The notes under the pieces were generated by a model. That model ran no database searches and was not told the origin of the DNA. It saw only the letters and a program-made list of their open reading frames with translations. This document shows positions 1 through 60,589 of a stretch of DNA of 60,589 nt, in pieces (position 1 is the stretch's first letter; each line of letters begins with the position of its first letter). This DNA is from a bacterium (GTDB lineage Bacteria > Actinomycetota > Acidimicrobiia > Spongiisociales > JAENVV01). The position numbers and the translations under genes were made by a program. The stretch spans positions 1 to 60,589 of the forward strand of contig JAHEDI010000093.1 of assembly GCA_024641305.1 (NCBI GenBank), read 5' to 3'.

Positions 1-1370
1 AGCAGTCCGTCTTCTTGGAGCGCTTGGTTGGCTTTGTCGAGAGCGAGACGAGGATTCACTACGTGTTCGAGGACGTCGAACATGGCGACGACGTCGTACG
101 GTTCTTCGACATCGAATCCCTCGATCGTGCCCTGCTGGAGGTCGACAGCCAGGTTCTTTGCTCCCCAGGACACTGCCCAACGGGACGGTTCCACTCCTGT
201 GGCATGCCAGCCGCGGTTGTCGGCAACGGACAGGAACATGCCGACGTGGCTACCGAACTCAAGTAGTCGTCGACCGGCGCTTACGTATGGATCTAGCTGG
301 GCGAGCATCCACTCGAAAACCTCCCGCCGTACGGCGGTCTCGTCGAGGTATGCGGCATCCTCTACAGTTTCGTATCCTGCCAGGATCTCGCTAGTCGTTG
401 GGCCGCCATTGGCCGAGAGCAAGCCGCAAACCTGGCATTGGATGATGTCGTCATGGACATTCAGTCCCGACGTGGTGCAGCGGTACTCAGTCGGATCCAC
501 CGGTCCGTCGGCATTGGCTCCGTAGACCAGGACATGGTTTTGGGAGTTGCATCGAATACATGGCCCGGCCGCGGTAGCAACGCCCGAGCGCAGGTGCGCC
601 TCGGCCGGGACCAGTTTTGAGGATCGACCCCGCCGTCCCCATTTGGCTCGTGACCTCAGCGCCAGACGAGCACTCCCCCACACATACCGAAGCGAAGGGC
701 CGACGGCAATTGACGACGATTCCAAGGTGTATCGGGTCGGGATCGGCACCTCGATGATACGTTGTCCCCGTCCGATAGCTTCGGTGATGAATTGTGCGTC
801 GAACGAGAAGTCGTCGCTATACGTCAGGAAAGGCATCGAGAGCAGGCACTTACGACTGTAGGCCCGCATTCCCGAGTGCAGTTCAGTAAAACGAGTACCC
901 ATCACCACGTTCTGGAACTTGGTGGTGAGGCGATTGCCAACGTATCGGTAGAGTGGCATGCCACCCTCCCGGGGGTCGGACATTCCGGCGAACCGGGACC
1001 CAAACGTCATGTCGGCATCTCCTGACAGCAGAGGTCCGATCAGCAGGGGTACGGCTTTGGGATCGTACTGATAATCGGGGTGAAGCATAACGACAATGTC
1101 CGCTCCAGCTTCCAGGGCAGTTTTGTAACACGTTTTCTGATTGCCCCCGTAACCACGATTCTCCGGATGTCGGATGACGGTGAGTCCGAGCGATCTGGCC
1201 ACCTCGCTGGTGTTGTCGTTGCTGAAGTCGTCGACGACAATGATTTCGCCGGCAACCCCGGACGGGAGGTCATTGAGCGTCTTTTCGAGCGTCATGGCGG
1301 CCTCATAGGCCGGCATCGTCACGATGACCTTGACTTCTTTCACGGTGGCGGCGGTTCCTGTTCGGCTCAT
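1..1370 (-). CDS. Fusion: family 2 glycosyltransferase - Cys-pair ribbon - SAM methyltransferase (C-terminus beyond left edge)
   Basis: One uninterrupted minus-strand frame runs from ATG at 1370 past base 1. Residues about 12-240 are a GT-A family 2 glycosyltransferase of the polyprenol-phosphate mannose/glucose synthase type: VIVTMPAYEA at the start, EIIVVDDFSND, then NRGYGGNQKT and LHPDYQYDP. A linker leads to two Cys pairs (CIRC near residue 273 and CQVC near 313), the ribbon often placed before class I methyltransferases. From about residue 367 comes a Rossmann methyltransferase with motif I LLEFGSHVGMFL and FDVLEHV. It probably modifies a lipid-linked sugar or surface glycan; the substrate cannot be told. 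It is divergent from uvrA. The fused architecture is seen directly in the reading frame; function is inferred from family knowledge. Confidence 0.8.
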   Translation of the reverse strand, partial: MSRTGTAATVKEVKVIVTMPAYEAAMTLEKTLNDLPSGVAGEIIVVDDFSNDNTSEVARSLGLTVIRHPENRGYGGNQKTCYKTALEAGADIVVMLHPDYQYDPKAVPLLIGPLLSGDADMTFGSRFAGMSDPREGGMPLYRYVGNRLTTKFQNVVMGTRFTELHSGMRAYSRKCLLSMPFLTYSDDFSFDAQFITEAIGRGQRIIEVPIPTRYTLESSSIAVGPSLRYVWGSARLALRSRAKWGRRGRSSKLVPAEAHLRSGVATAAGPCIRCNSQNHVLVYGANADGPVDPTEYRCTTSGLNVHDDIIQCQVCGLLSANGGPTTSEILAGYETVEDAAYLDETAVRREVFEWMLAQLDPYVSAGRRLLEFGSHVGMFLSVADNRGWHATGVEPSRWAVSWGAKNLAVDLQQGTIEGFDVEEPYDVVAMFDVLEHVVNPRLALDKANQALQEDGL

Positions 1371-1479
1371 CACATCATATCGGTTGGGTTGCGAACCACC
1401 TTGACTCTCCCATTCAGGCCCTGTCGCGATGTGGAATGCTTCGGTGCGGTAATCCCACTGTCCTGTACAATCGGTCGTC
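1371..1479. promoter_or_regulatory. Divergent promoter region; uvrA probably leaderless
   Basis: This 109-bp gap separates the minus-strand fusion gene from uvrA. A TACAAT hexamer at 1466-1471 ends only 8 nt before the uvrA GTG, which fits a -10 box giving a leaderless mRNA. No Shine-Dalgarno sequence precedes the GTG. On the minus strand a TATGAT hexamer lies just before the ATG at 1370. No convincing -35 box is visible for either. Confidence 0.4.
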
Positions 1480-4296
1480 GTGTCTGCTAATTCCATTTCT
1501 ATTCGGGGCGCCCGTGCCCATAACCTGAAAAACCTGTCACTGGAGCTGCCCCGGGATCAGCTCATCGTGTTTACGGGTCTAAGCGGTTCGGGGAAGTCGT
1601 CCTTGGCATTCGACACCATTTATGCCGAAGGGCAGCGTCGATATGTCGAGAGTTTGTCGGCCTATGCCCGACAGTTCCTGGGACAAATGGACAAACCAGA
1701 CGTCGACTTCATCGAAGGTCTGTCACCAGCTATCTCGATCGATCAGAAGACTGCTAGTCGCAACCCGCGCTCCACGGTGGGCACTGTCACTGAAATTCAC
1801 GATTACCTTCGGCTCCTCTGGGCACGAATCGGGGTCCCGCATTGTCCGAATGACGGAACTCTTGTCAAGCGTCAATCGCCGGAGCGCATCGTCGATCAGA
1901 TCCTGGCGATGCCCGAGGGAACCAAGTTTCAGATTCTCGCGCCGGTGGTGCAGGGTCGAAAAGGCGAATATGAAAGCCTGTTGGGTGATCTGGCCAGAGA
2001 CGGTTTTGCCAGAGCCATCGTCGACGGCGATGTCGTTGACCTCACCGAGGACATCAAACTCGATCGCTATTTCACTCACACCGTTGAGGTCATCGTCGAT
2101 CGGCTTGTCTCGAAGGAGGGCATCAAACGAAGACTGGCGGCGTCCGTGGAGACCGCTCTCCGCCTCGCTGACGGCGTTCTCATCGTTGCAACTGATGACG
2201 ACCGCCATCCCTACTCGCAAGCCCTTAGTTGTCCGACCTGCGGGATCTCATTCGAAGAGCTACAGCCAAGAAACTTCTCATTCAACAGTCCGTATGGGGC
2301 TTGTACCGCCTGTTCAGGCATCGGCACCCGGTTCCAGGTTGATCCAGAACTTGTCATCCCCAATCCGGAACGCTCGATCGTCGACGGTGCCATCGCCCCT
2401 TGGAATGGCCACCGCGGCAAGTACTTCCAACGCCTCCTTGAGGGATTGGCGGTCGAGTACAAGTTCGACGTCACCGCACCCTTCGGAACCCTGTCCAATA
2501 AGGCGAAAGATGTCGTTCTGTCTGGCAGCAGTGACGAACGTATCAAGATTTCGTACGCCAACCGGTTCGGTCGTCAGCGGGAGTACTACACCACGTACGA
2601 AGGGGTGCTTCCCTTCGTACGGCGCAAGCACGAAGAAGCCGAATCAGACGGCGCCCGGGAGTTCTATCAGGATTTCATGCGGGAAGTCCCATGTCTGACG
2701 TGCGATGGCACTCGTTACAACCCGGTCTCAAGGGCCGTGACAGTTGGGGGTCGAGGTATCGCCGAAGTCTCGGCTGAAGCCCTTGGAGATGCGTATAAGT
2801 TTGTCTGCGAACTCGAACTCGACGAACGGCAGGTGGTGATCGCCGAACGAGTTCTCAAGGAGGTTCGAGAGCGGCTTTCCTTCCTGATCGATGTCGGCCT
2901 CGACTACCTGACGCTGGGTCGCTCGGCCGCCACGCTGGCCGGGGGAGAGGCCCAGAGGATCCGGCTGGCAACCCAGATTGGCTCTGGTCTCGTTGGAGTG
3001 CTCTACATTCTTGATGAACCCTCGATCGGACTCCACCAGCGCGACAATCAGCGGCTCATTGAAACCCTTCTTCGCTTGCGGGACCTTGGGAACACCCTCA
3101 TCGTGGTTGAACATGACGAGGAGACCATCCGCATCGCCGACCACGTCGTTGACATCGGGCCGGGAGCGGGGGAGCACGGTGGCGAGATCGTCGTTCAGGG
3201 AACCCTCGAGGATGTCCTGGCCTGTGAGACCTCCATCACCGGCGACTACCTGTCGGGCAAACGAACGATCGCCATTCCCGGGATTCGTCGGCCCGGAAAT
3301 GGCTTGGCTATTGAAGTTTTGGGGGCCGCCGAGAACAATCTGCAGGGCGTCGACGTGTCGTTTCCGCTTGGAGTGTTCACGGCCATCACCGGAGTTTCGG
3401 GGAGTGGCAAGTCGTCATTGGTTCAGACCATACTGTCGCGTGGCTTGCATCAGGCCGTGTACGGGTCCCGGATTGCCCCCGGCAGGCACAAGCAGATCAC
3501 CGGTGTCGAACACATCGACAAAGTCATCAATATCGATCAATCGCCTATTGGCCGGACCCCTCGATCGAACCCTGCCACATACACAAAACTATTCGACCAG
3601 ATCCGAACGCTGTTCTCTGCAACGAACGAAGCCAAGGCTCGTGGCTACAAGCCCGGCCGGTTCTCATTCAACGTTCCGGGCGGGCGCTGTGAAACGTGTA
3701 AGGGCGACGGGACCATCAAGATTGAGATGCATTTCCTCCCGGACGTCTACGTGCCCTGTGAGACCTGCAAGGGTCGTCGATACAATCGCGAGACGCTTGA
3801 GATCAACTGGAAGAGTCGATCGATTGCTGACGTCCTAGAGATGCCAGTGGAAGAGGCACTTTCGTTCTTCACCCACCAGCCCAAGATCGCCCGGATTCTC
3901 CAGACGCTCTTTGATGTTGGCCTCGGGTACGTGCGCCTCGGCCAACCCGCCCCAACCCTGTCTGGTGGCGAAGCCCAGCGGGTCAAGCTGGCCTCTGAAC
4001 TCGGCAAACGATCGACCGGGCGCACCTTCTACATTCTGGACGAACCGACCACCGGGTTGCACTTTGAAGATATCCGCAAGCTCCTCGGCGTCCTGCAGAG
4101 GCTCGTGGATGCCGGCAACACGGTGGTGGTAATCGAACACAACCTTGACGTCATCAAGTCGGTTGACTGGGTTGTGGACCTCGGTCCCAACGGGGGCACC
4201 GGGGGTGGGACCATCGTCGCCCAGGGAACCCCGGAGGAAGTTGCCGACATCGACGAGTCCTTTACCGGGCAGTACCTCCGGCCCTTGCTGTCGTGA
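1480..4296 (+). CDS. uvrA: Excinuclease ABC subunit A
   Basis: UvrA is the damage-recognition ATPase of nucleotide excision repair and loads UvrB on distorted DNA. The 938-residue protein has normal length. It shows two ABC ATPase modules: Walker [10 protein letters not shown] near residue 30 and GVSGSGKSS near 640, with signatures [12 protein letters not shown] and [12 protein letters not shown]. Two zinc modules are visible: CPTC...CTAC near residues 250-280 and CETC...CETC near 740-770. The GTG at 1480 gives the usual short N-terminus before [11 protein letters not shown]. Its stop overlaps the GTG of the next gene, and uvrC lies two genes on, so a repair operon is likely. Confidence 0.98.
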
Positions 4297-4964
4297 CCAA
4301 CGAGTGGGACGATCTGGCGGATTGGTGGCGTGAGGAACTCGAAACTGACCCGACCTACGTCGAAGTGGTAGTCCCGCTGCTCCTGGCAATGCTCGACACC
4401 CGAACCGGCACCGTTCTCGATGTTGGCTGTGGAAACGGGCGGATCATGGGGGAGTTGGCCCTGGCTGGTCTGGAACCTGTCGGTTGCGACATCAACGGGT
4501 CTCTTCTCGCTGAAGCCGCCACATTCGGCCCGGTCATGCGAGTAGAGCTCCCTGGCTTACCGATCCGACAAGCTTCGATCGACGGCGCCGTGCTGGTGTT
4601 GTCGTTCGAGCATTTGGAGAACGAGATATTCTCCGAACTGGCCAGAGTCATCCGGCCTGGTGGATGGCTGGCGGCGGTCGCCAATCACCCGTTCATCACG
4701 GCGCCGGGTTCGGCCTCGATTATCGACCCGACCGATGGTGAGGTTTTTTGGAGACCGGGGACGTACTTGGATCCCGGGTCGTCCATTGAGGATGCCAACG
4801 GGCAGCCCGTAACCTTTCTCCACAGGCCGATCGGCGAGTTCCTCACCACCGCAGCCAAAGCTGAGTTTTCCTTGAGTGAGTTGCGAGAAGTGCCATTTGA
4901 ACCCGGTGGCTTGCCCGATGCGGGGCTCCCGCGCCTCATCGGCGTTCGCTGGACTCGCCAGTAG
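4293..4964 (+). CDS. Class I SAM-dependent methyltransferase
   Basis: The 223-residue protein has a Rossmann methyltransferase core: motif [10 protein letters not shown] near residue 41, an acidic motif II (GCDINGS), and [12 protein letters not shown] followed by RVIRPGGWL as the post-motif region. Substrate is unknown. Its GTG start overlaps the uvrA stop (GTGA), so it is translationally coupled to uvrA, and uvrC follows within 10 bp. A link to DNA repair is suggested only by position. Confidence 0.85.
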
Positions 4965-4973
4965 GCTTCTGAT

Positions 4974-6797
4974 ATGCGTCGGCCCCCCACTGCCGAAATC
5001 CCGGATGCCCCTGGTGTCTACATGTTTCGTGACAGTCACGGTCAGGTTTTGTATGTCGGCAAGGCCAAGTCCCTGCGTAAGCGGGTCCTCAACTACTTTT
5101 CCAAGGATCTAGCCGCCCGCACCCGGATGATGGTATCCGAGGCCGAAACCCTGGACTTCATCATTGCCGCCAACGAAGTCGAAGCGCTCATGCTCGAATT
5201 CAACCTGGTGCAGAAATACAAGCCGCGGTTCAATATCCGACTCAGAGACGACAAGTCGTTTCCGCATCTGACGATCACCCGGCGCGACGAGTGGCCGGCC
5301 GCCAAGGTGCGGCGCGGCAAGAAACGGAAAGGCGATCAGCATTTCGGACCGTACGCCCACGCATACGCGATCCGAAACACGCTTGATCTGTTGTTGAAAG
5401 CCTTCCCGATCCGGACGTGCTCGGATTCGAAGTTCCGGGTCCACCAATCCCGCGGTCGCCCTTGCCTGCTGGCCGATATCGAGAAGTGTTCGGCTCCGTG
5501 CGTTGGGGCGATCGACGCGGCCGACTACCAGGAGTTGGTCGACGGTCTGGCAGGGTTTCTCAACGGTGACTCGGACACCATCCTCCGACGGGTCCGCAGT
5601 GCCATGCTCAATGCCTCGGATCAGCAGTTGTATGAGCAGGCGGGGCGATACCGCGACCAACTGCGTGACCTGCAACGAGCGATCGAGCGTCAAGAAATCG
5701 CCAGCGAGCGTCCGGAGGACTTCGACGTGTTGGCGATCGCCGATGAAGATCTTGAGGCTTCGGTGTTCGTCTTGATCGTCAGACGGGGCAAGGTGGTCGG
5801 ACGGTTTGGTCAGATTATCGACAAGGTCGAAGACGTGTCTCCAGAAGAACTCACCGGCAACCTGCTGCGGGAGCGATACGGTGAGGAGGACCCCCCGAGC
5901 CTGATCATCCTCGATGGACTGCCAGACGATCCCGATCTGTGGACCGCCTGGCTGACGGAGCGTCGCGGCGGCCCCGTTGAACTGCGAGTCCCGCAGCGGG
6001 GCGGCAAGCGCAAACTGCTCGAGACAGCCCATATCAACGCCCGCGAGCAACTCGGCCGCCATCGACTCAAGCGTCAGTCAGACCCCAATGCCAGGGCCAA
6101 GGCCATTAACTCGCTCCAGGTGGCGCTGAGTTTGCCAGCTGCTCCGCTGCGTATCGAATGTTTTGATATCTCCACCTTGCAGGGACGCAACACTGTCGCC
6201 TCCATGGTCGTTCTCGAAGATGGACTCCCTCGACGCTCGGATTATCGGCGGTTCAAGATCAAAACGGTCGAGCAACAAGACGACTTCGCTTCGATGGAGG
6301 AGGTTCTCCGGCGCCGTTTCACGGCCTATCTCATCGAGCGTGAACTGCCGACCGAAGAACGCGGCAAGTTCGCCTATCCGCCGGGATTGTTACTCATCGA
6401 TGGCGGACTCGGGCAATTGGGACGTGCAGTCAAAGTCCTCGCCGAACTCGGCCTGGACATCCCGGTCGCCGGACTTGCCAAACGAATGGAAGAGGTCTAT
6501 CTGCCGGGTAGCTCGGAGCCGGTGCGAATTCCCCGTGACGAACCCGCCCTCTACCTCCTCCAGAGGGTCCGTGACGAAGCGCACCGGTTCGCCATCACCT
6601 ACCACCGCTCGTTGCGAGGCAAACGGATGGTCGACTCGGTTCTCGACGACGTGGTAGGTGTCGGTCCAACGAGGAAGAAAGCTCTGCTTCGTACGTTTGG
6701 CAGCCTCAAACGGCTTCGGGAGGCCTCGATCGGCCAACTATCGGAGGTTGTACCGGTCGCCGTTGCCCGTGACGTGTTCGATGCTCTTCATGGATAA
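4974..6797 (+). CDS. uvrC: Excinuclease ABC subunit C
   Basis: UvrC makes both incisions in nucleotide excision repair. The N-terminus carries the GIY-YIG nuclease (GVYMFRD...VLYVGKAKSLRKRV, residues about 13-40). A Cys-containing segment (CLLADIEKCSAPCVG) follows near residue 165. A UVR motif for UvrB binding lies near residues 200-235, the RNase H-like second nuclease is around IECFDIS and LLLIDGG (residues about 390-510), and tandem helix-hairpin-helix segments close the protein. At 607 aa it is of family-typical length. The ATG at 4974 sits 9 bp after the methyltransferase stop. Confidence 0.97.
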   Translation: MRRPPTAEIPDAPGVYMFRDSHGQVLYVGKAKSLRKRVLNYFSKDLAARTRMMVSEAETLDFIIAANEVEALMLEFNLVQKYKPRFNIRLRDDKSFPHLTITRRDEWPAAKVRRGKKRKGDQHFGPYAHAYAIRNTLDLLLKAFPIRTCSDSKFRVHQSRGRPCLLADIEKCSAPCVGAIDAADYQELVDGLAGFLNGDSDTILRRVRSAMLNASDQQLYEQAGRYRDQLRDLQRAIERQEIASERPEDFDVLAIADEDLEASVFVLIVRRGKVVGRFGQIIDKVEDVSPEELTGNLLRERYGEEDPPSLIILDGLPDDPDLWTAWLTERRGGPVELRVPQRGGKRKLLETAHINAREQLGRHRLKRQSDPNARAKAINSLQVALSLPAAPLRIECFDISTLQGRNTVASMVVLEDGLPRRSDYRRFKIKTVEQQDDFASMEEVLRRRFTAYLIERELPTEERGKFAYPPGLLLIDGGLGQLGRAVKVLAELGLDIPVAGLAKRMEEVYLPGSSEPVRIPRDEPALYLLQRVRDEAHRFAITYHRSLRGKRMVDSVLDDVVGVGPTRKKALLRTFGSLKRLREASIGQLSEVVPVAVARDVFDALHG

Positions 6798-6874
6798 TCC
6801 GCATCTGCGGCGACGCGACCGATGATCGCTCAACCGGACGATTACGATGAGGGACACCGAAGGGAAGGGTTTCT

Positions 6875-7735
6875 GTGGAGCAACGTCCGCAGGTTGTAGT
6901 GGTCACCGGCATGTCAGGGGCCGGCAAATCGACGAGCGCCAAGACCCTTGAGGATCTGGGCTATTCGGTGATCGACAACCTCCCCCCTGCGCTCATCCCG
7001 GATCTGATTCGCCATAAACAAGTCCCGGAACGCCAGGAGTTTCTCGGGCTCGTCCTGGACTTGCGCGACGGGAATACCATCGATGATATCCGGGTCCCCA
7101 TCTACAATCTGCGCGGGCAAGGAGCGTCAGTTGTGGTGATGTTTCTTGATGCCGACGATCAGGTTCTGGTCCGGCGGTATGAGGAAAACCGGCGGCCCCA
7201 TCCGATGGGTCGGGACACGATCGCTGAGTGCGTCGAAGCCGAGCGCGAACTAACTGGCGAGCTTCGGGCCTGGGCCGATGTCGTTGTCGATACGACCGAT
7301 TACTCGGTGCATGACCTTCGCCGACGTCTCGAGGCCGAGTTTCAGACCGCCTCCTGGCAACGTGACATGCGGGTCTCGGTCAGGTCGTTTGGTTTCAAGA
7401 ACGGGAGCCCGCGGGACGCTGATCTTGTTTTTGACGTTCGTTTCCTACCCAACCCGCATTGGAACGAAGAGTTACGACCGCTGCGAGGGACCGATCAGCC
7501 GGTCCGCGACTTTGTCCTCGGCAATGAGGACGCCGAACGGTTCCTCACCGATGCCACCGCCATGTTGGCATTTCTCCTCCCTCGCTATGAGGCGGAAGGG
7601 AAGTCGTTCCTGTCGATAGGTATCGGTTGTACAGGGGGGAGGCATCGGTCGGTCGCGATTGCCGAAGAGTTGGCTCGACGAATAGAACAGCCCGATATCG
7701 CGGTATCGGTGCACCACCGGGACAAAGATAAATGA
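6875..7735 (+). CDS. rapZ: RNase adapter RapZ / YvcJ family nucleotide-binding protein
   Basis: A 286-residue P-loop protein with Walker A GMSGAGKST near residue 13, DNLPPALIPDLI, and the conserved C-terminal block GIGCTGGRHRSVAIAEEL. In Gammaproteobacteria RapZ steers RNase E cleavage of GlmZ; actinobacterial homologues bind nucleotides and their role is less clear. The GTG at 6875 gives the expected start shortly before the P-loop. The stop overlaps the ATG of yvcK by 4 bp. This rapZ-yvcK pair is a conserved gene neighbourhood. Confidence 0.95.
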   Translation: MEQRPQVVVVTGMSGAGKSTSAKTLEDLGYSVIDNLPPALIPDLIRHKQVPERQEFLGLVLDLRDGNTIDDIRVPIYNLRGQGASVVVMFLDADDQVLVRRYEENRRPHPMGRDTIAECVEAERELTGELRAWADVVVDTTDYSVHDLRRRLEAEFQTASWQRDMRVSVRSFGFKNGSPRDADLVFDVRFLPNPHWNEELRPLRGTDQPVRDFVLGNEDAERFLTDATAMLAFLLPRYEAEGKSFLSIGIGCTGGRHRSVAIAEELARRIEQPDIAVSVHHRDKDK

Positions 7736-8700
7736 CGTTCGAACCCGAAGCTCAGACGGAGATGCAGTTGCTCGGCCTCACTGCAGGTGGCCCGAAAGTG
7801 GTGGCGATCGGTGGCGGCCATGGACTCGCGCAGGCTCTCATTGCCATTCAGGCCTATGCCAGTCAGATCGACGCGGTGGTTACCGTCGCTGACGATGGCG
7901 GATCATCCGGCAGACTGGCGGGCCCGCTGGGAATCCCACCACCAGGGGACATCCGCCGGTGTCTGTTGGCTCTCAGCCCTGAACCGTCCATCTGGGGCGA
8001 ACTACTCGGATACCGCTTCGATAGCGGGGACATCGCCGGTCACTCGCTTGGCAACCTCATGTTGGCCGCCCTATCGGACATCGCAGGAGGGTTTGTTCAT
8101 GCTCTCAATTTGTGCGGTGAGATGCTGGGGGCGAACGGCCGGGTCCATCCGGTGTCCGAAGAACCCCTGGAATTGTGGGCTGACACCGATCGTGGGTCGG
8201 TGTCCGGGCAGGTAGCGATCGCAACTGCCCCCGGAACGATTCGACGGATCGAAGTCCGACCTGGTTCGGCCCACGTGAACCCGGCAGTCCTCGATGCCAT
8301 CGTCGACGCTGACCAGATTGTTCTTGCCCCCGGGTCGCTGTTCACGTCTCTCATCTCGAATCTTGTCGTCCCCGGTGTGGCCGAGGCGATCAACCGCTCA
8401 ACGGCCCAAATCGTCTTTGTGCTCAATCTGGTAACGCAGAACGCCGAAACGCTCGGACTTGACGCTGCAGCCCACGTAGCTGCTCTGCGTAAAGTCGGTG
8501 GTTTGGAAGTGACCGGGTCGGTTTTGGCTCATACGGGACCGGTTAGGGTTCCCTTAGGGCTTGCCCAGGTTATGGCTGACGGATCGAGCCTCGAAGGGTG
8601 GGACGTTGTCGCGTGTGATCTCTGTGATCAGGCGGCCGACTGGCCTCAGCACGATTCCATCAAGCTGGGGTTTGAATTGGCGCAGTTGATAGGAGCTTGA
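7732..8700 (+). CDS. yvcK: YvcK family (CofD-like) gluconeogenesis/cell-shape factor
   Basis: The 322-residue protein has the CofD/YvcK fold signature: VVAIGGGHGLAQAL near residue 22, TVADDGGSSGRL, and GDIRRCLLAL. YvcK homologues bind UDP-sugars and are needed for growth on gluconeogenic carbon sources and for correct wall synthesis. A short N-terminal extension of about 20 residues precedes the conserved core. It overlaps rapZ (ATGA), and its stop touches the pgk start. The whiA gene that often follows yvcK in actinobacteria is missing here. Confidence 0.93.
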   Translation: MTFEPEAQTEMQLLGLTAGGPKVVAIGGGHGLAQALIAIQAYASQIDAVVTVADDGGSSGRLAGPLGIPPPGDIRRCLLALSPEPSIWGELLGYRFDSGDIAGHSLGNLMLAALSDIAGGFVHALNLCGEMLGANGRVHPVSEEPLELWADTDRGSVSGQVAIATAPGTIRRIEVRPGSAHVNPAVLDAIVDADQIVLAPGSLFTSLISNLVVPGVAEAINRSTAQIVFVLNLVTQNAETLGLDAAAHVAALRKVGGLEVTGSVLAHTGPVRVPLGLAQVMADGSSLEGWDVVACDLCDQAADWPQHDSIKLGFELAQLIGA

Positions 8701-9887
8701 TGAAACGCTATTTGACGATCGAAGACGTCGATGTCTCCGGCCAAACGACACTGGTTCGTTCCGACCTGAACGTGCCGTTGACCGGTGGCATCGTGGGCGA
8801 CGACTTTCGCCTGAGGGCCAGCCTGCCAACCATCGAAAGGCTGCGAGCGCGGGGGGCCCGGGTCGTGTTGGCGAGTCACCTCGGTCGTCCCGCAGGCATT
8901 GATCCAGCCTTTTCGCTTGCTCCCGTAACAGCTCGTCTCGGTGAACTGGGTGGATTCGAAGTCATCCAGTTGGATGGGCTGTACGGGCCCGACATCGAGC
9001 GAGCCATTAGCGCCGCACCCGCTGGCTCTGTACTTGCTCTTGAGAACACCAGGTTCGACGATGGGGAGACGTCCAACGATCCAGTTCTTGCAGCCGGGCT
9101 GGCCTCGCTCTGCGACTTATTCGTCAATGACGCGTTCGGTACGGCGCATCGAGCTCATGCCTCCACTACCGGCATTGCGGAACACGTCCTTTCGGTGGCC
9201 GGACCCTTACTGGTCAGTGAACTGCAGGCTTTTTCAACGCTGCTTGAGGACCCGCCGCGGCCTTTCACGGTGGTGCTTGGCGGCGCCAAGGTATCCGACA
9301 AACTGGGCGTCATAAAGGCGCTACTTCCCAAGGTGGACATGATGCTTATCGGAGGTGGCATGTGTTTCACGTTGCTGTCCGCCGAAGGGTTCGAGATTGG
9401 CAATTCGTTGTTCGAGGAGGGTATGGAAGACGAGGTCGCTCAGGTCCTCAGGGGGCCGTATGGCGATCGGATTGTCACTCCAAGCGACATCGTGGTCGGC
9501 GTCGGCTTCGCCGAAGATACCGATCATGAGGTGGTAGCGCGCAATCGAGTGCCCGACGATCAAATCGGTTTGGACATCGGTCCGACCACCGCAACGGAGT
9601 TTGCCAGGGTGATCGCCGGGTCTGGATCAGTCTTTTGGAATGGTCCGATGGGCGTGTTTGAGTGGGAGGCGTTCAGTCACGGGACCGAACAGGTTGCTCG
9701 CGCCCTGGTTGGACATGAAGGCTTCACGGTCGTGGGTGGTGGGGACTCGGTGGCCGCGCTGCGTCAATTGGGCCTCGAAGATGTACCCAGCCATCTTTCA
9801 ACAGGCGGTGGCGCCGGCCTGGAGCTTCTAGAAGGCAAGGTTTTACCGGGAATAGCTGCACTTGAGAGGTGGGTCGATGGCTCGTAA
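8700..9887 (+). CDS. pgk: Phosphoglycerate kinase
   Basis: Converts 1,3-bisphosphoglycerate and ADP to 3-phosphoglycerate and ATP in glycolysis. The N-terminal substrate motif VRSDLNVPL, the SHLGRP loop, FVNDAFGTAHRAHAS, VLGGAKVSDKL and the C-terminal GGGDSVAALRQLG block are all present. The length of about 395 aa is normal. I place the start at ATG 8700, which overlaps the last base of the yvcK stop codon and has AGGAG 4 nt upstream; an in-frame TTG three bases earlier is too close to that site. No gap gene precedes it, unlike the usual gap-pgk-tpi order. Confidence 0.97.
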   Translation: MKRYLTIEDVDVSGQTTLVRSDLNVPLTGGIVGDDFRLRASLPTIERLRARGARVVLASHLGRPAGIDPAFSLAPVTARLGELGGFEVIQLDGLYGPDIERAISAAPAGSVLALENTRFDDGETSNDPVLAAGLASLCDLFVNDAFGTAHRAHASTTGIAEHVLSVAGPLLVSELQAFSTLLEDPPRPFTVVLGGAKVSDKLGVIKALLPKVDMMLIGGGMCFTLLSAEGFEIGNSLFEEGMEDEVAQVLRGPYGDRIVTPSDIVVGVGFAEDTDHEVVARNRVPDDQIGLDIGPTTATEFARVIAGSGSVFWNGPMGVFEWEAFSHGTEQVARALVGHEGFTVVGGGDSVAALRQLGLEDVPSHLSTGGGAGLELLEGKVLPGIAALERWVDGS

Positions 9888-9993
9888 ATCCCCATTCCGA
9901 CCGTCAAGGCCATCGCACGCGCCGTAGCGGGGCGAAGGTAGGGCGAGATCCGTCATTTCCACTCCGCGATTCAGGTCACGGTAATCCCTGATT
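9888..9993. other. Convergent intergenic region
   Basis: This is 106 bp between the pgk stop and the stop of the minus-strand membrane protein. No gene or clear intrinsic terminator with a T-tract is visible. Confidence 0.5.
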
Positions 9994-10851
9994 TCAGTAG
10001 GAACGGAACGATTGCCAGATTGGGGAGAAGATGGCTTCCCGAGTCGCATCGTCAACATAACGTGACGACTCGAAGGTCACCCATGGTGGGGTGATGCCGA
10101 TCTCCACTTCGTTTACGAAAGCGCCTCCAGGTGTGCACTCATAGACACGGTAGGTGAAATACCCAGACCCTGGTCTCTCGACATCACCATATGCGAAGGC
10201 ACACTGAGTGGGAACTGGCATCTCCTCCAAGTATTTCTCGGCTATTTCCTCGAAGGTTCCTGTGACTGGCTGCATCACTCGATGAAGGTAGTAACCGTTG
10301 TGGTTTGCCGGTCCCGCTCCGATAGTTGCCGCAATCCATTCGTCGATTTCCGGTGAAGCCCAAATGGTATCTTCGGTGACTTCGACCGACCACTCTCCAG
10401 GTACGGTTACCCCGAGTCTGCCTTCACCATCGATGATCAGTATCCACTCCAACGCTGGCTTCTCAGGAATGGTGGAAGTCGATACGATCGTTTGGGTTGT
10501 TGATGACACTTCGGTGATCGCTGGGGCGGGTTCTGTGGTCGAGATGACTACCGGCAAGCCGACGGTTGATTCACTCGCAACGGGCGCACCTTTCTCTCCG
10601 CCACTACCGTCGAATACGAATCCGACCGTGAGGAGGGCCACTCCGAACAGTCCCAGCAGTATCTGGCGAGGCAGCGAATCAACCAGGGGAACCTCGATCT
10701 TGAAAGCAACGAGACCGCCGCCGACTATCGCCGCTCCGACAAATGCGACTCCGGCAACAATGAGTGTCGATTGCATCCGACCTGTCTCCCGTCCCAACCC
10801 TACGTACAGGGTGGACAATTCGTCCTCGTTGGTCAAGAGCCAAAAGCCCAT
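9994..10851 (-). CDS. Hypothetical membrane protein with extracytoplasmic domain
   Basis: A 285-residue protein not recognised as a known family. Two hydrophobic segments lie near residues 27-50 and 62-80. A Thr/Ser/Pro-rich linker (residues about 95-125) follows, then a globular C-terminal domain of about 155 residues with Cys residues near 223 and 247. The architecture suggests membrane anchoring with the C-terminal domain outside. An alternative start is the Met about 25 residues in (MQSTLIVAGVA). It is inserted between pgk and tpiA on the opposite strand, so it interrupts the glycolytic run. Confidence 0.65.
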   Translation of the reverse strand: MGFWLLTNEDELSTLYVGLGRETGRMQSTLIVAGVAFVGAAIVGGGLVAFKIEVPLVDSLPRQILLGLFGVALLTVGFVFDGSGGEKGAPVASESTVGLPVVISTTEPAPAITEVSSTTQTIVSTSTIPEKPALEWILIIDGEGRLGVTVPGEWSVEVTEDTIWASPEIDEWIAATIGAGPANHNGYYLHRVMQPVTGTFEEIAEKYLEEMPVPTQCAFAYGDVERPGSGYFTYRVYECTPGGAFVNEVEIGITPPWVTFESSRYVDDATREAIFSPIWQSFRSY

Positions 10852-11127
10852 TTGGGAGTAGGCAGGAAGCGGTTCATCGCACGGGGACCCACTGCTCGAC
10901 TAGTCCGACATCACCCAGTTCCAGATCACTCACGTGGCCCATTCATGGTGAATAATCGGTGGCTTTCGCTGGGACCCGCGCTCGATGGATTAACTTCACG
11001 TTACTGGCATTTGTAGATGCAACGGTTGCAGTTTGGCCCGCTACCCTGACCTGGACAACTGCACAAAACTTGCATAAAACTTGCGTTGAGCAGGCGTTTT
11101 ACCTGGGTAGCGGATTCGGGAGAGAAG

Positions 11128-11895
11128 ATGGTTCGTAAAGGTCTAATCGTTGGGAACTGGAAGATGAACATCAACCACCTTGAGGCCATTCAGGTGGTTC
11201 AGAAACTCAGCTACCGGCTCGATCTTGGTGACTATGAGCGAGTTGACGTGGCGGTTGTTCCGGCGTTTACGGCCCTTCGATCGGTCCAGACGGTCATCGA
11301 AGCCGACCGGCTACCCATCGGTCTCGGTGCCCAGAACTGTCATTGGGAAGAATCGGGAGCGTTTACCGGCGAAGTCTCTGCCGGGATGCTCGCCAAGCTC
11401 TCGGTGAACTATGTCCTGGCGGGCCACTCGGAACGCCGGGCCTTGTTCGGCGAGACGGACGACATGGTCAATCGAAAGGTCAAAGCGATTCTGTCCCATC
11501 AGATGACCCCGATTCTGTGTGTCGGCGAAACGCTCGATCAACGGGAAGCGGGCGAGACGTTGGCCGTGGTCACCGGGCAGTTGATGGGCGGCCTGTCCGG
11601 GATGGACGCCGATGCCGTCACGAGCACCGTTATTGCCTACGAACCGGTCTGGGCGATTGGAACGGGTCAGACCGCCACGCCCGAGGACGCCGCCGAAGTG
11701 GTGAGCGCTATCAGGGTGGCGCTTGGCGAACGATGGGGTGACGCAGCCGAACATGTGCGGATTCTTTACGGCGGGTCGGTCAATGCTGGGAACATCGCCG
11801 CGCTCATGGCAAAGCGCGACATAGATGGTGGGTTGGTTGGGGGAGCCTCGCTCGACCCCGACTCGTTCGCCTCGATCGTTCGATACTGGATCTAG
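11128..11895 (+). CDS. tpiA: Triosephosphate isomerase
   Basis: Interconverts dihydroxyacetone phosphate and glyceraldehyde 3-phosphate. The start at ATG 11128 gives MVRKGLIVGNWKMN with the catalytic Lys in GNWKMN and a GGGAGAGAAG ribosome site before it; the frame is open further upstream but without family similarity. The catalytic His lies in AGHSERR, the catalytic Glu in AYEPVWAIGTG, and the phosphate-binding YGGSV near the end. At 255 aa it has normal length. gpmA follows after 6 bp. Confidence 0.97.
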   Translation: MVRKGLIVGNWKMNINHLEAIQVVQKLSYRLDLGDYERVDVAVVPAFTALRSVQTVIEADRLPIGLGAQNCHWEESGAFTGEVSAGMLAKLSVNYVLAGHSERRALFGETDDMVNRKVKAILSHQMTPILCVGETLDQREAGETLAVVTGQLMGGLSGMDADAVTSTVIAYEPVWAIGTGQTATPEDAAEVVSAIRVALGERWGDAAEHVRILYGGSVNAGNIAALMAKRDIDGGLVGGASLDPDSFASIVRYWI

Positions 11896-11901
11896 AGCGA
11901 C

Positions 11902-12645
11902 ATGACATACGAACTTGTCCTCCTTCGTCACGGCCAGAGCACCTGGAACCTCGACAATCGGTTTACCGGCTGGACAGACGTTCCTCTCACCGATCAGGGC
12001 CGCGATGAGGCCACCGCGGCCGGTGCCCTGATGAGCGCCGAGGGAGTGGCCCCGGGGATCCTCCATACGTCGGTGTTGATACGGGCTATCGCCACCGCCA
12101 ACCTTGCCCTTGAGGCGATGGAGCGTTCCTGGCTCCCGGTTCGACGGCATTGGCGCCTCAACGAACGCCATTACGGAGCGCTGCAAGGGCTGAACAAGAA
12201 AGAGACGTCCGAGCTCCACGGCCCCGAGCAGGTGTTCGCCTGGCGGCGAGGCTACGACACGCCTCCGGCAGCCCTTGAAACATCCGACGACCGTCATCCA
12301 CTACACGACGAGCGATATCGTCTTCTTGCCCCCGATCTGCTCCCGGCGACCGAATGCCTGGCAGACGTCGTGGATCGAATGCTCCCGTATTGGCATGATG
12401 CCATTGTCCCTGACCTTCGATCCCTCGGGTCGGTTCTGGTGGTTGCCCATGGCAACAGCTTGCGGGCGCTCGTCAAACACCTCGACAACATCAGCGATGC
12501 AGACATCCCGGATCTCAACATCCCCACGGGAGCTCCTTTGAGGTACGAACTTGACGAAGATCTCAACGTCGTGCGTACCGGTTACCTGGGTGATCCCGAG
12601 GCTATTGCGGCGGCGGCGGAGGCGGTGGCTCGCCAAGCCGGCTGA
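11902..12645 (+). CDS. gpmA: 2,3-bisphosphoglycerate-dependent phosphoglycerate mutase
   Basis: Interconverts 3- and 2-phosphoglycerate. The phosphohistidine motif [10 protein letters not shown] is at residues 6-15, [10 protein letters not shown] follows, [11 protein letters not shown] carries the family Glu, and [15 protein letters not shown] holds the second active-site His. The length of 247 aa matches the family. It closes a pgk-tpiA-gpmA glycolytic run. Confidence 0.96.
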
Positions 12646-12651
12646 CATAAC

Positions 12652-12680
12652 TTGACCTTACGGGCTGCCCGGCCCATACT
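12652..12680 (+). promoter_or_regulatory. Putative promoter of secG
   Basis: TTGACC at 12652-12657 and CATACT at 12675-12680 are separated by 17 bp and lie about 45 bp upstream of the secG ATG. They fit a housekeeping sigma promoter within the gap after gpmA. Confidence 0.5.
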
Positions 12681-12724
12681 TGCTTCGGCGCAGACTCGCG
12701 CCGACTTTCTTCGGAGAAATCATC

Positions 12725-12964
12725 ATGGCAAATATCCTGTTGTGGACGGTAGGCATCGTGCACGTCCTCGTTTCACTAATCATCATCGCGCTCGTGCTCT
12801 TCCGTTCGGGTTCTGGTGGCATGTCTGATCTGTTCGGGGGTGGCATGGGTCCGTCCGGTGGCGGCGGGTCAACTGTTGCGGAACGAAACCTCGATCGACT
12901 TACGGTTATCTCGGCGGGGATCTTCACGGTCTCCACCATTGCCCTCGCCATTCTGCTCGGGTAG
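12725..12964 (+). CDS. secG: Preprotein translocase subunit SecG
   Basis: A 79-residue SecG with two membrane segments (residues about 3-22 and 55-77) around a Gly-rich loop containing GGMSDLFGGG. It is an accessory subunit of the SecYEG channel. The ATG at 12725 follows GGAGAAATC; the frame is open upstream but the conserved N-terminus starts here. The position after tpiA is typical in actinobacteria and other bacteria. Confidence 0.93.
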   Translation: MANILLWTVGIVHVLVSLIIIALVLFRSGSGGMSDLFGGGMGPSGGGGSTVAERNLDRLTVISAGIFTVSTIALAILLG

Positions 12965-12970
12965 CGAGGC

Positions 12971-14827
12971 ATGCGCCGCGGGGGGCGGTGGATCCCGTTT
13001 GCAGTTGTGCTGGTCGTCGGCGCCATCTCGGTTGCGTTCTTCGCCCTTGGGGAGGCTCCCCGGGAGGCGATCGCGCCGGTAACGACAAGTTCCCCCACGA
13101 CGTCGACGGTTGCCGCGACCACTACAACCACCCGACCTGTTGAACTGGCGACTGCACCCGTCGGACCAACAACGCCTACGACCACGACGCGCCCTGCCGG
13201 TCCTGGCGCTGATCTCTATGGGGGTGTAGCCACCGTAGGTGTGATCGGACCAGCGACCACCCTCAACCCCTTCGTCGAACGTTCCGGACTCGGCGACGCC
13301 GTGGGGGCCGTCACTTGGGCCTCAGCCTTTGTCCTGAACGGCGGTACCTATGAGCTTGAACCAGGAGTCCTCGCCGAGATCCCGTCGTATGCCAACCAGG
13401 GTCTCGTCGCCAACGGAGACGGGTCCATCACCGTAACCCTGCGCATGAGCACGGAAGCGCGATGGCAGGATGGCCAACCGATCACCGGCCATGACCTGGC
13501 CTTCACTGCCGAACTGCTCGCCTTGGATCGGCGTATCGATCGGGAGTTACGAGATCGTTATGGTCTGATCTCGGACCCGGTCGCATCGGACGAAACGTAC
13601 ACCTTCAAAGTCCTTCAACCATCAGTCGATTACCTGTCACTGTTCGAGGTGATCCTCCCTCGCCACCAGATCGAAGGTACCGATCTGATCAACGATTGGG
13701 ACGACCGAATGTGGCTATCGGCGGGACCGTTCATCGCTGGCTCCATCCAGGAAGACGGCTCGGTGTCGCTCCGGCGCAATCCGCAGTACAGGCGTATCGA
13801 TGAGGACGGTAACGAACTTCCCCACCTCGACGGGCTGGAGCTTATTCCGTATGTCACGCCCGCCGAGGTGCTTGTCGGTCTGACGGAAAAGCTTCTGTCG
13901 GTTGGTGATCTTGCCGCCGACTATGGCCTGGCGGCTAATCGTTCGGATCTGTCTGTCAGTTCAGCACAAGGCGAAGAATGGGAGCACGTCGGATTCCAGT
14001 TCGGAACCGGTCGGTTCGCCGCCAATCCTCGATCCATGGTTACTTCGCCGAGCTTTCGTGATCTGGTAGCAGTTGTTGTGGGTGACGATTCGCTGGTTGC
14101 CGAGATCGGAGGATCGGCCCTCTACCCAGCTTCGTCGATTGTGGCCAGTTCCTGGCCGAGCGTCGCTGCGACGATCCGGGCATCGGTCGAGGAGCCATCA
14201 CTCGATTTGATCGCCTCGGAACTCGAGCGGGATTTTCAGGAGCAGCCCCCCACAGTCGTGTACGCCACGACCGTGGCGCTCGACCGCTCACAGATGGCCG
14301 GTATCGCCCTGCGAGAGTTAGCCGCTAGGGGAGTGGCCGTCGACGTAGAACTGCAGGACCCAGGTCTCTTCTTCCGTGACTCGGTCATCGAAGGTTCCTT
14401 TGAGGTGGCAGAATGGGCGTGGACCATCAGCCCCGGCCCGGTCGGTGCCGTCAAGGATCTTCAATCATGGTTTGGCACCTCTCCTTCTCGTGATGGCTTG
14501 GACTTCTACAGATGGTCGGCGAACACGCAGTCCGAGTCGCTGGTCGCTGAGATCGCAGCGATCGACTCGATCATGGATCTTGATGAACTGGCCGCCGCAG
14601 TAACGTCGATCGACTCGCAATTGCTTGACCGGGTCGTGGTCGTACCGCTATGGCAGTCCTCGGCTGGATCCGGCTTTGATCCACAACGGATCGGGGGATA
14701 TGTTCATCCCCGGTTTGGCGTACCGATTACGTGGAACGCAGACCGCTGGCTGGTTCCCGGCGGATGTTCGAACGTCACGGAAGGGGCCGTCTGCGGGGGG
14801 CCGATCCAACCGACGGACGCCGGTTGA
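12971..14827 (+). CDS. Membrane-anchored extracellular solute-binding protein, family 5 (peptide-type)
   Basis: The 618-residue protein begins with a signal anchor (residues about 6-27) and a Thr/Pro-rich linker (about 36-75). The periplasmic-binding fold follows: ATTLNPF near residue 95, a family-typical ARWQDGQPITGHDLAFT block near 165, then SAGPFIAG and RNPQY. The family binds oligopeptides, nickel or glycosides for ABC importers. No permease or ATPase gene follows, so it is an orphan here. The C-terminal half is divergent. It starts 6 bp after secG. Confidence 0.85.
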   Translation: MRRGGRWIPFAVVLVVGAISVAFFALGEAPREAIAPVTTSSPTTSTVAATTTTTRPVELATAPVGPTTPTTTTRPAGPGADLYGGVATVGVIGPATTLNPFVERSGLGDAVGAVTWASAFVLNGGTYELEPGVLAEIPSYANQGLVANGDGSITVTLRMSTEARWQDGQPITGHDLAFTAELLALDRRIDRELRDRYGLISDPVASDETYTFKVLQPSVDYLSLFEVILPRHQIEGTDLINDWDDRMWLSAGPFIAGSIQEDGSVSLRRNPQYRRIDEDGNELPHLDGLELIPYVTPAEVLVGLTEKLLSVGDLAADYGLAANRSDLSVSSAQGEEWEHVGFQFGTGRFAANPRSMVTSPSFRDLVAVVVGDDSLVAEIGGSALYPASSIVASSWPSVAATIRASVEEPSLDLIASELERDFQEQPPTVVYATTVALDRSQMAGIALRELAARGVAVDVELQDPGLFFRDSVIEGSFEVAEWAWTISPGPVGAVKDLQSWFGTSPSRDGLDFYRWSANTQSESLVAEIAAIDSIMDLDELAAAVTSIDSQLLDRVVVVPLWQSSAGSGFDPQRIGGYVHPRFGVPITWNADRWLVPGGCSNVTEGAVCGGPIQPTDAG

Positions 14828-14907
14828 CCCCAAACGGGAACAGTCCTGCCGTATTGACTCCTGAAGCCGCCTTCGGATGTTCCAGCCAGACAGCCCCGCA
14901 GGGGGGT

Positions 14908-14913
14908 TATACT
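14908..14913 (+). promoter_or_regulatory. Putative -10 box of the tRNA-Leu gene
   Basis: TATACT lies 28 bp before the tRNA 5' end, in the 114-bp gap after the solute-binding protein gene. No strong -35 match is seen 17 bp upstream. Confidence 0.4.
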
Positions 14914-14941
14914 GCCGTCCGCTGCTGGTAATACAACACTT

Positions 14942-15024
14942 GTCGGAGTGGCGGAATGGCAGACGCGCTAGCTTGAGGGGCTAGTGTCCGAAAGGGCGTG
15001 GGGGTTCAAGTCCCCCCTCCGACA
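14942..15024 (+). tRNA. tRNA-Leu (anticodon GAG)
   Basis: An 83-nt class II tRNA. The acceptor strands GTCGGAG and CTCCGAC pair fully with discriminator A. The anticodon stem CTAGC/GCTAG holds a TTGAGGG loop with anticodon GAG. A long variable arm and the T arm GGGGGTTCAAGTCCCCC follow. CCA is not encoded. Its 3' end is the integration site of the downstream element. Confidence 0.96.
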
Positions 15025-15030
15025 CGAACC
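15016..15030. other. Attachment-site core 1 (in tRNA-Leu 3' end)
   Basis: CCTCCGACACGAACC covers the last 9 bases of the tRNA and 6 bases beyond. The same 15 bases recur at 37,452 and 59,888, and the first 14 at 24,436 and 46,872. The tRNA stays intact after integration. Confidence 0.75.
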
Positions 15031-15157
15031 CTAAGTACATGGGGTGCTCCTGCCGCTGCATGTACCCGTCCGTCGGGGTAGTAGGTCAGGTTGACGCCGA
15101 GTTCTTCGTAGATAGCCCGCTTGTCGGCAGGGTCGGCATCGGCCAGTACTGCCACGA
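15025..15157 (-). pseudogene. Remnant: C-terminus of a large serine recombinase
   Basis: The minus strand encodes [18 protein letters not shown] followed by NLTYYPDGR, matching the C-terminus of the intact recombinase (SEADPQDKADLYGELG, then NLTYHPEGR). Only about 45 codons remain. The reading frame continues into the tRNA T-arm and stops at 15,006. The upstream side is joined directly to a SEC-C gene fragment, so the rest of the recombinase and the SEC-C N-terminus were deleted together. Confidence 0.8.
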
Positions 15158-15380
15158 GATATTCGCAGCGGAGCTGGAGCGCCGGCTGGTTGCCAAGTCC
15201 GAGGCTCTCAAGATTCGGGAACGCCATCTCGACGAACGAGAGCAGTCGCTGAGGGAATCGGCGAGTCTCCTGCGGGCCAGAACCAGACCACTCAAGCTAC
15301 CGAGCAAGTCGAGTATCGGTCGGAATGATCCCTGCCCATGCGGATCGGGTGACAAGTACAAGCGGTGCCACGGCAACTGA
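15158..15380 (+). pseudogene. Remnant: C-terminal half of SEC-C protein
   Basis: Encodes a coiled-coil segment ([20 protein letters not shown]) and the SEC-C zinc motif [16 protein letters not shown]. It closely matches the C-terminal half of the complete protein at 27,067-27,513. The frame is open leftward only through antisense recombinase sequence, so there is no genuine start. Confidence 0.75.
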
Positions 15381-15403
15381 TCTACCGAGAGTGAGTAAAG
15401 ATA

Positions 15404-15432
15404 TTGACGGCAAAGTCGCCAGTACGTACACT
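15404..15432 (+). promoter_or_regulatory. Promoter of the toxin-antitoxin operon
   Basis: TTGACG (15404-15409) and TACACT (15427-15432) with an exact 17-bp spacer. GTAC-containing repeats (AGTACGTACACTGAGTACAT) overlap the -10 box and would suit autorepression by the ribbon-helix-helix antitoxin. AAGGAG lies before the ATG. Confidence 0.65.
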
Positions 15433-15456
15433 GAGTACATACAAGGAGAAAGGCAT

Positions 15457-15756
15457 ATGACCTCCATAGATCAAAGACGCAAAGAAAAAGCGGAGGAAAA
15501 GTCCGCCCGTATCAACGTCCGATTGTCAGATAGGCAGCGAGAACTCATCGTTGACGCGGCGGCAGTCACAGGAACATCCATGTCTGAGTTCATTCTCGTC
15601 CCTGCGATTGAGCGAGCCGCGGCCATATTGGCTTCCGAACAGGTCACTCGTCTCAACGCGGAAGTCGCTGAAAAGTTTGCTGCTTGGATGGACGAACCAG
15701 CGGTTGTTCTTCCACCGATGAAGCGATTGGCCGACGCAGAACCGTTTGATGATTGA
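15457..15756 (+). CDS. DUF1778/TacA-like ribbon-helix-helix antitoxin
   Basis: A 99-residue antitoxin. The ribbon-helix-helix segment SARINVRLSDRQRELI with the following helix (residues about 16-58) would bind operator DNA and dimerise. The acidic tail ending PMKRLADAEPFDD is the usual toxin-wrapping helix. ATG 15457 has AAGGAG at the right spacing; an upstream in-frame start extends the frame without family similarity. It is 7 bp upstream of a GNAT toxin, the standard TacAT order. Confidence 0.9.
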   Translation: MTSIDQRRKEKAEEKSARINVRLSDRQRELIVDAAAVTGTSMSEFILVPAIERAAAILASEQVTRLNAEVAEKFAAWMDEPAVVLPPMKRLADAEPFDD

Positions 15757-15763
15757 CATCTAG

Positions 15764-16273
15764 ATGCGGGTCGAACCCCTAGACCCTTCTCGACATAACC
15801 GCAACACGTTCGATTGCGGGCGAGAGTCACTCAACCGGTGGCTGCACCACAACGCAGGCCAAGCGCAAGAGAGGCACCATTCGGCCCGTACGTTCGTCTT
15901 GACCGAAGACGGGGAAGTGATCGCCGGTTACTACGCATTGGCTAGCCATGCGGTGGACATCCAAGATGTCGGCCCGACGATGGGCAAGGGGCACGCAAGA
16001 TACCCCATCCCGGCGGTGCTCCTCGCTCGCCTCGCTATCGCCAAGCCCTACCAGGGGGCTCATCTAGGCGAACGGCTCTTGGCCGACGCGGTTCGTCGGA
16101 TCGTTGGAGTCTCCGAGCAAATCGGTATCGACCTCGTGGTAGTCGACGCATTGGATGACGAAGCAGCGGGCTTTTACGAACGGTATGGATTCGTCCGTTG
16201 GCCGGCAGATGGCCACCGGCTATTTGCCAAAGTCAGAGATTTAGGCGCCTCCTTCGCCCGAACTGTCCGTTGA
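15764..16273 (+). CDS. GNAT toxin, TacT-like (aminoacyl-tRNA acetyltransferase family)
   Basis: The 169-residue protein begins with the TacT-type FDCGRESLNRWLHHNAGQAQ block, followed by acetyl-CoA-binding segment LAIAKPYQGAHLGERLLADA (residues about 86-105) and the catalytic-Tyr region GFYERYGFVRWP. Characterised relatives acetylate the amino group of charged tRNAs and stop translation; the antitoxin upstream neutralises them. Which tRNA is the target here is not known. The pair may stabilise the element. Confidence 0.9.
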   Translation: MRVEPLDPSRHNRNTFDCGRESLNRWLHHNAGQAQERHHSARTFVLTEDGEVIAGYYALASHAVDIQDVGPTMGKGHARYPIPAVLLARLAIAKPYQGAHLGERLLADAVRRIVGVSEQIGIDLVVVDALDDEAAGFYERYGFVRWPADGHRLFAKVRDLGASFARTVR

Positions 16274-16632
16274 CTGGCAGCACACTGATCGGTGTGGCCG
16301 AAACGAGTTCGGTGTCACGATGGGTTGATTTCGGCCAGTCCCGAAGCTGTCAACCTGGGCGGGGCGACCAAACGCTCCCGACCCGATACTCGCCGTCGGA
16401 CTCCAATTGCCTGCTCGCGACACGGCGGAGGATCGCTCGTCTCGGTCACAGGTCGTCCCGTTTACGATCATCGAGGTCGACCGAGCCCTGGTTTCTGCTT
16501 GAACTCTGACCGGCGTTCGGAGTACCTGAGACCGTGTGCGATCCTCGGGATAGCTAACGTGTTGTCACCGCGTCCCGGTCCGGCGGTCGGCGTTGTTTCT
16601 TGGCGTTTTAGGTGATGGAGAAGAGGAAGAAG
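16274..16632. other. Intergenic region after the toxin gene
   Basis: About 360 bp with no convincing gene on either strand; frames here lack start signals or family similarity. Confidence 0.5.
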
Positions 16633-16800
16633 ATGGCTGATCCTGTTCGGTATGAATGTGCGTTGAATCTTGCGCGGACGACACGTATCGACAAGCTGCC
16701 GACCTTGCTTCGTCGGGTGCCTTCCGACATTGATAGCTTGCCGGCCCACACCATCCTTGGGATGGCAATCGGGAGTACGACGCCTTCGGGAATACCCTGA
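16633..16800 (+). pseudogene. Truncated member of the LPTLLRR small-protein (candidate immunity) family
   Basis: ATG 16633 has GAGGAAG upstream. The first about 45 residues (LARTTRIDKLPTLLRRVPSD...) resemble the complete protein at 18,638-18,913 (FARSTPYDELPTLLRRIAND). Near base 16,770 the similarity ends and the DNA becomes Rhs core sequence in another frame, so the last residues are foreign. It looks like an immunity gene cut by recombination with an Rhs cassette. Confidence 0.65.
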
Positions 16801-16919
16801 CCGAAACCGACCCGGCCGGCAACATCACCACCTTCACGTATACGACCGCCGGTCTGTTATCGCAGATTTCGCGGCCCGGAACACCCACCGGATCGTTCAC
16901 GTACAACACGTGGGGGGGA

Positions 16920-18626
16920 GTGCTCACCGAAACGTGGCCGGGGTCGGTCACGACCAACACGTACGACACGGCCGGACGCCTGTCGACGACCGAATCCACG
17001 TCGACGGTGGGCCTGGTGGCGGTGCCGACGGTGACCACCAGCTATGACGCCACTACCGGAGCGGTAACCGCCGTCGGCGACGTGTCAGGCACCGTGTCAT
17101 ACACGTATGACTCGTGGGGTCGGATACTCACCCAGACCGACGCGCTCGGCGAGGTGACCACCTTCGTGTACGACGTGGAGTCGAATCTGATTTCGCGGTC
17201 GGACTCGAAGGGTACGACCACGTTCGTGACGGACCAGTTGGGTCGGGTCATCCAGATCGTCGATTCGGGGGTGGGAACGACCAACGTGGCGTACACGTCA
17301 ACTGGTGGTGCGCTCGGGTCGGTGATGACCTATCCGAATGGTGTTATCGCTACCACTGTAAGTCGGGTGGGGTCTGGTGATGTGGATACCGTCACCTACA
17401 CCAACGGGGGTGGGCTGGTCGGGACATTTGATCGGGATTATGACGTGTCGGGTCAGGTGGTTCGGGATGTGGCTCCTGATGTGGTGCGTGAGTATGACTA
17501 TGACGATTTGAGTCGTCTGGTGGTGGCCCGGGATTATGATCCGATAACAGCTGAGTTGGCCGAAACGAGGGAGTACGGGTTTGATGCCAACACGAACCGC
17601 ACGTCGATGACAACCACTCCCGCCGGTGGGGCTGCCTCGACGGTGACGTACGGGATCGACGCGGCATCAGATCGGCTCCTGTCGGTCACCGGTGGTTCGG
17701 CACCGGGTGCGGTTTCGTATGATGTGAATGGGAACACGACAGTCATGCCCACACGGACGATCAGTTGGACGGCTGCTAATCGGGTGGCCGCTATCACCAC
17801 CGCCGGTGGGGTGGTGGTTGGGTACGGGTTGGATCCGTTGGGTCGTACCCTGTCTCGGACTGTGTCGGGGTCGGGGGTGTCGAAACAGGCCACGTATCAT
17901 TATGGGGGCGATGCCGATACTCCGTCGTGGACGGTCGATGTTGATGGGGGCGTGTCGACGACGACTCGTAATGTGTCCGGTGGCGGCGGCCTGTTGGCTA
18001 CTCAGGTGGTGGGTGGGGCGGTGTCGTTTCCGTTGTATTCGCCTCATGGTGACGTGTGGGCCCGTACCGATGGGACCGGGGTGGTGACCGCAACGTTTTC
18101 TTATGATGAGTATGGCAACCCGTTACAGGCCGCCACGGGTGATGCGACTGTGGATCGGGTGGGGTGGTTGGGTCGTCAACAACGCCAATGGGACCCTGAC
18201 GCCGCCCTCACCCTGATGGGCGTGCGAGGTTACGACCCAACGTTGGGCCGGTTCTTGTCGGTTGACCCCGTCTATGGAGGCTCGGCGAACGCTTATGACT
18301 ACGTGGGTGGAGACCCCATCAACGGCTACGACCTCGACGGAAGAGCGCGAAGGGATCGAAAGGATCTGACGAAGAAGGAATTGGAAGCGATACGGAACAA
18401 GAAAGCGGGGGAGCCGTACATTGAAAAGGACTGGCGGAGTGGGAGGCAAAAGAAGATATTCAACGACAAGTATGACGGCAAGCGGAACCAACAAAAACGT
18501 CGAAGCAATAGCCAAATCTGGCAGCCGGTAGCGCTCACTGGTTTGGCTGTAGGTCTATGGTGGGCGGCCAAGGCGCTTTCCCCCTTGTGTGGTCCCGCAG
18601 TTGTGGTGTGTTTCGTAGCGTTTTAG
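16920..18626 (+). CDS. Rhs/YD-repeat C-terminal cassette 1 (5'-truncated) with basic/hydrophobic tip
   Basis: Rhs-type repeats (YDTAGRLSTTES, YDSWGRILTQTD and similar) run to the core-ending hallmark GYDPTLGRFLSVDPVYGG and YDYVGGDPINGYDLDGR. In-frame homology begins at 16,773, before the first possible start (GTG 16920), and no signal peptide or N-terminal Rhs region exists, so it is a displaced 3' cassette. The tip after DLDGR is about 95 residues: Lys/Arg-rich (RARRDRKDLTKKELEAIRN), then one hydrophobic segment and Cys residues. The tip family is not recognised. A small immunity-type gene follows after 11 bp. Confidence 0.75.
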   Translation: MLTETWPGSVTTNTYDTAGRLSTTESTSTVGLVAVPTVTTSYDATTGAVTAVGDVSGTVSYTYDSWGRILTQTDALGEVTTFVYDVESNLISRSDSKGTTTFVTDQLGRVIQIVDSGVGTTNVAYTSTGGALGSVMTYPNGVIATTVSRVGSGDVDTVTYTNGGGLVGTFDRDYDVSGQVVRDVAPDVVREYDYDDLSRLVVARDYDPITAELAETREYGFDANTNRTSMTTTPAGGAASTVTYGIDAASDRLLSVTGGSAPGAVSYDVNGNTTVMPTRTISWTAANRVAAITTAGGVVVGYGLDPLGRTLSRTVSGSGVSKQATYHYGGDADTPSWTVDVDGGVSTTTRNVSGGGGLLATQVVGGAVSFPLYSPHGDVWARTDGTGVVTATFSYDEYGNPLQAATGDATVDRVGWLGRQQRQWDPDAALTLMGVRGYDPTLGRFLSVDPVYGGSANAYDYVGGDPINGYDLDGRARRDRKDLTKKELEAIRNKKAGEPYIEKDWRSGRQKKIFNDKYDGKRNQQKRRSNSQIWQPVALTGLAVGLWWAAKALSPLCGPAVVVCFVAF

Positions 18627-18637
18627 GAAGGAATCGG

Positions 18638-18913
18638 ATGGATACTGAAGCCTGGGTCGAGTCGTTAGGCGCCCGGAACTGCATCAATTTCGCCAGGTCT
18701 ACGCCATATGACGAGTTGCCGACGTTGCTGCGCCGGATCGCGAACGATCTGGCCAGCCTGCCGTCTTACCGCATCGTCGGTATGCATGTTGAGCTCTTGG
18801 ATACGGCTGACATGGGTGTATTCCTTAGCTTCGAATCGGACGATCCGGAGTCGTTCGCTCACCTACCTGAGGATTTCGCTTCCCTTCTCATCGGTCAGCT
18901 CGGTGGGGAATGA
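18638..18913 (+). CDS. Candidate immunity protein, LPTLLRR family
   Basis: A small 91-residue acidic protein, family not recognised. ATG 18638 has AGGAAGGA upstream and lies 11 bp after Rhs cassette 1. Its FARSTPYDELPTLLRRIAND block recurs in truncated form at 16,633 and at the start of the protein at 19,057. The position right after a polymorphic-toxin tip and the presence of paralogues are typical of immunity genes; that role is inference. Confidence 0.6.
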   Translation: MDTEAWVESLGARNCINFARSTPYDELPTLLRRIANDLASLPSYRIVGMHVELLDTADMGVFLSFESDDPESFAHLPEDFASLLIGQLGGE

Positions 18914-19056
18914 GATGATGATTGTTGCACCTCGGTATGTGTTCTTTGGTGGTCAACGAGGCGGAGCGACTGTCGGTTCTCGCAGTGGGTTCCTCCGTGC
19001 CGTTGGCAACCTGCGGCGACAGAGGTGGCTTGTGCTGGCAGGTTGGGTGGCTTAAG

Positions 19057-19503
19057 ATGTCGTTGCTGTATTACTCGCGCACCGCACCTGCCGACAAAGT
19101 TCCGACCCTGCTGAGGCGGCTTGCCAACGACGTAAGCAGGCCACTCGTCTCGGTTCTTTCGGTTGTGTTCGACGTGTCCTCGTCTGATGGAAGCGTGACC
19201 GCGACGGTGTTTTTCAGTTTCGACGACGGCGAAGATGAGCTTCGTCATCAGGCCTTGGCTGGCGATCCGGTTGGTGCGAACAACCTGGGGGTCTTGCTTA
19301 AGGACGAAGGGCGCAGAGAAGAAGCGGTGGCTGCGTATCGAGTTGCCATCGATTTGGGGTCCGACACTGCCCTGGTCAATCTTGCCGATCTTCTGGTTCA
19401 CGACGGCCAGGTTGAAGAAGCCCGGCAGCTCCTGATCCGGGCAATGGATCTCGGCGAACCGTCATCTGCCGAACGCCTGGCAGAACTCGAAGAAGGCGAC
19501 TAG
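19057..19503 (+). CDS. LPTLLRR-family domain fused to Sel1/TPR-like repeats
   Basis: The start at ATG 19057 gives MSLLYYSRTAPADKVPTLLRRLAND, aligned with the N-terminus of the preceding gene. The second half (residues about 63-145) has helical repeats (GANNLGVLLKDEGRREEAVA, ALVNLADLLVHDGQVEEARQ), typical of Sel1/TPR solenoids. Frames reach further upstream to 18,922 but without similarity. A fused immunity/adaptor role is plausible; function is unknown. Confidence 0.55.
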   Translation: MSLLYYSRTAPADKVPTLLRRLANDVSRPLVSVLSVVFDVSSSDGSVTATVFFSFDDGEDELRHQALAGDPVGANNLGVLLKDEGRREEAVAAYRVAIDLGSDTALVNLADLLVHDGQVEEARQLLIRAMDLGEPSSAERLAELEEGD

Positions 19504-19536
19504 TCGCAGCCGTTTGGGCGAAAGGCACATTATGCA

Positions 19537-19791
19537 ATGGTCGACTGGTTACTGACGATGAGTCCAAATGGCGGAAATGGGACAAGTGCAGCGTGGCAGT
19601 GGGGGCGCGGGCCGTTATCGGCGCAGGTGGCATCAATGGCCAATGTTGGCGTTGTGCCGTTGGCTTTCTCGTTTTTGTTCATGGCATTGGCGCTATCCGG
19701 GGATGCGCCATGGCCTAACTTGTTTTCGTCCGTCATGCTGCTCGCTGTAGTTCTCATGATTGATCGTTCGCCTCGGTTGGGCCGGGTTTGA
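19537..19791 (+). CDS. Small hypothetical membrane protein
   Basis: 84 residues with two hydrophobic stretches (residues about 35-52 and 62-75). No family recognised. It lies between two Sel1/TPR-like genes. Downstream bases 19,890-19,930 resemble the 3' end of the membrane protein gene at 23,576-24,181 (shared VDGSRRR), so this area may be remnants of a second membrane immunity gene. Confidence 0.35.
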   Translation: MVDWLLTMSPNGGNGTSAAWQWGRGPLSAQVASMANVGVVPLAFSFLFMALALSGDAPWPNLFSSVMLLAVVLMIDRSPRLGRV

Positions 19792-19944
19792 GTCCGGGTC
19801 GTGCATCTCGGTATACAGGGATCCAGTAGTGAAGGTAGCCACCGGCCGCCCCCTGACCATCTGGTACATCTCTCGTAGGCGATCCGAGTCGTCTGGTCTT
19901 GTCGTCGACGGGTCGCGGCGACGAGCACGATTGGTTCTCCTGTC

Positions 19945-20424
19945 GTGAATGATGTGGAATCGCTGAGTCTTCAGTTTGAGGTTGTGCGCGGCTCCGGCGA
20001 TCTTGACGCGGCTTATGAGATTGCGCGTTCGTCGATCGACGTCGGAGATAATTTCCTGGCGATCGAGATCCTTGAGTGGTTGACGGTACGTGGTCATCTT
20101 GAGGCTGCGACTCAGCTTGGGTTCTTATTGAAGGACGACGGTGACGTTGATCGGGCGTTGGGTTTGTTTGGTGGTGCTGCTGACGCCGGGCTCCTGGATG
20201 CTCGTCTGTGTATGGCCGATCTGCTCAGTGAGATACCGGGTCGCGCCGGTGACGCCGAACGCGAGTATCGGTGGGTCCTTGGGGAGCGTCCAGGGGATGA
20301 GTTTGCGATGTTTGACCTGGCGTTGTTGCTGGTTGGTCAAGGCCGGTTGGAGGAAGGTGCGGTACTGTTCCGAAGCTTGGCCGATGCGGGCGATCGGAGC
20401 GCCGCGGTGGAACTAGATGAGTAG
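19945..20424 (+). CDS. Sel1/TPR-like repeat protein
   Basis: 159 residues made of helix-turn-helix repeats: ATQLGFLLKDDGDVDRALGL, ARLCMADLLSEIPGRAGDAE, FDLALLLVGQGRLEEGAVLF. GTG 19945 is the chosen start. The first repeat resembles the solenoid of the protein at 19,057. It ends 10 bp before the IS fragment. Protein-protein interaction is the likely role. Confidence 0.6.
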   Translation: MNDVESLSLQFEVVRGSGDLDAAYEIARSSIDVGDNFLAIEILEWLTVRGHLEAATQLGFLLKDDGDVDRALGLFGGAADAGLLDARLCMADLLSEIPGRAGDAEREYRWVLGERPGDEFAMFDLALLLVGQGRLEEGAVLFRSLADAGDRSAAVELDE

Positions 20425-20434
20425 TTCCAAGGGG

Positions 20435-21019
20435 TTAGTGGTCGTAGGCGATGAGTGATCGGGCGGGGCCTGGCTGGTTGGTGGTTTCGTTGTGCCAGAT
20501 GGCGGCGGTGAGGGCGAGGAGTCGTTGGAGGATGCGGGCGGCTACTCCGGCGGGTTTGCGGCCGCCGTGTCGTTCGAGATCGAGTTGGGCTTTGAGAGTC
20601 TGGTTGACCGATTCGATGATCTGGCGGAAGGGTCGAAGAAACTGTTGGAGGGGACGGGATTGTTCGCCTTTGAGAGCAGGGCGGATCAGGGTGATCCCTG
20701 TTTCGGTGAGTCCGGTCTCGAACCGAGCGGATCGGTAGCCCTTGTCTCCGATCAGGGTCTGGCCGGGCCGGTGAAGGTCGGGGTCGATCGAGATCATCTC
20801 GGCTGCAATATCTCGTTCGTTTTCTTTGGCTCCGGTGAGCGCAAACGCCATCGGCAGTCCTGAGGGGGTGGCGATCAGGTGGAGTCGGAGCCCCCAAAAG
20901 AAGCGGGAATGTGACGCACAGTACCCGTAGGTGGCCCATCCGGCCAGGTCGGATCGTTTGGCGGTTTCTCGGCTGCGTCCGCATTCGACGGGGGTGGAAT
21001 CGACCAGCCAGATGTCGTC
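20435..21019 (-). pseudogene. IS982-family transposase, N-terminally truncated
   Basis: About 195 C-terminal residues of a DDE transposase: WLVDSTPVECGRSRETAKRS with the first Asp, YGYCASHSRFFWGLRLHL, IGDKGYRSA with the second Asp, ESVNQTLKAQLDLERHGGR with the catalytic Glu, and a tail ending AAIWHNE...AYDH. The N-terminal about 90-100 residues are missing; near 21,019 the sequence switches to Rhs DNA, so the IS was cut by recombination. Confidence 0.75.
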
Positions 21020-21022
21020 GGC

Positions 21023-21152
21023 GTGACCGACAACCGAACCGGCCTCACCTGGACGTACGGATACGACACCGTCACCCACCGGATGACCACGATAACCCCA
21101 CCCGGGCAGGCAACCACCACCCTCGCCTTACACGTCGAACAAGCTGACCCAG
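21023..21152 (+). pseudogene. 5' extension of Rhs cassette 2, separated by a frameshift
   Basis: VTDNRTGLTWTYGYD and ITPPGQATTTLA are Rhs repeat sequence in the frame starting 21,023. From about 21,130 the continuation YTSNKLTQVSAPVPGGG is in the next frame. One extra T in GCCTTACACG (21,128-21,129) explains the shift. Confidence 0.6.
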
Positions 21153-23579
21153 GTGTCGGCACCGGTGCCCGGCGGAGGAACCGCCACGACCGCAATTGCC
21201 TATGGAAGCTGGCTCGAAGGCGTAAGGACCACGCTGACCACACCCCGGAACGACGCGTGGGTCTACGACTTCGACACTTCGTCCCGGGTCCGGTACCTCA
21301 CGCCGCCCATCGGTCCAGTCCAAGAAACCACCTGGAACGAACACAACCAGGCGGTCACCAGCCAAACCGACGCCGAAGCGGTAGCCAGCGACCGGACCAC
21401 CCGCACATATTCGTCCGAGGCCGACCAGTGCAACCTGTCGGGAGTGTCGGCTGTCAATGACGGAACCGACCTATGCGCGGTCACCGGCCCGATCCAAGAT
21501 GTTGCCGGCGCCGGACTGGTGCGCCCGGTCACCTCCTACCAATACGACGAAGCCCTCGGGGGTGTCTATCACCTGGTTACCCGTCAGACGAACCCGGACG
21601 GCACCTACGTGGTGTACACGTACGATGCCAACGGCCTGACGGCACGCCAACCATCAACCCAGAAAACCTACTCGTCGGGCGACGTGCTCCTTCAGACCCG
21701 GTCCTACACGTACGACCCGTTCGGGAACACCCTGACCGAAACCGACCCGGCCGGCAACACCACCACGTTCACCTACACTCCCGCCGGCCTGGTCTCCCAA
21801 ATGGCCCGGCCCGGGACACCCACCCGAACGTTCACATACAACACGTGGGGTGGTGTGCTGACCGAAACGTGGCCCGGTTCGGTCACCACCAACACCTACG
21901 ACCCGGCCGGACGACTGTCAACAACCGCCGCTACATCGACCGCTGGCCTGGCCCCGGTCCCGACCGTGACCACCACCTATGATCCGGCCACCGGAGCGGT
22001 CACCTCGATCGGGGACACGTCGGGCACCGTCTCCTACACGTATGACACGTGGGGTCGGATCGTCACCGAAACCGACGCCCTCGGCGAAACCACCACCTTC
22101 GGCTATGACAGCGAATCGAACCTGGTGTCTCGGGCCGACTCGAAAGGCACCACCACGTTTATCGTGGACGCACTCGGCCGGATCACCCAGATCGGCGACA
22201 CCGGCATCGGAACCACCACCGTTTCCTATTCGGCGACGGCCGGGGCGTCGCGGTCGGTCACTTCCTATCCCAACGGGGTGATTGCTACGGCGACGAGTCG
22301 AGTGGCGGCCGGCGACGTCGACACGGTGTCATATACGAACGGAGCAGGTGTGTTGGGTGGGTTCGATCGGGATTATGACGTGTCAGGGCAAGTGGTCCGA
22401 GATGGGGCACCTGATGTGGTTCGAGAATACGACTATGACGATGTGGGACGCCTCGTCGAGGCCCGGGATTATGATCCGGTGACAACTGAGCTGGCCGAAA
22501 CCAGGGAGTATGGGTTTGATGCGAACACGAATCGTACGTCGATGACAACCACTCCCGCCGGTGGGGCTGCCTCTACCGTGACCTATGGGATCGACGCGGC
22601 ATCAGACCGGCTCCTGTCAGTCACCGGCGGTTCGGCACCGGGGCCGGTTTCGTATGATGTGAACGGCAACACGACAGTAATGCCCACACGGACGATCAGT
22701 TGGACAGCGGCCAACCGGATAGCAGCCGTGACGACTGCAGGTGGGGTGACGGTCGGGTACGGGTATGACCCGTTGGGTCGCACCCTGTCTCGGACGGTGA
22801 CCGGGGCGGGCGTGGCCAAGTCGGCTGCGTATCATTATTCGGCTGATGCCGACACTGCATCATGGACGGTTGATGTTGATGCCGGTGTGTCGACGGTAAC
22901 CCGCTATGTGAACGGTGGCGGAGGCCTGTTGGCAACCCAGGTGATTGGTGGGGTGGTGTCGTTCCCGTTGTATTCGCCCCATGGCGACGTGTGGGCGACC
23001 ACCGATGCGACCGGCCTGGTGACCGCCACGTTTTCGTATGACGAGTACGGCAACCCCCTCCAACCAGCTACCGGCAACGCTGGGGTGGATCGGTATGGCT
23101 GGTTGGGTCGTCAACAACGCGAATGGGACCCCGACACCGCCCTCACCCTGATGGGAGTCCGTGGTTACGACCCCACGTTGGGCAGATTCTTGTCGGTTGA
23201 CCCAGTGTATGGGGGATCAGCCAACGCCTACGACTACGTCGGTGGCGACCCCATCAACGGCTACGACCTCGACGGACGCAAGTGCACGACGTCGATTTGG
23301 CACATGTTTGATTGTGTCAAGGCCGTTGCTGTTGTGTTGGTGAGCGCGGCGGCAGTACCTGCCTGGATCGGAGCAGGCGTCCTGATCTGCGGCGTAACCG
23401 CCGTTGTAGGATGCGTGATCGGCGCTGCCTTTTTCGGAGCCGCGGCAGTTGGGCAGGCGTACGGGACCATTCAGGCGGGACGGGGCGTTTACAAGAAGAT
23501 CAGAGGCGACAGTCGCCGGACTTCGAAGTACATGTTTAGGTCGAACCGAAGTGTGAGCCGAAGTGTGAGAAGCCGGTGA
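21153..23579 (+). CDS. Rhs/YD-repeat C-terminal cassette 2 with hydrophobic (pore-like) tip
   Basis: 808 residues with many YD repeats and the same core ending as cassette 1 (GYDPTLGRFLSVDPVYGG). The core DNA of the two cassettes is close to identical over long stretches (for example 22,500-22,720 against 17,560-17,780). The tip of about 100 residues after DLDGR is different: two long hydrophobic helices (residues about 725-775), Gly/Ala-rich, then a basic tail. A membrane-acting toxin is the natural inference. There is no N-terminal export region. Its stop overlaps the GTG of a polytopic membrane protein, a likely immunity protein. Confidence 0.75.
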   Translation: MSAPVPGGGTATTAIAYGSWLEGVRTTLTTPRNDAWVYDFDTSSRVRYLTPPIGPVQETTWNEHNQAVTSQTDAEAVASDRTTRTYSSEADQCNLSGVSAVNDGTDLCAVTGPIQDVAGAGLVRPVTSYQYDEALGGVYHLVTRQTNPDGTYVVYTYDANGLTARQPSTQKTYSSGDVLLQTRSYTYDPFGNTLTETDPAGNTTTFTYTPAGLVSQMARPGTPTRTFTYNTWGGVLTETWPGSVTTNTYDPAGRLSTTAATSTAGLAPVPTVTTTYDPATGAVTSIGDTSGTVSYTYDTWGRIVTETDALGETTTFGYDSESNLVSRADSKGTTTFIVDALGRITQIGDTGIGTTTVSYSATAGASRSVTSYPNGVIATATSRVAAGDVDTVSYTNGAGVLGGFDRDYDVSGQVVRDGAPDVVREYDYDDVGRLVEARDYDPVTTELAETREYGFDANTNRTSMTTTPAGGAASTVTYGIDAASDRLLSVTGGSAPGPVSYDVNGNTTVMPTRTISWTAANRIAAVTTAGGVTVGYGYDPLGRTLSRTVTGAGVAKSAAYHYSADADTASWTVDVDAGVSTVTRYVNGGGGLLATQVIGGVVSFPLYSPHGDVWATTDATGLVTATFSYDEYGNPLQPATGNAGVDRYGWLGRQQREWDPDTALTLMGVRGYDPTLGRFLSVDPVYGGSANAYDYVGGDPINGYDLDGRKCTTSIWHMFDCVKAVAVVLVSAAAVPAWIGAGVLICGVTAVVGCVIGAAFFGAAAVGQAYGTIQAGRGVYKKIRGDSRRTSKYMFRSNRSVSRSVRSR

Positions 23580-24181
23580 TAAGACCTACCGTCCCCGCGT
23601 TCGAGCGGGCGTTGCGTTTGGCGATCCGCCCTCGGTTCCTGGTCCTGCTTGTGCCGCCGCTCATATCGTTGCTGTTGCCGTCTCTTGTGAGTCGGTCGGG
23701 ATTCGCCGACTCCGTGTTCATGCTGCATTTCGGCGCTGCGATCTTCGTAAACATGACCGTGTTGGTCGGCGTCTCAGCCCTGCCCGCCTCTCATCCGTAT
23801 CGCACCGAAATGGTCCGGAATGTGTTACCGAATCTGTGGGCATTCCTAATCTTCCTGCCTCTGTTCGTCGTACTTGAACCATCGCCATCGACTGTCTGGT
23901 ACGGGTTTTCTTTGGCTTCAGCTGGCGTGATCAACCTGGTCGTCCATCGAAAAGTGCTGATACCGCCCAGCTGGGGCCCATCGTTTCCGATGTTTGCTTT
24001 CACTGCCGGTCTGGGTGCTATCGCTGCAGTCGGGGCGTCGTCGCACTTCGACAACGGAATGTTTGAGACCGAGATGCTCTATGGGCTGTATGGGCTCTTC
24101 AGCAGCCTCGCAGTCGATGGATCGCGGCGACGAGCAGAGGTGCTTGCCGATGGCTCAGAATCGGACAGCGCGGGTTCGTGA
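23576..24181 (+). CDS. Polytopic membrane protein, candidate immunity to the cassette 2 tip
   Basis: 201 residues with about five hydrophobic segments (residues about 20-38, 47-66, 85-102, 107-125, 138-158) and a charged C-terminus. No family recognised. Its GTG overlaps the Rhs stop (GTGA), so translation is coupled to the toxin cassette. Membrane-located immunity opposite a hydrophobic toxin tip follows the logic of known pore-forming systems; this is inference. Confidence 0.6.
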   Translation: MIRPTVPAFERALRLAIRPRFLVLLVPPLISLLLPSLVSRSGFADSVFMLHFGAAIFVNMTVLVGVSALPASHPYRTEMVRNVLPNLWAFLIFLPLFVVLEPSPSTVWYGFSLASAGVINLVVHRKVLIPPSWGPSFPMFAFTAGLGAIAAVGASSHFDNGMFETEMLYGLYGLFSSLAVDGSRRRAEVLADGSESDSAGS

Positions 24182-24368
24182 CGGTATCGATCTGTGTTAT
24201 GGATCAAGTGTCGATTTGGCCTGGCAGCGGGACCGGTTAGGAATGTGAACTATCGGGTCGATGCCGGGTCGGATCGGCTCACCCTAAGGTCTGCGGCCCC
24301 GCTGCCGATAGCTCGGCCGTCAACGAGAATAGACCCCGAAACCGAAGCCCTTACACGGTGTGCGAGCC
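24182..24368. other. Intergenic region between module A and module B
   Basis: About 190 bp between the membrane protein stop and the recombinase stop. No gene is visible. Confidence 0.4.
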
Positions 24369-26063
24369 TTATCGCTCTGTGATTGAGTAAGCCCTGGCGA
24401 GTGGTGGCGGACGTGTAGTCAGCACCGGTATCGGTCCTCCGACACGAACGTTAACCCCACGCGGACTCATCTCGACTGAGACGCGGCCTTCGGGGTGGTA
24501 GGTCAGGTTCACTCCTAGTTCTCCGTAGAGGTCTGCTTTGTCTTGGGGGTCGGCTTCGGACAGGACAGTGACGATATCGCGGAGGGCGCCGATCAGAGCC
24601 CGAACTTGTGAGCTGGTGAGCTTTCCACCGGGGATGGTGTGACCGAGCTGAGCTTGCAGGTTGGCCCGTTCCCGATGAACTTGTGCCATCCAGCGGGCCA
24701 CCAGTTTGGCGTCAGCGCCCTCGTCGAGGACTGCCTGGTATTGGCCAAGACGACGATCACAATCGTGGATCTGTTTGGTGAGTGCGGTCTTGCGGGCTTC
24801 GTCCTCGACGCTGGGTTGTGAAACACCGGCGAGGATCTCAGAGGTTTCCTCGAGGTGCTGGTCGTCGAAGAGGGATCCAAGCCACTGGTCGAGGCCCGGG
24901 GTCACTGCGGCTTCTTTGACGTAGACGTTGCGGGGATGCTGGGCCGGTCCGACGCCGTACTCTTCGGGGAACTTGCACCGGTAGTAGGGTCGATCATGGT
25001 TCTGCTGGCCGGCCATGCGCCTCCCGCAAACACCGCATCGGATGAGACCGGAAAGCAAGTAGCGACTGCCGGAGCGGCGCGGGGCCCGACTGGTGGGTCG
25101 ACCGAACGCTTCCTGGGCGGCTCCAAACAGGTCTGGGTCGATGATCGGTTCGTGGACGGCATGCTCGGACCACACCCATTCGTCGGGGTCGTTCCAGCGC
25201 ATCTTGGTCTGATGTCCGAGCGCCACGTCCCCGACGTCGACGAGAACCTCTTCGCGTCGTTGTCGGTTCCACACTTGGCGGCCGGTGTAACGGGGGTTCT
25301 TGAGGATGGCCCGCACCGCCGACTTCGCCCAGACCCCGTGCCCGCCTGCCCGGTGTCGGTTGCGATCCGGGTCATGGGCAGACGGGGAGAGGATGCCTGC
25401 TTCGGTCAGCCCTTTCGCAATCGCGTAAAGACCTTTCCCGGCCGCGAACTCCTCAAAGATCCTGACCACCACCGGTGCCGCAAGGGGGTCCGGTTCGAGG
25501 CGTTTCAATGTTTGTCCGGTGGCTGCTTTGGACGGGTTGGGGTGGGGACCGGCCGCAGCAATCTGGTAGCCGTAGGGTGGCCGACCGCCCAGGAAGCGGC
25601 CTTCGATCGCTGCTTGGGAGGCCATCGCTGAGCGGACCCGGGTTTTGATGCGGTTGCGTTCGCCTTTGCTCATCCCCCCATACAGGTTCATGACCATTTC
25701 GTGAGCGTCCGATCCTGGGTCGACCGCACCACCAACTTCGGGCACCCACAACCCGACGCCGTAATGGACGAAGACGGGGAAGGTGAGTCCGAACTGGTTG
25801 CCATAGAACGCTCGTTGGGGTTCGCCGATGACCACACTGTCGAACCCCCGGGTCGGGTCGGCGAGAGCGTGAAGGAGTTGGGTGGCTGCTGGACGACGGG
25901 ACCAGGGCAAAGAACGTGATTGGCCAATGTCGAAGAATTCGGTGACGATTTCGCCGCCGGCCGGGTCGATGAGTTGCCGGGATCGGGCGAGTTGCCAGTT
26001 ACGCGACGATTCGGGGTCTTGTTGGTCTTCGGTGGAGACCCGACCGTAGAACGCGAATCGCAT
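24369..26063 (-). CDS. Large serine recombinase (integrase)
   Basis: A 564-residue site-specific recombinase. The N-terminal resolvase domain begins RFAFYGRVSTEDQQDPESS with the nucleophilic Ser in GRVST, followed by Arg-rich catalytic segments. The recombinase domain (GRFLGGRPPYGYQIA, PVVVRIFEEFAAGKGLYAIA) follows at about 155-290. A zinc ribbon CGVCGRRM near 345 has its partner in YYRCKF, a coiled coil runs from about 410 to 470, and a C-terminal tail closes it. It should integrate and excise the element by a Ser-linked mechanism. Its start codon overlaps the stop of a small upstream ORF (TAATG). Its 3' end contains the att core. Confidence 0.93.
   Translation of the reverse strand: MRFAFYGRVSTEDQQDPESSRNWQLARSRQLIDPAGGEIVTEFFDIGQSRSLPWSRRPAATQLLHALADPTRGFDSVVIGEPQRAFYGNQFGLTFPVFVHYGVGLWVPEVGGAVDPGSDAHEMVMNLYGGMSKGERNRIKTRVRSAMASQAAIEGRFLGGRPPYGYQIAAAGPHPNPSKAATGQTLKRLEPDPLAAPVVVRIFEEFAAGKGLYAIAKGLTEAGILSPSAHDPDRNRHRAGGHGVWAKSAVRAILKNPRYTGRQVWNRQRREEVLVDVGDVALGHQTKMRWNDPDEWVWSEHAVHEPIIDPDLFGAAQEAFGRPTSRAPRRSGSRYLLSGLIRCGVCGRRMAGQQNHDRPYYRCKFPEEYGVGPAQHPRNVYVKEAAVTPGLDQWLGSLFDDQHLEETSEILAGVSQPSVEDEARKTALTKQIHDCDRRLGQYQAVLDEGADAKLVARWMAQVHRERANLQAQLGHTIPGGKLTSSQVRALIGALRDIVTVLSEADPQDKADLYGELGVNLTYHPEGRVSVEMSPRGVNVRVGGPIPVLTTRPPPLARAYSITER
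24436..24449. other. Internal att-like core inside the recombinase 3' end
   Basis: CCTCCGACACGAAC matches the tRNA-Leu 3' end and the element boundaries but lies within recombinase codons for VRVGG. It marks the boundary between the two modules of the unit. Confidence 0.55.
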
Positions 26064-26260
26064 TACGAATCCGAGCGTAGCGGACCGTCAGACCGCGGAG
26101 CAGTATCCGTCTTCTCGAACCGTTCTTGTGCTCGCAGCAGGATACGCAACAACACTCCGGCGGCAGTCTGATTGAGGATGGGTGGTCCGGTGGTTTCGAC
26201 TACGACCCGACCCGTATCGCTTCTCAGTCGATCGGTACTCGGAGCCTCAGGCTGTTCCAT
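26063..26260 (-). CDS. Small protein coupled to the recombinase
   Basis: 65 residues, no named family recognised. The centre (LNQTAAGVLLRILLRAQERF) is a likely amphipathic helix. Its TAA stop overlaps the recombinase ATG (TAATG), so translation is coupled. It could regulate recombinase synthesis or activity; this is inference from position. Confidence 0.55.
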   Translation of the reverse strand: MEQPEAPSTDRLRSDTGRVVVETTGPPILNQTAAGVLLRILLRAQERFEKTDTAPRSDGPLRSDS

Positions 26261-26279
26261 GCCAACAGACTGCGATAGG

Positions 26280-26572
26280 ACCCTGTCAGCAGAGTGTCAA
26301 GAACCCTTTCAACAGAGTTTCCGTAACCCTTTCAACCACCGTCGGTTCCGGGACGTTGCCACCGGATCGGTCGACGGGTCGAAGGGGAGCGACCGCCTCG
26401 AATGACACTCGGCTGACAGGGTAAATGACACTCTGCTGACAGGGTTGGCGGGTAAGCGGACGGTTTGACAGGGTTTTTGAAACTCTCCTGAAACTCTGTT
26501 GAGAGGGTTGGCGGGTAAACGGTCGGCGATGGCCGCGATGTTGGAGGGTTTTTGACACTCGGATGACAGGGT
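26280..26572. repeat. Cluster of about 20-bp repeats upstream of the recombinase
   Basis: Consensus TGACACTCTGCTGACAGGGT. Plus-strand copies lie at 26,403-26,422, 26,426-26,445 and 26,553-26,572, with a variant at 26,489-26,508 and a half copy at 26,466-26,474. Minus-strand copies lie at 26,280-26,299 and 26,303-26,320. A second motif GGTTGGCGGGTAAGCGG recurs after two of them. They could be recombinase accessory sites, regulator binding sites or iterons. Confidence 0.7.
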
Positions 26573-27066
26573 TAGGGGCGAACGTTCCTGCATGTCGTTG
26601 GCAATGCGCTCCAATCAGTTCTCGAAACGGTCCAGCTGTCGGATCTCGAGCTTTCCGGCGATGTCGGAGCAGCCATGGACCCGGCCGGCTCAGACCGCCG
26701 GAGAGCGGCTCAGGGAGGTTAGGACGCCCGATCTGCGGTCGGTACGGCTGGTAAGCACACGGTACCCGTACCGGCTGCCCGGGGGACCGCCGTTGCACAC
26801 CGCAGGCCAAATTCCCGCAAGGGGCTCGAATGCCGACCTCGACGATCACACGGGCACCCCTGGGGGAATCCCGACTCGCAAGAAACCACGAGAACCGAAA
26901 CCAAGGAAAGGATGATCCCATGCAAAGCGCAGGACCGACCATGAGACAAGAAGACCGAACTCAGACATCGCCCACTCGCAACGCGATCGCGCACAGAACC
27001 CTGTCAACACCACACGCACGTGCAACAAGTTGCCGCCGGTCAACTGGTTTACCGGTGAGGTGAAGC
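26573..27066. other. Non-coding stretch before the SEC-C gene
   Basis: About 490 bp. No convincing gene is visible. Close to the SEC-C start lie two inverted repeats, GCAACAAGTTGC (27,022-27,033) and CCGGT/ACCGG (27,036-27,055), possible operator sites. One further ACCCTGTCA half-repeat lies near 27,000. Confidence 0.4.
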
Positions 27067-27513
27067 ATGGGATTGGATCGTGGAGCGCTGGCGAAGATTG
27101 ACCGTCGGGTATTCGCCGAGCTCAGGCACACCGTGGGGACTCAAACGGTCAAGGTTCCGTTGTCGGATGCGGTCTGGTCCACGTGGCGACGGTATTGCCA
27201 GGCGGTCGGGTTGACGATGGGAGAGGGCATCGCCGGTTTGGTCGCCCAGGAACTCGGCACCCTCGTGAACGACGACGGGCACCATGGAGGGGTGTTCACT
27301 CCAGAGCTGCAGCGGCGGCTGGTTGCCAGGTCTGAGGCTCTCGAGATTCGGGAACGGCGACTGGACGAACGAGAGCAGTCGCTGAACGCATCGGAGTGTC
27401 TCCTGCGGGCCCAAACGAGACCACTCGAGGTGTCAGCTAGGTCGAGTGTCGGAAGCAAAGATCCCTGCCCATGCGGGTCTGGTACCAAGTACAAGCGCTG
27501 CCACGGCAACTGA
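27067..27513 (+). CDS. SEC-C metal-binding domain protein
   Basis: 148 residues. The N-terminal part (VKVPLSDAVWSTWRRYCQAV, residues about 28-65) is helical and may bind DNA or protein. A coiled coil ([17 protein letters not shown]) follows, and the C-terminus is the SEC-C zinc motif [21 protein letters not shown] motifs bind zinc and occur in SecA and many other proteins. Its pairing with the recombinase recurs as remnants at 15,025-15,380, so the two probably form a functional module. Confidence 0.8.
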   Translation: MGLDRGALAKIDRRVFAELRHTVGTQTVKVPLSDAVWSTWRRYCQAVGLTMGEGIAGLVAQELGTLVNDDGHHGGVFTPELQRRLVARSEALEIRERRLDEREQSLNASECLLRAQTRPLEVSARSSVGSKDPCPCGSGTKYKRCHGN

Positions 27514-27534
27514 TCTGCTACCGGGAGTGAGTTT

Positions 27535-27834
27535 ATGGATGTGTCTGATACATCCTGGTCCGGGACGCTGGTGGTTGCCTCTAGCCGTCCGGGTAGTGAA
27601 GGATATGTGCACCGTTCCGGCAGCACTCTCTCAACAACATTCTGGCATGCCCTTCGGGATCAACCTGATGACGTTGTTCCGACCTACCCCGACATTCCGT
27701 TTCCGGAACTCTCTTGGTCCACTCCGCGCATCGGTACGCCTCTTGTACGGGGGGCGCCGATCGTCACGGTGGCCCGCAACCAGTGGCACAGTCAAGTTCG
27801 TATACCTGGATCCCATCTGTGGTTACGGTCGTAA
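27535..27834 (+). CDS. Uncertain hypothetical ORF
   Basis: 99 codons starting ATG with GGGAGTGAG upstream, 21 bp after the SEC-C stop. No family recognised. Its last 70 bp overlap the convergent lipoprotein gene, so it may be spurious or a remnant. Confidence 0.25.
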   Translation: MDVSDTSWSGTLVVASSRPGSEGYVHRSGSTLSTTFWHALRDQPDDVVPTYPDIPFPELSWSTPRIGTPLVRGAPIVTVARNQWHSQVRIPGSHLWLRS

Positions 27835-28888
27835 GGTAAGCCACTCCCGTGGGAGGGTCGATCGTGAGGTGCCCGACCGACCCCGAATCGAACTCGCCGA
27901 GTGGGTTTGGCGTCGGAGCGGTCAGGACTTCGCCGGCCGGTGAGATTCTGACATACACGGAGAGTTGGGTGTTTTCAGCCTTACTGGACAGGCCATAGAA
28001 CAGAAGGTGAGTGTTCCCGAGTTCGTCTGTCTCATACTCCACAATGCCGAACGCAGCCCCACCGTCGTTTGGTTTCAGGATCAAACGGATTCTGAGCGGC
28101 TCGCTTAGGGGGTCCGGGTCGGCGACCCACACCTCGGCCGTGTCATGGGCGATCATCTCGACCGAATAGGCTTGACCAGACCGCGAGGTAAACGCATCGA
28201 CTCTGGCCACATCTAAACCGGTCGCTTTTGGCGTTACCGAGTATCGGGAGTTCCCCAACATTGGTGTCGCATAGGCAACTCCTCCGGCGGTCGTGACCAG
28301 CTCGAACGTCGTCGGATCGGTGTCTTGGTACTCGACTTGGCCGGCGTCGATGCGTAACAACGCCGGTCGAGAGGTTGAGGCCATCACGACCCCACCTTCA
28401 GTCACTTGGAGGCCAAAGACCGACGACGTAACAGCAGTCTCGAAATCCTCTAGGAACCGGCCATCCGAGTCGAAATGGACGATTCGGAACCGATCAGTGT
28501 CCGGTACCCACCACGAGCCATCCATGCCACGTGCGGGCAGCTCCGGGCCATGGCCTGGCCCGGCACCGAGGCCAGCTGGTTCGTCGCCGTAGCCGAGCAG
28601 CAGAACCTGGTCCCATTCAGTGTCGTCTGCCGACTCCGGAAATGGGATTACGACCTCAATGACTTCGTCCTGTATGGGCACGCTCGTAGGCGTCACGCCG
28701 ACCGTAGTGACTGGCTGCTCTCCCGAACCGGTCGAAGGCTCATCGGTGGTGACGGTATTCGCCTCGGTCGTAATCGTGGCCCCATCACCGATAGTTTGGT
28801 TGGTCGGGGCACATGCCACTAACCAAACCGACAAAGCGACCACCATTACTGAGAAACGAGTCAGCTGCAAGTCCCGTCCCACGCGCAC
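27764..28888 (-). CDS. Lipoprotein with probable beta-propeller domain
   Basis: 374 residues with a lipoprotein signal ending VWLVAC (lipidated Cys near residue 26) and a Thr-rich linker. Repeated blade-like segments follow, such as WWVPDTDRFRIVHFDSDGRF and GVVMASTSRPALLRIDAG. No catalytic motif is seen. It overlaps the upstream wall-hydrolase gene by 28 bp, forming the last gene of a three-gene minus-strand operon. Confidence 0.7.
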   Translation of the reverse strand: MRVGRDLQLTRFSVMVVALSVWLVACAPTNQTIGDGATITTEANTVTTDEPSTGSGEQPVTTVGVTPTSVPIQDEVIEVVIPFPESADDTEWDQVLLLGYGDEPAGLGAGPGHGPELPARGMDGSWWVPDTDRFRIVHFDSDGRFLEDFETAVTSSVFGLQVTEGGVVMASTSRPALLRIDAGQVEYQDTDPTTFELVTTAGGVAYATPMLGNSRYSVTPKATGLDVARVDAFTSRSGQAYSVEMIAHDTAEVWVADPDPLSEPLRIRLILKPNDGGAAFGIVEYETDELGNTHLLFYGLSSKAENTQLSVYVRISPAGEVLTAPTPNPLGEFDSGSVGHLTIDPPTGVAYLTTVTTDGIQVYELDCATGCGPP

Positions 28889-29514
28889 CCTCCTGATCGC
28901 CGAACGCCGTTATAGGAACTACTTCCTCGATAGGTCCGTGACCATAGTCCTGTACCCGACGCCTCGGACTTGGCTTCGATGATATTGTCCGTGTTGGCAG
29001 TTGATGTCGTGGTGTAAATCATCCCGACATGATCGCTACTGGCGAATGCGTCCATGTAGATCGCCGAGCTCTTAGAGACGTTCGAGAAAGCGACTCCACC
29101 TGCCTTATAGTCCGCTGCCGTATAGGGTCCGTGAACCCGGTGCATTCGGGGCCAGCTGTGGAATCCTGTCTGACCGTACGTGACCTTCAAACCCCAGGAC
29201 TTGAAGGTGAAGCCAGAGCAATCGCCGCCCTCACCGTGGGTTCCTTCTGTCTGTTGCGGGTCGCCGGGTTGATCGTCGACATCGTTGCTGTTCCAACATC
29301 CGCCTCCCCAGTGGTATCCCTCATACCTGCCTACTAAGGCGTAGCTTCGCGCCTGGGAGCGAGTCCATACTGACAAGCTGGAGTCTGTGTTCGTATTGCA
29401 TGTGTCGTAGAAGTTGTGCGCGGTGGCAGCGGGGGTGGCGAGTATCGCGACCGTAGCGGCGAAACCTAGAAACAACCCGACCAGTGATCTAGAAAGGCTG
29501 CTGACCGTTTTCAT
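28861..29514 (-). CDS. Secreted NlpC/P60- or CHAP-like cysteine peptidase
   Basis: 217 residues with a signal peptide (about 1-32, AATVAILATPAATAHN). The motif GEGGDCSGFTFKSWG has the probable nucleophile Cys99, DHVGMIY the His162, and NIIEAKSE a candidate third residue near 180. This is the arrangement of papain-fold peptidoglycan hydrolases or amidases. Its start overlaps the stop of the upstream propeller gene (ATGA). It lacks a wall-binding domain. Substrate is inferred from the family. Confidence 0.7.
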   Translation of the reverse strand: MKTVSSLSRSLVGLFLGFAATVAILATPAATAHNFYDTCNTNTDSSLSVWTRSQARSYALVGRYEGYHWGGGCWNSNDVDDQPGDPQQTEGTHGEGGDCSGFTFKSWGLKVTYGQTGFHSWPRMHRVHGPYTAADYKAGGVAFSNVSKSSAIYMDAFASSDHVGMIYTTTSTANTDNIIEAKSEASGTGLWSRTYRGSSSYNGVRRSGGCAWDGTCS

Positions 29515-31025
29515 GATTGTGTGCCCCTTTGCGCTGGGGCGATTGACGGCAAGACGAATCTGGCAATCGAGAAGCCTTCCTTGCTTGATCGCAGTTGGTA
29601 CAGCGCGTTGCCCTCGACCTCGAATCGGCCGAGGACCGCAGAGTCTGCGAAGTCTGCGGAGTCGACTGTCATGTGATTCGTTAGCTCGCGGCCACTAAAC
29701 ACAAGTACTTCGAATGCATCAGATGTCTCCGACCATGTACGAAGGACCACGATCAACTGGCCTCCATGAATCTCGGCCAGTTGCAGCTCGCCGATCTTGC
29801 GGTCTGACGTGATTCGCCAGACTGAACGGGGCTGGTTATCGATCACCAATGCCAACTGAGCAAGCTCAGCTGTCACCGACACCACAAGCTTCGACGCGAC
29901 CAACTCCCCGGGAGAAAACCCCTGAGCAATCGAGTCGCGCTCGGCTTGCGTGAGGTCGCGTCCAATCGTAACCGGCTCCAGTTGTGCTAACCCTGATACT
30001 GGTGTCACGTCGCTATCAAATGCTTTCGCCCAGAAGTTTGTGATGCCGTCGAGGACAATCAGGCGTCCCCCCTCGGCCATCAGACCCTCGGGTACAACCC
30101 CGGCGAGCGATGACGATGCGATCTTCATGCCGGATGAGTCGACGAGATCCACTTGCGCCGTCCTACCCGCGCCTTGATCGAGAATGTACATCTCGCCCGT
30201 GGAGCTGATCGAAATGTCGCCTTCGCCGCCGGAGTGATCGAGAGAAATCAATTCTCGAGAGAACCCGTCTGCAGATACAACGACGAGCCGACTGTTAACT
30301 CGATCCAGGATCATGGCCGACCCATCAGGACGAAAGTCAAATGCAGATGGGCCGATCCAATCGGCCCCACCACCGCCAGCGAGTCCGAACGAGTCAGAAT
30401 CCGATCCCCACACGCCGCTGACGAGTATGGAGTCAGGGTCAACAGAACCCGTTGGCACTCCAAGGTGAAGGGGCAGTGAGTCGTCATACTCCCACACTGT
30501 ATGGAAGCTGGAGCCAGACGGCACACGGACTATGTCACCCGACACGTGGTCGACGAGCTCGGCATAGTAATCGACTGAGCCTTTAATGAAGCTTGCTGGG
30601 ATTCGCGCTTCCAAGCCAGGAGTTCCTGCCCGCTGCGCGATCAGTTGAAACGCCTGAAAGTCTTGCGATAGCCCAGACTTCGCGAAGAGGGTTCCCGAGG
30701 GTTGACACCATTCGGTGCCCGTCCGACCCTCCAGAACGTCATCCCACCCACACACCAGATCGTAGGTGAGAACCACGTCTCTGCCAGCCTCGATAAGCGC
30801 CGGAGGTTTGTGGTAACCCTGGGCGGTCTCCCGTTGTGCGGCGTTGTCAACATCCCCTGTCGCCATGCTGAAAGGAACTGCGAACGCGATCCCAACCACG
30901 AGGCCGAATGCCATGGGACTGCGCATCCTGCCTGGCCGTCCATCCGTCGGCAAGGAAACTCCCGGGAACCGTAGCTGTCCTCGATTCCGAGTTCGATTTG
31001 ACCAAGGCCAGTGTATTGTCGCCAT
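29511..31025 (-). CDS. Exported membrane-anchored protein, NHL/beta-propeller-like
   Basis: 504 residues. A cytoplasmic N-terminus of about 37 residues precedes a hydrophobic anchor (MAFGLVVGIAFAVPFSMATG). The exported part has blade-like repeats: FDFRPDGSAMILDRVNSRLV, GDISISSTGEMYILDQGAG and similar. A Cys pair (CGWDD..., EWCQPSG) precedes them. No enzyme motif. It is coupled to the cysteine peptidase gene by ATGA overlap. Confidence 0.7.
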   Translation of the reverse strand: MATIHWPWSNRTRNRGQLRFPGVSLPTDGRPGRMRSPMAFGLVVGIAFAVPFSMATGDVDNAAQRETAQGYHKPPALIEAGRDVVLTYDLVCGWDDVLEGRTGTEWCQPSGTLFAKSGLSQDFQAFQLIAQRAGTPGLEARIPASFIKGSVDYYAELVDHVSGDIVRVPSGSSFHTVWEYDDSLPLHLGVPTGSVDPDSILVSGVWGSDSDSFGLAGGGGADWIGPSAFDFRPDGSAMILDRVNSRLVVVSADGFSRELISLDHSGGEGDISISSTGEMYILDQGAGRTAQVDLVDSSGMKIASSSLAGVVPEGLMAEGGRLIVLDGITNFWAKAFDSDVTPVSGLAQLEPVTIGRDLTQAERDSIAQGFSPGELVASKLVVSVTAELAQLALVIDNQPRSVWRITSDRKIGELQLAEIHGGQLIVVLRTWSETSDAFEVLVFSGRELTNHMTVDSADFADSAVLGRFEVEGNALYQLRSSKEGFSIARFVLPSIAPAQRGTQS

Positions 31026-31377
31026 AACCGAAAACCACCTCTCGAGTCTCTCTTCCGAACTCTCTTTAGTCCTACTGTTTGTTCGTGGACTTCAGACGGT
31101 TCTCGGTAAGGCCCGAGCGTCGTTTGCTCCCGCGCCTACTTTGCTGGTGGGCTGAGTCTGAACGGCATGGGGATTGTTGCAGGCCTCTCAACGTGTGGGA
31201 CTGATCCGAGCCCGGGGTGGGGCCGCCGTTAGAGACGTCACCCTCCAACGCCATCGCCTCCGTGGCCCCAAAAATTCTGACCGCAGCGATCGGTGCGATC
31301 ACTCGCCGCCGAGCTTCAACAAGCATCGCTGGCACCCCAACAGGTGGGTGATCCGCAGCACGGTCGGGTTCCGAGTT
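31026..31377. other. Intergenic region between the sigma operon and the propeller operon
   Basis: About 350 bp with no convincing gene. It should hold the promoter for the propeller-peptidase-lipoprotein operon; no -10/-35 pair is clear enough to name. Confidence 0.4.
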
Positions 31378-32346
31378 CTACCGGTTATCAGGCTCCGCGA
31401 CGATCATCGTCGGTTCGTAGTCCATGCCCTCGATAACGGTGTTGGGTGGGATGCCTAGGCCAGGGTCGCCATCAATGTTGACGGTGCGTCGAGAAACCAC
31501 CTTTCCGGCGCCGTCGAGGACGAAGGTCAGGGATCCTTCGTGTGGGGTGGAGTAGGTAATCGAGAAGGTGCTGGTGCCGTCGGTGCCTTGGACCAAGTGA
31601 AGGTCGTTTAGGCCAGCTAATGCTCGCAGTGCCGCGGCTCGCAAGTCGGGACTGGCAGAGGATTCGCTGATAAGGCTCAGCGCTACGTGGGCGACATCGA
31701 CGTCAGCGGGCATCACCGAACCAGGCTGGAACGTGTCTTCAATGGCTGTCTTGAGTGCATCGGGTTCGGTTGGCCAGTCCCGTTCGTCAAGAATCGATGT
31801 GCCACCGGTGACGGTCTGACTGGTGGTTTGGCCTACCTGATCGACTTTATCGAGCTGGGCTTCGTAGTAGTCCACCTTGTCCTGTGGTGCGAAGAAGACC
31901 GGTGAGTTAGTTGTTGTCCTGATCTGAACGGTATTCTCGCTCCCAACCCAGATTTCTCGAGTCTGAGGGAGTAGATAGGCCATTGGTGAAGTTCGGCCGG
32001 CGAACGCGTCTGCCGGTACGGTTCCTAACACCACCACTTCTGACTTTGTGTAAGCGTATGACTGTGGGGGAATGGTCAACGGGTCAGCCAGTTCTGCCGC
32101 TTGGGCGATTTCGAGCAGCGTCGCTCTCGCTGGCGATGGCTTGACCACTTGTATGGCAACAATCACAACTACCAGGCTCAGCGACACCGCCAGGGCCGGG
32201 ACCGCCCATTTCCGTCGGCGTGTTTGGTTTGAGCTTTCGTTGGCGATCGCCTGCGCGAGTGCGTTCCTCGCTAAAGCCGCATCAGCATTCGTAGGCGATG
32301 GACTCCCGGCGAGCGTCCGCAAGAGAATGTCAATCGGATTGGTCAC
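31378..32346 (-). CDS. Membrane protein paired with ECF sigma factor (anti-sigma-like, CU044_5270-like)
   Basis: 322 residues with a short cytoplasmic N-terminus, one membrane helix (WAVPALAVSLSLVVVIVAIQ, about 47-68) and a large outer domain. The layout and 4-bp overlap with the ECF sigma gene fit a transmembrane partner controlling the sigma factor. No zinc-binding anti-sigma HxxxCxxC motif is present, so it may act differently. Confidence 0.7.
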   Translation of the reverse strand: MTNPIDILLRTLAGSPSPTNADAALARNALAQAIANESSNQTRRRKWAVPALAVSLSLVVVIVAIQVVKPSPARATLLEIAQAAELADPLTIPPQSYAYTKSEVVVLGTVPADAFAGRTSPMAYLLPQTREIWVGSENTVQIRTTTNSPVFFAPQDKVDYYEAQLDKVDQVGQTTSQTVTGGTSILDERDWPTEPDALKTAIEDTFQPGSVMPADVDVAHVALSLISESSASPDLRAAALRALAGLNDLHLVQGTDGTSTFSITYSTPHEGSLTFVLDGAGKVVSRRTVNIDGDPGLGIPPNTVIEGMDYEPTMIVAEPDNR

Positions 32347-32960
32347 GAGCCAACCTCTTCGTCGGGGACTTGATCGGGGTGGTTAGGTGTGGACGGGTCG
32401 AATGCCGTGAGGAGTCCTTCGTGTTCGCGAAGTTTGCGCCGGGCCCGGGCGAGCCGTGAGCGAACGGTGCCGATTGGGGTTCCGAGCGCCTCAGCGACCT
32501 CCTGATAGGTGAGCTGCTCTACCGCGTACAAGATCAGCACATTGCGGTCGGTTGTCGACAGGCGGGCCAGACCGTCGTTGAGGACCCGGCCGATCCTTTG
32601 AGCATCGATCTTATCGACCGACCGGTCGAAAGGGTCCGGCGATTCGACCCTGACACCGGAAACGGCCAAATAGAGGCGATCGGCTCGGCGTTGGCGACGG
32701 ATTTCATCGCCAACAATATTGGTGGCGATCCCGTACAACCACGGCCGACAGTTGGGCCGACTCGCGTCGTAGCGGGCCCGGAACCTGAACGCTCGAACAA
32801 ACACATCGGCAGTCAAATCAGGAGCCTGATCGAGGCCTTGACGCCGGGCAACGTACCGAAAAATGGTGTCGTGGTAGCGGTCGAAGATCACGCCAAAGAC
32901 CTCCGGGTGGGCCAGCGACCGCGAGATGATATTGGCGTCAGAGGCTTCGCGGTCGTCCAC
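32343..32960 (-). CDS. ECF-family RNA polymerase sigma factor
   Basis: 205 residues. Region 2: FGVIFDRYHDTIFRYVARRQ through DLTADVFVRAFRFR and PWLYGIATNIVGDEIRR. Region 4: LSTTDRNVLILYAVEQLTYQ and EVAEALGTPIGTVRSRLARA, the helix-turn-helix for -35 recognition. GTG 32960 is the start. It probably turns on the exported cargo of module B; that target is inference. Confidence 0.93.
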   Translation of the reverse strand: MDDREASDANIISRSLAHPEVFGVIFDRYHDTIFRYVARRQGLDQAPDLTADVFVRAFRFRARYDASRPNCRPWLYGIATNIVGDEIRRQRRADRLYLAVSGVRVESPDPFDRSVDKIDAQRIGRVLNDGLARLSTTDRNVLILYAVEQLTYQEVAEALGTPIGTVRSRLARARRKLREHEGLLTAFDPSTPNHPDQVPDEEVGS

Positions 32961-32999
32961 CGCGACACGCTACCTGGACCACGGACTCCTTGCTGATCG

Positions 33000-33542
33000 C
33001 TAGTGGTAGGAAACAGACTCGGCCATGTTGTTAAGGGTCGACAGATTATTAGTTGTGCCTGCACCGTACGTGTCCTGAAAGGAGCCACCCTTGTTGGGGA
33101 GGTTGTAATGACGGAGTCGGCTGCATCCGTTGTACGAAGACGAGATCCGATTAGACCAAGACGAACCCGTATTCCACCAGCCACCGGTACATGACGACCC
33201 GACCACAGTAATCGAGCTACCCGACCCTCCAGAGCCGTCAAAATGGATGCCCAGCGCGAACGATGACATTGCCGCAATGAGATTCGCGTCTTCGAACATG
33301 ACCGAGCCTTCGCTGGACTCAGCCAAGCTGATCGTGCCTCCGCTTGCCATTGAAACTGCGTCAGCGAACGTGGCGAAACAGGTTGGCTTGCTCGCAACAA
33401 GCTCACGCGTCTCAAGCTCATCGATGACATTAACAACACAATGGGCCTCTCCCTCGATGGGCCGTGCGGACGCCCATCCGGGGGTTGCCAGCAGGAACGC
33501 GGCGACAACACCGACGACTAGGACACGCCTTTTCACGGTCAT
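33000..33542 (-). CDS. Secreted beta/gamma-crystallin-like (inhibitor I36-like) small protein
   Basis: 180 residues with signal peptide (RRVLVVGVVAAFLLATPGWA) and a GGAGGAAG ribosome site. The C-terminal domain (GWWNTGSSWSNRISSSYNGC, then RHYNLPNKGGSFQDTYG and LNNMAESVSYH) has the W..RISS...GC and late repeat pattern of actinobacterial crystallin-fold secreted proteins, some being protease inhibitors or killer toxins. It lies 39 bp upstream of the sigma gene. Confidence 0.7.
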   Translation of the reverse strand: MTVKRRVLVVGVVAAFLLATPGWASARPIEGEAHCVVNVIDELETRELVASKPTCFATFADAVSMASGGTISLAESSEGSVMFEDANLIAAMSSFALGIHFDGSGGSGSSITVVGSSCTGGWWNTGSSWSNRISSSYNGCSRLRHYNLPNKGGSFQDTYGAGTTNNLSTLNNMAESVSYH

Positions 33543-34435
33543 TTGCTTCCTCCATCGGTGATGACCTGTCGCAACGGTGTTTGTCGGAGATTGGAATCAG
33601 GTTCTCGGAGAACCGAAATCGGTCCTCGTACGAACACCCTGGTGGGGAGTCGATAGTCGGGTTTGTCGATTCTCCATCGGTGCCCGGCTGTCGCCTCCCC
33701 GAACCGGTCAAGCGTGACCAAGGCGCGTTAGTACGACGCTGGACGGGTCCGGTGAGGTACCAAGGGGGGCCTAATGCTCAAGATATCCGCCAGTCGGTGT
33801 CACCTATTAGCCGCCGCGATTAATGCGGTGGCTCGTGTTCCTGTTGGTGGCCGGTTTCGCGCGTCTCCGTCGCAGCAAGCTGAAGCTACGAGGCCATAGG
33901 AGTCGAAGAATGTTGCGGCCAACACCAAACCATTGGTGTCGTGGCGAACCTCGGGTCCCGATATGACGACGGATCCGTTTACATCGAGAGTGGACCTTTC
34001 GACTTCGTAGCAGCCGCAAGAATGTCAGATACACGACTCGAGAAGAATGGCTTTCGCCTCGCCCGGGGCGGAACAACTTGTGATTTTCGAGTGTGGATCC
34101 AGCTGGTACGTAGCTGAATACTTGAAGAATGGCTTGAAGGCCGAGGTGCCGCTCGAAGCAACGAGCTTGCACTTGACGGACTTGCTTGCGAACCATCCTG
34201 ACTTCTTGCTTGTTGCGATCCGCCGCAAGGCACGGGACCGCGACGTTTTCTGAACCGACAAGAGGAGTTTGCTCGGAGAACTGAAATGGACGATGGGACA
34301 AACAGTCGTTTGGGGAGTCGATCGTCGGGTTTGTTCGATCTCCATCGGTCCCTTGGACTTGGGATCCCAAAAGAGGGGGCAGCCAGAGTTTTGTGACCGG
34401 CGAGAAGCTCCAGCCACCGAGAAACGGAGAACCAG
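33543..34435. other. Divergent intergenic region with direct repeats and degenerate gene
   Basis: Nearly 900 bp between two oppositely oriented exported-protein genes. Two similar 75-bp blocks lie at 33,607-33,681 and 34,275-34,349. GGTTCTCGGAGAACC at 33,600-33,614 is an inverted repeat. Between the blocks, plausible secreted-protein fragments appear in three different plus-strand frames (a signal-like MRWLVFLLVAGFARL near 33,824, YDDGSVYIESGPFDFVAAAR near 33,960, and a 68-codon frame 34,047-34,253), which suggests a decayed gene. Confidence 0.45.
33810..33832. promoter_or_regulatory. Hairpin
   Basis: GCCGCCGC, a 7-nt loop GATTAAT, then GCGGTGGC gives an 8-bp stem with one G-U pair. No T-tract follows, so a terminator is uncertain. 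Confidence 0.35.
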
Positions 34436-35803
34436 ATGGTTAGGACAGCCCGTCCACAGAAGTCGGACCAGGAAAGAGGAGTCGGTGTCAATCTCGAACG
34501 GGTAGCCACGAAAGGTTTCGTTTTGGATGGGAGTCTGAAACGATCGACGCACTTATCCGTCACGCTGATTGTGCTGGGATTGACCCTGGCGGCATGTGGT
34601 GCCGTGGATCAGCCCGGCGTAGCCTATTCGCCTGTTGTCGCGCGTTCGGCGACGACGAGCCAACAGGAGCTTGATGTACCGGCTGATACCCGGCTCGCCC
34701 CTGACAGCGGCGGTCTACCTGCCGGGACATATCAGCGGTCGGTCATTCCCGTACAACCAGGCGGAACCGATATGCCAGCCACCGGGATGATGAGCGGACG
34801 GAGCCTGCGAATTCTTGACGATACGATCGAGCTGGCATACTTGCCCGTCGATGGTTTGGGCGGCAGCCTGGTTCCGTGGGTCGTGCCGGCGCCTGGCGCG
34901 GGTACGGTTTACTACACGACGTGGGAAGATGAGTTCGACCTGAGTGGTCTACTCCCCGGCGACGTCGGCGGGATCCCCGTAATCCGTCGCTTTGATGTGC
35001 GGACCAAGACCGACACGTTGTGGCGCATTGGTGCCTATGCGCCCGCCGTTACCGTCGACGGTAAGGTTGGCTTCGTCGAAGACCTCAACGGCGCCTACAA
35101 CTTCAGCGTCCCGAATCCGAATCGGGTCATCGTCGCAAACAGTGACGGGCCAGACGAGGTGTGGTCGACGGATACCGAAACAGCCTATGTCACAGTCGCC
35201 TGGGCCAATGACAGCCTGATCGTGTATACCGTGGGAGAAGGCGAGTACCTTCAGGTGTTCGCGTTTGACGGACCGGACCGGCGGAGGCTCCTCAGCGACG
35301 GTGGAATGGTGGGCGCAATCAGCCCCGACGGCAGCGAAATCCTGATCGTGGAAGTTGCCGAAACGGGTTCGCGATTCACGCTAACGCGAGTATCCGACGG
35401 CGCCAAGTTGGCGGTCTTCGATCCTGCAGACGCCGGAATGGGTCCTGTCTTCAGCTCCTACGGCGGCGACTGGGTCGATGACACCATTGTCCTGCCCGCG
35501 GCCAACGGTGACAACGGAGAAACTGAGGTGGGACTACTCCTCTTGACCCGCACACCAGCTTCTCTCGTTGTCGATCGATTCGTTGGACTGTCAATGGGCG
35601 GCCTCGACTACGTACCGGAATGGGTCTCGGTCACTGATTCGGGTGGTCTCATCATGCGGGCAACTATCGACTCTGGTGGTCAGGACCAGCACGTCGAGAT
35701 TGGGTGCAATTTGGAGACGAATTCGTGCTCCACCGTCTCAAGCCCAGCAGACATACGATCGTCGGCCATTGTTAGAAACCCAAGCCGAGGAGCAACGCAA
35801 TGA
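34436..35803 (+). CDS. Lipoprotein with probable beta-propeller domain (second)
   Basis: 455 residues as called; the lipoprotein signal ends LTLAAC, so a later start (for example TTG near 34,523, giving about 425 residues) may be correct. Blade-like repeats such as RRFDVRTKTDTLWRIGAYAP, DSLIVYTVGEGEYLQVFAFD and VGAISPDGSEILIVEVAETG resemble TolB/WD-type propellers. It is coupled by ATGA overlap to an L,D-transpeptidase-like gene. Confidence 0.7.
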   Translation: MVRTARPQKSDQERGVGVNLERVATKGFVLDGSLKRSTHLSVTLIVLGLTLAACGAVDQPGVAYSPVVARSATTSQQELDVPADTRLAPDSGGLPAGTYQRSVIPVQPGGTDMPATGMMSGRSLRILDDTIELAYLPVDGLGGSLVPWVVPAPGAGTVYYTTWEDEFDLSGLLPGDVGGIPVIRRFDVRTKTDTLWRIGAYAPAVTVDGKVGFVEDLNGAYNFSVPNPNRVIVANSDGPDEVWSTDTETAYVTVAWANDSLIVYTVGEGEYLQVFAFDGPDRRRLLSDGGMVGAISPDGSEILIVEVAETGSRFTLTRVSDGAKLAVFDPADAGMGPVFSSYGGDWVDDTIVLPAANGDNGETEVGLLLLTRTPASLVVDRFVGLSMGGLDYVPEWVSVTDSGGLIMRATIDSGGQDQHVEIGCNLETNSCSTVSSPADIRSSAIVRNPSRGATQ

Positions 35804-36438
35804 ACCATCTCAACAGCGGCCACCGCGTAACGGTATTCGTCGGAGTCCTGTTTGCCAGCGTGTTTCTAACCATACAATTTGGTGGCACGGCAGGCGCCAC
35901 GCCCGGCTCGGCCTACGGTAACGAGATGTGGTTCCAGCCCGGAAGCACCAACATCAACGGCACGCTCAGAGCGTACAAGAACGGCTCCCAATATACGAGC
36001 ATGACAGCAGGGTCGGGCTTGAGCAACTCATACACTCCATGCCAGCTGAACCTCGGACGTCTTCCAAACGGTTGGTACGGATCGGGCAACGACCATCACA
36101 AACATGACAAGAACGGGGCTGAGATCGACGGTCGAGTATGGGGACTCCAAGACAAGGATTGCGGTAGCGGCACGATCCGAAGAGAACTCTTCATCCACAC
36201 AGAAGAAACTGTCTCCAACGGACAATACTGCCCTACGACAGGCGACGACAAGCACTGTTGGGAGACCGCCGCTTGGGACTATCGATCCATAGGCTGCGTG
36301 AAGATCTCCTACCCGGCCAACGGCTTCCCCAACAGCATTGGAAGCCTGAACAGTTGGTGGGATAGCCAGATCGGCGGTGGCCACGGAGTGTATTACTCCA
36401 ACATTCTCTGGGTGGGATCCGTGGCCCCCCCAACCTAA
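35800..36438 (+). CDS. Secreted L,D-transpeptidase-like protein (YkuD/Tlde1-type)
   Basis: 212 residues with signal peptide (about 9-33). FIHTEE supplies His133 and YRSIGCVKIS supplies Cys166 in the SxGC motif of L,D-transpeptidases. The preceding LRAYKNGSQYTSMTAGSG resembles the strand region of short single-domain relatives such as Tlde1/DUF2778. The family cross-links or exchanges peptidoglycan stem peptides, and some members are toxic effectors. GAGGAG precedes the ATG, which overlaps the lipoprotein stop. Confidence 0.65.
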   Translation: MNHLNSGHRVTVFVGVLFASVFLTIQFGGTAGATPGSAYGNEMWFQPGSTNINGTLRAYKNGSQYTSMTAGSGLSNSYTPCQLNLGRLPNGWYGSGNDHHKHDKNGAEIDGRVWGLQDKDCGSGTIRRELFIHTEETVSNGQYCPTTGDDKHCWETAAWDYRSIGCVKISYPANGFPNSIGSLNSWWDSQIGGGHGVYYSNILWVGSVAPPT

Positions 36439-36679
36439 CGTGAGGCCCATAGCCGCGCCGCCTGGTGGGTGGGCATCGAACTCGGATCCGGGAACGGTGA
36501 GTTCGGCCTGAGCGTGCTGACCTGCGGTTCCGGTCAATTGCCGTCCATCCGAGCCCGCCCTGGGAGATCTCAGGGGGAGCAGGGATCAGGCAGCCAGGGC
36601 GAACTCGGTCAGTGCGAACTCGGTCAGGACGCACATAGGACGCGTTTTGCTGAGAAACGACGCGAACCGATGAGCATCC
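36439..36679. other. Intergenic region with short direct repeat
   Basis: No gene visible. GCGAACTCGGTCAG occurs twice in a row around 36,598-36,627. Confidence 0.4.
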
Positions 36680-37183
36680 ATGAGGAGTAAAACCCCAGGT
36701 CTTAGGCTATTTCTGAGCATTCCCGCAGGTTACGGAAACTTCCTGATATGCATTCACACGGCAGGGGTCGCTGGTTCGATCTCAGTTTCACCCACAACGA
36801 GAAACCCCTGGGCGCTTTTCACGGTTCAGGGTCGGGTGACCGGGACGTGTGCCCGGGCCGGTTGTGGTGTGCCGGCTTGTAGGAGGCGGCTCAAGTCGAT
36901 GGGAGAAGTAGGCTTGTTTCGATGGGCAGCCTCGACGATCCCAACCCCCAAGATCCGTCCCGAAGGTGACAGCCCAACCGCCCCTACACCGAACCGAAGG
37001 ACCATCCTCGGCGTAGCGGCCGTGGCAGTGGCCGCGTTCGCAGCGATCTTCTTCGCCACCGGGCAAAGCACTCCGCCTACGGATACGACCGTCCCGCAAG
37101 CCTTTCCACCTGTGACAGCATCGACCCTGCCGACCCCACCTACCAGGACGCTCCACCGAAATCATCACCACGTTCTGCTCTAA
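36680..37183 (+). CDS. Small hypothetical membrane-anchored protein (start uncertain)
   Basis: The credible part is the last about 95 codons: a Pro-rich segment, TPNRRTILGVAAVAVAAFAA as a membrane helix, then a Thr/Pro-rich tail. The first about 70 codons look non-coding. A neighbouring frame begins MGSLDDPNPQDPSRR near 36,921 and stops, so a frameshifted remnant is possible. Confidence 0.3.
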   Translation: MRSKTPGLRLFLSIPAGYGNFLICIHTAGVAGSISVSPTTRNPWALFTVQGRVTGTCARAGCGVPACRRRLKSMGEVGLFRWAASTIPTPKIRPEGDSPTAPTPNRRTILGVAAVAVAAFAAIFFATGQSTPPTDTTVPQAFPPVTASTLPTPPTRTLHRNHHHVLL

Positions 37184-37451
37184 ACCAAAGCACCAGCTTG
37201 AGTGATCTGGTCGCTAGCCGCCCGACTTCGCTACGCAGTAGCGGTGGTCGGCGACGGAGACCCAGAGATGAAGGCGAGATCCCCACGGCCAACCTGCCCA
37301 GCTAGGCCATCTCGAACTCACGTTACGAAAAGGGACGTTGGCACCGCGTCGCCGTTTGGGTCGCCTTTCCAGAGGCGAAGGACGCAAAGGTCAGGCAGCC
37401 AGTGGGAATTCACCTGCTGGGACGCCTCGTGGGGTCAGGGTTTGAGTCGCT
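37184..37451. other. Right end of the unit
   Basis: No gene. The last bases before the next core resemble the T arm of tRNA-Leu: over 37,438-37,461, 20 of 24 bases match the tRNA 3' end at 15,002-15,025. Confidence 0.55.
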
Positions 37452-37466
37452 CCTCCGACACGAACC
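37452..37466. other. Attachment-site core at the copy 1/copy 2 junction
   Basis: CCTCCGACACGAACC, preceded here by a degenerate tRNA T-arm instead of the tRNA gene itself. Confidence 0.7.
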
Positions 37467-37593
37467 CTAAGTACATGGGGTGCTCCTGCCGCTGCATGTA
37501 CCCGTCCGTCGGGGTAGTAGGTCAGGTTGACGCCGAGTTCTTCGTAGATAGCCCGCTTGTCGGCAGGGTCGGCATCGGCCAGTACTGCCACGA
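37461..37593 (-). pseudogene. Recombinase C-terminal remnant (copy 2)
   Basis: Same as 15,025-15,157, but the frame continues into element DNA rather than tRNA and stops at 37,391. Confidence 0.75.
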
Positions 37594-37816
37594 GATATTC
37601 GCAGCGGAGCTGGAGCGCCGGCTGGTTGCCAAGTCCGAGGCTCTCAAGATTCGGGAACGCCATCTCGACGAACGAGAGCAGTCGCTGAGGGAATCGGCGA
37701 GTCTCCTGCGGGCCAGAACCAGACCACTCAAGCTACCGAGCAAGTCGAGTATCGGTCGGAATGATCCCTGCCCATGCGGATCGGGTGACAAGTACAAGCG
37801 GTGCCACGGCAACTGA
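37594..37816 (+). pseudogene. SEC-C C-terminal remnant (copy 2)
   Basis: Identical to 15,158-15,380. An open frame from 37,202 runs across the junction into it, but the upstream part is unrelated. Confidence 0.7.
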
Positions 37817-37839
37817 TCTACCGAGAGTGAGTAAAGATA

Positions 37840-37868
37840 TTGACGGCAAAGTCGCCAGTACGTACACT
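37840..37868 (+). promoter_or_regulatory. Toxin-antitoxin promoter (copy 2)
   Basis: TTGACG, 17 bp, TACACT, as in copy 1. Confidence 0.6.
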
Positions 37869-37892
37869 GAGTACATACAAGGAGAAAGGCAT

Positions 37893-38192
37893 ATGACCTC
37901 CATAGATCAAAGACGCAAAGAAAAAGCGGAGGAAAAGTCCGCCCGTATCAACGTCCGATTGTCAGATAGGCAGCGAGAACTCATCGTTGACGCGGCGGCA
38001 GTCACAGGAACATCCATGTCTGAGTTCATTCTCGTCCCTGCGATTGAGCGAGCCGCGGCCATATTGGCTTCCGAACAGGTCACTCGTCTCAACGCGGAAG
38101 TCGCTGAAAAGTTTGCTGCTTGGATGGACGAACCAGCGGTTGTTCTTCCACCGATGAAGCGATTGGCCGACGCAGAACCGTTTGATGATTGA
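37893..38192 (+). CDS. DUF1778/TacA-like antitoxin (copy 2)
   Basis: Protein identical to that at 15,457-15,756. Two copies of the operon would double antitoxin and toxin dosage together. Confidence 0.88.
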   Translation: MTSIDQRRKEKAEEKSARINVRLSDRQRELIVDAAAVTGTSMSEFILVPAIERAAAILASEQVTRLNAEVAEKFAAWMDEPAVVLPPMKRLADAEPFDD

Positions 38193-38199
38193 CATCTAG

Positions 38200-38709
38200 A
38201 TGCGGGTCGAACCCCTAGACCCTTCTCGACATAACCGCAACACGTTCGATTGCGGGCGAGAGTCACTCAACCGGTGGCTGCACCACAACGCAGGCCAAGC
38301 GCAAGAGAGGCACCATTCGGCCCGTACGTTCGTCTTGACCGAAGACGGGGAAGTGATCGCCGGTTACTACGCATTGGCTAGCCATGCGGTGGACATCCAA
38401 GATGTCGGCCCGACGATGGGCAAGGGGCACGCAAGATACCCCATCCCGGCGGTGCTCCTCGCTCGCCTCGCTATCGCCAAGCCCTACCAGGGGGCTCATC
38501 TAGGCGAACGGCTCTTGGCCGACGCGGTTCGTCGGATCGTTGGAGTCTCCGAGCAAATCGGTATCGACCTCGTGGTAGTCGACGCATTGGATGACGAAGC
38601 AGCGGGCTTTTACGAACGGTATGGATTCGTCCGTTGGCCGGCAGATGGCCACCGGCTATTTGCCAAAGTCAGAGATTTAGGCGCCTCCTTCGCCCGAACT
38701 GTCCGTTGA
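38200..38709 (+). CDS. TacT-like GNAT toxin (copy 2)
   Basis: Protein identical to that at 15,764-16,273, 7 bp after its antitoxin. Confidence 0.88.
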   Translation: MRVEPLDPSRHNRNTFDCGRESLNRWLHHNAGQAQERHHSARTFVLTEDGEVIAGYYALASHAVDIQDVGPTMGKGHARYPIPAVLLARLAIAKPYQGAHLGERLLADAVRRIVGVSEQIGIDLVVVDALDDEAAGFYERYGFVRWPADGHRLFAKVRDLGASFARTVR

Positions 38710-39068
38710 CTGGCAGCACACTGATCGGTGTGGCCGAAACGAGTTCGGTGTCACGATGGGTTGATTTCGGCCAGTCCCGAAGCTGTCAACCTGGGCGGGG
38801 CGACCAAACGCTCCCGACCCGATACTCGCCGTCGGACTCCAATTGCCTGCTCGCGACACGGCGGAGGATCGCTCGTCTCGGTCACAGGTCGTCCCGTTTA
38901 CGATCATCGAGGTCGACCGAGCCCTGGTTTCTGCTTGAACTCTGACCGGCGTTCGGAGTACCTGAGACCGTGTGCGATCCTCGGGATAGCTAACGTGTTG
39001 TCACCGCGTCCCGGTCCGGCGGTCGGCGTTGTTTCTTGGCGTTTTAGGTGATGGAGAAGAGGAAGAAG

Positions 39069-39236
39069 ATGGCTGATCCTGTTCGGTATGAATGTGCGTT
39101 GAATCTTGCGCGGACGACACGTATCGACAAGCTGCCGACCTTGCTTCGTCGGGTGCCTTCCGACATTGATAGCTTGCCGGCCCACACCATCCTTGGGATG
39201 GCAATCGGGAGTACGACGCCTTCGGGAATACCCTGA
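39069..39236 (+). pseudogene. Truncated LPTLLRR-family gene (copy 2)
   Basis: Same truncation by Rhs sequence as at 16,633-16,800. Confidence 0.6.
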
Positions 39237-39355
39237 CCGAAACCGACCCGGCCGGCAACATCACCACCTTCACGTATACGACCGCCGGTCTGTTATCGCA
39301 GATTTCGCGGCCCGGAACACCCACCGGATCGTTCACGTACAACACGTGGGGGGGA

Positions 39356-41062
39356 GTGCTCACCGAAACGTGGCCGGGGTCGGTCACGACCAACACGTAC
39401 GACACGGCCGGACGCCTGTCGACGACCGAATCCACGTCGACGGTGGGCCTGGTGGCGGTGCCGACGGTGACCACCAGCTATGACGCCACTACCGGAGCGG
39501 TAACCGCCGTCGGCGACGTGTCAGGCACCGTGTCATACACGTATGACTCGTGGGGTCGGATACTCACCCAGACCGACGCGCTCGGCGAGGTGACCACCTT
39601 CGTGTACGACGTGGAGTCGAATCTGATTTCGCGGTCGGACTCGAAGGGTACGACCACGTTCGTGACGGACCAGTTGGGTCGGGTCATCCAGATCGTCGAT
39701 TCGGGGGTGGGAACGACCAACGTGGCGTACACGTCAACTGGTGGTGCGCTCGGGTCGGTGATGACCTATCCGAATGGTGTTATCGCTACCACTGTAAGTC
39801 GGGTGGGGTCTGGTGATGTGGATACCGTCACCTACACCAACGGGGGTGGGCTGGTCGGGACATTTGATCGGGATTATGACGTGTCGGGTCAGGTGGTTCG
39901 GGATGTGGCTCCTGATGTGGTGCGTGAGTATGACTATGACGATTTGAGTCGTCTGGTGGTGGCCCGGGATTATGATCCGATAACAGCTGAGTTGGCCGAA
40001 ACGAGGGAGTACGGGTTTGATGCCAACACGAACCGCACGTCGATGACAACCACTCCCGCCGGTGGGGCTGCCTCGACGGTGACGTACGGGATCGACGCGG
40101 CATCAGATCGGCTCCTGTCGGTCACCGGTGGTTCGGCACCGGGTGCGGTTTCGTATGATGTGAATGGGAACACGACAGTCATGCCCACACGGACGATCAG
40201 TTGGACGGCTGCTAATCGGGTGGCCGCTATCACCACCGCCGGTGGGGTGGTGGTTGGGTACGGGTTGGATCCGTTGGGTCGTACCCTGTCTCGGACTGTG
40301 TCGGGGTCGGGGGTGTCGAAACAGGCCACGTATCATTATGGGGGCGATGCCGATACTCCGTCGTGGACGGTCGATGTTGATGGGGGCGTGTCGACGACGA
40401 CTCGTAATGTGTCCGGTGGCGGCGGCCTGTTGGCTACTCAGGTGGTGGGTGGGGCGGTGTCGTTTCCGTTGTATTCGCCTCATGGTGACGTGTGGGCCCG
40501 TACCGATGGGACCGGGGTGGTGACCGCAACGTTTTCTTATGATGAGTATGGCAACCCGTTACAGGCCGCCACGGGTGATGCGACTGTGGATCGGGTGGGG
40601 TGGTTGGGTCGTCAACAACGCCAATGGGACCCTGACGCCGCCCTCACCCTGATGGGCGTGCGAGGTTACGACCCAACGTTGGGCCGGTTCTTGTCGGTTG
40701 ACCCCGTCTATGGAGGCTCGGCGAACGCTTATGACTACGTGGGTGGAGACCCCATCAACGGCTACGACCTCGACGGAAGAGCGCGAAGGGATCGAAAGGA
40801 TCTGACGAAGAAGGAATTGGAAGCGATACGGAACAAGAAAGCGGGGGAGCCGTACATTGAAAAGGACTGGCGGAGTGGGAGGCAAAAGAAGATATTCAAC
40901 GACAAGTATGACGGCAAGCGGAACCAACAAAAACGTCGAAGCAATAGCCAAATCTGGCAGCCGGTAGCGCTCACTGGTTTGGCTGTAGGTCTATGGTGGG
41001 CGGCCAAGGCGCTTTCCCCCTTGTGTGGTCCCGCAGTTGTGGTGTGTTTCGTAGCGTTTTAG
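39356..41062 (+). CDS. Rhs cassette 1 (copy 2)
   Basis: 568 residues identical to 16,920-18,626, with the basic/hydrophobic tip. In-frame Rhs homology starts at 39,209. Confidence 0.72.
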   Translation: MLTETWPGSVTTNTYDTAGRLSTTESTSTVGLVAVPTVTTSYDATTGAVTAVGDVSGTVSYTYDSWGRILTQTDALGEVTTFVYDVESNLISRSDSKGTTTFVTDQLGRVIQIVDSGVGTTNVAYTSTGGALGSVMTYPNGVIATTVSRVGSGDVDTVTYTNGGGLVGTFDRDYDVSGQVVRDVAPDVVREYDYDDLSRLVVARDYDPITAELAETREYGFDANTNRTSMTTTPAGGAASTVTYGIDAASDRLLSVTGGSAPGAVSYDVNGNTTVMPTRTISWTAANRVAAITTAGGVVVGYGLDPLGRTLSRTVSGSGVSKQATYHYGGDADTPSWTVDVDGGVSTTTRNVSGGGGLLATQVVGGAVSFPLYSPHGDVWARTDGTGVVTATFSYDEYGNPLQAATGDATVDRVGWLGRQQRQWDPDAALTLMGVRGYDPTLGRFLSVDPVYGGSANAYDYVGGDPINGYDLDGRARRDRKDLTKKELEAIRNKKAGEPYIEKDWRSGRQKKIFNDKYDGKRNQQKRRSNSQIWQPVALTGLAVGLWWAAKALSPLCGPAVVVCFVAF

Positions 41063-41073
41063 GAAGGAATCGG

Positions 41074-41349
41074 ATGGATACTGAAGCCTGGGTCGAGTCG
41101 TTAGGCGCCCGGAACTGCATCAATTTCGCCAGGTCTACGCCATATGACGAGTTGCCGACGTTGCTGCGCCGGATCGCGAACGATCTGGCCAGCCTGCCGT
41201 CTTACCGCATCGTCGGTATGCATGTTGAGCTCTTGGATACGGCTGACATGGGTGTATTCCTTAGCTTCGAATCGGACGATCCGGAGTCGTTCGCTCACCT
41301 ACCTGAGGATTTCGCTTCCCTTCTCATCGGTCAGCTCGGTGGGGAATGA
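41074..41349 (+). CDS. Candidate immunity protein, LPTLLRR family (copy 2)
   Basis: Identical to 18,638-18,913, 11 bp after Rhs cassette 1. Confidence 0.58.
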   Translation: MDTEAWVESLGARNCINFARSTPYDELPTLLRRIANDLASLPSYRIVGMHVELLDTADMGVFLSFESDDPESFAHLPEDFASLLIGQLGGE

Positions 41350-41492
41350 GATGATGATTGTTGCACCTCGGTATGTGTTCTTTGGTGGTCAACGAGGCGG
41401 AGCGACTGTCGGTTCTCGCAGTGGGTTCCTCCGTGCCGTTGGCAACCTGCGGCGACAGAGGTGGCTTGTGCTGGCAGGTTGGGTGGCTTAAG

Positions 41493-41939
41493 ATGTCGTT
41501 GCTGTATTACTCGCGCACCGCACCTGCCGACAAAGTTCCGACCCTGCTGAGGCGGCTTGCCAACGACGTAAGCAGGCCACTCGTCTCGGTTCTTTCGGTT
41601 GTGTTCGACGTGTCCTCGTCTGATGGAAGCGTGACCGCGACGGTGTTTTTCAGTTTCGACGACGGCGAAGATGAGCTTCGTCATCAGGCCTTGGCTGGCG
41701 ATCCGGTTGGTGCGAACAACCTGGGGGTCTTGCTTAAGGACGAAGGGCGCAGAGAAGAAGCGGTGGCTGCGTATCGAGTTGCCATCGATTTGGGGTCCGA
41801 CACTGCCCTGGTCAATCTTGCCGATCTTCTGGTTCACGACGGCCAGGTTGAAGAAGCCCGGCAGCTCCTGATCCGGGCAATGGATCTCGGCGAACCGTCA
41901 TCTGCCGAACGCCTGGCAGAACTCGAAGAAGGCGACTAG
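41493..41939 (+). CDS. LPTLLRR domain plus Sel1/TPR-like repeats (copy 2)
   Basis: Identical to 19,057-19,503. Confidence 0.53.
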   Translation: MSLLYYSRTAPADKVPTLLRRLANDVSRPLVSVLSVVFDVSSSDGSVTATVFFSFDDGEDELRHQALAGDPVGANNLGVLLKDEGRREEAVAAYRVAIDLGSDTALVNLADLLVHDGQVEEARQLLIRAMDLGEPSSAERLAELEEGD

Positions 41940-41972
41940 TCGCAGCCGTTTGGGCGAAAGGCACATTATGCA

Positions 41973-42227
41973 ATGGTCGACTGGTTACTGACGATGAGTC
42001 CAAATGGCGGAAATGGGACAAGTGCAGCGTGGCAGTGGGGGCGCGGGCCGTTATCGGCGCAGGTGGCATCAATGGCCAATGTTGGCGTTGTGCCGTTGGC
42101 TTTCTCGTTTTTGTTCATGGCATTGGCGCTATCCGGGGATGCGCCATGGCCTAACTTGTTTTCGTCCGTCATGCTGCTCGCTGTAGTTCTCATGATTGAT
42201 CGTTCGCCTCGGTTGGGCCGGGTTTGA
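41973..42227 (+). CDS. Small hypothetical membrane protein (copy 2)
   Basis: Identical to 19,537-19,791. Confidence 0.33.
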   Translation: MVDWLLTMSPNGGNGTSAAWQWGRGPLSAQVASMANVGVVPLAFSFLFMALALSGDAPWPNLFSSVMLLAVVLMIDRSPRLGRV

Positions 42228-42380
42228 GTCCGGGTCGTGCATCTCGGTATACAGGGATCCAGTAGTGAAGGTAGCCACCGGCCGCCCCCTGACCATCTGG
42301 TACATCTCTCGTAGGCGATCCGAGTCGTCTGGTCTTGTCGTCGACGGGTCGCGGCGACGAGCACGATTGGTTCTCCTGTC

Positions 42381-42860
42381 GTGAATGATGTGGAATCGCT
42401 GAGTCTTCAGTTTGAGGTTGTGCGCGGCTCCGGCGATCTTGACGCGGCTTATGAGATTGCGCGTTCGTCGATCGACGTCGGAGATAATTTCCTGGCGATC
42501 GAGATCCTTGAGTGGTTGACGGTACGTGGTCATCTTGAGGCTGCGACTCAGCTTGGGTTCTTATTGAAGGACGACGGTGACGTTGATCGGGCGTTGGGTT
42601 TGTTTGGTGGTGCTGCTGACGCCGGGCTCCTGGATGCTCGTCTGTGTATGGCCGATCTGCTCAGTGAGATACCGGGTCGCGCCGGTGACGCCGAACGCGA
42701 GTATCGGTGGGTCCTTGGGGAGCGTCCAGGGGATGAGTTTGCGATGTTTGACCTGGCGTTGTTGCTGGTTGGTCAAGGCCGGTTGGAGGAAGGTGCGGTA
42801 CTGTTCCGAAGCTTGGCCGATGCGGGCGATCGGAGCGCCGCGGTGGAACTAGATGAGTAG
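42381..42860 (+). CDS. Sel1/TPR-like repeat protein (copy 2)
   Basis: Identical to 19,945-20,424. Confidence 0.58.
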   Translation: MNDVESLSLQFEVVRGSGDLDAAYEIARSSIDVGDNFLAIEILEWLTVRGHLEAATQLGFLLKDDGDVDRALGLFGGAADAGLLDARLCMADLLSEIPGRAGDAEREYRWVLGERPGDEFAMFDLALLLVGQGRLEEGAVLFRSLADAGDRSAAVELDE

Positions 42861-42870
42861 TTCCAAGGGG

Positions 42871-43455
42871 TTAGTGGTCGTAGGCGATGAGTGATCGGGC
42901 GGGGCCTGGCTGGTTGGTGGTTTCGTTGTGCCAGATGGCGGCGGTGAGGGCGAGGAGTCGTTGGAGGATGCGGGCGGCTACTCCGGCGGGTTTGCGGCCG
43001 CCGTGTCGTTCGAGATCGAGTTGGGCTTTGAGAGTCTGGTTGACCGATTCGATGATCTGGCGGAAGGGTCGAAGAAACTGTTGGAGGGGACGGGATTGTT
43101 CGCCTTTGAGAGCAGGGCGGATCAGGGTGATCCCTGTTTCGGTGAGTCCGGTCTCGAACCGAGCGGATCGGTAGCCCTTGTCTCCGATCAGGGTCTGGCC
43201 GGGCCGGTGAAGGTCGGGGTCGATCGAGATCATCTCGGCTGCAATATCTCGTTCGTTTTCTTTGGCTCCGGTGAGCGCAAACGCCATCGGCAGTCCTGAG
43301 GGGGTGGCGATCAGGTGGAGTCGGAGCCCCCAAAAGAAGCGGGAATGTGACGCACAGTACCCGTAGGTGGCCCATCCGGCCAGGTCGGATCGTTTGGCGG
43401 TTTCTCGGCTGCGTCCGCATTCGACGGGGGTGGAATCGACCAGCCAGATGTCGTC
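42871..43455 (-). pseudogene. IS982-family transposase fragment (copy 2)
   Basis: Identical to 20,435-21,019, with the same N-terminal truncation. Confidence 0.73.
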
Positions 43456-43458
43456 GGC

Positions 43459-43588
43459 GTGACCGACAACCGAACCGGCCTCACCTGGACGTACGGATAC
43501 GACACCGTCACCCACCGGATGACCACGATAACCCCACCCGGGCAGGCAACCACCACCCTCGCCTTACACGTCGAACAAGCTGACCCAG
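43459..43588 (+). pseudogene. 5' extension of Rhs cassette 2 (copy 2)
   Basis: Carries the same extra T (43,564-43,565) that shifts the frame, which shows that the duplication came after the mutation. Confidence 0.58.
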
Positions 43589-46015
43589 GTGTCGGCACCG
43601 GTGCCCGGCGGAGGAACCGCCACGACCGCAATTGCCTATGGAAGCTGGCTCGAAGGCGTAAGGACCACGCTGACCACACCCCGGAACGACGCGTGGGTCT
43701 ACGACTTCGACACTTCGTCCCGGGTCCGGTACCTCACGCCGCCCATCGGTCCAGTCCAAGAAACCACCTGGAACGAACACAACCAGGCGGTCACCAGCCA
43801 AACCGACGCCGAAGCGGTAGCCAGCGACCGGACCACCCGCACATATTCGTCCGAGGCCGACCAGTGCAACCTGTCGGGAGTGTCGGCTGTCAATGACGGA
43901 ACCGACCTATGCGCGGTCACCGGCCCGATCCAAGATGTTGCCGGCGCCGGACTGGTGCGCCCGGTCACCTCCTACCAATACGACGAAGCCCTCGGGGGTG
44001 TCTATCACCTGGTTACCCGTCAGACGAACCCGGACGGCACCTACGTGGTGTACACGTACGATGCCAACGGCCTGACGGCACGCCAACCATCAACCCAGAA
44101 AACCTACTCGTCGGGCGACGTGCTCCTTCAGACCCGGTCCTACACGTACGACCCGTTCGGGAACACCCTGACCGAAACCGACCCGGCCGGCAACACCACC
44201 ACGTTCACCTACACTCCCGCCGGCCTGGTCTCCCAAATGGCCCGGCCCGGGACACCCACCCGAACGTTCACATACAACACGTGGGGTGGTGTGCTGACCG
44301 AAACGTGGCCCGGTTCGGTCACCACCAACACCTACGACCCGGCCGGACGACTGTCAACAACCGCCGCTACATCGACCGCTGGCCTGGCCCCGGTCCCGAC
44401 CGTGACCACCACCTATGATCCGGCCACCGGAGCGGTCACCTCGATCGGGGACACGTCGGGCACCGTCTCCTACACGTATGACACGTGGGGTCGGATCGTC
44501 ACCGAAACCGACGCCCTCGGCGAAACCACCACCTTCGGCTATGACAGCGAATCGAACCTGGTGTCTCGGGCCGACTCGAAAGGCACCACCACGTTTATCG
44601 TGGACGCACTCGGCCGGATCACCCAGATCGGCGACACCGGCATCGGAACCACCACCGTTTCCTATTCGGCGACGGCCGGGGCGTCGCGGTCGGTCACTTC
44701 CTATCCCAACGGGGTGATTGCTACGGCGACGAGTCGAGTGGCGGCCGGCGACGTCGACACGGTGTCATATACGAACGGAGCAGGTGTGTTGGGTGGGTTC
44801 GATCGGGATTATGACGTGTCAGGGCAAGTGGTCCGAGATGGGGCACCTGATGTGGTTCGAGAATACGACTATGACGATGTGGGACGCCTCGTCGAGGCCC
44901 GGGATTATGATCCGGTGACAACTGAGCTGGCCGAAACCAGGGAGTATGGGTTTGATGCGAACACGAATCGTACGTCGATGACAACCACTCCCGCCGGTGG
45001 GGCTGCCTCTACCGTGACCTATGGGATCGACGCGGCATCAGACCGGCTCCTGTCAGTCACCGGCGGTTCGGCACCGGGGCCGGTTTCGTATGATGTGAAC
45101 GGCAACACGACAGTAATGCCCACACGGACGATCAGTTGGACAGCGGCCAACCGGATAGCAGCCGTGACGACTGCAGGTGGGGTGACGGTCGGGTACGGGT
45201 ATGACCCGTTGGGTCGCACCCTGTCTCGGACGGTGACCGGGGCGGGCGTGGCCAAGTCGGCTGCGTATCATTATTCGGCTGATGCCGACACTGCATCATG
45301 GACGGTTGATGTTGATGCCGGTGTGTCGACGGTAACCCGCTATGTGAACGGTGGCGGAGGCCTGTTGGCAACCCAGGTGATTGGTGGGGTGGTGTCGTTC
45401 CCGTTGTATTCGCCCCATGGCGACGTGTGGGCGACCACCGATGCGACCGGCCTGGTGACCGCCACGTTTTCGTATGACGAGTACGGCAACCCCCTCCAAC
45501 CAGCTACCGGCAACGCTGGGGTGGATCGGTATGGCTGGTTGGGTCGTCAACAACGCGAATGGGACCCCGACACCGCCCTCACCCTGATGGGAGTCCGTGG
45601 TTACGACCCCACGTTGGGCAGATTCTTGTCGGTTGACCCAGTGTATGGGGGATCAGCCAACGCCTACGACTACGTCGGTGGCGACCCCATCAACGGCTAC
45701 GACCTCGACGGACGCAAGTGCACGACGTCGATTTGGCACATGTTTGATTGTGTCAAGGCCGTTGCTGTTGTGTTGGTGAGCGCGGCGGCAGTACCTGCCT
45801 GGATCGGAGCAGGCGTCCTGATCTGCGGCGTAACCGCCGTTGTAGGATGCGTGATCGGCGCTGCCTTTTTCGGAGCCGCGGCAGTTGGGCAGGCGTACGG
45901 GACCATTCAGGCGGGACGGGGCGTTTACAAGAAGATCAGAGGCGACAGTCGCCGGACTTCGAAGTACATGTTTAGGTCGAACCGAAGTGTGAGCCGAAGT
46001 GTGAGAAGCCGGTGA
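43589..46015 (+). CDS. Rhs cassette 2 with hydrophobic tip (copy 2)
   Basis: 808 residues identical to 21,153-23,579. Confidence 0.72.
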   Translation: MSAPVPGGGTATTAIAYGSWLEGVRTTLTTPRNDAWVYDFDTSSRVRYLTPPIGPVQETTWNEHNQAVTSQTDAEAVASDRTTRTYSSEADQCNLSGVSAVNDGTDLCAVTGPIQDVAGAGLVRPVTSYQYDEALGGVYHLVTRQTNPDGTYVVYTYDANGLTARQPSTQKTYSSGDVLLQTRSYTYDPFGNTLTETDPAGNTTTFTYTPAGLVSQMARPGTPTRTFTYNTWGGVLTETWPGSVTTNTYDPAGRLSTTAATSTAGLAPVPTVTTTYDPATGAVTSIGDTSGTVSYTYDTWGRIVTETDALGETTTFGYDSESNLVSRADSKGTTTFIVDALGRITQIGDTGIGTTTVSYSATAGASRSVTSYPNGVIATATSRVAAGDVDTVSYTNGAGVLGGFDRDYDVSGQVVRDGAPDVVREYDYDDVGRLVEARDYDPVTTELAETREYGFDANTNRTSMTTTPAGGAASTVTYGIDAASDRLLSVTGGSAPGPVSYDVNGNTTVMPTRTISWTAANRIAAVTTAGGVTVGYGYDPLGRTLSRTVTGAGVAKSAAYHYSADADTASWTVDVDAGVSTVTRYVNGGGGLLATQVIGGVVSFPLYSPHGDVWATTDATGLVTATFSYDEYGNPLQPATGNAGVDRYGWLGRQQREWDPDTALTLMGVRGYDPTLGRFLSVDPVYGGSANAYDYVGGDPINGYDLDGRKCTTSIWHMFDCVKAVAVVLVSAAAVPAWIGAGVLICGVTAVVGCVIGAAFFGAAAVGQAYGTIQAGRGVYKKIRGDSRRTSKYMFRSNRSVSRSVRSR

Positions 46016-46617
46016 TAAGACCTACCGTCCCCGCGTTCGAGCGGGCGTTGCGTTTGGCGATCCGCCCTCGGTTCCTGGTCCTGCTTGTGCCGCCGCTCAT
46101 ATCGTTGCTGTTGCCGTCTCTTGTGAGTCGGTCGGGATTCGCCGACTCCGTGTTCATGCTGCATTTCGGCGCTGCGATCTTCGTAAACATGACCGTGTTG
46201 GTCGGCGTCTCAGCCCTGCCCGCCTCTCATCCGTATCGCACCGAAATGGTCCGGAATGTGTTACCGAATCTGTGGGCATTCCTAATCTTCCTGCCTCTGT
46301 TCGTCGTACTTGAACCATCGCCATCGACTGTCTGGTACGGGTTTTCTTTGGCTTCAGCTGGCGTGATCAACCTGGTCGTCCATCGAAAAGTGCTGATACC
46401 GCCCAGCTGGGGCCCATCGTTTCCGATGTTTGCTTTCACTGCCGGTCTGGGTGCTATCGCTGCAGTCGGGGCGTCGTCGCACTTCGACAACGGAATGTTT
46501 GAGACCGAGATGCTCTATGGGCTGTATGGGCTCTTCAGCAGCCTCGCAGTCGATGGATCGCGGCGACGAGCAGAGGTGCTTGCCGATGGCTCAGAATCGG
46601 ACAGCGCGGGTTCGTGA
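46012..46617 (+). CDS. Polytopic membrane protein, candidate immunity (copy 2)
   Basis: Identical to 23,576-24,181, with the same GTGA overlap. Confidence 0.58.
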   Translation: MIRPTVPAFERALRLAIRPRFLVLLVPPLISLLLPSLVSRSGFADSVFMLHFGAAIFVNMTVLVGVSALPASHPYRTEMVRNVLPNLWAFLIFLPLFVVLEPSPSTVWYGFSLASAGVINLVVHRKVLIPPSWGPSFPMFAFTAGLGAIAAVGASSHFDNGMFETEMLYGLYGLFSSLAVDGSRRRAEVLADGSESDSAGS

Positions 46618-46804
46618 CGGTATCGATCTGTGTTATGGATCAAGTGTCGATTTGGCCTGGCAGCGGGACCGGTTAGGAATGTGAACTATCGGGTCGATGC
46701 CGGGTCGGATCGGCTCACCCTAAGGTCTGCGGCCCCGCTGCCGATAGCTCGGCCGTCAACGAGAATAGACCCCGAAACCGAAGCCCTTACACGGTGTGCG
46801 AGCC

Positions 46805-48499
46805 TTATCGCTCTGTGATTGAGTAAGCCCTGGCGAGTGGTGGCGGACGTGTAGTCAGCACCGGTATCGGTCCTCCGACACGAACGTTAACCCCACGCGG
46901 ACTCATCTCGACTGAGACGCGGCCTTCGGGGTGGTAGGTCAGGTTCACTCCTAGTTCTCCGTAGAGGTCTGCTTTGTCTTGGGGGTCGGCTTCGGACAGG
47001 ACAGTGACGATATCGCGGAGGGCGCCGATCAGAGCCCGAACTTGTGAGCTGGTGAGCTTTCCACCGGGGATGGTGTGACCGAGCTGAGCTTGCAGGTTGG
47101 CCCGTTCCCGATGAACTTGTGCCATCCAGCGGGCCACCAGTTTGGCGTCAGCGCCCTCGTCGAGGACTGCCTGGTATTGGCCAAGACGACGATCACAATC
47201 GTGGATCTGTTTGGTGAGTGCGGTCTTGCGGGCTTCGTCCTCGACGCTGGGTTGTGAAACACCGGCGAGGATCTCAGAGGTTTCCTCGAGGTGCTGGTCG
47301 TCGAAGAGGGATCCAAGCCACTGGTCGAGGCCCGGGGTCACTGCGGCTTCTTTGACGTAGACGTTGCGGGGATGCTGGGCCGGTCCGACGCCGTACTCTT
47401 CGGGGAACTTGCACCGGTAGTAGGGTCGATCATGGTTCTGCTGGCCGGCCATGCGCCTCCCGCAAACACCGCATCGGATGAGACCGGAAAGCAAGTAGCG
47501 ACTGCCGGAGCGGCGCGGGGCCCGACTGGTGGGTCGACCGAACGCTTCCTGGGCGGCTCCAAACAGGTCTGGGTCGATGATCGGTTCGTGGACGGCATGC
47601 TCGGACCACACCCATTCGTCGGGGTCGTTCCAGCGCATCTTGGTCTGATGTCCGAGCGCCACGTCCCCGACGTCGACGAGAACCTCTTCGCGTCGTTGTC
47701 GGTTCCACACTTGGCGGCCGGTGTAACGGGGGTTCTTGAGGATGGCCCGCACCGCCGACTTCGCCCAGACCCCGTGCCCGCCTGCCCGGTGTCGGTTGCG
47801 ATCCGGGTCATGGGCAGACGGGGAGAGGATGCCTGCTTCGGTCAGCCCTTTCGCAATCGCGTAAAGACCTTTCCCGGCCGCGAACTCCTCAAAGATCCTG
47901 ACCACCACCGGTGCCGCAAGGGGGTCCGGTTCGAGGCGTTTCAATGTTTGTCCGGTGGCTGCTTTGGACGGGTTGGGGTGGGGACCGGCCGCAGCAATCT
48001 GGTAGCCGTAGGGTGGCCGACCGCCCAGGAAGCGGCCTTCGATCGCTGCTTGGGAGGCCATCGCTGAGCGGACCCGGGTTTTGATGCGGTTGCGTTCGCC
48101 TTTGCTCATCCCCCCATACAGGTTCATGACCATTTCGTGAGCGTCCGATCCTGGGTCGACCGCACCACCAACTTCGGGCACCCACAACCCGACGCCGTAA
48201 TGGACGAAGACGGGGAAGGTGAGTCCGAACTGGTTGCCATAGAACGCTCGTTGGGGTTCGCCGATGACCACACTGTCGAACCCCCGGGTCGGGTCGGCGA
48301 GAGCGTGAAGGAGTTGGGTGGCTGCTGGACGACGGGACCAGGGCAAAGAACGTGATTGGCCAATGTCGAAGAATTCGGTGACGATTTCGCCGCCGGCCGG
48401 GTCGATGAGTTGCCGGGATCGGGCGAGTTGCCAGTTACGCGACGATTCGGGGTCTTGTTGGTCTTCGGTGGAGACCCGACCGTAGAACGCGAATCGCAT
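46805..48499 (-). CDS. Large serine recombinase (copy 2)
   Basis: 564 residues identical to 24,369-26,063. The att-like core recurs at 46,872-46,885. Confidence 0.92.
   Translation of the reverse strand: MRFAFYGRVSTEDQQDPESSRNWQLARSRQLIDPAGGEIVTEFFDIGQSRSLPWSRRPAATQLLHALADPTRGFDSVVIGEPQRAFYGNQFGLTFPVFVHYGVGLWVPEVGGAVDPGSDAHEMVMNLYGGMSKGERNRIKTRVRSAMASQAAIEGRFLGGRPPYGYQIAAAGPHPNPSKAATGQTLKRLEPDPLAAPVVVRIFEEFAAGKGLYAIAKGLTEAGILSPSAHDPDRNRHRAGGHGVWAKSAVRAILKNPRYTGRQVWNRQRREEVLVDVGDVALGHQTKMRWNDPDEWVWSEHAVHEPIIDPDLFGAAQEAFGRPTSRAPRRSGSRYLLSGLIRCGVCGRRMAGQQNHDRPYYRCKFPEEYGVGPAQHPRNVYVKEAAVTPGLDQWLGSLFDDQHLEETSEILAGVSQPSVEDEARKTALTKQIHDCDRRLGQYQAVLDEGADAKLVARWMAQVHRERANLQAQLGHTIPGGKLTSSQVRALIGALRDIVTVLSEADPQDKADLYGELGVNLTYHPEGRVSVEMSPRGVNVRVGGPIPVLTTRPPPLARAYSITER
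46872..46885. other. Internal att-like core (copy 2)
   Basis: CCTCCGACACGAAC within recombinase 3' codons. Confidence 0.5.
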
Positions 48500-48696
48500 T
48501 ACGAATCCGAGCGTAGCGGACCGTCAGACCGCGGAGCAGTATCCGTCTTCTCGAACCGTTCTTGTGCTCGCAGCAGGATACGCAACAACACTCCGGCGGC
48601 AGTCTGATTGAGGATGGGTGGTCCGGTGGTTTCGACTACGACCCGACCCGTATCGCTTCTCAGTCGATCGGTACTCGGAGCCTCAGGCTGTTCCAT
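48499..48696 (-). CDS. Small protein coupled to the recombinase (copy 2)
   Basis: Identical to 26,063-26,260, with the same TAATG overlap. Confidence 0.53.
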   Translation of the reverse strand: MEQPEAPSTDRLRSDTGRVVVETTGPPILNQTAAGVLLRILLRAQERFEKTDTAPRSDGPLRSDS

Positions 48697-48715
48697 GCCA
48701 ACAGACTGCGATAGG

Positions 48716-49008
48716 ACCCTGTCAGCAGAGTGTCAAGAACCCTTTCAACAGAGTTTCCGTAACCCTTTCAACCACCGTCGGTTCCGGGACGTTGCCACCG
48801 GATCGGTCGACGGGTCGAAGGGGAGCGACCGCCTCGAATGACACTCGGCTGACAGGGTAAATGACACTCTGCTGACAGGGTTGGCGGGTAAGCGGACGGT
48901 TTGACAGGGTTTTTGAAACTCTCCTGAAACTCTGTTGAGAGGGTTGGCGGGTAAACGGTCGGCGATGGCCGCGATGTTGGAGGGTTTTTGACACTCGGAT
49001 GACAGGGT
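48716..49008. repeat. About 20-bp repeat cluster (copy 2)
   Basis: Same seven TGACACTCTGCTGACAGGGT-type copies as at 26,280-26,572. Confidence 0.68.
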
Positions 49009-49502
49009 TAGGGGCGAACGTTCCTGCATGTCGTTGGCAATGCGCTCCAATCAGTTCTCGAAACGGTCCAGCTGTCGGATCTCGAGCTTTCCGGCGATGT
49101 CGGAGCAGCCATGGACCCGGCCGGCTCAGACCGCCGGAGAGCGGCTCAGGGAGGTTAGGACGCCCGATCTGCGGTCGGTACGGCTGGTAAGCACACGGTA
49201 CCCGTACCGGCTGCCCGGGGGACCGCCGTTGCACACCGCAGGCCAAATTCCCGCAAGGGGCTCGAATGCCGACCTCGACGATCACACGGGCACCCCTGGG
49301 GGAATCCCGACTCGCAAGAAACCACGAGAACCGAAACCAAGGAAAGGATGATCCCATGCAAAGCGCAGGACCGACCATGAGACAAGAAGACCGAACTCAG
49401 ACATCGCCCACTCGCAACGCGATCGCGCACAGAACCCTGTCAACACCACACGCACGTGCAACAAGTTGCCGCCGGTCAACTGGTTTACCGGTGAGGTGAA
49501 GC

Positions 49503-49949
49503 ATGGGATTGGATCGTGGAGCGCTGGCGAAGATTGACCGTCGGGTATTCGCCGAGCTCAGGCACACCGTGGGGACTCAAACGGTCAAGGTTCCGTTGTC
49601 GGATGCGGTCTGGTCCACGTGGCGACGGTATTGCCAGGCGGTCGGGTTGACGATGGGAGAGGGCATCGCCGGTTTGGTCGCCCAGGAACTCGGCACCCTC
49701 GTGAACGACGACGGGCACCATGGAGGGGTGTTCACTCCAGAGCTGCAGCGGCGGCTGGTTGCCAGGTCTGAGGCTCTCGAGATTCGGGAACGGCGACTGG
49801 ACGAACGAGAGCAGTCGCTGAACGCATCGGAGTGTCTCCTGCGGGCCCAAACGAGACCACTCGAGGTGTCAGCTAGGTCGAGTGTCGGAAGCAAAGATCC
49901 CTGCCCATGCGGGTCTGGTACCAAGTACAAGCGCTGCCACGGCAACTGA
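49503..49949 (+). CDS. SEC-C metal-binding protein (copy 2)
   Basis: Identical to 27,067-27,513. Confidence 0.78.
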   Translation: MGLDRGALAKIDRRVFAELRHTVGTQTVKVPLSDAVWSTWRRYCQAVGLTMGEGIAGLVAQELGTLVNDDGHHGGVFTPELQRRLVARSEALEIRERRLDEREQSLNASECLLRAQTRPLEVSARSSVGSKDPCPCGSGTKYKRCHGN

Positions 49950-49970
49950 TCTGCTACCGGGAGTGAGTTT

Positions 49971-50270
49971 ATGGATGTGTCTGATACATCCTGGTCCGGG
50001 ACGCTGGTGGTTGCCTCTAGCCGTCCGGGTAGTGAAGGATATGTGCACCGTTCCGGCAGCACTCTCTCAACAACATTCTGGCATGCCCTTCGGGATCAAC
50101 CTGATGACGTTGTTCCGACCTACCCCGACATTCCGTTTCCGGAACTCTCTTGGTCCACTCCGCGCATCGGTACGCCTCTTGTACGGGGGGCGCCGATCGT
50201 CACGGTGGCCCGCAACCAGTGGCACAGTCAAGTTCGTATACCTGGATCCCATCTGTGGTTACGGTCGTAA
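49971..50270 (+). CDS. Uncertain hypothetical ORF (copy 2)
   Basis: Identical to 27,535-27,834, with the same overlap with the convergent lipoprotein gene. Confidence 0.22.
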   Translation: MDVSDTSWSGTLVVASSRPGSEGYVHRSGSTLSTTFWHALRDQPDDVVPTYPDIPFPELSWSTPRIGTPLVRGAPIVTVARNQWHSQVRIPGSHLWLRS

Positions 50271-51324
50271 GGTAAGCCACTCCCGTGGGAGGGTCGATCG
50301 TGAGGTGCCCGACCGACCCCGAATCGAACTCGCCGAGTGGGTTTGGCGTCGGAGCGGTCAGGACTTCGCCGGCCGGTGAGATTCTGACATACACGGAGAG
50401 TTGGGTGTTTTCAGCCTTACTGGACAGGCCATAGAACAGAAGGTGAGTGTTCCCGAGTTCGTCTGTCTCATACTCCACAATGCCGAACGCAGCCCCACCG
50501 TCGTTTGGTTTCAGGATCAAACGGATTCTGAGCGGCTCGCTTAGGGGGTCCGGGTCGGCGACCCACACCTCGGCCGTGTCATGGGCGATCATCTCGACCG
50601 AATAGGCTTGACCAGACCGCGAGGTAAACGCATCGACTCTGGCCACATCTAAACCGGTCGCTTTTGGCGTTACCGAGTATCGGGAGTTCCCCAACATTGG
50701 TGTCGCATAGGCAACTCCTCCGGCGGTCGTGACCAGCTCGAACGTCGTCGGATCGGTGTCTTGGTACTCGACTTGGCCGGCGTCGATGCGTAACAACGCC
50801 GGTCGAGAGGTTGAGGCCATCACGACCCCACCTTCAGTCACTTGGAGGCCAAAGACCGACGACGTAACAGCAGTCTCGAAATCCTCTAGGAACCGGCCAT
50901 CCGAGTCGAAATGGACGATTCGGAACCGATCAGTGTCCGGTACCCACCACGAGCCATCCATGCCACGTGCGGGCAGCTCCGGGCCATGGCCTGGCCCGGC
51001 ACCGAGGCCAGCTGGTTCGTCGCCGTAGCCGAGCAGCAGAACCTGGTCCCATTCAGTGTCGTCTGCCGACTCCGGAAATGGGATTACGACCTCAATGACT
51101 TCGTCCTGTATGGGCACGCTCGTAGGCGTCACGCCGACCGTAGTGACTGGCTGCTCTCCCGAACCGGTCGAAGGCTCATCGGTGGTGACGGTATTCGCCT
51201 CGGTCGTAATCGTGGCCCCATCACCGATAGTTTGGTTGGTCGGGGCACATGCCACTAACCAAACCGACAAAGCGACCACCATTACTGAGAAACGAGTCAG
51301 CTGCAAGTCCCGTCCCACGCGCAC
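50200..51324 (-). CDS. Propeller-type lipoprotein (copy 2)
   Basis: Identical to 27,764-28,888. Confidence 0.68.
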   Translation of the reverse strand: MRVGRDLQLTRFSVMVVALSVWLVACAPTNQTIGDGATITTEANTVTTDEPSTGSGEQPVTTVGVTPTSVPIQDEVIEVVIPFPESADDTEWDQVLLLGYGDEPAGLGAGPGHGPELPARGMDGSWWVPDTDRFRIVHFDSDGRFLEDFETAVTSSVFGLQVTEGGVVMASTSRPALLRIDAGQVEYQDTDPTTFELVTTAGGVAYATPMLGNSRYSVTPKATGLDVARVDAFTSRSGQAYSVEMIAHDTAEVWVADPDPLSEPLRIRLILKPNDGGAAFGIVEYETDELGNTHLLFYGLSSKAENTQLSVYVRISPAGEVLTAPTPNPLGEFDSGSVGHLTIDPPTGVAYLTTVTTDGIQVYELDCATGCGPP

Positions 51325-51950
51325 CCTCCTGATCGCCGAACGCCGTTATAGGAACTACTTCCTCGATAGGTCCGTGACCATAGTCCTGTACCCGACGCCT
51401 CGGACTTGGCTTCGATGATATTGTCCGTGTTGGCAGTTGATGTCGTGGTGTAAATCATCCCGACATGATCGCTACTGGCGAATGCGTCCATGTAGATCGC
51501 CGAGCTCTTAGAGACGTTCGAGAAAGCGACTCCACCTGCCTTATAGTCCGCTGCCGTATAGGGTCCGTGAACCCGGTGCATTCGGGGCCAGCTGTGGAAT
51601 CCTGTCTGACCGTACGTGACCTTCAAACCCCAGGACTTGAAGGTGAAGCCAGAGCAATCGCCGCCCTCACCGTGGGTTCCTTCTGTCTGTTGCGGGTCGC
51701 CGGGTTGATCGTCGACATCGTTGCTGTTCCAACATCCGCCTCCCCAGTGGTATCCCTCATACCTGCCTACTAAGGCGTAGCTTCGCGCCTGGGAGCGAGT
51801 CCATACTGACAAGCTGGAGTCTGTGTTCGTATTGCATGTGTCGTAGAAGTTGTGCGCGGTGGCAGCGGGGGTGGCGAGTATCGCGACCGTAGCGGCGAAA
51901 CCTAGAAACAACCCGACCAGTGATCTAGAAAGGCTGCTGACCGTTTTCAT
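51297..51950 (-). CDS. Secreted NlpC/P60- or CHAP-like peptidase (copy 2)
   Basis: Identical to 28,861-29,514; Cys99 and His162 retained. Confidence 0.68.
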   Translation of the reverse strand: MKTVSSLSRSLVGLFLGFAATVAILATPAATAHNFYDTCNTNTDSSLSVWTRSQARSYALVGRYEGYHWGGGCWNSNDVDDQPGDPQQTEGTHGEGGDCSGFTFKSWGLKVTYGQTGFHSWPRMHRVHGPYTAADYKAGGVAFSNVSKSSAIYMDAFASSDHVGMIYTTTSTANTDNIIEAKSEASGTGLWSRTYRGSSSYNGVRRSGGCAWDGTCS

Positions 51951-53461
51951 GATTGTGTGCCCCTTTGCGCTGGGGCGATTGACGGCAAGACGAATCTGGC
52001 AATCGAGAAGCCTTCCTTGCTTGATCGCAGTTGGTACAGCGCGTTGCCCTCGACCTCGAATCGGCCGAGGACCGCAGAGTCTGCGAAGTCTGCGGAGTCG
52101 ACTGTCATGTGATTCGTTAGCTCGCGGCCACTAAACACAAGTACTTCGAATGCATCAGATGTCTCCGACCATGTACGAAGGACCACGATCAACTGGCCTC
52201 CATGAATCTCGGCCAGTTGCAGCTCGCCGATCTTGCGGTCTGACGTGATTCGCCAGACTGAACGGGGCTGGTTATCGATCACCAATGCCAACTGAGCAAG
52301 CTCAGCTGTCACCGACACCACAAGCTTCGACGCGACCAACTCCCCGGGAGAAAACCCCTGAGCAATCGAGTCGCGCTCGGCTTGCGTGAGGTCGCGTCCA
52401 ATCGTAACCGGCTCCAGTTGTGCTAACCCTGATACTGGTGTCACGTCGCTATCAAATGCTTTCGCCCAGAAGTTTGTGATGCCGTCGAGGACAATCAGGC
52501 GTCCCCCCTCGGCCATCAGACCCTCGGGTACAACCCCGGCGAGCGATGACGATGCGATCTTCATGCCGGATGAGTCGACGAGATCCACTTGCGCCGTCCT
52601 ACCCGCGCCTTGATCGAGAATGTACATCTCGCCCGTGGAGCTGATCGAAATGTCGCCTTCGCCGCCGGAGTGATCGAGAGAAATCAATTCTCGAGAGAAC
52701 CCGTCTGCAGATACAACGACGAGCCGACTGTTAACTCGATCCAGGATCATGGCCGACCCATCAGGACGAAAGTCAAATGCAGATGGGCCGATCCAATCGG
52801 CCCCACCACCGCCAGCGAGTCCGAACGAGTCAGAATCCGATCCCCACACGCCGCTGACGAGTATGGAGTCAGGGTCAACAGAACCCGTTGGCACTCCAAG
52901 GTGAAGGGGCAGTGAGTCGTCATACTCCCACACTGTATGGAAGCTGGAGCCAGACGGCACACGGACTATGTCACCCGACACGTGGTCGACGAGCTCGGCA
53001 TAGTAATCGACTGAGCCTTTAATGAAGCTTGCTGGGATTCGCGCTTCCAAGCCAGGAGTTCCTGCCCGCTGCGCGATCAGTTGAAACGCCTGAAAGTCTT
53101 GCGATAGCCCAGACTTCGCGAAGAGGGTTCCCGAGGGTTGACACCATTCGGTGCCCGTCCGACCCTCCAGAACGTCATCCCACCCACACACCAGATCGTA
53201 GGTGAGAACCACGTCTCTGCCAGCCTCGATAAGCGCCGGAGGTTTGTGGTAACCCTGGGCGGTCTCCCGTTGTGCGGCGTTGTCAACATCCCCTGTCGCC
53301 ATGCTGAAAGGAACTGCGAACGCGATCCCAACCACGAGGCCGAATGCCATGGGACTGCGCATCCTGCCTGGCCGTCCATCCGTCGGCAAGGAAACTCCCG
53401 GGAACCGTAGCTGTCCTCGATTCCGAGTTCGATTTGACCAAGGCCAGTGTATTGTCGCCAT
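51947..53461 (-). CDS. Exported NHL/propeller-like protein (copy 2)
   Basis: Identical to 29,511-31,025. Confidence 0.68.
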   Translation of the reverse strand: MATIHWPWSNRTRNRGQLRFPGVSLPTDGRPGRMRSPMAFGLVVGIAFAVPFSMATGDVDNAAQRETAQGYHKPPALIEAGRDVVLTYDLVCGWDDVLEGRTGTEWCQPSGTLFAKSGLSQDFQAFQLIAQRAGTPGLEARIPASFIKGSVDYYAELVDHVSGDIVRVPSGSSFHTVWEYDDSLPLHLGVPTGSVDPDSILVSGVWGSDSDSFGLAGGGGADWIGPSAFDFRPDGSAMILDRVNSRLVVVSADGFSRELISLDHSGGEGDISISSTGEMYILDQGAGRTAQVDLVDSSGMKIASSSLAGVVPEGLMAEGGRLIVLDGITNFWAKAFDSDVTPVSGLAQLEPVTIGRDLTQAERDSIAQGFSPGELVASKLVVSVTAELAQLALVIDNQPRSVWRITSDRKIGELQLAEIHGGQLIVVLRTWSETSDAFEVLVFSGRELTNHMTVDSADFADSAVLGRFEVEGNALYQLRSSKEGFSIARFVLPSIAPAQRGTQS

Positions 53462-53813
53462 AACCGAAAACCACCTCTCGAGTCTCTCTTCCGAACTCTC
53501 TTTAGTCCTACTGTTTGTTCGTGGACTTCAGACGGTTCTCGGTAAGGCCCGAGCGTCGTTTGCTCCCGCGCCTACTTTGCTGGTGGGCTGAGTCTGAACG
53601 GCATGGGGATTGTTGCAGGCCTCTCAACGTGTGGGACTGATCCGAGCCCGGGGTGGGGCCGCCGTTAGAGACGTCACCCTCCAACGCCATCGCCTCCGTG
53701 GCCCCAAAAATTCTGACCGCAGCGATCGGTGCGATCACTCGCCGCCGAGCTTCAACAAGCATCGCTGGCACCCCAACAGGTGGGTGATCCGCAGCACGGT
53801 CGGGTTCCGAGTT

Positions 53814-54782
53814 CTACCGGTTATCAGGCTCCGCGACGATCATCGTCGGTTCGTAGTCCATGCCCTCGATAACGGTGTTGGGTGGGATGCCTAGGCCAGG
53901 GTCGCCATCAATGTTGACGGTGCGTCGAGAAACCACCTTTCCGGCGCCGTCGAGGACGAAGGTCAGGGATCCTTCGTGTGGGGTGGAGTAGGTAATCGAG
54001 AAGGTGCTGGTGCCGTCGGTGCCTTGGACCAAGTGAAGGTCGTTTAGGCCAGCTAATGCTCGCAGTGCCGCGGCTCGCAAGTCGGGACTGGCAGAGGATT
54101 CGCTGATAAGGCTCAGCGCTACGTGGGCGACATCGACGTCAGCGGGCATCACCGAACCAGGCTGGAACGTGTCTTCAATGGCTGTCTTGAGTGCATCGGG
54201 TTCGGTTGGCCAGTCCCGTTCGTCAAGAATCGATGTGCCACCGGTGACGGTCTGACTGGTGGTTTGGCCTACCTGATCGACTTTATCGAGCTGGGCTTCG
54301 TAGTAGTCCACCTTGTCCTGTGGTGCGAAGAAGACCGGTGAGTTAGTTGTTGTCCTGATCTGAACGGTATTCTCGCTCCCAACCCAGATTTCTCGAGTCT
54401 GAGGGAGTAGATAGGCCATTGGTGAAGTTCGGCCGGCGAACGCGTCTGCCGGTACGGTTCCTAACACCACCACTTCTGACTTTGTGTAAGCGTATGACTG
54501 TGGGGGAATGGTCAACGGGTCAGCCAGTTCTGCCGCTTGGGCGATTTCGAGCAGCGTCGCTCTCGCTGGCGATGGCTTGACCACTTGTATGGCAACAATC
54601 ACAACTACCAGGCTCAGCGACACCGCCAGGGCCGGGACCGCCCATTTCCGTCGGCGTGTTTGGTTTGAGCTTTCGTTGGCGATCGCCTGCGCGAGTGCGT
54701 TCCTCGCTAAAGCCGCATCAGCATTCGTAGGCGATGGACTCCCGGCGAGCGTCCGCAAGAGAATGTCAATCGGATTGGTCAC
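53814..54782 (-). CDS. Anti-sigma-like membrane protein (copy 2)
   Basis: Identical to 31,378-32,346. Confidence 0.68.
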   Translation of the reverse strand: MTNPIDILLRTLAGSPSPTNADAALARNALAQAIANESSNQTRRRKWAVPALAVSLSLVVVIVAIQVVKPSPARATLLEIAQAAELADPLTIPPQSYAYTKSEVVVLGTVPADAFAGRTSPMAYLLPQTREIWVGSENTVQIRTTTNSPVFFAPQDKVDYYEAQLDKVDQVGQTTSQTVTGGTSILDERDWPTEPDALKTAIEDTFQPGSVMPADVDVAHVALSLISESSASPDLRAAALRALAGLNDLHLVQGTDGTSTFSITYSTPHEGSLTFVLDGAGKVVSRRTVNIDGDPGLGIPPNTVIEGMDYEPTMIVAEPDNR

Positions 54783-55396
54783 GAGCCAACCTCTTCGTCG
54801 GGGACTTGATCGGGGTGGTTAGGTGTGGACGGGTCGAATGCCGTGAGGAGTCCTTCGTGTTCGCGAAGTTTGCGCCGGGCCCGGGCGAGCCGTGAGCGAA
54901 CGGTGCCGATTGGGGTTCCGAGCGCCTCAGCGACCTCCTGATAGGTGAGCTGCTCTACCGCGTACAAGATCAGCACATTGCGGTCGGTTGTCGACAGGCG
55001 GGCCAGACCGTCGTTGAGGACCCGGCCGATCCTTTGAGCATCGATCTTATCGACCGACCGGTCGAAAGGGTCCGGCGATTCGACCCTGACACCGGAAACG
55101 GCCAAATAGAGGCGATCGGCTCGGCGTTGGCGACGGATTTCATCGCCAACAATATTGGTGGCGATCCCGTACAACCACGGCCGACAGTTGGGCCGACTCG
55201 CGTCGTAGCGGGCCCGGAACCTGAACGCTCGAACAAACACATCGGCAGTCAAATCAGGAGCCTGATCGAGGCCTTGACGCCGGGCAACGTACCGAAAAAT
55301 GGTGTCGTGGTAGCGGTCGAAGATCACGCCAAAGACCTCCGGGTGGGCCAGCGACCGCGAGATGATATTGGCGTCAGAGGCTTCGCGGTCGTCCAC
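54779..55396 (-). CDS. ECF sigma factor (copy 2)
   Basis: Identical to 32,343-32,960. Confidence 0.92.
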   Translation of the reverse strand: MDDREASDANIISRSLAHPEVFGVIFDRYHDTIFRYVARRQGLDQAPDLTADVFVRAFRFRARYDASRPNCRPWLYGIATNIVGDEIRRQRRADRLYLAVSGVRVESPDPFDRSVDKIDAQRIGRVLNDGLARLSTTDRNVLILYAVEQLTYQEVAEALGTPIGTVRSRLARARRKLREHEGLLTAFDPSTPNHPDQVPDEEVGS

Positions 55397-55435
55397 CGCG
55401 ACACGCTACCTGGACCACGGACTCCTTGCTGATCG

Positions 55436-55978
55436 CTAGTGGTAGGAAACAGACTCGGCCATGTTGTTAAGGGTCGACAGATTATTAGTTGTGCCTGCAC
55501 CGTACGTGTCCTGAAAGGAGCCACCCTTGTTGGGGAGGTTGTAATGACGGAGTCGGCTGCATCCGTTGTACGAAGACGAGATCCGATTAGACCAAGACGA
55601 ACCCGTATTCCACCAGCCACCGGTACATGACGACCCGACCACAGTAATCGAGCTACCCGACCCTCCAGAGCCGTCAAAATGGATGCCCAGCGCGAACGAT
55701 GACATTGCCGCAATGAGATTCGCGTCTTCGAACATGACCGAGCCTTCGCTGGACTCAGCCAAGCTGATCGTGCCTCCGCTTGCCATTGAAACTGCGTCAG
55801 CGAACGTGGCGAAACAGGTTGGCTTGCTCGCAACAAGCTCACGCGTCTCAAGCTCATCGATGACATTAACAACACAATGGGCCTCTCCCTCGATGGGCCG
55901 TGCGGACGCCCATCCGGGGGTTGCCAGCAGGAACGCGGCGACAACACCGACGACTAGGACACGCCTTTTCACGGTCAT
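55436..55978 (-). CDS. Secreted crystallin-like protein (copy 2)
   Basis: Identical to 33,000-33,542. Confidence 0.68.
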   Translation of the reverse strand: MTVKRRVLVVGVVAAFLLATPGWASARPIEGEAHCVVNVIDELETRELVASKPTCFATFADAVSMASGGTISLAESSEGSVMFEDANLIAAMSSFALGIHFDGSGGSGSSITVVGSSCTGGWWNTGSSWSNRISSSYNGCSRLRHYNLPNKGGSFQDTYGAGTTNNLSTLNNMAESVSYH

Positions 55979-56871
55979 TTGCTTCCTCCATCGGTGATGA
56001 CCTGTCGCAACGGTGTTTGTCGGAGATTGGAATCAGGTTCTCGGAGAACCGAAATCGGTCCTCGTACGAACACCCTGGTGGGGAGTCGATAGTCGGGTTT
56101 GTCGATTCTCCATCGGTGCCCGGCTGTCGCCTCCCCGAACCGGTCAAGCGTGACCAAGGCGCGTTAGTACGACGCTGGACGGGTCCGGTGAGGTACCAAG
56201 GGGGGCCTAATGCTCAAGATATCCGCCAGTCGGTGTCACCTATTAGCCGCCGCGATTAATGCGGTGGCTCGTGTTCCTGTTGGTGGCCGGTTTCGCGCGT
56301 CTCCGTCGCAGCAAGCTGAAGCTACGAGGCCATAGGAGTCGAAGAATGTTGCGGCCAACACCAAACCATTGGTGTCGTGGCGAACCTCGGGTCCCGATAT
56401 GACGACGGATCCGTTTACATCGAGAGTGGACCTTTCGACTTCGTAGCAGCCGCAAGAATGTCAGATACACGACTCGAGAAGAATGGCTTTCGCCTCGCCC
56501 GGGGCGGAACAACTTGTGATTTTCGAGTGTGGATCCAGCTGGTACGTAGCTGAATACTTGAAGAATGGCTTGAAGGCCGAGGTGCCGCTCGAAGCAACGA
56601 GCTTGCACTTGACGGACTTGCTTGCGAACCATCCTGACTTCTTGCTTGTTGCGATCCGCCGCAAGGCACGGGACCGCGACGTTTTCTGAACCGACAAGAG
56701 GAGTTTGCTCGGAGAACTGAAATGGACGATGGGACAAACAGTCGTTTGGGGAGTCGATCGTCGGGTTTGTTCGATCTCCATCGGTCCCTTGGACTTGGGA
56801 TCCCAAAAGAGGGGGCAGCCAGAGTTTTGTGACCGGCGAGAAGCTCCAGCCACCGAGAAACGGAGAACCAG
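55979..56871. other. Divergent intergenic region with direct repeats (copy 2)
   Basis: 75-bp blocks at 56,043-56,117 and 56,711-56,785; hairpin at 56,246-56,268; same decayed reading frames as copy 1. Confidence 0.43.
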
Positions 56872-58239
56872 ATGGTTAGGACAGCCCGTCCACAGAAGTC
56901 GGACCAGGAAAGAGGAGTCGGTGTCAATCTCGAACGGGTAGCCACGAAAGGTTTCGTTTTGGATGGGAGTCTGAAACGATCGACGCACTTATCCGTCACG
57001 CTGATTGTGCTGGGATTGACCCTGGCGGCATGTGGTGCCGTGGATCAGCCCGGCGTAGCCTATTCGCCTGTTGTCGCGCGTTCGGCGACGACGAGCCAAC
57101 AGGAGCTTGATGTACCGGCTGATACCCGGCTCGCCCCTGACAGCGGCGGTCTACCTGCCGGGACATATCAGCGGTCGGTCATTCCCGTACAACCAGGCGG
57201 AACCGATATGCCAGCCACCGGGATGATGAGCGGACGGAGCCTGCGAATTCTTGACGATACGATCGAGCTGGCATACTTGCCCGTCGATGGTTTGGGCGGC
57301 AGCCTGGTTCCGTGGGTCGTGCCGGCGCCTGGCGCGGGTACGGTTTACTACACGACGTGGGAAGATGAGTTCGACCTGAGTGGTCTACTCCCCGGCGACG
57401 TCGGCGGGATCCCCGTAATCCGTCGCTTTGATGTGCGGACCAAGACCGACACGTTGTGGCGCATTGGTGCCTATGCGCCCGCCGTTACCGTCGACGGTAA
57501 GGTTGGCTTCGTCGAAGACCTCAACGGCGCCTACAACTTCAGCGTCCCGAATCCGAATCGGGTCATCGTCGCAAACAGTGACGGGCCAGACGAGGTGTGG
57601 TCGACGGATACCGAAACAGCCTATGTCACAGTCGCCTGGGCCAATGACAGCCTGATCGTGTATACCGTGGGAGAAGGCGAGTACCTTCAGGTGTTCGCGT
57701 TTGACGGACCGGACCGGCGGAGGCTCCTCAGCGACGGTGGAATGGTGGGCGCAATCAGCCCCGACGGCAGCGAAATCCTGATCGTGGAAGTTGCCGAAAC
57801 GGGTTCGCGATTCACGCTAACGCGAGTATCCGACGGCGCCAAGTTGGCGGTCTTCGATCCTGCAGACGCCGGAATGGGTCCTGTCTTCAGCTCCTACGGC
57901 GGCGACTGGGTCGATGACACCATTGTCCTGCCCGCGGCCAACGGTGACAACGGAGAAACTGAGGTGGGACTACTCCTCTTGACCCGCACACCAGCTTCTC
58001 TCGTTGTCGATCGATTCGTTGGACTGTCAATGGGCGGCCTCGACTACGTACCGGAATGGGTCTCGGTCACTGATTCGGGTGGTCTCATCATGCGGGCAAC
58101 TATCGACTCTGGTGGTCAGGACCAGCACGTCGAGATTGGGTGCAATTTGGAGACGAATTCGTGCTCCACCGTCTCAAGCCCAGCAGACATACGATCGTCG
58201 GCCATTGTTAGAAACCCAAGCCGAGGAGCAACGCAATGA
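56872..58239 (+). CDS. Propeller-type lipoprotein, second (copy 2)
   Basis: Identical to 34,436-35,803. Confidence 0.68.
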   Translation: MVRTARPQKSDQERGVGVNLERVATKGFVLDGSLKRSTHLSVTLIVLGLTLAACGAVDQPGVAYSPVVARSATTSQQELDVPADTRLAPDSGGLPAGTYQRSVIPVQPGGTDMPATGMMSGRSLRILDDTIELAYLPVDGLGGSLVPWVVPAPGAGTVYYTTWEDEFDLSGLLPGDVGGIPVIRRFDVRTKTDTLWRIGAYAPAVTVDGKVGFVEDLNGAYNFSVPNPNRVIVANSDGPDEVWSTDTETAYVTVAWANDSLIVYTVGEGEYLQVFAFDGPDRRRLLSDGGMVGAISPDGSEILIVEVAETGSRFTLTRVSDGAKLAVFDPADAGMGPVFSSYGGDWVDDTIVLPAANGDNGETEVGLLLLTRTPASLVVDRFVGLSMGGLDYVPEWVSVTDSGGLIMRATIDSGGQDQHVEIGCNLETNSCSTVSSPADIRSSAIVRNPSRGATQ

Positions 58240-58874
58240 ACCATCTCAACAGCGGCCACCGCGTAACGGTATTCGTCGGAGTCCTGTTTGCCAGCGTGTT
58301 TCTAACCATACAATTTGGTGGCACGGCAGGCGCCACGCCCGGCTCGGCCTACGGTAACGAGATGTGGTTCCAGCCCGGAAGCACCAACATCAACGGCACG
58401 CTCAGAGCGTACAAGAACGGCTCCCAATATACGAGCATGACAGCAGGGTCGGGCTTGAGCAACTCATACACTCCATGCCAGCTGAACCTCGGACGTCTTC
58501 CAAACGGTTGGTACGGATCGGGCAACGACCATCACAAACATGACAAGAACGGGGCTGAGATCGACGGTCGAGTATGGGGACTCCAAGACAAGGATTGCGG
58601 TAGCGGCACGATCCGAAGAGAACTCTTCATCCACACAGAAGAAACTGTCTCCAACGGACAATACTGCCCTACGACAGGCGACGACAAGCACTGTTGGGAG
58701 ACCGCCGCTTGGGACTATCGATCCATAGGCTGCGTGAAGATCTCCTACCCGGCCAACGGCTTCCCCAACAGCATTGGAAGCCTGAACAGTTGGTGGGATA
58801 GCCAGATCGGCGGTGGCCACGGAGTGTATTACTCCAACATTCTCTGGGTGGGATCCGTGGCCCCCCCAACCTAA
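58236..58874 (+). CDS. L,D-transpeptidase-like secreted protein (copy 2)
   Basis: Identical to 35,800-36,438; His133 and Cys166 retained. Confidence 0.63.
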   Translation: MNHLNSGHRVTVFVGVLFASVFLTIQFGGTAGATPGSAYGNEMWFQPGSTNINGTLRAYKNGSQYTSMTAGSGLSNSYTPCQLNLGRLPNGWYGSGNDHHKHDKNGAEIDGRVWGLQDKDCGSGTIRRELFIHTEETVSNGQYCPTTGDDKHCWETAAWDYRSIGCVKISYPANGFPNSIGSLNSWWDSQIGGGHGVYYSNILWVGSVAPPT

Positions 58875-59115
58875 CGTGAGGCCCATAGCCGCGCCGCCTG
58901 GTGGGTGGGCATCGAACTCGGATCCGGGAACGGTGAGTTCGGCCTGAGCGTGCTGACCTGCGGTTCCGGTCAATTGCCGTCCATCCGAGCCCGCCCTGGG
59001 AGATCTCAGGGGGAGCAGGGATCAGGCAGCCAGGGCGAACTCGGTCAGTGCGAACTCGGTCAGGACGCACATAGGACGCGTTTTGCTGAGAAACGACGCG
59101 AACCGATGAGCATCC

Positions 59116-59619
59116 ATGAGGAGTAAAACCCCAGGTCTTAGGCTATTTCTGAGCATTCCCGCAGGTTACGGAAACTTCCTGATATGCATTCACACGGCAG
59201 GGGTCGCTGGTTCGATCTCAGTTTCACCCACAACGAGAAACCCCTGGGCGCTTTTCACGGTTCAGGGTCGGGTGACCGGGACGTGTGCCCGGGCCGGTTG
59301 TGGTGTGCCGGCTTGTAGGAGGCGGCTCAAGTCGATGGGAGAAGTAGGCTTGTTTCGATGGGCAGCCTCGACGATCCCAACCCCCAAGATCCGTCCCGAA
59401 GGTGACAGCCCAACCGCCCCTACACCGAACCGAAGGACCATCCTCGGCGTAGCGGCCGTGGCAGTGGCCGCGTTCGCAGCGATCTTCTTCGCCACCGGGC
59501 AAAGCACTCCGCCTACGGATACGACCGTCCCGCAAGCCTTTCCACCTGTGACAGCATCGACCCTGCCGACCCCACCTACCAGGACGCTCCACCGAAATCA
59601 TCACCACGTTCTGCTCTAA
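59116..59619 (+). CDS. Small membrane-anchored hypothetical (copy 2)
   Basis: Identical to 36,680-37,183, same doubt about the start. Confidence 0.28.
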   Translation: MRSKTPGLRLFLSIPAGYGNFLICIHTAGVAGSISVSPTTRNPWALFTVQGRVTGTCARAGCGVPACRRRLKSMGEVGLFRWAASTIPTPKIRPEGDSPTAPTPNRRTILGVAAVAVAAFAAIFFATGQSTPPTDTTVPQAFPPVTASTLPTPPTRTLHRNHHHVLL

Positions 59620-59887
59620 ACCAAAGCACCAGCTTGAGTGATCTGGTCGCTAGCCGCCCGACTTCGCTACGCAGTAGCGGTGGTCGGCGACGGAGACCCA
59701 GAGATGAAGGCGAGATCCCCACGGCCAACCTGCCCAGCTAGGCCATCTCGAACTCACGTTACGAAAAGGGACGTTGGCACCGCGTCGCCGTTTGGGTCGC
59801 CTTTCCAGAGGCGAAGGACGCAAAGGTCAGGCAGCCAGTGGGAATTCACCTGCTGGGACGCCTCGTGGGGTCAGGGTTTGAGTCGCT

Positions 59888-59902
59888 CCTCCGACACGAA
59901 CC
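59888..59902. other. Attachment-site core at the right junction
   Basis: CCTCCGACACGAACC, fifth att-like core in the window; it separates copy 2 from the degenerate recombinase on the right. Confidence 0.7.
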
Positions 59903-60589
59903 CTAAGTACATGGGGTGCTCCTGCCGCTGCATGTACCCGTCCGTCGGGGTAATAGGTCAGGTTGACGCCGAGTTCTTCGTAGATAGCCCGCTTGTCGGC
60001 AGGGTCGGCATCGGCCAGTACTGCCACGATGTCACGTAGTTAGGTGACGAGTGCTTTGATTTCGTTCTCGGTGAGTTTGTGTGGGGTGGGCTTTCGGCCG
60101 AGTTCTCGTTCCAGCCTCCTGCGTTCCTGTTCGATTTCGGCGATCCAAGTGGCAGCGATGGTGATGTCGCTGTCGTGTTCGAGGAACGCCCGGTATTTGG
60201 AAAGCTTGGCATCGCATTCTTTGAGCTGGCGGCGTAGCTCAAGGTCACGGGCTCCGTGGTCGTCGGGTGCTGTCGCGCTGGCGGCGGCCAGTTGCGCGGC
60301 GGTGGCGTCGAGGTGGTCTTTGTCGAAGAGCCCACCGATCCAGACGTCGAGGTCTGGAACGATGGCATCCTCGCGAACGTGGATGGTTTTGGTGTGTTGA
60401 TCTTCGGATACGGCGTATCCGGCAGGGAACTTGCACTGGTAGTAGGGCTTGTCGTTGTTCCATGATCCCTGCATCCTCCGGTCGCCAACAGCACAGGGTG
60501 TCGGGACTTGGCACAGTGGCGCCCTCACGCACAGGTATGGTCTTAGGTTGGTGTGCTTCGCTTACGACCAATCACCGGCAGCTCGGCAC
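59888..60589 (-). pseudogene. Degenerate large serine recombinase (right-flank module)
   Basis: The first 142 bp equal the left end of the unit except for A at 59,953. The gene continues where the unit copies are deleted: WNNDKPYYQCKFPAGYAVSE, VREDAIVPDLDVWIGGLFDK, a coiled coil and LTENEIKALVT, homologous to the intact recombinase. A TAA at 60,040-60,042 interrupts it where the intact protein reads ALIGALRDIV. Only one zinc-ribbon Cys of CGVCGRRM is kept (CAVGDRRM). Further right, HQPKTIPVREGATVPSPD repeats a segment in another frame, so pieces of two recombinases are joined. The gene runs off the window edge. Confidence 0.8.

Follow-up and report, generated by a model that had tools for sequence, protein, structure and literature searches.

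A TGACA repeat array as a likely divergent promoter-operator shared by integrative elements

The window, by which we mean the whole 60,589-nucleotide stretch of DNA analysed here, holds at positions 26280-26572 an array of short repeats that, judged by its sequence, is a real and well-defined regulatory element. A 20-bp motif recurs in it at fixed distances from start codons, and in related genomes the same motif accompanies transfer and recombination operons. We think it likely that the array is the divergent promoter-operator of an integrative element, shared and probably activator-dependent. In the mechanism that we propose, the promoter-proximal 20-mer, with its two direct TGACA half-sites, would cover a leaderless promoter from about -39 to -20; a DNA-binding protein would probably line up head to tail on the half-sites, at intervals of one helical turn, and, once bound, would let the housekeeping RNA polymerase start at a weak -10 (xAnnnT) that has no recognisable -35. 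Upstream copies at multiples of 11.5 bp would extend protein binding. The leftward promoter would drive the operon of the 65-aa protein and the recombinase, and the rightward promoter the SEC-C transcript. The transcription starts (derived from the start codons), activation over repression and a common protein are what we infer from this arrangement.

Array layout and genomic setting

A weight matrix, applied in locus L127 and converted to window coordinates, places seven copies of TGACACTCTGnTGACAGGGT in the array, two on the minus and five on the plus strand (Table 1). At up to 3 mismatches the 20-mer has 5 matches at 26280-26572 and another 5 at 48716-49008, where 0.02 are expected by chance (shuffles, whole window). 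The motif is made up of two TGACA half-sites 11 bp apart, which recur in steps of about 11.5 bp, and a larger repeated unit of 63-64 bp starts at 26426, 26489 and 26553. The preliminary description, made from the letters alone, had reported seven repeats in both orientations outside any coding feature, and both statements are borne out by the repeat search and the weight matrix, the array lying between the start of the 65-aa gene at 26260 and, on the opposite side, the next start codon at 26592. It had also listed a second motif, GGTTGGCGGGTAAGCGG, which is real (with twin copies at 48879 and 48942) but not separate: as the 3' flank of the 63-64-bp unit it was copied along with the 20-mer.

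Table 1. Features of the array, its flanking genes and the integration site, in window coordinates
Feature	Position	Strand	Remark
tRNA-Leu(GAG)	14942..15025	+	integration target
Large serine recombinase	24369..26063	-	Resolvase + Recombinase + Zn ribbon
Attachment core CCTCCGACACGAAC	24436..24449	+	within recombinase 3' end
65-aa protein	26063..26260	-	first gene of leftward operon; overlaps start of recombinase (ATGA)
-10-like box CAGTCT, leftward promoter	26267..26272	-	consensus position A28/T32
20-mer TGACACTCTGCTGACAGGGT, proximal site of leftward promoter	26280..26299	-	0 mismatches
Second minus-strand site GGAAACTCTGTTGAAAGGGT	26303..26322	-	23 bp upstream of proximal site
Motif site	26403..26422	+	23 bp upstream of 26426 site; 20-mer search
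Motif site, first of three 63-64-bp units	26426..26445	+	20-mer search
Second motif GGTTGGCGGGTAAGCGG, copy 1	26443..26459	+	3' flank of duplicated unit
Weak motif site	26478..26497	+	11-bp half-site register with 26489 site; weight matrix
Motif site, second 63-64-bp unit	26489..26508	+	3 mismatches
Second motif GGTTGGCGGGTAAGCGG, copy 2	26506..26522	+	3' flank of duplicated unit
Mini-ORF MAAMLEGF*	26529..26555	+	eight codons; between units 2 and 3
Proximal site of rightward promoter	26553..26572	+	1 mismatch to 20-mer
-10-like box GAACGT, rightward promoter	26580..26585	+	locus reading
ORF, putative coding	26592..26915	+	opens at predicted start of rightward transcript
SEC-C protein	27067..27513	+	downstream of rightward promoter; domain match
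Exact array twin	48716..49008		second copy of 22,436-bp tandem unit

The 65-aa protein has this same length in every serine-type locus read, and a family search with it gave no match. Most SEC-C homologues have an array 200-600 bp upstream. The leader at 27002-27066 and 18 other SEC-C leaders share a conserved CACACGCACRTGCAACAAGTTGC just before the gene, in many of them followed by a palindrome, TGTCTACATGTAGACA; leader and palindrome together are perhaps an operator, an RNA hairpin or oriT. Eight-codon ORFs are a further feature of the array units: the one between units 2 and 3 has as its stop the first TGA of the following site, units in L053-L056 likewise enclose such ORFs (MSVELEGY*), and the ORFs of this kind (MAAMLEGF, MSVELEGY, MTAKLEGS) begin at the predicted transcription start and terminate in the TGA of the next site.

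The array is part of a larger duplication, of which the preliminary description made no mention. A 22,436-bp unit is present twice in tandem at 99.98% identity (15002-60029), and its ends coincide with copies of the tRNA-Leu attachment core, which occurs at 15016 (in tRNA-Leu), 24436 (in the recombinase 3' end), 37452, 46872 and 59888. The duplication is probably a tandem integration by the serine recombinase, although an assembly artefact could also produce it. In sequence, the window can be parsed into tRNA-Leu, an element A (15016-24436), an element B (24436-37452) and a second A and B. Element B has an intact recombinase-array-SEC-C module; in element A a relic at 15064-15396 retains the 3' ends of the recombinase and SEC-C genes, about 2.7 kb having been deleted, array included. 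At several loci the 3' end of tRNA-Leu(GAG) supplies the codons of the recombinase C-terminus (VRVGGGT* or similar), so that the recombinase stop codon lies inside the tRNA gene; such an overlap is seen at 24369-24450 and in L054, L130, L131 and L132. Tyrosine-type elements are located at many other tRNAs. Element B also has apparent cargo at 31378-32960, a gene that by eye encodes an ECF-like sigma factor, together with its neighbour.

Promoter geometry and distribution across related genomes

The geometry was read from 130 non-redundant sites, 101 of them gene-proximal. Copies nearest a gene are oriented towards that gene, and at 51 of the 101 gene-proximal copies an ATG stands 39 or 40 nt from the motif start, as compared to a mean of 2.9 at other offset pairs; with GTG and TTG included, the count is 60. 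A -10-like xAnnnT lies at +27 to +32 from the motif start, the A...T pair at +28/+32 being present at 59 of the gene-proximal copies versus 0-11 at other offsets. When excisionase starts are aligned, a motif with a matrix score above 20 is found at -39/-40 in 22 of the 27 xis genes. Same-strand copies are spaced by 11, 22/23, 34 and 46 bp, i.e. by multiples of about 11.5 bp. The -10-like box, with 6 nt between its end and the start codon, takes up the usual place of the ribosome-binding site, so the promoters look leaderless. If the start codon is also the transcription start, gene-proximal copies would occupy -39 to -20, the place of the -35 box; the consensus has a weak -10 and no recognisable -35.

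Written as one 42-nt pattern, TGACA-N6-TGANAGGGT-N8-ANNNT-N6-ATG with up to 3 mismatches allowed, the promoter has 7 matches in genome G000, all on contigs C59 and C69 (reversed control: 0), and 22 in G009 (reversed control: 1), and none of the host promoters of G000 match it. In the window the full pattern is perfect, with 0 mismatches, both at the leftward promoter, whose ATG (26260) is 39 nt from the first base of the proximal 20-mer, and at the rightward one up to ATG 26592, with SEC-C following. The copies at 26403, 26426 and 26489 have no good -10 or lie far from a gene.

Beyond the window, the 20-mer was found in 21 of 59 related genomes (a reversed-pattern control was near zero), mostly on tRNA-integrated mobile elements, and an exact scan of genome contigs returned 25 stretches, most from records labelled Acidimicrobiia or Actinomycetes. 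Neither viral contigs (exact motif scan) nor phage and Rfam searches gave a match; a plasmid search returned one 56-bp match, near the SEC-C motif, and a literature text search with the oligonucleotide produced noise only. We fetched 40 array loci, called their genes and clustered them. The arrays are intergenic, most of them having a leftward and a rightward cluster, and their neighbours include a tyrosine integrase with an HTH_17 excisionase, a serine recombinase with the 65-aa protein, a TrwC/MobF relaxase, an ArdC-DnaG primase, SEC-C proteins and a T4SS operon (sigma-like protein, TcpC, VirB4-like). At about 49-97 kb of one G009 contig there is an ICE-like cluster, comprising Tad-like and T4SS genes as well as VirD4, TrbL, a relaxase and a primase; within it the motif precedes int/xis, the primase, and both the pilus/transfer and the VirB4 operon. 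As most loci examined were retrieved by the motif itself, they overstate how common it is among such elements at large; no motif match was obtained at several related integrase loci. A regulator array, one of the roles suggested in the preliminary description, is supported both by the fixed distance to the -10-like box and start codon and by the position of the motif before integrase, relaxase, primase and secretion operons.

Of the recombinase matches, ten include residue 1 of the query; two of these are the window twins, and the motif lies upstream in all 8 independent homologues with an intact 5' end. Matches that lack the 5' end have no motif, bar one overlapping fragment, which shares its contig with a 5'-intact recombinase. 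The earlier proposal to look for the repeat beside serine recombinases in other genomes, where its absence would have counted against a role, was thus answered in its favour at eight of eight independent loci; the motif recurs upstream of these genes but is not specific to them.

Related IS-like elements are inserted into arrays at at least 3 loci (L011 7054-8410, L063 4965-6224, L070 484-1718); we read them as putatively IS481-like, and their ends, TGTCACACAT, resemble half-sites. The copy on C69 was considered as a 1.5-kb IS and rejected as such: it is an array invaded by an IS-like element (by eye IS481-like).

Since the element is common to full ICEs, to mobilizable elements and to small islands, whose integrases differ, one signal could co-induce them. 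That one hitherto undescribed activator and one promoter code co-induce the mobilome of an actinobacterial order (ICEs, mobilizable elements, small islands), with the islands as satellites listening to an ICE or host signal, seems to us possible rather than probable. If true, induction would be common to elements whose integrases are unrelated (tyrosine and serine) and which occupy many tRNA genes, and a single factor is predicted to switch on unrelated elements, as AcaCD and SetCD do in Gammaproteobacteria. The relatives are labelled Acidimicrobiia, a poorly studied and mostly uncultured group in which it offers a sequence handle to find and order integrative elements; with about 20 specified positions, the promoter code is sharp enough for biochemical capture of the regulator.

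Alternative readings and candidate binding proteins

With the same geometry, the array could be an operator at which a repressor silences int, relaxase and transfer genes for as long as it is present. Silencing is the usual state of integrated elements, and cooperative repression goes well with multi-site arrays; furthermore, sites over -39 to -20 would block polymerase, and a repressor overlapping the promoter would produce a similar geometry. However, a weak -10 without a recognisable -35 suits activator-dependent promoters better, and the small elements read showed no repressor gene in common. Direct repeats at -39 to -20, a weak -10 and no -35 are found in SARP targets as well, which favours activation, and we regard repression as unlikely.

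Somewhat less probable still is that the repeats bind the excisionase (HTH_17 Xis), which would serve as both directionality and transcription factor and act in trans on the serine-type elements. The xis gene lies immediately behind a motif site, relatives of Xis such as BldC and RdfS bind head to tail one turn apart and regulate transcription, and 7 of the 8 genomes having the serine recombinase also hold the tyrosine-integrase type. This is difficult to reconcile with L066, where a very different excisionase has the same site upstream, and with L151, L153 and L161, which have a similar Xis yet no site; in addition, serine-type elements encode none, and the motif is found at operons remote from att as well.

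Accessory recombination (resolvase or directionality-factor) sites of the serine recombinase, another suggestion of the preliminary description, would agree with the motif's presence at every one of the eight independent recombinase loci that retain a 5' end, but we hold this very improbable, and as a general role it is unsupported. The motif is as common beside tyrosine integrases and relaxase, primase and T4SS operons, including operons far from any integrase, and is neither specific to nor located at the recombination site: the attachment core lies at the opposite gene end, in the tRNA or recombinase 3' end, 1.8 kb from the array in the window (1.3-2.8 kb from array to tRNA end among loci measured), and the array is not the crossover site. 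Replication iterons, also proposed at first, or a decayed transposon-end array (MITE), to which the inverted outer copies ACCCTGTCA...TGACAGGGT lend the look of terminal repeats, are hardly credible, as iterons would have an adjacent initiator gene and one array per replicon and here no replication-initiator gene was seen beside the arrays, each element has several, each tied to a start codon, and contents and spacings between copies vary while start-codon distances do not, which also led us to reject insertion-sequence ends.

For the favoured reading, an activator-dependent promoter, we examined SARP, excisionase, SEC-C, sigma-like and PafBC candidates as the binding protein, and none fits every genome. 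BTAD/SARP genes occur in 44 of the 59 genomes; from one site-bearing genome to another the hits vary in size and in score, and judged by these two measures a single SARP common to all would seem improbable. A SARP seems unlikely as the binder: no motif lies near the BTAD genes fetched, and in G030, which is 89% complete and has sites, the BTAD search found none. The sigma-like first gene of the T4SS operon was rejected as regulator, being present in only 5 of the 59 genomes, with sites in many that lack it; in L048, L051, L071 and L074 this gene has a weak ECF sigma match (E 0.004-0.02). Of about 15 site-bearing genomes, 11 have a full-length SEC-C protein; it was rejected because it is missing in site-bearing G004, G021, G035 and G051. 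A ribbon-helix-helix reading of its N-terminus found no Pfam or PDB support, and its AlphaFold model is poor (pLDDT 63). PafBC was rejected as recA promoters carry a different motif. These promoters (L202-L223) have a LexA-like CGAAC-N4-GTTCG box and then TTGTCACAC-N8-TAnnnT, which is PafBC-like.

Comparison with known systems

PafBC (RecA-NDp) promoters have a consensus of a TTGTCRGTG-like motif, N8 and TAnnnT. The array motif is likewise followed by N8 and xAnnnT, so the spacing fits, but its sequence does not, and the PafBC-like host recA promoters are without the 11-bp repeat. PafBC / RecA-NDp promoters are of the sigma-adaptation type (PMC11804915). BldC and RdfS form cooperative direct-repeat arrays one helical turn apart, RdfS doing so at ICE genes (PMC11963761). 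The present arrays resemble their operators in head-to-tail order, one-turn spacing and association with ICE genes, but RdfS sites are without a clear consensus whereas the array motif has a strong one. The hallmarks of AICEs are RepSA-type replication and FtsK-like TraB transfer; the full ICE carries TrwC, VirD4, VirB4 and TrbL instead, and AICEs are reported to be absent from this subclass.

In the AfsR box, two 11-bp direct repeats at -40 to -19 (centre -29.5) precede a weak -10, with the 3' repeat 8 bp from the -10 and the activator between DNA and sigma region 4 (PMC10936776). The array shares with SARP (AfsR) boxes a step of about 11 bp between direct repeats, a weak -10 and the lack of a good -35: SARP repeats are spaced 11 (or 22) bp, which agrees with the same-strand series given above, and the distance of 8 bp recurs, TGACAGGG ending at offset 18 and xAnnnT beginning at 27. 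The centre would agree if transcription starts at the start codon. Unlike SARP boxes, the array has another repeat sequence and long inverted arrays, its pair-to-pair step is commonly 23 and not 22 bp, and its promoters would drive leaderless genes of mobile elements; no BTAD gene was found in the elements read.

In the AcaCD/SetCD systems one activator motif stands before xis, relaxase and transfer operons and is common to IncA/C plasmids, SXT/R391 ICEs and unrelated genomic islands (PMC4207636, PMC4344509). Here, too, one motif serves ICE transfer genes and the recombination genes of unrelated islands, although motif, phylum and integrases are unrelated, and no FlhDC-like (AcaCD-type) activator, which in those systems the helper encodes, was seen among the ICE genes read. 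The array appears to work like a SARP/AcaCD-type activator box; membership of either class would depend on its binding protein, and we place it in neither. It is probably a shared, activator-dependent promoter element, and its regulon logic would be of a known kind, that of AcaCD and SetCD.
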